The notes under the pieces were generated by a model that saw only the letters and a program-made list of their open reading frames with translations, had not been told where the DNA came from and made no database searches. Positions 1 to 34,608 of a DNA stretch of 34,608 nucleotides are shown here, piece after piece. The DNA lies in NCBI GenBank assembly GCA_000151295.1, contig GG745344.1:642999-677606 (forward strand), given 5' to 3'. The first letter of the stretch is position 1; every line of letters starts with the position of its first letter. This DNA comes from Allomyces macrogynus ATCC 38327. Lineage: Eukaryota; Blastocladiomycota; Blastocladiomycetes; Blastocladiales; Blastocladiaceae. Made by a program: the position numbers and the translations under genes.

Positions 1-190
1 ATATTCTATTCACGAGCTTCATCGTTGTACTTGGGATGATGTAGCACAATAAGGACTAAGATCACGGCTTGTCCACCGATCGCGTAGTTCGTCTAACACC
101 AAAAAATCGTAGAGCACACACTAGTCATTTTTCTTTCTTGGCTCTTAGTTTGTGGTCTCTAGCGCAGTTCCAATTGTCGAATAATATCAG

Positions 191-699
191 CTTCTGTCCA
201 ACGGGACATCGGGTGCTTTCCAGGAGTGCCCGCCGTGACACACGCCTCTCGCACTCTACTCGCGATACTAGCAAACGAGCACATCGTGGGCAAGCGCGCG
301 CCGCACGCGGCGGCCGCCGCGTACGACTCGCGAACACCATGTACCGGCCCGGCGGACGACGCCAGCACGCCGGTCTCGCTGCACTACTCGAGCTACTTTT
401 CGGCAACGCCGACCATGTCCGCCGCCACGCGCGCGGATCCGGAGGCGGTGCCGGCCAAGCGGCCGAAATCGATCACCGCCGCGACACCCGTGTTGCGCAA
501 GATTCGCAGTATTGCGTTCGGGTCGGATCTGCTGTTCACGCTCGAAGTGTGCACGTTGCCGCAGGTGCGTGGCGTGGTCGGGTTGGTCATGCAGCGGACG
601 AAGGGGTCGTCGGTGTCGTATGGCCGCGTGAAGCAGGTGGTGTTGCGCAAGTTGCAGCGGTCGGATGAGAGGATTCGGGTGTTGTTGGGGGAGAGTTGA
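191..699 (+). CDS. C-terminal exon of a KA1-domain protein kinase (MARK/PAR-1/KIN1-like), 5' part outside the window
   Basis: The open frame ends at a TGA at 697-699 and has no ATG that fits a complete protein, so it is read as a 3' exon. The exon start is uncertain: AG acceptors occur at 189-190 and 222-223. The last 70 or so residues carry the KA1 signature, with 'LLFTLEVCTLPQVRGVVGL', then a basic 'VMQRTKGSS' stretch and an amphipathic helix 'VKQVVLRKLQR'. In known KIN1/MARK/PAR-1 kinases this C-terminal domain binds acidic phospholipids and restrains the catalytic domain. The preceding segment is low-complexity and Ala/Ser-rich, like the linkers of these kinases. No kinase catalytic residues are in the window, so the family call rests on KA1 alone; Chk1- or SNF1-type proteins with related domains are possible alternatives. 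Confidence 0.55.
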
Positions 700-1347
700 G
701 GGGGTGGTGGTGTTTTTTTTTGTATTTTTTGGTGGGTTCGACACTAGACATTGGCCGTGCGAGGGAGGGAGGTCCCATCGAGGCGCATTGCGTTTTGGTT
801 GCGTGGGAGTCGTTTTTGGTTGCCGTTTTGCGCGTTGTGTTGGTGTTGATTTTGGTCGACTCGTCAATTCATTTTTGGTTTGCAGTGAAACTTTGGACGT
901 CGCAGTTCGTGCCCTCGAGTCGCGTTTGATCACGGCCTGATGTGAGTGTTGGAGCAAGTCGGTGTTGAGCATACCGATCATGCACCGTCACCGACATGAT
1001 GAGTCCAATCCGGGCGAGATGGGGGGGAAGCATCTGCGGTTGCGTGCAGGTGTAATCCATCATGGAATGTTTCAGCAGTCACACACATGTATGCACGCCC
1101 CACCATTTTCTCTCTCTTCTCGTCTGCTTTTGCGAGCTGGTACATATCCCGACAATTCGTGACAATACAACAAGACTTGTTTTCTGACATTCAGCGACAG
1201 ATAAAAACGACCAGACACACAATATGCCATTCACTCTCTTCTTTCAACAATCCTCATTCTACCCCAGGCATCGAATCATCCTCTTCATCGGGATTCAACG
1301 CCATCCCCTGCATCGCAGGGGCCACCAACACTTCCACGCCCACATAC
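700..1347. other. Intergenic region, no gene seen
   Basis: This lies between the kinase 3' end (+) and the 3' end of the F-box-like gene (-), so it is a convergent intergenic stretch holding both 3' ends. It contains short T-rich and CT-rich runs but no open frame with coding character, no tRNA-like fold and no repeat that I can support. Confidence 0.5.
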
Positions 1348-2340
1348 TCATGATTGCCTTGGTGCGCTCTGCATTTCCTCGATGCTCAGCTGCACCATTT
1401 CAATCTGTTCCGCCGGAGAAATCGTTGAAATCGTTCGCGGCACCACCGCCAGGGAGGCCGCATCAAAACCAACTGCTCCTTGACCTTGGCATCGATCTGA
1501 GAGGCGGGCACGGTCAGGGCGTCAAATGAGGACAAGAACTCCGCGTCATACTTCTCGAGCGTGGGCGTGTCATTGGGCGGCAGATTGACCTTGACGACGG
1601 GCTGCGCCAGGTTTGGCAAGTGCGAAGCAATTGCGTCGACCATGTCTTCGTCAGTGCAATCAAGTTCCACGTCGTGCGTCAGGTCGGCCAGGAGCGTCGA
1701 GAGCGGGACGTGCGGAACCAGCTCCTCCCTTGTAAACTTGCCAGACGCGGGAGGGTCGTGGCCTTGGGTGGCGGCAGCAATAGAGCCCTCGTGCGGGAAC
1801 ACGGCGATTCGCTTGATCGATCCCAGATGCACAGCCATTGGCGTCATGCCGGGCTCTGGAGCGGCGGTACCATGGCCATGGTCGATCTTTTTGACGACCT
1901 TGACTGGGCCAAGCACCTCCGTCGCAAGGAAACGTGAGACAGAACGTGCCAGACTCGAGGTCAGGCTCGACGCGAAGTGCAACGTTGAGCAAGCGATGAA
2001 GCTTGTGGATTGCAGGCGATTGCAGTGCCCGGCACGTCTTGGCCCACCGCAAAAGGTCGCGCGCAACGCCCAATGGATCGTCGTCGAAACAGGCGGCCGC
2101 AAAGTCGACAATCTTGTCGAGGACGCATGGCTCGAGGGTCGCAAATGGCGATCGAATGGGGCGCGACACGCCCTCGCTTGCTCTCTTGGCCGCAGTCGCG
2201 ACATCTTGGTAGGCGGCAGTTGACTCGAGCGGTGGCTGGCATCGTGGCGTGCGTGGTGAGCCGTTTGGTGGGTACTTGCTTCCAGGAGAAATGTCGGATG
2301 CACTGTGATGGTGAGAGCTGGTGGAGTTAAAATGCTGAAG
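1348..2340 (-). CDS. F-box-like protein gene with two apparent frameshifts
   Basis: Three reading frames on the minus strand must be linked to give continuous coding character. About 2335-1935 includes 'LEPCVLDKIVDFAAACFDDD' followed by 'WAKTCRALQSPA', a pattern resembling an F-box (a helix, then a Cys-Arg 'tCr.l' turn). About 1935-1460 includes 'PVKVVKKIDHGHG' and 'EELVPHVPLSTLLADLTHDV'. About 1460-1348 ends 'EQIEMVQLSIEEMQ' before a TGA at 1350-1348. The second shift falls at a T run. F-box proteins recruit substrates to SCF ubiquitin ligases, but the substrate-binding half is not recognised. No ATG is available in the first frame; an upstream exon near 2420 is possible. Either the gene is decaying or the assembly has single-base errors here. 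Confidence 0.4.
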
Positions 2341-2692
2341 AGTCTGTGTCTGTTCGAACAGTGATCAGTTTGGGGGGCGGCGCTGAAGGAGCAACTGGCG
2401 TGATTCAACCTTCCAGCTCAGCCATGATCCAGCATGCTTCCCCGGTTGCTCTGCAGAAGGCGCGCGTATACTCGCCCATACAGTTCTCAGGTATCTTCAT
2501 GCTTCACAGCGTGTCGGGGACGACACCGTTGCTTTCACGCAAGTATTTGCGGTGTGGGATGTGATCGCAACAGACCACATTTGCTGTGCGCAACATAATC
2601 GGGACGAACTGTGAAATTCATTCATTCCCGCCATCATGATTCGTGCCCTAACGTAGTGCCTCTACATCGCAGTCCCCAATCCAGCACCATCC

Positions 2693-4562
2693 TCACCGCG
2701 CCAGCCCGCCCGACGCCAACGGCGCCGCCGGCACGTCCCGGTGATTCGGGCGACGTATGGCCGACATCAAGTTTCTCCGCGCGGCCGCAGCAACCCCTGG
2801 CGCCCCACCTCCTCCACCCGGTGCCGCCGTCGAATTCGCGGGCGTGAGCAAATCATCGAGCCGTTCGAGCGGTTTCACAGTCGAGTGCTTCCCAACCACA
2901 ATACGCGACAGCCGCCGGATCGGGCGGCGCACGGTGGGCGGCGCGCGGGATAGCGACCACGACCGGCGCGTCGGCAGCAGGTCCGACACGGACGGCGTCG
3001 TGTCGGTGGTCGTTGTCGCGTCGTCAGACTGCTGGTGGTGCGCGTGCGACGCCGGCATCATCGTCTGCAGCCGCCGTAAGTGCGCGACTGCGTCTTGCGT
3101 GACGGCGTCGCGGTCGCCGAGCTGCGCGCGGTACTGGTCGACCATTTTCTGCACGACCGGCAGGGCTTCGCGGACCAGGTCGAACCGGATCGAGTCGGGG
3201 ATCTGGAAGGAGAGGGAAGGTGAGTATCGCGGTCGAGAGGGGGGTAATGTGCCAGATCACACGCGCACCTCGAGATTGAGCCGCGCCGTGGCTTGCTCGA
3301 GCCGCTTTTGCCGCTCGGTCGACAATTTCTTTTTCTTGACGCTCGACTTCCATTTGCGGAACGACGAGAAGGTGTTCACGGCGCCCTCGACGCCGCCTTC
3401 ACGCGCAGCAATCTGGTGGAGACGGAAGTGCAAAGACGTAAGTTGACTGAGCCGTGTTTAAAAAAACGTTCACCAGAGACAAACGTGCCGGTCCACTCTT
3501 CAGCACGCTAAGCGTCGAGTCCATCGTCACCGACGCCACCACCGGTTCGTCGGGCCCGTTCGACGCATCCATGCTCTTGCTTCGGATGCGCCTCGGTTCC
3601 GGGGTAGCCATACTGCCGAGATTCGGCGTCAGCGGAATAAACTCGAGGTCAATGCGCGCTTTGGGTTCCTCGCCCTCGGCCGCCACCATCATTTGGAATA
3701 CGGGCGGTGGTGCCGCTGCCGATGGCGACGAAACCGATATCGTCGACGAGCCCGGGATGAGTGACGAGCCGCTGCCATGTTGTGATGAGTCGGGTGACGG
3801 TAGTGCGACGGGTGGAGACGGGAGCACGACCGGTGCCGCAGGAAGAGACGGCGCGGCAAAGGGACTGGATGGCGAAGGTGCACGCGACGGCGGCTCGGAC
3901 ACGTGCGCCGGCACGAGCGTCGCCTCGGCGACTTGCCCCGGGAGAATCGATCCTGCGGGTGCCGACGTGGCCGACATGACTGCGCCCGTGATTCCGGAAA
4001 GCTGCCTGAGCTGCGCGGCCGCTGCCGACGCGTCAGGACTCGGCGGCGCGCTGCCGCTAAGACGTTGCGTGCGTCCAGCGCCGCGTCCGCCACTGTTCGC
4101 GAGCTCCTGCGCGCTACCCGTCACGATCTCCATTTGCGAAATAAGCTGCGCGGCCGCCATAACCGATGCGGAGCTTCGTCTGCGTGGAGAGTGAGTGCCG
4201 ACGGCACCGCCGCGCGTCGACGCGACACTGGCTCGGCGCGGGGTTGGGGATGGCTCGTCCTGCGCCACGGACTCGGCGTCGAGCTCCTGCACGTCATCCA
4301 TGAGCCGCGACATGATGTTGTTGAACGGGCCCTGCTCGAGGACCGACGACTTGCGGCGTTGCTGAAAGGCGCGGAACGTTTGATCGACGTCTGTAAGGAG
4401 ACAAGTCCGTGAGCTAAATGTACGAGCGCGACTTGAGCCACGATCGGCACTACCTCGATAGGTCTCCTCCATTTTCTCGAGAACCTCGGGGATCGGCTGC
4501 CGCTGTGAGGCGGACAAAAGGTCGGCTAAGGCCGGGTACGTTATCGTGGAGCGGCGCGACAT
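2693..4562 (-). CDS. Unknown Ser/Pro-rich protein with a basic coiled-coil segment, four exons
   Basis: Exons are 4562-4454, 4390-3474, 3412-3269 and 3202-2693. The three introns (63, 61 and 66 nt) begin GTAGTG, GTGAAC and GTGCGC and end in CAG, and joining them gives an open frame of 559 residues. The N-terminus 'MSRRSTITYPALADLLSA' is followed by a helical stretch. Residues of about 60-340 are Ser/Pro/Ala-rich and probably disordered. Exon 3 encodes a very basic segment, 'FRKWKSSVKKKKLSTERQKR', leading into exon 4 'IPDSIRFDLVREALPVVQKM', probably coiled coil. The C-terminus is Thr/Arg- and Gly-rich. I do not recognise a family. The gene is divergent from RPS4, with about 355 nt between start codons. 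Confidence is good that this is a real gene and low for any function. Confidence 0.6.
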
Positions 4563-4917
4563 GGTGCAGGTAGAGTCGTTGGGGGGCGCGTTGTGAGGCC
4601 GCGGCTGGCCGGTGCGACGTGTGGAGCGGTTTGGGGTACTGGCGCGTCTATTGCAGCAAGTCGAGAGTTGTGGATCGCAAGGTTGCTCATGGAAAGGAGG
4701 ATAATCACGGTGGTGGTGGCCGTCGTGATCGTGGCCAAGTTTTTGCAAACAAAAGGGAAATCAAGACGCGCGCTTTGATCATGCCACATACATCATCTCG
4801 GCGTGACCTTGTCAACAACGCTGATTGTCAGCATTTCCGAAATCATCAAAGTCCTCGTCGAGCGGGCCTATCGCTGTTCCCTCTCTTCCCACACGGATCT
4901 CGACAGATTCCACCAAA
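4563..4917. promoter_or_regulatory. Divergent intergenic region between the unknown minus-strand gene and RPS4
   Basis: The two start codons face away from each other over 355 nt, so both promoters must lie here. Just before the RPS4 ATG there is a pyrimidine-rich run (4872-4890), a feature common in ribosomal-protein leaders. I cannot identify a TATA box or a named factor site. Confidence 0.4.
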
Positions 4918-6393
4918 ATGGTCAGTCTCAACCCGCGCGCACGCTGCAATCGCATGACGAACGCGCTGCAGCACCGTCTCGTCGTCATTTTCGCCATCGC
5001 GAACCTGTCGCTGACCGTGGCCATGTCCGTCCATCCGTCACCGATTTGCACGTTCCCCAGGCTCGCGGTCCCAAGAAGCACCTTAAGCGCCTCGCCGCGC
5101 CCAAGCACTGGATGCTGGACAAGCTGACCGGCACCTGGGCGCCGCGTCCGTCGGCTGGTCCGCACAAGCTGCGCGAGTGCCTGCCGCTCATCATCTTCCT
5201 GCGTAACCGCCTCAAGTACGCCCTGACGTACAAGGAGGTTACCTCGATCCTGATGCAGCGCCTCGTCAAGGTCGACGGCAAGGTCCGCACCGACTCGACG
5301 TACCCGGCCGGTCTTATGGGTGCGTCTCTTTTTGCGACTCGCAGCATTTTCGTCAACGTCCGCGGGTCGAGATGGGGAGGGAATCCGTGATTGTTGACGA
5401 CTCGGCAACTGCGCGACTTGCTCGGTGAAAACCGCTGTCATGGCCGATGTCGACGTATCCTGCTCACCGGCAGCGTTCCACGGTGGTCGCTCGCTTCGCT
5501 CTGCGTTCGAGCGCCGCCTTGTCGCTCCATTTTGAAGCTCCACAGTGGCGGCCTTCGGGCATAATTGGACTGTGTGTTGTCGTCCGACGACCGCTTCGTT
5601 CACTTGCGGTTCTCGCTCGTTGACGAGCGGCTCGACCGGCGCAACTGGGGATACAGATCTTGGAGGTCGGGCCATTTCAGTGCCGCTCTGATCTTTGAGT
5701 CCGTGGGTTCGCGATATTTGCGTCGGCGTCGTTTCGGTCCTCGTGACCACGGCCTCCGTTGCAGCGCTTCCCCATCTCTCCCGCCGTGTGACTTTTTGCT
5801 CTCTTGGACTCGGTTCGGTCCCAACTTACGCTCGTATGCTCTTTCTTTGCGCTTGCGTTTGTTCTCGTGCAGACGTCATCTCGATTGAGAAGACGGGCGA
5901 GAACTTCCGCCTCATCTTTGACGTCAAGGGTCGCTTCACGGTGCACCGCATCACGGCCGACGAGGCCAAGTACAAGCTGTGCAAGGTCAAGAAGCTCAAG
6001 CTCTCGGCCAAGGGCGTCCCCGTCATTGCCACGCACGATGGTCGCACGATCCGCTACCCGGACCCGATGGTCAAGGTCAACGACACGGTCAAGTTTGACC
6101 TCGAGACGGGCAAGGTCACGGACTTCGTCAAGTTCGAGTCGGGCAACCTGGCGCTCATCACGGGCGGGCGTAACATGGGTCGTGTCGGTGTTATCATGCA
6201 CCGTGAGAAGCACGCGGGTGGCTTCGATATTGTCCACATCAAGGACGCGCTCGACCGCACGTTTGCGACGCGTCTCACCAACGTGTTCGTCATTGGCCAG
6301 GGCAACAAGCCCTGGATCTCGCTCCCCAAGGACCGTGGTGTCAAGCTCACGATCGCCGAGGAGCGCGACAAGCGCCGCGCCCAGAAGGCCTAA
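4918..6393 (+). CDS. RPS4: 40S ribosomal protein S4 (eS4), three exons
   Basis: Joining 4918-4920, 5061-5319 and 5873-6393 gives 783 nt and 260 residues, the usual eS4 length. The protein begins '[20 protein letters not shown]', diagnostic of eS4. Residues of about 42-105 form the S4 RNA-binding domain ('[20 protein letters not shown]'), the central domain holds '[20 protein letters not shown]', and a KOW-type segment includes '[13 protein letters not shown]'. The end is 'RDKRRAQKA'. The protein is a structural component of the small ribosomal subunit that contacts 18S rRNA. Exon 1 is only the initiator ATG: the first intron (4921-5060, GTCAGT...CAG) starts immediately after it. The second intron (5320-5872, GTGCGT...CAG) is 553 nt, by far the longest in the left flank. 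No frame break is seen. Confidence 0.97.
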
Positions 6394-6967
6394 GCGCGCG
6401 AGAGCTCTGCTTGATGCGTGCGACGGAGTGTTGGACCGATCTGAAAATACATGCTCGTCTCGTGTCCGGATCTGTTGTTGATGCTCTGCTGTCTGCTTCC
6501 CGTCGTGTGCTCGGATGTGCTCCTTCGCTTTTTTCGTCTCCCGCTTGAGTCGTTTGAGAGCGTTTCGACTGGGCGCATCGCGTCTTTGGGCGCGAGCAAG
6601 CATGGCCCGGTAAAACTGTTGTTGAAGCATTGAAGCATTAGAGAGCGTCTCCTCTCCGTGCGTCATCTCCCCAGATTCCCCACCATTCACTTACCGTTGT
6701 TCTCTCGCCGCATTCGATTCCTGTCGCCGGTCATTCGCATCTTCAACCAGTGATCATCCGCAACCGTCCAAGGCTGCGTCAAGCTTGAAGAGCCCGCCAG
6801 CAGCTGTTCATTCGGGACAAATCGAGCGGCTCCGACCGTGCTCTCCAAGCGGCCGTTTCCGCTTCTCCGGCATCCCCGCTGTGCTCAACGCTGGCCGCAA
6901 CCGCGCCGACAGACTTGCACAACTCGTGGACCCTCTCTCTTGCGGCAGTGCAGTGGGAGGTGTCCTC
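6394..6967. other. Intergenic region between RPS4 and the membrane-protein gene
   Basis: It holds the RPS4 3' end and the leader of the next gene. There is CT-rich leader-like sequence around 6650-6740. No ORF with coding character and no structured RNA could be supported. An in-frame open stretch precedes the next ATG from 6785, but without an ATG of its own. Confidence 0.45.
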
Positions 6968-8189
6968 ATGCTCGCGCGTACCGACGACGACGACGGCGCC
7001 CAGCACGCTTTGCTCGCCGCCGACATGAACCATTCGTCGTCGGATTCATTGCACATTGCGACTGGGGGCGCGCTCGACGTGAAGCTGCCATCGGACATCA
7101 AGGCGGCCAAGTCGCACCAGTCGCTCTACCCCGTCCCGCCTGTCCTGCCCTCGTCCACGCCGTCCGTGCAGGTCGGGTCCGAGACCTTGCAATCGACGAG
7201 CACGATTCCCGTGGTCCCGGAAACCGGCGGCACGACCGCCGCTACTGCCGCCATTGTCGCGACCCCGCCGCGGTTCACGAGCTCTGGGTCGGTACACCGT
7301 TCCGGGTCGATGCACCATCCGCCCCGCGCGGGTTCCACCTCTGGCAAGCGCCGCAGCTTCGACTCGATGATCCGTTTACCGGGCACCGGCAGCGGCGGTG
7401 GGTGCCCGATGGGATTCACTGCGAATCCGGCGGCGCGCGATAGCAGGTCGGCCGAACTAATCCAAGCACCGTCGCTGTCCCCACCAAACGTCCCGTCAAC
7501 ACCGGTGCGGCGCGTGTCGTTGGCCGCGTCCGTGATGAGCGGGCCCATGCGCGGCCTGTCGGACCCGCGGCTCGAGGAAATCATCAACCGCGTGTCGACG
7601 AGTATCGAGGACGTGACGGGGTCGACGGCGGCAATGGCCGCGGGCCGCGGGCGCCGGATTACGATTCGTGAGGAGGCCGATGGTCCAGCGCCGCTGCCGT
7701 CGGTGCCTGGATCCCTGCAACCGTCCAAGAGCACGTTGTCGCGGCCTGGAGCAAGGTTGTCGGTTGCGAGCAGGGTACGATAGATTCTCGTGCACGTCCC
7801 CCAATTTTTTTTTCGAGCTCTGTTTGATCGCTTTGCTCGCTGAATAGCCCAGCGCGCTCCGCATCCCGACTGCCAATTCGAATTCGAGCTCGGGCGAGGA
7901 CAAGACCGCGTCGATTGGCTTGCCGCTCGCCGCGTCGGCGGCAGCGTCCTCGAGTTCGGCCGCATTGGTTCCTTCCAGCTCCGTGCCGTCGTCGGTCTCC
8001 ACCCCGGTGCACCGCCGCTCCACGGCGCGCTCCATCCTGGCGCCGACGGCACCCATGGATCTCAGCTGGCCGTGCCGTCTCATAATTTGGTCGCTGTGCG
8101 TCGTGTTGATTGTCGTCATTTCCGTCCTCGTCACGCTGCAAGCGCAGAAAATAGGATCCACGTCGAGTACGAGCAGGTGGATCGCGTGA
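6968..8189 (+). CDS. Ser/Thr-rich protein with a single C-terminal membrane segment (tail-anchored type), two exons
   Basis: Exons 6968-7774 and 7848-8189 flank a 73-nt intron (GTACGA...TAG) and give 382 residues. The start is the first ATG in frame ('MLARTDDDDGAQHALLAADM'). Most of the protein is Ser/Pro/Thr-rich and probably disordered, with basic patches such as 'TSGKRRSFDSMIRLPG' and 'GRGRRITIREE' that look like kinase target sites. A short helical piece, 'DPRLEEIINRVSTSIEDV', sits before the intron. Near the C-terminus, residues of about 347-368 form one strongly hydrophobic helix ('LIIWSLCVVLIVVISVLVTL') followed by about 15 polar residues, the layout of a tail-anchored protein exposed to the cytosol. 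I do not recognise the family. A SNARE is unlikely because no heptad-repeat SNARE motif precedes the membrane segment. Confidence 0.65.
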
Positions 8190-8736
8190 AAAGGAGGGAG
8201 GGGGTTGCAGACTGGTGTGCGTTGGGAGACTGCAGGTAGCTGTAGCACTGTTCTAATTTGTACGTGGCCGCCGCCGCCGCACCTCACGGTCCAAACTGTC
8301 GTTTTTTCTGAGCTCGTTGCGATTACCGAGACCTTCTCCACCCTTTTGAGGGTCAGCCAGTCCGGACAATCGTGCATAACAGCTGCTCTGACAGTTCACA
8401 TTTGTCCTGGCCTTGGGCGCCTTATGGATCATTCCTGCCCCGGGCCGCTGCTCCAGCGATTCTTCAGCTCGTTATGTCGCCGGGCCTCGTCAACACACCT
8501 CCACGCCACATACTGGCCAAGCAGCGATTGCAGCTCTTCCACCAATGCAAATCATTTGAGTCAAACACCTGCCAGTCCTCTCCTCTTGCACAGGATACGA
8601 TCGGACCTCAGCCAAGACCAAGTCCACCAGGTCAGCAACCACCTTGCACCACTGCGGTGCTTGTCCTGTATTTGTATTCTCCTGGAAACCTCGGCCCGAA
8701 AAGAACTTGCAATTCGACAACGCGAACAGAAAAACC
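8190..8736. other. Intergenic region upstream of eIF2D
   Basis: This is the 3' end of the membrane-protein gene and the leader of eIF2D. Open frames exist on both strands, but their translations are compositionally odd (Pro/His/Cys-rich) and match nothing I recognise. No RNA gene is seen. Confidence 0.45.
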
Positions 8737-10958
8737 ATGTTTAGGGTATTGTCAGCGTTCAACAGCTCGGTGAACGGCAGCTTCACGCCGTCGACCCCCC
8801 CCCCCCCCCCCCCCAATGATCAATGATCGCTGCACCAGGAGCGCAAAACCGACCACTACGACCTGACCACGGGTGGAGACAACCGAGAACCCATGCTCTG
8901 ATCGCGTCCTCGCGTGCTCGCTCGATTAGAAAGTGTTCACAGTCAAGTCGAGCAACCCCGTCAAGAGCTCCGAATGGCGTGGAATCCGCAACCGGCTCGT
9001 GTCGCAATTCCCGCTCCTCGAGCCGCACTTGTCCGCCGTGTCCAAGGTCATCAATGAACGCATCCAGTTTGCGACGGAAAAGTATGTCGGGTCGCTGTAT
9101 TATGCCACGGCCGACAATGAGCTGCTCGCGCTCGATCCAATCGAGGACGTGTTTTTGCCGTCGCTGATGCTGTGCTGGCGGGTACGCACGTTCTTGGTTG
9201 GCGAATGGATCGTTTGGTCGAAGACGCGCTGCTGACCTGACGGTTTTTGCTGCGACTAGTCACCCGACTGTGTGCCAGTGATCATGACGCACGACTTTGT
9301 TATGCAGAAGATCTGCGGTGCTGCCGACCTGATGTACGTCGTTTGACAGGTGACCGACCGGCGTGACTGCACGGCGCTGCTCTCTTTGATTGTCGAGGTC
9401 CCGCACCACGCCGCCACGGTTACTGATCTTGACGCGCCCATGTCTCGTCACAGGGCGCCAGGCATTGTTGGGGACATACCGCCCGTCCAGCCAGGCGACA
9501 TTGTCGGTATTTCGCTGTCCAGGAACCCACGGTACGTTGTGCATCCGTCCCGCATCAGCGACCTCCGCGAACCCCAATCCTGACGCGTGCGCAATTTGGA
9601 ATAGCCTCGTCCTCGCACTCGGCGTTGCGAATATGAGCGGCGAAGCCATGGCCAGGGAGCGCAAGGGCAAGGCCGTGAAAGTGATCCATTATGTCGGCGA
9701 TACGCTTTGGGAAAAGTGCGGTAAGCCGCGGCCGCCCGCTGATTTCCCCGCTGCTCCCGCTGCTGCCGTCGAGGACGCGATCACGGCCGAGGACGCGGTC
9801 GCGGATGCGACCGTTGACGAGCCGTCGCAGCAGCCGCAAGACGATTCGGCTGACGTGGTCTCTGATCTCTTGCAGTCGGTCGAGGAGCTGCAAGTGGCCG
9901 GCCCTGAACCCGCCGCCATCGATGCCGAACAGGTCCCGGACCCTGAACCCGCTGCTCTACCCGCTGCTCCCGCATCACCCGCACCAGCGGCCAAGCCGCG
10001 AGCCGTGTCGCAGGACGATGTGGCCATGGACGCGTTCTTGCGGTCGGTGCCGCACCTGGAGCTGCCGATTTCCGCGTCGACGCTGCACTCGAAGCACCTC
10101 AAGCAGTACGCCAAAGATCTCGACTTCAAGAACACCAAGTGGAAGAAGCTTGCCAAATTTTTGAAGACGCTCGACAAGGACGAGAAGCTGATCACGACCA
10201 AGGACGTCAAGGGCGAGCCGCATATCCTGTCAGCCAACAAGACGCACCCGCGGCTCGTCGAGCACATGGAAATGGTTGCGGCAGCTGCAGCGTCGTCGTC
10301 GTCGGGCAAGAAGGCGAGCAAGGCCGCGGGTGCGGCGTCGGCCGCGTCCGCGGGCGTAGGATCGGCGAGTGCGCGGCCCAAGTCGTCGGCATCCGCATCT
10401 GCGACCGACAAGGTGACCGTGACGCCGCTCTACCAGCCGACGTCGGCCATGGCATTCGCGTTCCCCAAGACCGCGCCGCGGTACTTGACGCGCAGCGAGG
10501 TCGCGCAGTACCTCGACGCCTATTACGACGCCAACAATCTCGTGTCCACGTTGAACCGCCGGTTCATTACCGTCGACATGTACCTCGACAAGTACGCCGC
10601 GGGCGACCAGGCCACGGCCAAGCGCGACGATCTGCTCGCCGCGGTCCTCGACAAGATGCGCAAGTTCCACTACGTCTCGACGAGCCCGGACGAGGTGCGG
10701 AAAGGCGACTTTGCGCGCGTCATCGTGTCGATTGAGAAGCGGCAGGGCCGGAAAATGGTCTCTGTGCTCAAGAACCTTGGTGCGCTGTTTTCGCCCGCGC
10801 AGTTGGCCGCGCTTCAGCAAGAGTTTTCCGTCAAGTGTGCCACGTCCGTGTCGGTGGCGGATGGCCATGTGCTGGTCCAGGGCGACCAGAGCAAGTTTTT
10901 GCTGCAGTGGGTGCAGGAGAAGGGGATTGCCCACCTCGTCGATGTGGTCAAGAAGTGA
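8737..10958 (+). CDS. eIF2D: Translation initiation factor eIF2D (ligatin), five exons
   Basis: Joining 8737-8745, 8930-9181, 9260-9333, 9454-9531 and 9605-10958 gives 588 residues. All introns are GT...AG, two with a perfect GTACGT donor. The N-terminus, 'MFRKVFTVKSSNPVKSSEWR' across a 9-nt first exon, matches the family's MF(K/R)K...KSS..(I/V)KSS start. A PUA domain follows (residues of about 90-170, 'GIVGDIPPVQPGDIVGISLS' and 'RERKGKAVKVIHYVGDTLWE'), then a Glu/Ala/Pro-rich linker, a winged-helix-like region (about 276-360), a SWIB/MDM2-like domain (about 416-488, 'RYLTRSEVAQYLDAYYDA') and a C-terminal SUI1/eIF1-like domain (about 490-585, 'VIVSIEKRQGRKMVSVLKNL'). eIF2D delivers Met-tRNA to the 40S P site independently of GTP and helps recycle post-termination 40S complexes. 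Intron 1 contains a run of 20 C (8795-8814). The gene is intact; its stop lies about 80 nt before the foreign insertion. Confidence 0.95.
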
Positions 10959-11023
10959 TCTCATTTAAATACGATGATGCCGCTCGTTCCTCGGACATGT
11001 GGGACGTGTGTGAGCTCAAAGTC

Positions 11024-11037
11024 GGCACGATCGTGCC
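11024..11037. repeat. 14-bp perfect palindrome at the left edge of the insertion
   Basis: GGCACGATCGTGCC reads the same on both strands and is the last CpG-rich sequence before CpG-poor DNA begins. It may be part of the eIF2D 3' end or mark the junction; there is no proof of either. Confidence 0.4.
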
Positions 11038-11296
11038 TCATTGACAAAGGGCAACACTGTCACAAACAGCAATGTAGTGTTCATCACCACCAATCCCACG
11101 TCTATCTTCCTGGCTTGCTTGGCCGCAGCATATGCAAGCCGTATGCTGTCCAATTGGCAGGATTTGTTCTAATCGACAGGATTTTGATCAATTGGCATGT
11201 GCCCACAATTGCTCATGGCCAAACCACCACCACTGCCATTGCCATCATACTTTCACCACCACCTGTTGCATTTGCAGCATGCCACTTCTCACCCTG

Positions 11297-11710
11297 TTAT
11301 CCTCTTCCACACCAGAACGTGAAGCCCAGCACGTGTAGAGTGCACTGACAACTGAGCTGCACCCCACCTGTGAACACCAACCGTGTGCATCCAGGATGAG
11401 TTTGTATGGGGGTACCATATTGGTCAGCAGTCAGGTAACATAATGCAACATCACTGAAGTTGAACTCCATTGGGATTCTGGTACAGAATCCCTGGCAGGT
11501 TGCTTTCCTGCAGCCTGCAAGACAGCCTTGCAGGCACCTAGGGAAGACTGGCTGGGTTCTCTGGCTGGTTGTTCTGGGTGGTTGCTCCACTGTCTTTGGC
11601 TCCTGCCTGTGGAGGTTTTGAGTTGACGCCCCAAGAACCTTCATTGCCTTTATCTTTGAGACTGAATAAATAAACGAGGCACATGTGCATTTGTGTTTAG
11701 ACTTACTCAT
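11297..11710 (-). CDS. Hypothetical Cys-rich protein, 137 aa
   Basis: The frame starts at an ATG ('MSKSKHKCTCASFIYSVSKI') and runs to a TAA. The middle contains closely spaced cysteines ('CLQGCLAGCRKATCQGFC', five Cys in 18 residues), and the C-terminal third has a beta-like pattern ('CTRLVFTGGVQLSCQC'). The ATG overlaps the end of the small upstream ORF through ATGAGTAA. The family is unknown, and the closeness to the element's edge and its unusual composition mean it may not be expressed. Confidence 0.3.
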   Translation of the reverse strand: MSKSKHKCTCASFIYSVSKIKAMKVLGASTQNLHRQEPKTVEQPPRTTSQRTQPVFPRCLQGCLAGCRKATCQGFCTRIPMEFNFSDVALCYLTADQYGTPIQTHPGCTRLVFTGGVQLSCQCTLHVLGFTFWCGRG

Positions 11711-11789
11711 GATTAAATTTGCAGCCCTTGTTGTGGCAGGCATTGTAGCCAATGATGGCAAACTGCAACAGGAGGATGGCGATGTTCAT
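11703..11789 (-). CDS. Small membrane-type ORF, 28 aa
   Basis: It starts 'MNIAILLLQFAIIGYNACHN' and ends 'KGCKFNHE'. One hydrophobic helix is followed by a short Cys/His/Lys tail. It lies 58 nt after the extended penton frame and its stop overlaps the next ATG (ATGAGTAA), a coupling typical of compact viral gene strings. Small single-helix proteins are common in such viruses, but this one is too short to assign. Confidence 0.3.
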   Translation of the reverse strand: MNIAILLLQFAIIGYNACHNKGCKFNHE

Positions 11790-11846
11790 GCACAGAATCG
11801 CAACTTCAAAGCCAAGTATTTACTATATACAATCAAAAATTAATTT

Positions 11847-12626
11847 TCACATCAGGAACATGAGCTGGATGGTCCAGTTGTGGCCATTAAAGTTGATGGG
11901 TCACAGCTTGTCATCACACAGTTCAAGCTCAATCTCCATGACTTCCTCAGTGATGGCTTTCGAATCAAAGTTAAAGAATTCAGTGGACGAGTTCTGGTAT
12001 ACGAATGACTGACCCCAACCGCCCTGTACATGGAAAGACGCCACGAGTGAGCCAACATTGGGGAAGGACGAGTGGGTGTAGTCTGCCAACATGGTCCTGA
12101 GGTTGGACTTGAGGTGAATCGTCTGAATGCAGGCAAGGCCAATGGTGTAATCACCAGTGTGTGAAGTGCCACTTGCAATATTCACACTATCATCTGACCA
12201 AGGCTCAGTGCCAAATCTGAGATTTTGGTGAATGCTATTTGGCCTCTGACAGAAAATATGGAAGCTCATGTCACTGTTGGCAATGGTGACACGACCAGTT
12301 GCCAAGTTCCAGGTCACAGACCACGTCACTGTAAAGTGATTTTCAGCATTGCTGCTGTTGAGCAGTTCTGTGAGCTTGTCACAGAGTGATTGAGGAGTGT
12401 AATATGCAGGGGGCACTACAATTGCAGCATCATAAACATAAAAGCCAGGAGTGCCATGAATATGGAGCACATTGTTGGTCTCAGTGATGTTGTACCATAT
12501 GTTGGGAATCATGGCACTGACCACTTGAATGCCCTGGGTCTGGATGGCACATGGGAGGCGCCATGAGACCCCATTCTCCAGGTCCTTGGAGCACACAGTG
12601 ATGTATTTGATGCAAGGGACTGACAT
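11847..12626 (-). pseudogene. Penton-like minor capsid protein (single-jelly-roll type), early stop near the C-terminus
   Basis: The gene starts at an ATG ('MSVPCIKYITVCSKDLENG'). The first stop, TGA at 11,903-11,901, leaves 241 residues. The same frame continues for 17 codons ('PINFNGHNWTIQLMFLM') to TGA at 11,847. That tail fits the usual end of this capsid family, in which a 'D..G.p.dfNG..W.l.l' strand closes the fold, so the first stop looks like a mutation. Other family-like features are 'VVPPAYYTPQSLCDKLTELL' (the PP.YYT..sL motif), dense beta-strand patterns, and 'AITEEVMEIELELCDD' just before the stop. The minor capsid protein of Polinton-like viruses and virophages fills the vertices of the capsid built by the major capsid protein, whose gene lies just upstream. 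Assignment rests on motif pattern and position; the loss of 17 residues may or may not abolish function. Confidence 0.55.
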
Positions 12627-12636
12627 TTAAAGCTAT

Positions 12637-12651
12637 CTGAGAAAAAATTTA
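12637..12651 (-). promoter_or_regulatory. Putative viral promoter motif upstream of the penton-like gene
   Basis: On the coding strand it reads TAAATTTTTTCTCAG, about 11-25 nt before the ATG at 12,626. It shares the A/T-T(n)-C-T/C core seen before several other genes of this element. Confidence 0.35.
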
Positions 12652-12903
12652 CACGCCTCCTGCTGTTCCACCACTGTCCGAGGGGCTTGTACCTGACCAT
12701 GCGTCAAAGAGGTCATAGATGTCATCCACAATGTTGGTGGCACTGGCCACGAATGCAGCAGGACCTGCCAGTGGAGGAATGACAGCTGCAAAATGGGCTA
12801 CCTCACAAATACTGTAAGTAATGTTCTTGAAGTTGTTCATAGTGTGATGCCCATAAGCTGCAAGGGCAAGCTTGAATGAGGTCCAAATTGAGCGGATGTT
12901 CAT
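12649..12903 (-). CDS. Small hypothetical virion-type protein, 84 aa
   Basis: The start is the ATG at 12,903 ('MNIRSIWTSFKLALAAYGHH'), 27 nt after the end of the major capsid frame. Residues of about 30-65 are Ala/Val/Ile-rich ('FAAVIPPLAGPAAFVASATN') and could form a membrane-associated hairpin. The C-terminus is Ser/Gly-rich. It sits between the major and minor capsid genes, which suggests a small structural protein, but I do not recognise the family. Confidence 0.45.
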   Translation of the reverse strand: MNIRSIWTSFKLALAAYGHHTMNNFKNITYSICEVAHFAAVIPPLAGPAAFVASATNIVDDIYDLFDAWSGTSPSDSGGTAGGV

Positions 12904-12921
12904 GGAAGGGGGTTTAACTAA

Positions 12922-12935
12922 CAAGAAAATTAATT
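12922..12935 (-). promoter_or_regulatory. Putative viral promoter motif upstream of the 84-aa gene
   Basis: The coding strand reads AATTAATTTTCTTG, ending 19 nt before the ATG at 12,903. It matches the T-tract plus CTTG pattern in front of the capsid and other genes of the element. Confidence 0.4.
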
Positions 12936-14241
12936 GAAGACGTCCACTGAGCTGTCAGCATTGAAGGAAATTGAGGTCATGTAGCCAACAAAGACATTGC
13001 AGCAATAGGCAACAGTGCCAAGGGTGTTGTCAACTGGGAAGGGGTCACCAGTTGTGAGAATCTTGAGGTCAACACCCGACTTCTTGGCCTTGTCTGAACC
13101 TGAGATGAGCGAGGAGGTCTCAAAGGTGCGTGCAAGGATGAACTGACCCTGAGGTGGCACAAACGCGCCACCTGAGACATAGCCATAGTCAATCCACTTG
13201 GCAGGTGTCAGTTCACCAACAGTGTGGCCCATTGCAAAGACCTCGAGCTCATGGAGGGCCTCAGGGGCATAGCCTGTGCAGTCAATGGGACGCAACTGGA
13301 CCATCTTGTCAGCGTTCTTGATTTGGTAACTCGTGATGGGCAGACTGCGAGCAAGGGGGTCCATTTCGGCCTTGCCATGGTACTGGGGTGTGCAGAATGC
13401 TGCAAGGATGCATTTCTGCATGCTGTGACGGTCCAACACGACAATCGAGCCTGTGGGGGTGACAAAGGCAGGTGTCTTGTGTGCCCAAGTAGTACCAGTG
13501 AACATGACACCACCAGCTGAGGCCCATGCAGCATCGAGTTGAGCAAGCTGGGCAGCATGAGGGGTCACTGTGTTGACCATAAGGTATGGCTCACTGACCA
13601 CAGCCACCAACTGTGCCTGTAGTGTTAATCATGCAAGCCTTGGGCTCAGCGAGTGTAATTTCAATGATGAGGCCCAAAGTGTGCTTGAGGTTGAACCAGC
13701 GGTCCTGGGTCAGGAGAGCAGAGTGCAGTGGGAACATGAACTGGCGGTTTGAGCCTGAGTGGTGCACAGGGTCGCCGTAGCCCTGGCCAATTGACAGCAC
13801 TGTGGTCTTGAGCGCAGATGGGACAGTGGCATCACTCAACATCCATGAAAGTAAGCCATACCCGTCAATGTCTTCAAGCAACTGGTCAGAGGAACTAAGC
13901 ACACAAAGGCATTGAATGCATGAGTGGATACCTTTGGTAAAGTATGTCTCTGGGGCACCAGCTGTCATGGGCTGGGTGCATGCAGCATCCTTGTACATCA
14001 AGGCCTTGAACAAAAAATGCATGCCTGCCAACAAGTCCACAATCTTGTTCACGGCCAGAATCTGGAAGTGGATGGTCAAACCAAGACCATTGCCAGAAGC
14101 AGAGAATGCAGAACCCTGTGTGCACAGGAATTTGATGGTTGTGCAGTCAGCAACTGGCACCTGCTTGGGAGGAGTGTAAAACATCTCCTTGCCAAGTGAC
14201 GTCAGGAGGACATTGGCAACGTTAGTCATAGGTGAAGTCAT
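12930..14241 (-). pseudogene. Major capsid protein (double jelly-roll), split by one frameshift
   Basis: Two overlapping frames together encode about 436 residues. The first starts at the ATG at 14,241 ('MTSPMTNVANVLLTSLGKEM') and runs to a TGA at 13,591. The second becomes open before 13,610 and ends at 12,930 ('SISFNADSSVDVFN'). The first frame ends in the DJR hallmark 'FPLHSALLTQDRWFNLKHTL', leading to 'GLIIEITLAEPKACM'. The second opens with 'VSEPYLMVNTVTPHAAQLAQ', the strand and helix that follow in PLV/NCLDV-type capsid proteins. The C-terminal part has further beta-strands ('AYCCNVFVGYMTSISF'). This protein builds the pseudohexameric capsomers of Varidnaviria. The shift lies within about 13,593-13,635. 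It may be decay or a single-base assembly error, since host genes nearby show similar shifts. Gene order ATPase - MCP - small protein - penton-like protein supports the call. Confidence 0.75.
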
Positions 14242-14264
14242 GTTGAGGAGGTTTAGAAAAGACA

Positions 14265-14279
14265 CAAGGAAAAAAATTA
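14265..14279 (-). promoter_or_regulatory. Putative viral promoter motif upstream of the major capsid gene
   Basis: The coding strand reads TAATTTTTTTCCTTG, ending 23 nt before the ATG at 14,241. It overlaps the last codons of the ATPase frame, which suits compact viral organisation. Confidence 0.45.
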
Positions 14280-15059
14280 CGAGTATTCGTCTTCCTGTTG
14301 GTGCTGTTCTCGCATAATAAACAAGTGAAATTTGTAGCAGTACCTGACACCTGGATTCTGCATGTTGATGTTCAGAGTTGCATGTGGTGTTGTGAAAATT
14401 TCGTTGCATGCTGCCAGGAGCTCTTCCCACATGAACAGACCTCCACATGCATCATAAATGGTCTACAACTCGTTTTTGTTGTATGTCTTGAACAGCACAT
14501 ATTATGACATGTTGTTGTGAGCAAGTGGCAAAATGGCCTTGAACAGCTGCACCAACAAAATCATGGAGCACTTTCAATGGTGGGACAGTGCAATGAAGCT
14601 GTCGAGGAAGCACGAGCAGGCAAACTTGGTGCCTGTAATGTCGTCCAGCACAATGAGAATGTTGTCAATGGTCCCAGGGTGCTTTGTATAGTCGCGCTTC
14701 TCTGGGTCCTGGAGCATGGCGATTTCCTTTAATTTGGCCTCCACTTCTTCATCCTTGTGAATAAAGCAGTCACGCAACACGGCGAGCAGCTCTGGGTTGT
14801 AGGGGGCTTTTGGGTCGTGTTTGAGGACAGGCGTTTCAGTAAGCTGTTGCCACTTTGGGTCAAGGTGTGAGGTGGGCGAAAAGACGTAAATTTTCGAGAA
14901 ACAGTGTCGCCAACACTGCGGTGACAAAATCATGTTGAGGGCTGTCGTGGACTTGCCTGCCGCCTTGGGTCCCAGCATACACACTGTGGCTGGTATCTTG
15001 GGCACAAGGTAGGGGCCACCTCAATGGGCCTGGTTGTCAAGTGCTTTCACAGTGAACAT
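14277..15059 (-). pseudogene. A32-like (FtsK/HerA superfamily) genome-packaging ATPase with four in-frame stops
   Basis: One reading frame runs 783 nt from an ATG at 15,059 ('MFTVKALDNQAH') to a TAA at 14,277, a normal length (about 260 residues) for PLV/NCLDV packaging ATPases. The Walker A motif GPKAAGKST lies at residues of about 30-38 and Walker B 'NILIVLDD' at about 133-140. Between them is 'FSKIYVFSPTSHLDPKWQQL', a typical family stretch. The C-terminal half retains family-like sequence ('MILLVQLFKAILPLAHNNM', 'YVLFKTYNKNEL'). The frame is broken by TGA (15,023-15,021), TGA (14,576-14,574), TAA (14,504-14,502) and TAG (14,465-14,463), with no frameshift. The intact enzyme would pump viral DNA into the capsid. 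Its start overlaps the end of the upstream gene by 23 nt. The longest uninterrupted piece, about 148 codons, includes both Walker motifs. Confidence 0.82.
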
Positions 15060-16436
15060 GGTTATAGATTACATTTGAAAAATTATTTGTTCTGGACACC
15101 ACCAATGCCTTGTGGGACATAGTAGACCTTTCATCCCTGTGGTGTGATGACACGCGCCCCAACCTTTGCTGGCACTGTAAAGGTGCATGTGGGTTCTTGC
15201 AGAAATGGGGCACAGTGGCAAAGTAGTTGTCAACAGTGCGTGGCTTGTCATCCCATGGCATGTGAGGGGTCTTATTAAGTGCACTGGCAATTTGCTTGAG
15301 CATGTCATTCATCATCTTCTCCTCCTGGAGACCTGGACCATCATCCCCTTCACCACCACAGCTCCCACCATTGGCGCTAATGACTTCCACCATGTTCTGC
15401 GCCTGTTTGAGGATGCCTGACAGCTTGTTGAGGGGGTTTTTGGCTGACTGGTTGAGAGCGTCAATGACACGACCAGGGAGGGATGACAGCTGTTCAGGGA
15501 CTTGCTTGAGCGTTTTCTGCATTGCATACTGACCGTCTGCAAGTGCTTCTGTAATGTGCCCAATCTTGTTGATCGTGCCTTGTTGTCCTTAATCTCACGA
15601 TTGTTTTCAAAGTTTTGCAGTGATTGCTCACTTGTGAAGTGCTCAAGTTGCTCTTGGACATACTGACTGGCAAGCTGGGCAGTGTTCCCACCTTCAGCCT
15701 TGAGTTCCATCTCCAGGCCATTCAGGGCTTGCAGGAGTGCATCATTGCGCTCACTGACATTGAGGAATGTTGCTTGGATGCCCTGGAACAGTGTGGCAAG
15801 TGCCAGTTCAATGCCTGGGTATGTCTGAATGATGTTCTGGGTGTTCTGGATGTTCTGCTGGTTGAGTGTGTTCTGCATGAGATTGTTCTGTGTAAGGTTG
15901 TTCTGGATGTTCTGCTGGTTCAGGGTGTTGTTCTGCTGTGTGAACATGACTGCCTGGTGGTTGCCACCCACTGTTGGATTCCAGTGTGCACCCACAGGTC
16001 CAGGAACACCATTGTTGTTTCGTGCATTTGATACTGCTCGCTCATATTTGCCCAGCACAGGCACAACAGCAGTGGGCGGTTGCTCTGCCATTTGACAAGC
16101 AAGGATGGGAGGGACATACAAGGCAGGCATCATTTTGTCACCTGGAATTTCCCTAGCTGGGACAGGGAGGAGTGAGGGCTTGACAGGCACCATTTGCATA
16201 TTGTCATGGGGCTCTTCAAACTCACCCTGTGCACGTCCATGCGTCACCTGCATGTCGTCTGGAGGGGGGTACTGCACACCTGCATTGGGGTTTGCATCAG
16301 CTGGTCCTTCATCCTCATTGCTTGAAATTTCAATGTATGGCCACTCACCATTGTCCTGTGCATTGTTGTCCGCGTCCATGTTGTCCTCACCAATTTCAGA
16401 GTCTTTGATGAACTCGCTATCTCCCCAGCTTTTCAT
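15037..16436 (-). pseudogene. Unknown viral protein with Asn/Gln-rich repeats and coiled coil, one frameshift
   Basis: The start is an ATG at 16,436 ('MKSWGDSEFIKDSEIGEDNM'). Residues of about 1-90 are acidic, and residues of about 167-204 consist of a Gln/Asn repeat ('NTLNQQNIQN' occurs twice, with degenerate copies between). About 220-285 is predicted coiled coil ('LNVSERNDALLQALNGLEME'). The frame then shifts near 15,575, and coding character continues in the next frame ('ALADGQYAMQKTLKQVPEQL', later 'HMPWDDKPRTVDNYFATVPH') to a TGA at 15,037, overlapping the ATPase start. The total would be about 466 residues. Asn/Gln-rich trimeric coiled coils occur in fibre or scaffold proteins of viruses, but I do not recognise this one. 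As with the capsid gene, the shift may be decay or an assembly error. Confidence 0.5.
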
Positions 16437-16445
16437 GGGATGAAG

Positions 16446-16706
16446 TCATGACACCAATTCGTTGAGCGTGTTCATGTCTTCAGCATTCTGAAGTGGCTGA
16501 CGCTTGATTGACTTGAAGAATCGCATCAGGTCGCACAGGAACCAGGATGTTGATGATTGATAATCCCTCTTCTGTGTTGTTCCAATAATGCGAAAACTGG
16601 TACCATCCCAGTAAGGCTCAATGACATCATCATTTTCTGCAAGGATTTTCTGGATAATCTCCTTGCAGGATATAGTTTCTTTCTGAGCACCACCCTTGGG
16701 GGGCAT
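16446..16706 (-). CDS. Hypothetical viral protein, 86 aa
   Basis: It starts at an ATG ('MPPKGGAQKETISCKEIIQK') and lies 9 nt before the next gene's ATG at 16,436, so the two are probably co-transcribed. The sequence looks like a small alpha/beta domain: a helix 'CKEIIQKILAENDDVIEPYW', a strand 'FRIIGT', and a helix 'SSTSWFLCDLMRFFKSIKR'. No family is recognised. It is preceded by the shared T-tract motif. Confidence 0.5.
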   Translation of the reverse strand: MPPKGGAQKETISCKEIIQKILAENDDVIEPYWDGTSFRIIGTTQKRDYQSSTSWFLCDLMRFFKSIKRQPLQNAEDMNTLNELVS

Positions 16707-16732
16707 GTTTGGTTGAAATGTTTAACTACAAC

Positions 16733-16748
16733 CAAGAAAAAAAAATTC
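16733..16748 (-). promoter_or_regulatory. Putative viral promoter motif upstream of the 86-aa gene
   Basis: The coding strand reads GAATTTTTTTTTCTTG, ending about 26 nt before the ATG at 16,706. It is the clearest copy of the element's shared T-tract plus CTTG motif. Confidence 0.45.
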
Positions 16749-16811
16749 ACAAAAGTCCAAGGAGCATGTTCAGCTGGACCTTTTCCCACTCCAATTCACG
16801 TTTCTTTAGTT

Positions 16812-17024
16812 TCAGGCGCATTCAGTCACAGACTGCTGAGGCATGGTCCTGGTCTGTGGTGTCCTTGAAAACTGGTACCAGCACAGCTTCTTTTGCTTCT
16901 CCTTCATGTAGCGGTCAATGTAGGCCTCCTTGGCCCCATCATCAAGGTCATAGAAGGCTTTGGGCAGACCAAGGTACTCACTGACCTCATCCAGTGTCTC
17001 AAACTGTTCTTCAAAGCTGTTCAT
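16812..17024 (-). CDS. Hypothetical viral protein, 70 aa
   Basis: The start chosen is the ATG at 17,024 ('MNSFEEQFETLDEVSEYLGL'). An upstream ATG at 17,069 would overlap the divergent fibre gene. The N-terminal 45 residues are acidic and helical, followed by a basic tail ('YMKEKQKKLCWYQFSR'). The gene is divergent from the fibre gene, with 32 AT-rich bases between the ATGs (17,025-17,056), where promoters for both are expected. No family is recognised. Confidence 0.45.
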   Translation of the reverse strand: MNSFEEQFETLDEVSEYLGLPKAFYDLDDGAKEAYIDRYMKEKQKKLCWYQFSRTPQTRTMPQQSVTECA

Positions 17025-17056
17025 TTTAATTTTGTGGCTAGAATATAATAATCCAC

Positions 17057-18265
17057 ATGAACACTCCACTAAACGTATTTGGGCTCATTGCGGATGACAG
17101 CTCATATGCCATGGACGCTGAATTGGCTGCAGCAATTGCTGGTGTTGTGGCAGGCACAGCATCCACAGTGGCAACCCCTCCCCTGACAGCCACTGGTGGC
17201 AATGTGAGTTTGGCTTACAACACGGCCACCTTCTCCGTGAATGCCAACAACCAGCTGTCTGTGAAAGATGGTGGTGTTTCAGACGCCAAACTGTCCATTG
17301 TGAATGGCTTGCAGCTGACTGATGCCTCAGTTACAAATGCAAAGGTCGTGTCACTGGATGCAGCCAAAATCACTTCAGGTGTGCTGCCTCTGAGTGTTGT
17401 GCCAAGCATCCCCTCAATGCAGGTCACAGGCACCTTTGGCAACACAAGTCTCACTGGTCTGAGTGCCACCAAGCTCATTGGTCAGGTTTCCAACATGCAA
17501 ATCTTGGGTCTCAACTCAACAAAACTGACTGGGACCATCCCACTCGCCAATCTGCCAGACTTGTGCACCAAGGTGTCATCTGTGAATGGGTCCCTTGTGA
17601 GCAGAACACTATTGCAGTCCACACTTGGGTTGGGCCAGCAATTCACTTTTGGCAACACAACAGAGAGTACCACAATGTCAATGAGCGGCATTGTCATTCA
17701 GGGTGGTCTGGGCGTGGCAAAGAGCGTCAACATTGGCAGCAATGCCACTGTCACAGGGAACCTTACAGCTGCCACAGCTGTCACCAGCTCCCATGTGCCA
17801 ACCCTCATGCAGGTTCAGGGCTTGATTTCAGCAGGCACCACGGGCTTTCTCACCCCATTGTCTGCTGTGGCACTGACTCTGATGACTGACAGTGTGTCAT
17901 CAGGGAGTGGTGCACTGACAGTGGCTGGTGGGGCAGGCATTGCAAAGAATCTGTATGTGGGCGGCAATGTGGTTGCAACCAGGAATGTCAGTGGTGCTAT
18001 GGCCACTGTGGGCACCCACATCCACCAAAATGGTGAAAACGAATATCTGGCCTGTCTGGGCTTGCTCTTGGACACTGGTGGCAATGTGGCTGGCAAATGC
18101 TGGGTCAATGAGAACATTGATGCGGTATCCCTTGTCCTTGGCCTATTCGCTCATAATCGGGCCATGCATCCATGTCTGCTCACCCTCAACTTTGAGGTAG
18201 GGGTAGTCCTCTGTCTTGGCACATGTCAGGTACACTGGGTCGCACTGCAGACCCACAGCCGCTGA
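17057..18265 (+). CDS. Fibre/spike-like viral protein with repeated beta segments
   Basis: The start is the ATG at 17,057 ('MNTPLNVFGLIADDSSYAMD'); 402 residues if read to the TGA at 18,265. The protein is rich in Ser, Thr, Val, Gly and Asn and consists of short beta-strand repeats. 'DAKLSIVNGLQLTDASVTNA' and 'KLTGTIPLANLPDL' resemble trimeric phage-tail-fibre repeats. Two copies of a GG(L/A)G(V/I)AK(S/N)(V/L)(N/Y)(I/V)G(S/G)N motif occur at residues of about 216 and 291; this motif is common in fibre-like proteins of algal large DNA viruses and Polinton-like viruses. A host-attachment role is inferred. It is one of only two plus-strand genes of the viral block. The last 41 codons overlap the convergent minus-strand gene ending at 18,143 and lose the repeat character, so the true C-terminus may be shorter or altered by a frameshift. 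Confidence 0.6.
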   Translation: MNTPLNVFGLIADDSSYAMDAELAAAIAGVVAGTASTVATPPLTATGGNVSLAYNTATFSVNANNQLSVKDGGVSDAKLSIVNGLQLTDASVTNAKVVSLDAAKITSGVLPLSVVPSIPSMQVTGTFGNTSLTGLSATKLIGQVSNMQILGLNSTKLTGTIPLANLPDLCTKVSSVNGSLVSRTLLQSTLGLGQQFTFGNTTESTTMSMSGIVIQGGLGVAKSVNIGSNATVTGNLTAATAVTSSHVPTLMQVQGLISAGTTGFLTPLSAVALTLMTDSVSSGSGALTVAGGAGIAKNLYVGGNVVATRNVSGAMATVGTHIHQNGENEYLACLGLLLDTGGNVAGKCWVNENIDAVSLVLGLFAHNRAMHPCLLTLNFEVGVVLCLGTCQVHWVALQTHSR

Positions 18266-18961
18266 AATGAAAATGGCCAGGAGACCATCTGGCAATGGCT
18301 GGACAGGAACAGTTGCTGCATAGGCTTTGCACTGGTCGAGAGACACCACCAGGGGCTTCTTTGCATTGAGCACACTGGCCATTTTGCCCTTGGTTTTGTG
18401 GCATTCATGGCATTGGTGGTGGAGGTCCTCAATGTCCACGTTTGAAAAACGCTTTCCTGACAACTTGATGCCATTCAAAGCAGCTGCCATGTCCTTGAGC
18501 TGATACACATTCATCAGGTCAAACAGCCATGACCATTCAGTGACAATGTCAAGCCCCTCACTTCCTTTCATCTGTGACGCATTGCCCTTGAGCCATGTCA
18601 GCATGTTTTTGCGGCGCTTCTTGGTGGCTTTTTCGCATGGCTTGTCATTAGCATCATTCACATACTCCTTAAGGAGCGGTTCGAAAACGAATTCCTCAAG
18701 TGCTGGCTCGTGTTCCTGAATCACAATCTCTGATTCCAAATCACCAGTGGGCAGCTTGATAATCTCCTTGGGCTGGTCCTGGGGCAGTTTCAGAGGCAGT
18801 TCCTGGGGCTTTTCCTGTGGCGGTTCCTCGACTTTCACACCCATGGCTGCCTGGAATCGTTCAACAAATTGTGTCATGGCTGCAATGCCACGTTCAAGCT
18901 GGGCAATGCAGTTCAGCATGACAGCCTGACCCTCAAGAAGCTGCTGAAGAATCTGTTCCAT
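18143..18961 (-). CDS. Unknown viral protein with N-terminal coiled coil and CHECH motif, 272 aa
   Basis: It starts at an ATG ('MEQILQQLLEGQAVMLNCIA'). Residues 1-45 form a likely coiled coil, 46-75 are Pro/Gln/Glu/Lys repeats ('EEPPQEKPQELPLKLPQD'), and about 112-125 are very basic ('KATKKRRKNMLTWLKG'). 'LHHQCHECHKTKG' at about 185 could bind zinc, and the C-terminal 70 residues look like a compact alpha/beta domain ('LLAIFISAAVGLQCDPVYLT'). It has no recognised family; the layout suggests a nucleic-acid-associated or scaffold protein. The frame is uninterrupted. The shared promoter-like motif lies 18 nt upstream. Confidence 0.5.
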   Translation of the reverse strand: MEQILQQLLEGQAVMLNCIAQLERGIAAMTQFVERFQAAMGVKVEEPPQEKPQELPLKLPQDQPKEIIKLPTGDLESEIVIQEHEPALEEFVFEPLLKEYVNDANDKPCEKATKKRRKNMLTWLKGNASQMKGSEGLDIVTEWSWLFDLMNVYQLKDMAAALNGIKLSGKRFSNVDIEDLHHQCHECHKTKGKMASVLNAKKPLVVSLDQCKAYAATVPVQPLPDGLLAIFISAAVGLQCDPVYLTCAKTEDYPYLKVEGEQTWMHGPIMSE

Positions 18962-18978
18962 GTTTGTTTATCCTAGGA

Positions 18979-18991
18979 CAAGAAAAAGAAT
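18979..18991 (-). promoter_or_regulatory. Putative viral promoter motif flanked by CCTAGG
   Basis: The coding strand reads ATTCTTTTTCTTG, ending 17 nt before the ATG at 18,961. It is framed by two CCTAGG hexamers (18,972-18,977 and 18,992-18,997), so the T-tract sits inside a small inverted repeat. Confidence 0.4.
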
Positions 18992-19018
18992 CCTAGGTCC
19001 AAAACGCGTTTGAGGATA

Positions 19019-19258
19019 TCACTTACAGAGGAAGCAACTGTTGTAGGTCGCCTTGATGATTTTGCCACAGCAACACTGTTTTGTGGGACCTGACGCCTGA
19101 ATGTGGCAATGGTAGCAAATCTGGTGACCCGCCTTGTACACGAGTTTGGTGCATCCTTTTGTCGCGCAATGCTTTGCTTTCTGCATGCACAACATACACA
19201 TCGTGTATTTGGTTGAATTTGGTTTTGAGCATTTGACACACGTTTTCACTGGAGGCAT
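19019..19258 (-). CDS. Cys-rich zinc-ribbon-like protein, 79 aa
   Basis: It starts at an ATG ('MPPVKTCVKCSKPNSTKYTM'). Thirteen cysteines fall mostly in CxxC knuckles at residues 7/10, 21/24, 48/51 and 75/78, plus C31, C36 and a CCC at 62-64. Paired CxxC knuckles of this spacing fold as zinc ribbons or treble clefs, used by viruses for transcription factors or DNA-binding proteins. The rest is Lys-rich, which fits nucleic-acid binding. The exact family is not recognised. It lies 30 nt after the upstream gene's stop, on the same strand. Confidence 0.55.
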   Translation of the reverse strand: MPPVKTCVKCSKPNSTKYTMCMLCMQKAKHCATKGCTKLVYKAGHQICYHCHIQASGPTKQCCCGKIIKATYNSCFLCK

Positions 19259-19288
19259 TAGAGAGTAGGCTGGTGGTGGACTTGGGGT

Positions 19289-19735
19289 TCACGTTTGAAT
19301 CTGGACAGGCTTCCTGTCGAGTAGGCATCCCTGTGTTTTCGGGTGGCGCTTTCCACAGGGCATGCAGTCAAATGTCTTCCACTCACATATTTTGATTACT
19401 TTATTAATCTCTTTCCCCATGGCCTCATCAACACGTTCAATGCATTTTACCCCAATCCCACTTTTCACTGTGCCATTCCCGACAATCCACACTTCTTTGA
19501 CATGGATTCCACAAAGACATGTCAAAATCTCATTTGGCTGTTGTGTATGATGCCCAACATGTTCAAGACCTTGAAGTAGGATTTGAAGCTGTATTTTCTG
19601 CTCAACCTCTTCCACTGGCATATCCAACAAGGCAGAGAGCCGGTTCACAAGCCATTCTGGTGACTTGAGTGGATTTTGCTTCCCAGGTTTTGCACACCAG
19701 TACAGTTCCCTGGGGTGTTGGCGGATTTTGTCCAT
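19289..19735 (-). CDS. Unknown viral protein, 148 aa, with C-terminal Cys/His motif
   Basis: It starts at an ATG ('MDKIRQHPRELYWCAKPGKQ'). The N-terminal half is helical ('WLVNRLSALLDMPVEEVEQK'), the middle has beta-strands ('EVWIVGNGTVKSGIGVKCIE'), and the C-terminus has 'CMPCGKRHPKTQGC', a C-x2-C-x4-H-x5-C arrangement that could hold zinc. It is the first gene of the minus-strand run and is divergent from the gene starting at 19,864. No family is recognised. Confidence 0.5.
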   Translation of the reverse strand: MDKIRQHPRELYWCAKPGKQNPLKSPEWLVNRLSALLDMPVEEVEQKIQLQILLQGLEHVGHHTQQPNEILTCLCGIHVKEVWIVGNGTVKSGIGVKCIERVDEAMGKEINKVIKICEWKTFDCMPCGKRHPKTQGCLLDRKPVQIQT

Positions 19736-19830
19736 CTTTAGTTCATACCAATTTGTAAACTTCAGGACTTAATTTGCGACACGACTGGATTATCAATGAG
19801 TTCAAACGCATATGATTTCGTGCATATCCC

Positions 19831-19844
19831 CTCTTTTTTTTCTC
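19831..19844 (+). promoter_or_regulatory. Putative viral promoter motif upstream of the 19,864 gene
   Basis: CTCTTTTTTTTCTC lies about 20 nt before the ATG at 19,864, on the plus strand. It matches the T-tract plus CT core found before minus-strand genes of the same element, so the motif follows gene orientation. Confidence 0.4.
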
Positions 19845-19863
19845 ATTCCAAAAGTCAGGAACA

Positions 19864-20460
19864 ATGCAGAACACAATCTCGCCCCAGCTCAAGAAAACCA
19901 TGACCCACCTTGACAAGCTCCTGAATGACAGTCGCCAAGTCGTTCTTTGTGAATTTGTCAACATGGACGTGCTCAAGGACCTTACCAAGAAGCACTCGGG
20001 TGTTCCCCAGGACATCAAGAAGCAGCTCAAGGCTTACCACAGCCTATTCAACCTGTCCTATGGGGATGGCAAGGAGACTGTCTACTTGTTCACAAACAAG
20101 AAGTGGAACCAAGAGAAGCGCTTTGGACGTCTCTCTGCTCCACCCATTTTCAAGACCATCTTGTTGGTTTACAACCTCAACAGCAAGGCTCTGGACCTGT
20201 ACCTCGAGAATCGTGACGAGGCGCTGTCCAAGTACAAGCTTATGGAAAAGTCCGATTTTCTGAGCGTCATTTTCAGTGAACATCCACCCTGAAGCCTTCA
20301 CCCAGAGCTCATGGAGATGCACAAGACGCTGTACAATGTTTTGCACCCGCAGATTGCTGCTGATTACCTGGTCATTGTTCAATTCTCAAAGTAACGCTCT
20401 GTCTCAGTTGTCAACAAGGGCTCAGTCATGGCAAATGTGTTCCAAGCATTCCCAAAGTAA
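19864..20460 (+). pseudogene. Unknown viral gene with two in-frame stops
   Basis: It starts at an ATG ('MQNTISPQLKKTMTHLDKLL'). The frame is open for 142 codons to TGA at 20,290-20,292 and then keeps coding character in the same frame ('LHPELMEMHKTLYNVLHPQI') to TAA at 20,392-20,394. A further 21 codons follow to TAA at 20,458. The product is an alpha/beta protein with Lys-rich patches and 'PPIFKTILLVYNLNSKALDL'. No family is recognised. Both internal stops are one C-to-T change away from sense codons (CGA, CAA). It is the last recognisable gene at this end of the viral block and is followed at once by short tandem repeats. Confidence 0.5.
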
Positions 20461-20480
20461 GCCATCCTAGGTCAGAAATC

Positions 20481-20592
20481 TCACAGAATGCCCCCTAAAT
20501 TCATAGAATGCCCCATCCCGGCCAAAGAATTCATAGAATGGCCCCTAAAATTCATAGAATGCTCCCCGAAATTCATAGAATGGACCATTCCC
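20481..20592. repeat. Degenerate tandem repeat with ATTCATAGAATG core
   Basis: Four full copies of ATTCATAGAATG plus a variant first copy (TCACAGAATG) are spaced by 7-20 bases of C/A-rich sequence such as GCCCCTAAA. The core ATTC-ATA-GAAT is itself an imperfect palindrome. The array starts 20 nt after the last viral frame. Confidence 0.7.
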
Positions 20593-20631
20593 AGAACCCC
20601 CTGGCTGTAGTGCAGCTGTGCTGCCCACACA

Positions 20632-20928
20632 TGGACCTAGGTCCAAGACAGCAGTTCCTAGGTCCATTTCCCCTGTCCATCCCTCTTGAGCACCTGTTCT
20701 CAGACTTGCTCGCAGTACATATCCCCAAATTCCACTCACCAACCGTCATGGACCTAGGTCCCAGGATTTGGTCCAGGTCCCCAGGCTTACAGGGGCATGT
20801 CCAGAGCCCTGCCTGAAGAATCAATCGTAGTGGTCATGGTAGGGTGTTTAAGGAGGTGGTGGTCCAGGAGCGCTTGGACTTAGGACAGCATTTTTACTTA
20901 TGGTTGGACCTAGGGCAGGGTCCTAGGG
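20632..20928. repeat. Cluster of CCTAGG palindromes (GGACCTAGGTCC and variants)
   Basis: TGGACCTAGGTCCA (20,632-20,645) is a perfect 14-bp palindrome. Related copies occur at 20,657-20,666, 20,749-20,762, 20,904-20,914 and 20,920-20,928. The CCTAGG hexamer also flanks the motif near 18,985 and occurs in the transposon ends. Confidence 0.55.
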
Positions 20929-22573
20929 CAGATGTGGCGCCAACCTTGAGGTCAGTGCCAGTGGAAGTGGCGTGTGTATTGAGTGCATTGCCCAAAGTGT
21001 GAGCATGCACGCTTCAAGTCTCTGCCAAACAACTATCACTGCATGTGGGGCCAATGGTTCAAGTCAAGCAACTGCATGGGAAATAACATGACTGTGACTA
21101 GTCAGCACACATGCCAGTAACAGCAGTACCCATACCATTCAGCATCTGATGGTGCACAAGCATGCAATGGCACACATGCAACAGCACCCACACATCAACA
21201 GGCAACCATGCAACAGTACACATGCAATGGCAATGGCAACTGGACATGAGTGCACACACAACAGCAACAGCACCTGGGATGGGGTGAATGTGATGGTCAA
21301 CATGCAGCAGCACCTGCAAAAACTGCACCTGTGCAACTGGACCAGCACCAACAGCGCCTGAACAAGTGGCACTTGCTCTGCACCATCCACAAGACCCCAC
21401 CCATCCATGAAAGACCATCTGCACGACATGTGCAAATGACACTACTTTCTTGGCAGCCTTTCTCAAAAGCTCTTTATTTTGATGGCGCTTTATCTTGACA
21501 GCACACATTTGCAGCAGCACAGAGTGAGGTCAGTCACAGGAGTGAGAGTCCAGGGATGAGACGGTTTGTGGGAGCTGCACTGCATGTATATGACTGGTGG
21601 TGGAGCACAACTCTTGTTGCAACATCATGACAATCTGACAACCTGATGATGCCTGCACAACACCCTGGTGAGCAACTTGAATGGTGATGACAGGTAACAG
21701 TTAGAGCATGGCCATGAATGTGCTACTGTTATCATGGCCGCTTACAGTTGCAGTCATGAGCATGATGATATGCACCCGCCCACCCAACATGTGGGCTGCA
21801 GAGAACGACTGGAGGCAGCAACACATGAGGACCACTTGCACCACTTTCCATTGATTCAAGGTGGTTGTGTGTCAAGGAGCTTGATTCAAACAATAAAGAT
21901 GGGGAGCAGTTCTTCTGGTGGTTGATGTGGAAAGCCTTGGCACAAAAAATTGGAGTTGAGGAAAGGCTGGGGAACACAGTTACAGCAATACTCTGCTGTT
22001 TGGCATGTGTTGTCATGCACAACATATCAAGGAGGGATTGGAAAGTGGTGGAGAAGAGTGGTAAAGTTGTGGTGAGGCGATTCTGCACATTCTAAAACCG
22101 AGAAAACAACAGAGTGCTTACAATCAAGGCAACACACGACCAAGACACCAGGCCCAAGGACACCTGTGGATTTTGAGGACTTGATGCATCCACCATTGCT
22201 CTTGGTGGCTTTTGGCTCAGGAATCTTGCACAGAGGTGGGTGCTGCAGAAAAGAATGTCCAGACTGCTGCAGCTCAAAAAGCAGATCCCAGTTGATGTGT
22301 GGGTGTGGAACAAGGTTGACAACATTCAAGGTCATGCACATGTGAGGAAAGTACATCAAATGGGCAACTTTGAGAACATGTTGGAACAAATTACGCACAA
22401 CCAGAGAGGGCAGGTGCAGTGCAAGTGCATCAACAAGACAAGTGAAACCAAGCATAACCTTGGCATCAGTATCAAGAATTGCAATTGCTGCTAGATCCAA
22501 CACGCCTTGTTCAACATACATTGCAGCAGCTTGCCATGCCAATGAAGGCAACAATTGCACACATGGCACAATA
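20929..22573. other. Non-coding or fully decayed part of the insertion
   Basis: It is TG/CA-rich and CpG-poor. 21,120-21,360 is dominated by short imperfect ACATGCAA/GCAATGGC and CAGCA repeats. Open frames occur on both strands but have skewed Cys/His/Met composition and match nothing. The last part (about 22,100-22,573, minus strand) is open and continues, in phase, the frame interrupted by the transposon; see the remnant at 26,143-27,910. Confidence 0.45.
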
Positions 22574-22656
22574 CTGTAGTGGCTCCTAGGATAGTCCACA
22601 ATAGAAGAAAGGGCCCAGGCCTAAGCTAATGCTTCATCTGGTGTTGGAACGGCTGG
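22574..22656 (+). repeat. Left terminal inverted repeat of the pogo-like element
   Basis: 83 bp, starting CTGTAGTGGCTCCTAGGATA. It matches the reverse complement of 26,061-26,142 with three substitutions and one single-base indel. Confidence 0.9.
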
Positions 22657-23017
22657 ATCAGTGGGCTGCCACACACTGCAGCAGGCCACATCATTGGCCC
22701 ACTGATGTGTGCACTCAGTGGTGAGTCCATGGCAACAAACAACATGACTCCATCTGACAAAGTTGCACTGCTCCTCTACCATTGGTCAGCCAGCCGCAGT
22801 GATGGATGTCATGATAACTGTGCACATGAGCCTGTCCCACCACCCACTGCACACATCCATCATGACAAAAGGGAACCCTGGCAAGCTGTGCAAAGACCCC
22901 AAAGAGGACCACACTGCATGGCTCATGGCCATTGCTGTGGTAAAAGTGGGCAAGCGCATCCCCTAAACACAGCACCACAAAACAAACAAGAACAAGCTAC
23001 AGCTAATCTGGCTGAAG

Positions 23018-25742
23018 ATGACGCTTGAGGGACTGGCAACAAGGTGCCCACTGACGTGCTCAGTCACAGTCTTCCACCAGGCCTTTGTGCCCAAGGGCAT
23101 GAGCAAGAGCATGCTGCAGAAATTGCTCCACAAGCATGGTCATGACAGGCGCATTGTCAGCCTCAAGGGGTTGCAGCCAAGCATGAAAGCAGTTGGCAAA
23201 GGTGCTCAGCCCAAGTTCCCAAACACCAAAGGCCTCCTCCAGGCGTTTGTTGCAGAGCGTTTGGCCAAGGGGTTAATTACCACAAAGAGGCACATTGTGC
23301 TAAGGATCAGCATTGTTATTTATGATTGGGCCCTAGCAACAGGGCAAGGCTGTTCATGCATTGAAAAAGCGTGTTTCATGCACCAGGACCAGAAAGGAAT
23401 GGACAAACTGACCACACAGAGTCTATTTATAGCGATTCGCAAGCATGCCCTGACCACCAATCTGGCCTCAGGGCCATTCCATGCCACAAAGAAGTGGTGG
23501 CTTGGCCTCAAGTACCACTGGTGTATTGCACGCCATCAGATCACAACCACTGGCTGCAAACCCATCAAGGCCAAGGAACTGCACATTGCCAAGTTCCACC
23601 TGGAGCTCCTCAACCTTGTCGCCTCATTGAAATTTGCAGTCATTGTGAACCTCAAAGAAAGCAGCTTTGCATTCAAGGAGTCTGGCAACACAACCTATGT
23701 ACCACCTGGGACCAAGGTCATGCACTGCACCATGGAGCAGTCAGGCAGCAAGAAGCACACAGTCACAATCTTGGGCTTGATGGCCATCTTCCCAGATGGC
23801 ACTACAAACTTGCCAACCGCATTGCTTGTATTGCCAGGCCTGTGAGCTCATTGACTCAGACCCAGCCACCACCAAATGTGAGGATGGTGCAGGTTTCTCT
23901 GACCCTAAGTGGTGCTGCTGTCAGTGACCAAGCCAACCAAGGACGAGTGGGACACATACACTGTGTGCAATGCACACATGTTCCACTCCAGCAATGGGTG
24001 GTACAATGAAAATGGTTTGTACATTGAGTGTGGGCAGGAGTAGTGTTGTCAACATGCAAATCTAACAGACCACCATTTCAGTGATGCTACAGTACATGCA
24101 CATGTCACTCATCCTGCAGTTTGTGCACCTCAACAGCCTGAAACTGCTTGTCATTGACAAGGCAAGCTTCCACATGACCACATGCGTCTGTATCTGGTCC
24201 AAGGCGCTTGGGTGGACCGTCTTCTTGATCCTGGCTGGCTGCACTGACATTTTGCAGCCAGTGGACGTGATGCTGAATAAAGTCATGAAAGTATGTTGCA
24301 CAATGAGCCTGATGCACACTGTGTGTGGACATTGGGGCTGATGGTCAACAAAACAGGCAATGCACTGTGACTTGTTTATACCAAGGGAAGAAGAATGGGC
24401 CACCAAGGAAAATGCACACACAAGTCACGTCAAGGTGGTGCAACATGCCATGGTCGACAAGGCCATGTGCACAGGCAACATGAACTGGCTCAAGCACAAG
24501 CTTGAGACTGCTGAGGAGCACACAGCATCATCACCCAAGTTCAGGCAATTTGTGACGACCAGCCCTATGATGGCACAAGTGAGCTTGGTGACAACATGAC
24601 ACAGCAGCTTGGCCAACCTGGTGGTGATCAAGAAGATACAAACTACTGTCACAGAGGCCACCACTACCTGAGTGGCTGCTGTGCAAGCTGCCAGTGGTCT
24701 GGCAGAGTGTGGTCATGGTCACAGTCATGGGTGGGGAGGATGTGGTTGTGGGCAGGGTGGAGGTGGTCATGGCAGGGAGAAGGTGGTCCTGCATCAGTCA
24801 TTGAGCCCATGCACACTGCTGTCAGTCTTGGAACCATCAGTATGGAACTGGTCAGTGGCCCCACATGTGCCACTTGTCCCACACCCATCATCAGTGCTGG
24901 CAATGTTGCCAGTCCCACATCGACCATTGGCCCCATGGCAGCCAGCTGGAACAGTGACATGCAGAATGAGGCCAGGGACAAGGACGATTTCAAGGGCAAC
25001 ACCCAGTTGCTGATGCCAATCAAGCATGCGCTTGTCATGGACATGCTGATAGCAACATGGGATGTGCTGCATGAGAACAGTATTCATGACAAGATCAAGC
25101 GCATGTTCACAAAAGTGGGCATCAGGTTCATGGAGGCGTCCATGTTGTCAGCCAACATAAACATCAAGGGGCTTGAAGACTACAAGATCACAACAGCCAC
25201 ACTCAAGAGCGAGTCTTTCATCCACCACAACCATGGCCGCCACAAGATCTTGAGCCTGTTCCTGGAAAACGAGTGCACATTCCTGGCCACTCTTCTGGCA
25301 CTGCCTGTTGGTCCCCAAGGTACCATGCATCCTGGGGCTGATGCTGTGGCCACTGCCAGTGCCAGGCAACTGGCTGTGGAGGAAGTGCAAACAAACCTTC
25401 CACAGATCGCTCAGGTCAATGTTGTCATGGCTGAGGCGTCAGGTGTGGTTTGATACAATGGGGATGGCAGCAGCAGCCAATGGTGGTTTGGTTGCACTAT
25501 TGGCTGAGGGTGCTGATGAGATTGATGACGATTTGGACGGTGATAACGATTCAAACAGCAATGACGATTCGGATGACAATTTGGCCAGCAATGAGGAGAG
25601 CAAGGCCCGAGGTGATGGGGCCCAGCATGCCAATGACAACTGGATTGTGCATGAGCTGGTGCCAGAGCTGGAATTCGAGGAGGTTGTGTTGCAGAGTTTT
25701 GACGATGTTGCTGGTGCCAACAGCAACAGCAATGATGATTAA
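23018..25742 (+). pseudogene. DDE_1-family transposase, broken into several frames
   Basis: The first piece, 23,018-23,845, has an N-terminal CENP-B-type DNA-binding region ('FPNTKGLLQAFVAERLAKG', later 'WWLGLKYHWCIARHQITTTG') and the start of the catalytic domain ('VIVNLKESSFAFKESGNTTY', 'KKHTVTILGLMAIFPDGT'). A second frame (about 23,930-24,030) contains 'FHSSNGWYNENGLYIE', and a third (24,081-24,341) carries 'LLVIDKASFH' and 'AGCTDILQPVDV', the second and third catalytic Asp motifs. A fourth (24,596-25,453) has a C-terminal helix 'WDVLHENSIHDKIKRMF'. The last (about 25,450-25,742) is an acidic tail. The first catalytic Asp, expected in N-x-D-E-(T/S), is Lys here. With at least three frame changes this cannot encode an active enzyme. 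Confidence 0.75.
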
Positions 25743-26060
25743 GGAGCGGCTGCAGGGGCGGTTGGGCGGGTTGAGTTGGGACAGCATGAGTGGGGCAGTG
25801 TCAGTGTTGAGTCCATGTACATATCAGGTCTATTGGGACAGGCTTTTGACGCATCTGCATCGCTCCCAAGGCTGTTTTGCAACTGTCGCTGTTGTGCATG
25901 GTGGGAGCATGGGCCAGAGTGGAGGAGGAGTGTGCAGTGCGACCCTGTCAGATGGGGTCACATTTCTTATTGCCATGACCTCACAGTGACATGCACCAAG
26001 TGGGCAGGCTGATGACGCGGCCAGCAGTGGCGCATGGCGGTCCACCAATGCACAGCAAAG

Positions 26061-26142
26061 CCAGCCGTCCAACACCAGATGAAGCATTAGCTCAGGCCTG
26101 GGCCCTCGCTTCTATTGTGGACTATCCTAGGAGCCACTACAG
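26061..26142 (-). repeat. Right terminal inverted repeat of the pogo-like element
   Basis: 82 bp, the reverse complement of the left repeat. The outermost bases end in CACTACAG, followed by the TA target duplication. Confidence 0.9.
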
Positions 26143-27910
26143 TATTGCAAGTCAGTGTTTTGACAAGGTTGCTCAGTGCTGAGTAGCAAGAAGGCAAGCA
26201 ATACATTGCAGGTGAGTGTGGTGTTGCTGGTGCAACTTGAATCAGCAGAGCCAAAATGAGTTGGAGAGCTGGGTGGTCAGCATTCCATGGAACAGCATCA
26301 TTATGCTGCCATTGAGTTGCATTGATTGCAGCAGTACACAATGCTGCATGCAAGTCTAACCTGTCATCTCCATCATCTCTCCAATGTTTCCATTCCACAT
26401 CATTCCCCATTGTGTCCTCCTCCTCCACCTGAGTTGGCTGCATGCTTTGCCCACTGTGACATATATGGGTGCAAGATCCACAGAAAAGAATACATTGAGA
26501 AGAAGTAGCAGAGTCTGGTTTGCTCCCACACAACACAACAACATTGACTTGGTCATCCCACCAGCATTTTTCCAATGTGCCACCAGCAACAAGAAATGCA
26601 ATGGAATACAGCAACCCAGCACCAAAGAAAAGACGGTTGTCAAGGTTGACAATGCCATCATCACAGACATCATATGCACCAATCCAACTGCAATCCTCCT
26701 GTGTGCACTTGAATGCAGATGCACTAAGACCAGTGACAAAGCCACAACAACTTGTGAACAATGCCCAATGCTGAGCAGTTGACAGCATCAGGGCCCTGCA
26801 CTGGCGCAGAACAGCACACACAAATGTCAACATGGTCAGGCACAATTGTATGAAACAACTCTTTTCCTTGGACAAGTGCAATGCAGCATTCTGGTGAGAA
26901 CAATTCGACCAGCAGTTCGTCCTGCTCCTAGTGCAACTGGTAGGAGCACAGTGAGTAGAATGTGGTGGCGTGTTGTGGAGTGTAAGCATTGGCAGTGGGC
27001 TCTGGATCATTTGCAGCTGCAGGTTGTTCATTTGCTCCAATTGCAACAGCTGGAACACCACCAATTATGGGGACAGTGGGAGCCGCAGGTTGGAGAGAAA
27101 CAGCATGCTGGTAAGCAACAGTGGCCAAGTACAAATCAATCTCATGGTCATTGTCGTCCAGGTCAATTGGCAGCAAGTCAATCTGTGGCAACAGGTCAAT
27201 GGGTGGCAAGTCATGGCATTGGCCAACAGCAACCAGATCAACAACTCGATTTTGGACCAACTTAGACACAGCAAGAGCAAGATCTGACTGGTGGTGACAA
27301 TTTGTGCTGCTCCAATTGCAAGTTGCACATCACACACAAGTCCACCCATCACCAAAAAGAAATGGATACAGTTGCTCACCTGAAATGTAAACATAGACAG
27401 GAACACGATTGGGAAACCTGAGACTTTGGCTTTCAAATTGCATGCCAAAATGACACTAGGTTCAAGACAGCCACCAGGTTCAAGACAGCTACCAGGTTCA
27501 ATGCAACTAGTCATGAATGCATTGACTGGGCCCAAGCCAACAGTACAAGGCTCAAGGAGGAGGCTATCATGGACTTGGGCAATTGCTTCAACAACATGTG
27601 GGCAAAGATTGGTCACAAAATCAGGTGCAGAGGAAGGAAACAGCTGGTCAACATTTGGATACTGTGCATGGTGTGACTCATGACCCAGACAAAGAGAGCA
27701 ACTCCAAACAATTGCAGATCAGACATAAAGCTGGATGCAAGCAAGCACAACTGCAGCAAACATGGCTGTTGAATGTGATCTCTGCAGAATGTGTTGCACC
27801 AAAAGGCTTGGAGACAACTTGTGGGACTGCTGTGAGCAAGGAGTAGGCAAATGTTGAGATCAAAGTGTGGGGGGAACATGGCTACAAGCGCAACCACAAG
27901 GGTAAGCACT
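26143..27910 (-). pseudogene. Decayed unknown gene, minus strand, interrupted by the pogo-like element and continued at 22,573-22,100
   Basis: Coding-like stretches on the minus strand change frame several times. About 27,740-27,390 holds 'CSLCLGHESHHAQYPNVDQL', resembling a zinc knuckle with its last ligand lost, then 'CIEPGSCLEPGGCLEP', a short repeat. About 27,390-27,330 reads 'RVPVYVYISGEQLYPFLFGD'. About 27,270-26,930 is acidic ('IDLLPQIDLLPIDLDDND'). About 26,890 reads 'EQDELLVELFSPECCIALVQ'. A frame open from 27,064 runs into the transposon end; with the transposon and one TA removed it stays open to about 22,100. I recognise no family. A zinc-knuckle-bearing transposable element or a lost viral replication gene are both possible. 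Confidence 0.3.
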
Positions 27911-28225
27911 GAGATAAATGGTCAGCAGAGCAAAAACTTTCGCATACTACTGGTCAGTGGGTGACTGCAACCAGGACGTGTCCTAGAGCATTGCATGATG
28001 TATCAGGATCAGGTCAAAGAGGTGATGGATTTGCATCATGCAATACCAATTTGGCTTCCATGTTGCAGTGTGTGTGGACTGGTGGAGAGGTCTTGACGAT
28101 GTGCCTGTGTGCCAGCAATGGGATGGTTTAATGCAGGGGGCAGGTGTGAAGTGGGCGGACCAGGAGCAGGTGGGCCAGGAGCAGGCAGGTGTGGTACTGC
28201 TCACAGTTCTTGTGTGGGGCTGCAG

Positions 28226-29220
28226 GCGCAACACGCCAATATCGTCGCCGTTTGGCAACATCTTGCTGGTAGTCTTTGTGGTTCACAATTTCTGGAGCAT
28301 CGGCCGAGAATCGATTTGAGCGTGGTCGCGACTGTTGTGCTCGCGCAAGCGCTGCTGGCAGGCAGAACTGCGGTGGAGAGAATCATGTGCGAGCACATGG
28401 GCGCGGTAGAAAATTGGGTAGGGTTGTGGACGCCGTCGTGGGTGGTATGGCGTGGGCGGTGGCGGTTGCGACAATGGCAGGGCGGAGCGGCATGCGGCGG
28501 CGGACAATGGCAAGCTGGTGGGCAACTGCCGCGATAAAGCACGAGGCGCTATGAAGGGAGCCGTGGGAAAACACCTCTCATAGGTGCTGTGAGTAGCTAC
28601 CGGGCAGTCCATCGGCGTCGATGGTACATACGCCGGGACCTGGCAATTTCGCGCGCGCTCTTTGCAGGGTCACCAGCAATGGTGCGGACACGAAGGACAC
28701 GCTTGGGCACAGCACTTCGAACGGATGCTTGCGACTCAAGCACCATCAAAGGCGCCGCTCGACCGATGCGCGCACGCATCCGTCCGCGCGCCGCCTGGAA
28801 AATCGTCCAATGCGCGCCAGCGGCAACACCAGGCACCACCAGACGCCATCGAGGCCCGCCCGCCAGCGGCGATAAAAGGGAGCGCGCCCCCGCACGACCA
28901 GTCGGTCGGTCAAGGCCGCTGGTCGACGTTGCGTGCAGTCGTTGGCTCATTCTCGACTCGCCCGCCGCCCCCATCTTCGTGCTTCCGCTTCTCTCCGTCT
29001 CTCCCTGCCTCGCTCGCAGCTCCTACGCCAGCCTGCCACCTCGTTCGGCTGCATCGCGCTCAGATCGCACGCTTTCTCGTCCCCGTCGTCGTCAACGTTG
29101 CTATCGCTGCAACGCGCACGTGCACGTTTTGTTGCTGTTCCTCTCGCACTCTCGTTTGCGCACCTCCGACGTCGCCACGCCCGCAGCCTTCGTGCACCGC
29201 CTCCCCAGCCGATCTCGACA
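28226..29220. other. Host sequence: right junction and cyclin gene upstream region
   Basis: CpG-rich DNA resumes at about 28,226. Long open frames occur on both strands, as expected from GC-rich sequence, but none has convincing protein character. A minus-strand stretch at about 28,340-28,210 ('RFSADAPEIVNHKDYQQDVA', 'KRRRYWRVAP') looks more protein-like than the rest and might be the cut end of a host gene. The last 250 bases are CT-rich, like a leader for the cyclin gene. Confidence 0.35.
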
Positions 29221-31344
29221 ATGATGTCCACCGCACGACCGCACTCGTGGCAATTTAACGCCATAGGCGACAACGAGCCCTCTGCCAGTGTTGCTGCTGC
29301 CGCTTCTGCCGCCGCCGATCTGCGGCCGATGGTGCACACTGCCGATGGCCCTGCGCTGGGCGCCACCGAACCGGCGGCGGCACCAGTTGCTGGGACGACC
29401 GCCGCGATGCTGCTGACCCCGACGCCCGTCGCGTCGCCGTCGTCGAGGGCAGCCAACAGCACGGGGCCTGCGCCGGCACCACACCCACCGCCCGGTGCTT
29501 CTGCTCCCGCGGTAACAGCATCGACACTCGTCACAAGCACCATGGGGCCCATGGATCCCACGGCCGTGACTGCGCGACGCTCCCCTCTTTCCTCCTCGAC
29601 CACCCAGCCACCGCTGCCGTCACCACCACCAAGGTGGATCTTCATCCTCGCCCCGCTCTCGTCGGTCCCGTCCATTGCTGGCCTGGCACCGATGCAGCTC
29701 GTGGTGCATTCGCGAGGGATTGTCGGCGACGCCGCCGCCGCCGCCGCCGCCGCCGGACTGGTTGGGCTCGTGTCTCAGCTCTTGCCGCTGCGGCCAAGCG
29801 GCATCAAGCTCATCAAGGCGGCTGACAGGGCACACGCGGCGCGCATTAATCCGGCCGTGCTGCAGGCCGTGCCCGAGTACGCTGCGCAGCGCTACGCGGC
29901 CGTCAAGTCGCTCCTGCAGGTACGCGTTTTGATTTCTTGATTCCCTCTCTCCTGGTCGACCGGCCAATGAGCGTAAATGCTACGCTCCGGCCGTGACCTC
30001 GGCAACGCGTTGGGTGGGCGGGTGGGTGGACGATTGGGCGGCACTTCGCCCTGCGGTGAGTTGTGGCGACATTTTGTGATTGATTGACGGCGCGACCACA
30101 CGCATAACGCTGGGAACGCGGAAGCACGGCGGTGTGGTCCGTCGTCGGCGTGGCGCAGTGTCGATCCTGGCCGCTCATGGCCATGCAGCGCTGAGCATGA
30201 GCCGAAGTTGCAGAATGCAGGGATGTGTACGACGCGTCGGCCACGCCACCTCACCGTGGCGCAGTCGGCCGCCGTTCACGTTCTCGGCCCAGCCGGCGAT
30301 GCCGCCCACGCGCGTCCACCCACGCCACTACGTGTCGCCCTTACACGACCAGCACCTGTTGGCCCCGGCTCATCCAACTGACCCGCGGTTCTACCTTGCC
30401 GATCCTCCACCAGATCAACGCGTCGACCGAGAACTTTCGCTACTCGATTGCGACGCTCGTGCGCACCGTCGACCTCGCCGACGCCTACACGCAGCGCGTC
30501 TTCACGGGCTCCGCACCTGCTGCTGCCGCTGCTGCCGCCGCCACGGACCGCGCGACCCGCCCGCTGCTCGCTGCGCCGCAATGGCAGCTGCTCACCGTCG
30601 CGTGCTTGAGCCTCGCTGCCGTCATTGACGAAGAGTACGACGACCCGGTCGTCGCCGACCTGGCCGCGATCGTTGAGCCGCACCAGTACACGGCGGCCAG
30701 CGTGCGCGACGCCAAGCGGTCGGTGGCCGTGACACTCGAGTACCATCTGAGCCGCCCGACGGCCATGGACGCGCTCTACGAGCTGCTGCGCACGCCGGGA
30801 CTCGACCTCTACCTCGCGCCGTTCCTGCAACCGTTTGCAGAACCGACGACTGAGCTCGTGACCGGGTGGCAGGACGAGCAGCAGCGAGGACTCCTCCCGT
30901 CACACTGGCTCAACCCGCTCATTGGGATCACACAACAGTACCTGCTCGCGGCACTCGGCGACACGAGTTTGCTCGGCGCGCACCCGGTCGTGCTCGCGGC
31001 CGCAGCTCAACGTCGCGCTCAGCGTCATTGCGCACCTTGCCCACTCGGAGCTGACCGTCGAGGCGGCACCGGGTACCACGTCGTGTGGTGCCGCGCGGCA
31101 CCACCTGTTTTGCGAGCTCGCCATTGACGTGTCGAGCCCGGTCATGGCCGCGAGTGCACACACGGTCGCATTTTGCGCGGCGCGAATGAGCGAATTGCTC
31201 CCGCGGATCGAGTTCCTCGAGGTTCAATTCGACGGGTTTGTGCGGTCACGGCTCGGCCTGGTGTCGCCACCACCAACACCAACAGCCGGGAACCCGGCCG
31301 GCCACGCATCATGGCCTGCTGCTGCTGCGACAACGGCGCCGTAA
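29221..31344 (+). CDS. Cyclin-domain protein, two exons, one apparent frameshift
   Basis: Exon 1 (29,221-29,919) starts at tandem ATGs and encodes 233 residues: a long Ala/Pro/Thr-rich region with an eight-Ala run from a GCC repeat (29,731-29,754), then 'YAAQRYAAVKSLLQ'. The donor is GTACGC at 29,920. The best acceptor is CAG at 30,411-30,413, giving a 494-nt intron. Exon 2 carries a cyclin box: 'FRYSIATLVRTVDLADAYTQ', then 'WQLLTVACLSLAAVIDEEYD', then 'YTAASVRDAKRSVAVTLEYH', ending 'LSRPTAMDALYELLR', the pattern of a cyclin N-domain. A second helical domain follows. Near 31,005 the frame must shift by one base to continue ('LNVALSVIAHLAHSELTVEA') to a TAA at 31,342. Cyclins activate cyclin-dependent kinases; the sub-class (A/B-like) is not certain. 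The shift may be an assembly error. Confidence 0.65.
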
Positions 31345-32247
31345 TCGTGCTCATGCTGCTGACGTCGCAAACCGCGCGCGCTCCTCTCTCATGGCGTCCA
31401 GTCCTTTTTTTACTGCCGTTCCCCCCCCCCCCCCCCTCTTCTTCCCTCTCCTTGCTCATCAATTTCCTATCCATTTTCATATTCCCATGGACACCTTGCA
31501 GCGCATTTGGTGCGTTCTAATCAAGATGGATCTTTTCCACCAAGCTCTCTTATTTGGCTGCTGGTCGCCCATTTTTGCAGCGTTGCGCGCGGCTCGTTTT
31601 GGCTGCACTGATTGCTTCGGCTCTCTGACGGCCGCTGATATCTCCGTTCCCGCTTACCGGTGGACGACGCGACGCACAACGCGCGCATTATATTTATTCT
31701 TTCTCTTTGCGTACGGTGAGTGCGGCGTCGATTTATACTTTCTTCTCTCTAAAATTGATTCACTTGGCGTGATTCCACCTGCATGGGCCGTCCTGACCGC
31801 CCATGAGCGGCACTGTGAGCGTCTGAAGGATGAGAATGGTGGACAATAGGGTGGAGAAGCAAGAGAAAGAGCAACGCAGCTCAAAACTGCTCAACATCAT
31901 GACGCGCCGTGGCGTCTCGACCACGGGATGACTTGCATCTTCAGGCAGTTTGTTCGCTTTGGCGGCCGTATTTCTTGCGCACTGCCTGATCTCCGCCGAT
32001 CTCACCGACTTTCTTTCCGATTTGCGCCAGCACCGTCTCTCGCATGCTGCGCGCTCACCGATTCATGAACTGATGGGTCGCGTGCATGGTGCACCGGAGC
32101 GCGCGCCAGTCATGTTTTCATTGGCCGAGGCTCGGCCGCCCGCCAGACGAGCACAAATACCACGGCGCCCCTCCGCGTCCCTCTTCAACTCACTGTACTT
32201 GGACCTCTGCCCGCACGCGCAACCGTCGACGATCCCCACCACCCACT
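31345..32247. other. Intergenic region with a poly-C tract
   Basis: It includes a run of 16 C at 31,421-31,436 and T-rich stretches. An ATG-initiated frame at 31,488-31,849 ('MDTLQRIWCVLIKMDLFHQA') is open but lacks family similarity and could be chance. No RNA gene is seen. Confidence 0.4.
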
Positions 32248-33996
32248 ATGCCGACCGCACCCCGCCGGCCGCGCCCCACGCGCATCCTCGCGATCCTCGC
32301 CACCGCCGCGCTTTTCGCAGCCTCATTTGCGCACGCGCGACCCGTCCATCCCTACGGCCCGCCGGTCGCCGTGCCGTCAAGAGCGCCCACGTCATTGGAC
32401 GCGGCAACACCGCCAATGCCCGTGATTGTGCCACCCATCACGTCGGGATCGAGCACGCCGGACGTGCCCGTACCGGTGATTACGCGGCCGAGCGGTTCCA
32501 CGCTGAGTGCCAGCACGTCAGTGTCGAGCGCGATGCCGACGGCGTCCGAGTCGCCGCGGTCGTCGGTGCCCAGCGCGACGACAATGGCGAGTTCGGCGGT
32601 GTATACGGTGCCGTCCGCATCGTCGACGCTGGTGTCGTCGACCAGCTGGCCCAGTACGGCGATTGGGACTGCGACTACGCCGATCGCTCGCTCCACAGCA
32701 CCGTCTTCGGTGTCGACTGGCGGTCAAGTGACGGCGACCGGGACCGCAATCGCGACTAGCACTGCGATCATCACTGGATCAGCGCCCAGTCCAAGCGCGC
32801 GCACCACGACCGGAACCGCATCGGCGACCACTAGCGCTTCGGCGACAACTAGCGCTTCGGCGACCGTTAGCGCACCGCTCTCCACCAATTTGTCGACTGC
32901 GAGCGTGGGAACAACCGCAACCACGGCGTATGGCACAGACACGCAGTCGAGCTCGGCCTCGTCGGCCATCGCGTCCACTACGGCCATTGCGTTTACGCCA
33001 TACCCATCGTCGTCGACCCTCCCCGCTTCCGAATCGAATGGCAGTGAATTGCCCACACCCACGACCACGCGGTCTGCGGACGTGACCACATGGCCCGTTG
33101 ATCCGGCCACCACTTCACTCTCAACGACTTCAGCGCTGCCCGTCCCGACCGTGGCCCCGCCCGCGTCATCCGACTCCACCCGGCCCACGACCGGAACCTA
33201 CGTGTACGGTGCCCCCACCGACTCCGCCAGCGCAACACCTGCGCCGTCCACGGGCACCTTCGTCTATGGCAGCGACCCCACGAACGCTCCCGTCGCATCG
33301 CCCGTCTCGCCAGGGTACGATCTCGGCGTTGGCCCGACGCCAACGGCGAGGCAGGATCCCGTGGCGTCGATCCCGGTCGCGACCGTGACCACGATCGTGG
33401 TCGATGGCGAGGTGATCACGTCGACGGTGCTTATGACGCCGCCGGCAGACGCGACGCCTGCGCCGTCGCCACCGGCCGGGGGGAAGGATGATAAGTGCGA
33501 CTGCGTATGCGATGACGACGAGGAGCCGGCGAACGGGGACGATTGCGACGAGGAGGAGCCCGCTGAGGATTGCGACGAGGAGGAGCCCGCTGAGGATTGC
33601 GACGAGGAGGAGCCCGCTGAGGATTGCGACGACGAGGAGGAGGAGGCTGCTGATGACGATTGCGACGAAGAGGGAACCACGGCTGCAGAAGATTGCACGG
33701 ACGAAGTCGTGACGGTCGTGGTTGAACAGGACTGCGACGACGCGGACCCCGCGGCGGCCAAGGGCGCGCTCGAAGTCAGCACGACGGCCGCTGACGCTAC
33801 GCTCACGGAATTCGCGCCGGTGGCGACGACGGTCGCGGCCGAGACGAGTTCCGCGGCGTCGGTTATCACGACCTCGGCGCCTGCCGCGCCAGCGTCGACG
33901 AGTGCGGCCGCACCCGCGTCGACCAGCTCAACGGCCGCCAATACCGCGGCGCCAGCGGCTACACCGGTAGTTGGCACGTCCGAGAATTTCTACTAG
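32248..33996 (+). CDS. Secreted or cell-surface Ser/Thr-rich protein with Cys-acidic tandem repeat, 582 aa
   Basis: The start at 32,248 gives a signal peptide: basic 'MPTAPRRPRPTR', then hydrophobic 'ILAILATAALFAASFAHA', with a likely cleavage after residue 30. The bulk is Ser/Thr/Ala/Pro-rich, as in heavily O-glycosylated fungal wall proteins. Two related repeats, 'TGTYVYGAPT' and 'TGTFVYGSDPT', occur mid-protein. Residues of about 414-500 form an acidic Cys region beginning 'CDCVCDDDEEP', including three perfect 9-residue repeats (EEEPAEDCD register) encoded by a 27-bp tandem repeat. The C-terminus is Ala/Thr/Ser-rich and ends 'VVGTSENFY' without a clear GPI-anchor hydrophobic tail. Metal (calcium or other cation) binding by the Asp/Glu/Cys segment is an inference. 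Single exon, intact. Confidence 0.7.
   Translation: MPTAPRRPRPTRILAILATAALFAASFAHARPVHPYGPPVAVPSRAPTSLDAATPPMPVIVPPITSGSSTPDVPVPVITRPSGSTLSASTSVSSAMPTASESPRSSVPSATTMASSAVYTVPSASSTLVSSTSWPSTAIGTATTPIARSTAPSSVSTGGQVTATGTAIATSTAIITGSAPSPSARTTTGTASATTSASATTSASATVSAPLSTNLSTASVGTTATTAYGTDTQSSSASSAIASTTAIAFTPYPSSSTLPASESNGSELPTPTTTRSADVTTWPVDPATTSLSTTSALPVPTVAPPASSDSTRPTTGTYVYGAPTDSASATPAPSTGTFVYGSDPTNAPVASPVSPGYDLGVGPTPTARQDPVASIPVATVTTIVVDGEVITSTVLMTPPADATPAPSPPAGGKDDKCDCVCDDDEEPANGDDCDEEEPAEDCDEEEPAEDCDEEEPAEDCDDEEEEAADDDCDEEGTTAAEDCTDEVVTVVVEQDCDDADPAAAKGALEVSTTAADATLTEFAPVATTVAAETSSAASVITTSAPAAPASTSAAAPASTSSTAANTAAPAATPVVGTSENFY
33541..33621 (+). repeat. 27-bp perfect tandem repeat, three copies, within the surface-protein gene
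   Basis: The unit starts GATTGCGACGAGGAGGAGCC and ends CGCTGAG. Three identical copies are followed by a partial, diverged fourth. Each unit keeps the reading frame and adds nine residues with one Cys. Confidence 0.95.
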
Positions 33997-34319
33997 GTGG
34001 AGAATATGAGCAAGAGTGCCGCAAAAGCGTTGATCTTAGTTTGTAGTCTGCGAGAGAAGGGAAAGCAGTTGTTGTTCCGACAATATTCTGGTAAAAACCC
34101 ATTCATCTTCATCTTCTATGTGATCCCAATCAAAACCGAGTCTCTTGTCGGCATCGTTTCCATCAAAAAACCAGAAAAGCGGAAGCAGAAAGGGGGAACA
34201 GCACGATCACAACAATCCAAAACTGGCATGGCAGCCAGGCGCGCGAAACGAACCTGCACAAAAAAAGCACAACACCAAAAATACCCTTGCCTCTAGACTG
34301 CACCCGGGGACGCGAGTTT
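33997..34319. other. Convergent intergenic region
   Basis: It lies between the surface-protein stop and the stop of the minus-strand gene at the right edge. A-rich stretches near 34,160-34,280 may hold 3' processing signals. No gene is seen. Confidence 0.4.
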
Positions 34320-34608
34320 CTACGCAAACTGAATCCCGCTCTCGACAGACGCAATACTTGCCGCATCATCCAAATCCTTGGCCAATGGCGGCGCCGGTCC
34401 GGGCACGGGCCCACCCGCACCACCACCCCCAACCGCGGCACTCGCCGGCTGGTGCGGCGGGACCGTTGGCGACGCCCCTGGCGCCGGGCGTCGGCAACGC
34501 GCGACGGCGCGCGCATTGACCCGCTCCCGAACGACCGGGCGCCGCGGGAAGGGCGTCGTTACGTGTACGTTCCGAAATGGGTGTAGGAGTAGCTGTGTCA
34601 ACGTGTCA
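34320..34608 (-). CDS. 3' end of a minus-strand gene, cut by the window edge
   Basis: The frame is open from the window edge to a TAG at 34,322-34,320 and ends 'LAKDLDDAASIASVESGIQF' plus Ala, a sensible protein C-terminus. Before it lies a Pro/Ala/Gly-rich stretch. Start, length and function cannot be judged from this fragment, and the other frames are also open here, so the call rests on the natural-looking C-terminus. Confidence 0.35.
   Translation of the reverse strand, partial: DTLTQLLLHPFRNVHVTTPFPRRPVVRERVNARAVARCRRPAPGASPTVPPHQPASAAVGGGGAGGPVPGPAPPLAKDLDDAASIASVESGIQFA

Follow-up and report, generated by a model that had tools for sequence, protein, structure and literature searches.

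How linear genomes of Polinton-like viruses (PLVs) that have no protein-primed family-B DNA polymerase (pPolB) avoid loss of their ends is, to our knowledge, an open question. According to the available text of one source (PMC12747079), most Polinton-like viruses lack this polymerase of the Polintons. We studied the question at a locus of the fungus Allomyces macrogynus ATCC 38327, for which a first-pass annotation had proposed an endogenous Polinton-like capsid module. The window, meaning the whole stretch of DNA analyzed, is 34,608 nucleotides of contig GG745344.1. Our main reading, to which we give a probability of about 0.6, is that the locus is a deleted and frame-broken Polinton-like copy, and that such elements replicated their ends on hairpin templates and had the opened ends inserted by an integrase. 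The many integrated copies in this one genome form a record of the end structure at each insertion, and the record points to hairpins; if true, small double-jelly-roll viruses would be tied to the hairpin-ended large DNA viruses.

A Decayed Polinton-Like Element

The element is a low-GC island in host DNA of about 60% GC, next to a transposon that we take to be pogo/Tigger-like. A search of the host assembly for fuller copies, as had been advised, found C48, which has 15.0 kb between the ends of its terminal inverted repeats (TIRs) and served as the reference. The open reading frames lie where they were first placed, and the features are as follows.

11539..20960, no strand: what is left of the integrated element, 9.4 kb; blocks collinear with C48 (86–94% identity) stop at 11539, and the right TIR tip is at 20960
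11901..12626, minus: putative penton-like minor capsid protein, 241 aa; PF19254 (DUF5901), E = 1.6e-6; 28 matches in its own genome
12649..12924, minus: small protein, 91 aa; open frame between the penton-like gene and the major capsid protein (MCP) gene
12930..14244, minus: predicted double-jelly-roll MCP, broken into two frames by a frameshift near 13.6 kb; the C48 counterpart has 437 aa
14574..15005, minus: N-terminal 143 aa of an A32-type packaging ATPase, cut short by a premature stop (the C48 frame runs to 265 aa); the frame includes both Walker A GPKAAGKST and Walker B NILIVLDD
15037..16436, minus: Gln/Asn-rich virion protein, probably coiled-coil; two frames; C48 block 86–90%
16446..16706, minus: small ORF, 86 aa, from the ORF list
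16812..17069, minus: small ORF, 85 aa; the C48 counterpart frame has 111 aa
17057..18019, plus: N-terminal portion of the fibre, bearing GGxGVAK-type repeats; the C-terminal half is deleted, the C48 frame having 585 aa; PF06536, E = 1.1e-4 in the window and 3.5e-5 in C48
18019..18021, no strand: deletion junction; 2.54 kb missing relative to C48, the alignment skipping from L033:5041 to L033:2498
18021..18961, minus: tyrosine-recombinase-like protein, N-terminal part; one in-frame TAG; recognized by own-genome search and motif alignment of other copies
18976..19735, minus: zinc-binding-like, Cys-rich protein, interrupted by a frameshift; the C48 frame has 249 aa
19864..20292, plus: replication protein, N-terminal fragment; in C48 a 228-aa frame adjoins a 546-aa frame with DUF5906
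20586..20960, minus: right TIR, decayed; 80% identical to the C48 TIR; corresponds to C59:663726-663958
20935..20960, minus: terminal palindrome in decayed form; complementarity persists at 5 of 8 outer-arm positions

For the MCP we used AlphaFold2 on P0003, the closest intact relative usable, which shares 41–42% identity with the two pieces of the window's MCP. Confidence in the model was modest (mean pLDDT 56, pTM 0.56, 169 of 423 residues below 50). Foldseek nevertheless matched it across both halves to solved double-jelly-roll MCPs (iridovirus, 3.4e-11; PBCV-1, 1.3e-10; PR772, 2.3e-9; PRD1, 1.7e-8), with 131 matches at E ≤ 0.001 and low TM-scores of about 0.4–0.5. As judged from this model of a relative, the window gene itself being broken, the MCP is a double jelly-roll protein, as first proposed; the contrary outcome, a model without that fold, was not seen. 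The truncated ATPase of 143 aa had no Pfam match at E ≤ 1, and its identity is upheld by the Walker motifs in frame and by Pox_A32 matches of the longer copies (6.8e-9 in C48 and 1.5e-11 in C65), the A32 assignment resting on family match rather than on a tree. The DUF5901 match in the window exceeds the family cut-off and recurs in C48, with none in C65, and agrees with the penton-like protein of the first-pass annotation, of which the penton role is putative. The fibre scores just under the cut-off of the avian adenovirus fibre family in the window (22.5 versus 22.7 bits) and above it in C48 (24.0); its GGxGVAK repeats presumably resemble the adenovirus shaft. The fibre had been read as one frame, 17057–18265, which proved to be a chimera: it is genuine only to about 18019, from where it crosses the deletion junction into the recombinase-like gene, read antisense. 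The Cys-rich character claimed for small proteins holds for 18976..19735, as a gene in pieces.

Relative to C48, the 2.54-kb deletion removed the rve integrase, half of the fibre and the end of the recombinase-like gene; the left terminal repeat is lost as well, together with about 2 kb from the replication gene. The first-pass annotation saw no integrase or replication genes. The window indeed lacks the integrase and the greater part of the replication gene; they are present in C48, however, and are missing here because this copy was deleted, not because the virus was without them. Frameshifts split the MCP, coiled-coil-like and Cys-rich genes, and the ATPase and penton-like frames stop early, the latter about 20 aa before the end of the 261-aa frame in C48. 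Copies including this one would have decayed after insertion by CpG transitions and deletions.

Copies, Lineages, and Selection

The ATPase had matches at no fewer than 26 loci of the 54-Mb genome, at identities down to 30%. Three element lineages were distinguished, that of the window (the a-lineage, which includes C48) and those of C65 and C67, with palindromes that differ between lineages; TIRs were present in the three elements C48, C65 and C67. Better-preserved copies carry integrase and helicase-domain (DUF5906) genes, and Pfam recognized the rve integrase in C48 (2.1e-8) and C65 (1.2e-9). Together with the MCP fold, the ATPase, the TIRs and the target duplications described below, these genes bear out an endogenous Polinton-like element in a fungus. 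We take DUF5906 to be a D5/superfamily-3 helicase domain, the 228-aa frame of C48 to be TVpol-like, L035:3-569 to be AEP-primase-like and L038:6041-7999 to be SF2-like. Among nine C48 frames, small and coiled-coil-like ones excluded, Pfam gave no match to pPolB or to a maturation protease; part of C65 reads N. All element DNA read was from integrated copies, and no extrachromosomal DNA was seen.

Ratios of dN/dS indicated purifying selection on the ATPase (0.02–0.15 in 15 pairs from six of the eight a-lineage loci, L006 and L008 having no 200-aa frame) and on the recombinase-like gene (0.15–0.34 in five of six pairs, the sixth being saturated). Many copies have an open ATPase frame, as would be expected of capsid genes domesticated by the fungus rather than left by a virus. 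We consider domestication very improbable: the window copy is deleted and broken in at least five genes, it has TG or CA at 94 of the 158 CpG sites in the C48 block, and the copies are separate insertions, each with its own target duplication.

Palindromes at the Element Ends

A palindrome of 25–27 bp, TG...CA, starts 43 of the 48 element ends read, some of them decayed (32 of 36 ends for the lineage of the window, 8 of 9 for that of C65 and 3 of 3 for that of C67). The five ends without it (L048, L049, L051 and L055 of the a-lineage and C31:404185) are inside the count of 48 and outside the arm statistics, which cover the 32 palindromic a-lineage ends. Outside the 48 are a-lineage TIR matches at C75:53654-53838 and C69:697609, C58:54911 (N in the assembly), the left end of C60:1075k (not found) and the ends of C59:888k, C65:1241k and C73. 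At C47 the palindrome is accompanied by no more than about 57 bp of TIR.

Within the window's lineage, the outer arms were fully complementary in 13 of the 32 ends and complementary at 5–7 of 8 positions in the others; in one lineage the arms vary from copy to copy yet match within each copy. At positions 3–8, 160 of 192 cells were complementary, in comparison with a mean of 121.7 (SD 4.9) when the arms were dealt at random among the 32 ends; none of 20,000 shuffles was as high, a count that is not a strict probability because the ends share ancestry. The 23 distinct arm pairs gave the same picture (107 of 138 versus 79.8 shuffled, again 0 of 20,000 as high). Mismatches inside copies comprised 30 transitions and 1 transversion, whereas pairwise differences among the five distinct perfect arms were 16 transversions and no transitions (the 17 distinct outer arms taken together, with the decayed ones counted, gave 109 transitions and 216 transversions). 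The most likely history is therefore one in which every copy was palindromic at insertion and its mismatches arose later. Positions 3 and 6 were variable among 30 ends, with no mismatch within any end. Since the arms stay complementary while their sequence varies, end replication in these viruses likely proceeds by way of hairpins, as in poxviruses.

The loops of the palindromes were found in both orientations. In seven informative elements, the two ends were opposite in three (for example, TTTGA versus TCAAA) and the same in four; the opposite loops of C48 are one base apart. The comparison leaves out C55, with unlike tips and no target duplication, and the self-complementary loops of C41:243k and C67 are uninformative on orientation. 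Two orientations correspond to the flip-flop pattern of hairpin telomeres. Target duplications of 5 bp flanked nine of the ten elements with both tips, and none was present in the tenth; C57 and C64, each with one tip lost, are outside the ten.

TG...CA ends and 5-bp duplications would suffice for rve integration, and the elements could be ordinary in that respect, the palindrome being an integrase-recognition feature under selection within plain inverted repeats copied by conversion. Such a history predicts the identical inward loop at both ends always, in conflict with the three opposite cases, and does not fit positions 3 and 6, which vary among ends and are never mismatched within one; we regard it as quite unlikely. 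A palindromic junction of concatenated or circular genomes, cut at its edges with a stagger of 25–27 nt and filled in, would leave one palindrome at each end with no closed hairpin telomere and would account equally well for the complementarity of the arms, the opposite loops and the TG...CA edges. The stagger required is unusually wide, and this course of events seems unlikely.

A Candidate Hairpin-Handling Protein

A tyrosine-recombinase-like gene was present in every lineage searched. In the motif alignment of its products, Arg-II, His and Tyr were invariant (11 of 11) and Arg-I was found in 9 of 11, C48 and C72 having Gln at that position; Lys was left unscored. Pfam gave no recombinase match at E ≤ 10 for six proteins, PDB searches with single sequences and profiles gave no credible match, and the AlphaFold model (pLDDT 36) was useless and too poor for a structure search. 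The His–Tyr spacing is 9, in contrast to 11 in the telomere resolvase TelA, and the Tyr that TelA has before Arg-II is lacking, as far as the available text of PMC3558466 describes that enzyme. The protein is a candidate for the hairpin-handling enzyme.

The same gene, and arms of about 11 bp flanking a 3- to 5-bp spacer that resemble recombinase half-sites, would also suit palindromes that serve as binding or crossover sites of this protein, by which the element is excised or inverted without any hairpin. A sequence-specific site is not expected to vary while its protein stays nearly the same, and the C48 and C72 proteins are 94% identical with arms of TGGCGCC and TGCCGCG. Among 20 exact palindromes genome-wide, none proved to be an isolated excision footprint when its position was compared with the TIR matches (the count covers the exact pattern, tips with 5-nt loops or altered cores falling outside it). 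The duplications of 5 bp are located beyond the palindrome, consistent with rve integrase. The crossover-site explanation is one to which we give little weight.

Under the favored hairpin-templated replication, the genome would be linear and its terminal palindrome would fold on itself. Arm 2 would be copied from arm 1 at every replication or resolution, which would keep the arms complementary despite sequence drift and flip the loop. The junction might be resolved by the element's own tyrosine-recombinase-like protein, the weakest step, or by the integrase, and the TG...CA edges would then be joined to a 5-bp staggered target by the retroviral-type integrase. The fuller version, in which small double-jelly-roll viruses of fungi keep linear genomes whose hairpin telomeres are closed by a tyrosine-recombinase-type telomere resolvase of viral origin, while the rve integrase joins the opened hairpins to the chromosome, we put forward tentatively, at somewhat below even odds. 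In the literature searched, such an end-replication system is undescribed for Polinton-like viruses.

Relatives and Comparison Systems

The nearest capsid proteins are from Allomyces, P0002 of A. macrogynus being 82% identical to the C48 MCP. The MCP had three matches among the best 7,996 candidates scored, and the only one outside Allomyces was a metagenomic MCP at 42%; the recombinase-like protein had three, all Allomyces, and the rve protein six weak ones (28–34%). In a viral contig collection from which records close to the window's own genome were possibly excluded, queries with MCP (A1, P0003), rve, ATPase, helicase-domain and penton-like proteins gave no confirmed relative. The suggestion of a divergent lineage thus gained support. 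The Polinton-like kind in A. macrogynus is already known and not a wholly new discovery: integrated PLV MCP, ATPase and helicase genes, common to those elements and ours, were reported by Bellas and Sommaruga in 2021 (PMC7805220). The available text of that source does not describe how the Allomyces elements end, nor their target duplications, their pair of integrase-type genes, the fibre or the existence of several lineages. The gene content of this fungal DNA virus group is now laid out, few of its genes having been named in the available text of the literature consulted, and the palindromic ends are new as far as the literature searched shows.

The PLVs of Tyrannomonas regina and other protists likewise have an MCP, an A32 ATPase, TIRs and an rve integrase with 5- to 6-bp target duplications; they have a minor capsid protein, of which the penton-like protein here is a putative counterpart, and most are without pPolB (PMC12747079, PMC4642659). 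Some have a tyrosine recombinase, and T. regina has an rve-type integrase too; direct terminal repeats accompany the recombinase there, in contrast to the inverted repeats of Allomyces, and terminal palindromes are unmentioned in the available text of both sources. Polintons/Mavericks share the double-jelly-roll MCP, A32-type ATPase, rve integrase and TIRs, but they combine the rve integrase with pPolB and have 6-bp duplications; the elements here have 5-bp duplications, and the nine C48 frames scanned gave no match to pPolB or a protease. Palindromic ends are also found in the hairpin-telomere genomes of poxviruses, phage N15 and the phaeovirus telRL-like site, and flip and flop loops in poxviruses, going by the available text of PMC13236599, PMC3558466, PMC12270096 and PMC8956199. 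In contrast to those genomes, the Allomyces ends are known from integrated copies alone, and the recombinase-like protein is a putative resolvase. A viral D5 primase-helicase in A. macrogynus was ascribed to NCLDVs in the available text of PMC5294986; that hit may instead be Polinton-like, because a DUF5906 frame sits within such an element (L037).

Gene content and limits of the viral element

The genome holding the window (54 Mb, 75 contigs; window at G000:C59:642999-677606) drops from ~60 to ~50% GC across ~11.0–28.3 kb of the window, and the viral element occupies part of this stretch. We compared it with a better-preserved copy on contig C48 and a distant copy on C65. Features referred to below:

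window 11,539-20,960: viral element, which does not include the rest of the low-GC region
L037:6361-7998 (C48): DUF5906 frame, inside a Polinton-like element
L035:3-569 (C65): primase-like frame, assigned by eye
L038:6041-7999 (C65): helicase-like frame, assigned by eye

The C48 copy spans 15,008 bp between the ends of its terminal inverted repeats (TIRs), which are 98.7% alike over 674 aligned bp. It encodes an A32 ATPase, a major capsid protein (MCP), a penton-like protein, a fibre and an rve integrase (2.1e-8), along with recombinase-like, Cys-rich and coiled-coil-like proteins and some small ones. Its replication protein is spread over two neighbouring frames of 228 and 546 aa, the latter containing DUF5906 (1.2e-18). 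The window copy matches it in collinear blocks of 86–94% identity and lacks the left TIR, 2.54 kb at 18,019/18,021, 88 bp at 20,137/20,138 and ~2 kb between 20,448 and 20,586. A 28-nt repeat containing AATTCATAGAATG occurs in four copies at window 20492-20591, the site of this last loss, which removed replication-gene sequence. Next to the element, still in the low-GC stretch, window 22,569-26,147 contains another structure, whose 80-bp inverted repeats are 96% complementary and lie 3.4 kb from each other; its transposase-like ORF (23018-23845), presumably pogo/Tigger-like, had no match in Pfam at E<=1.

The MCP nearest to that of C48 was from Allomyces arbusculus (94%), followed by one from A. 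macrogynus (82%), among the best 7996 candidates scored; these matches point to a species of Allomyces as the host. The structure of an intact relative, P0003, was modeled with modest confidence (pLDDT 56), and Foldseek matched the model to double-jelly-roll MCPs across both halves (TM-scores ~0.4–0.5), with numerous NCLDV MCPs and a protein of Tetraselmis viridis virus S1 (2.6e-9) among the viral matches. The first-pass annotation had proposed an endogenous Polinton-like virus (PLV) capsid module, to be refuted by an MCP model without a double jelly-roll together with an ATPase phylogeny outside the viral A32/PLV clades; given these matches, that refutation does not arise.

The C65 copy is distant from C48 (identity 28% for MCP, 37% for ATPase, 38% for rve and 33% for the penton-like protein), but its capsid, integrase and fibre genes are arranged as in C48. 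Its replication region, partly masked, differs; the capsid and integrase genes of the two lineages are related, but their replication proteins appear to be different. We take the DUF5906 of the C48 frame to be D5-type. An A. macrogynus D5 primase-helicase has been ascribed to NCLDVs (PMC5294986); because the DUF5906 frame sits inside a Polinton-like element, that gene may be part of such an element.

Terminal palindromes

We read 48 TIR ends inward: 36 from the window's lineage, nine from the C65 lineage and three from the C67 lineage; two additional TIR matches and one end consisting of N fall outside this set. Of the 36 ends in the window's lineage, 32 start with TG-arm-GACCT-loop-AGGTC-arm'-CA or a decayed form, the outer arms being fully complementary in 13 of the 32 and at five to seven of eight positions in the others. 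Palindromes of TGTCGTATACC or TGTCACGGACT are found at eight of nine C65-lineage ends. All three C67-lineage ends carry a palindrome of 26 bp that is perfect and has another sequence. C65-lineage TIRs (L071, L072 and L073) also contain a second perfect palindrome of 18 bp, CGCGACAGTACTGTCGCG, ~50 bp inside the tip.

The arms covary. Complementary cells numbered 160 of 192, against 121.7 expected on re-dealing the arms, and 107 of 138 against 79.8 for the 23 distinct arm pairs, with none of 20,000 shuffles as high in either case; as the ends share ancestry, these counts are a description and not a strict probability. The kind of arm change is better evidence. Mismatches within a copy comprise 30 transitions and one transversion, while the five distinct perfect arms differ pairwise by 16 transversions and no transitions (109 transitions and 216 transversions among all 17 distinct outer arms, decayed included). 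Arm positions 3 (G/C/A) and 6 (C/G) vary, and neither is mismatched within any of 30 ends. The simplest reading of these sequences is that every insertion would have brought in a perfect palindrome with its own sequence.

Loop orientation and insertion

A plain TIR would always carry the same loop at its two ends, and a single duplicated junction would always give opposite loops. Among 10 elements with both tips, seven were informative: C58, C65 and C48 (where the loops also differ at one base) have opposite loops, whereas C72, C61:238k, C74 and C41:184k have the same loop at both ends. Such a mixture is the flip-flop pattern for which hairpin-ended genomes, those of poxviruses, are known (PMC8956199).

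In nine of the 10 elements, a perfect 5-bp duplication flanks the palindrome externally (GGTGG, TCATT, TAATA, GATGC, GAGCG, GTGAG, AAACG, GTTCA and ACAGT); the C55 element has no duplication, and its tips are unlike each other. The TG...CA edges and the duplication are consistent with an rve integrase. As for excision footprints, none of the 20 exact palindromes in the genome stands alone.

Possible end replication

A linear genome with no PolB in the frames scanned would need another route to complete its ends. Because integrated copies show matched arms and flipped loops, we propose that the terminal palindrome folds back and primes, or closes as a hairpin that is resolved from a junction; by either route, the second arm would be a copy of the first, with the loop flipped. 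In this scheme, closure of the hairpin, the enzyme that resolves it and the sequence of events are inferences.

A candidate enzyme is the recombinase-like protein. When 11 copies representing four or more lineages were aligned, Arg-II, His and Tyr were present in all 11 and Arg-I in nine, with spacings of 106–113 for R-R (11 rows) and 26–30 for R-H and 9 for H-Y (the eight rows with His located by script). In TelA (R255, R366, H394 and Y405; PMC3558466), the R-R and R-H spacings of 111 and 28 lie inside these ranges, whereas the H-Y spacing is 11. The residues and spacings fit a tyrosine-recombinase active site, equally that of a telomere resolvase or an integrase; profile and structure searches (Pfam, PDB) gave no support for a recombinase identity.

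PLV genes have been reported in A. macrogynus (PMC7805220), as have PLVs with rve integrase, TIRs and 5–6-bp duplications and PLVs carrying a tyrosine recombinase together with an rve-type integrase (PMC12747079). Phaeoviruses, which are giant viruses, have a telomere-resolvase gene and an N15-like palindromic site (PMC13236599). Among the matches listed for open-licence literature, no title or abstract opening described a PLV or virophage with ends that are palindromic or form hairpins, and the single hairpin passage in PMC12747079 concerns giant viruses.

Selection and decay

ATPase matches, 30 in the search, lie at no fewer than 26 loci of the genome. Of eight ATPase loci analysed from the window's lineage, six supplied frames (the other two have no long frame), giving dN/dS of 0.02–0.15 at dS of 0.16–0.75 in 15 pairs; the recombinase-like gene gave 0.15–0.34 in five of six pairs, the sixth being saturated. 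Given these low ratios, the copies likely descend from lineages still functioning between insertions. The window copy itself is decayed: against the C48 capsid block (window 11539-15187), it shows 227 transitions and 118 transversions overall and has TG or CA at 94 of 158 CpG sites, a decay which suggests that inserted copies undergo cytosine methylation in the host.
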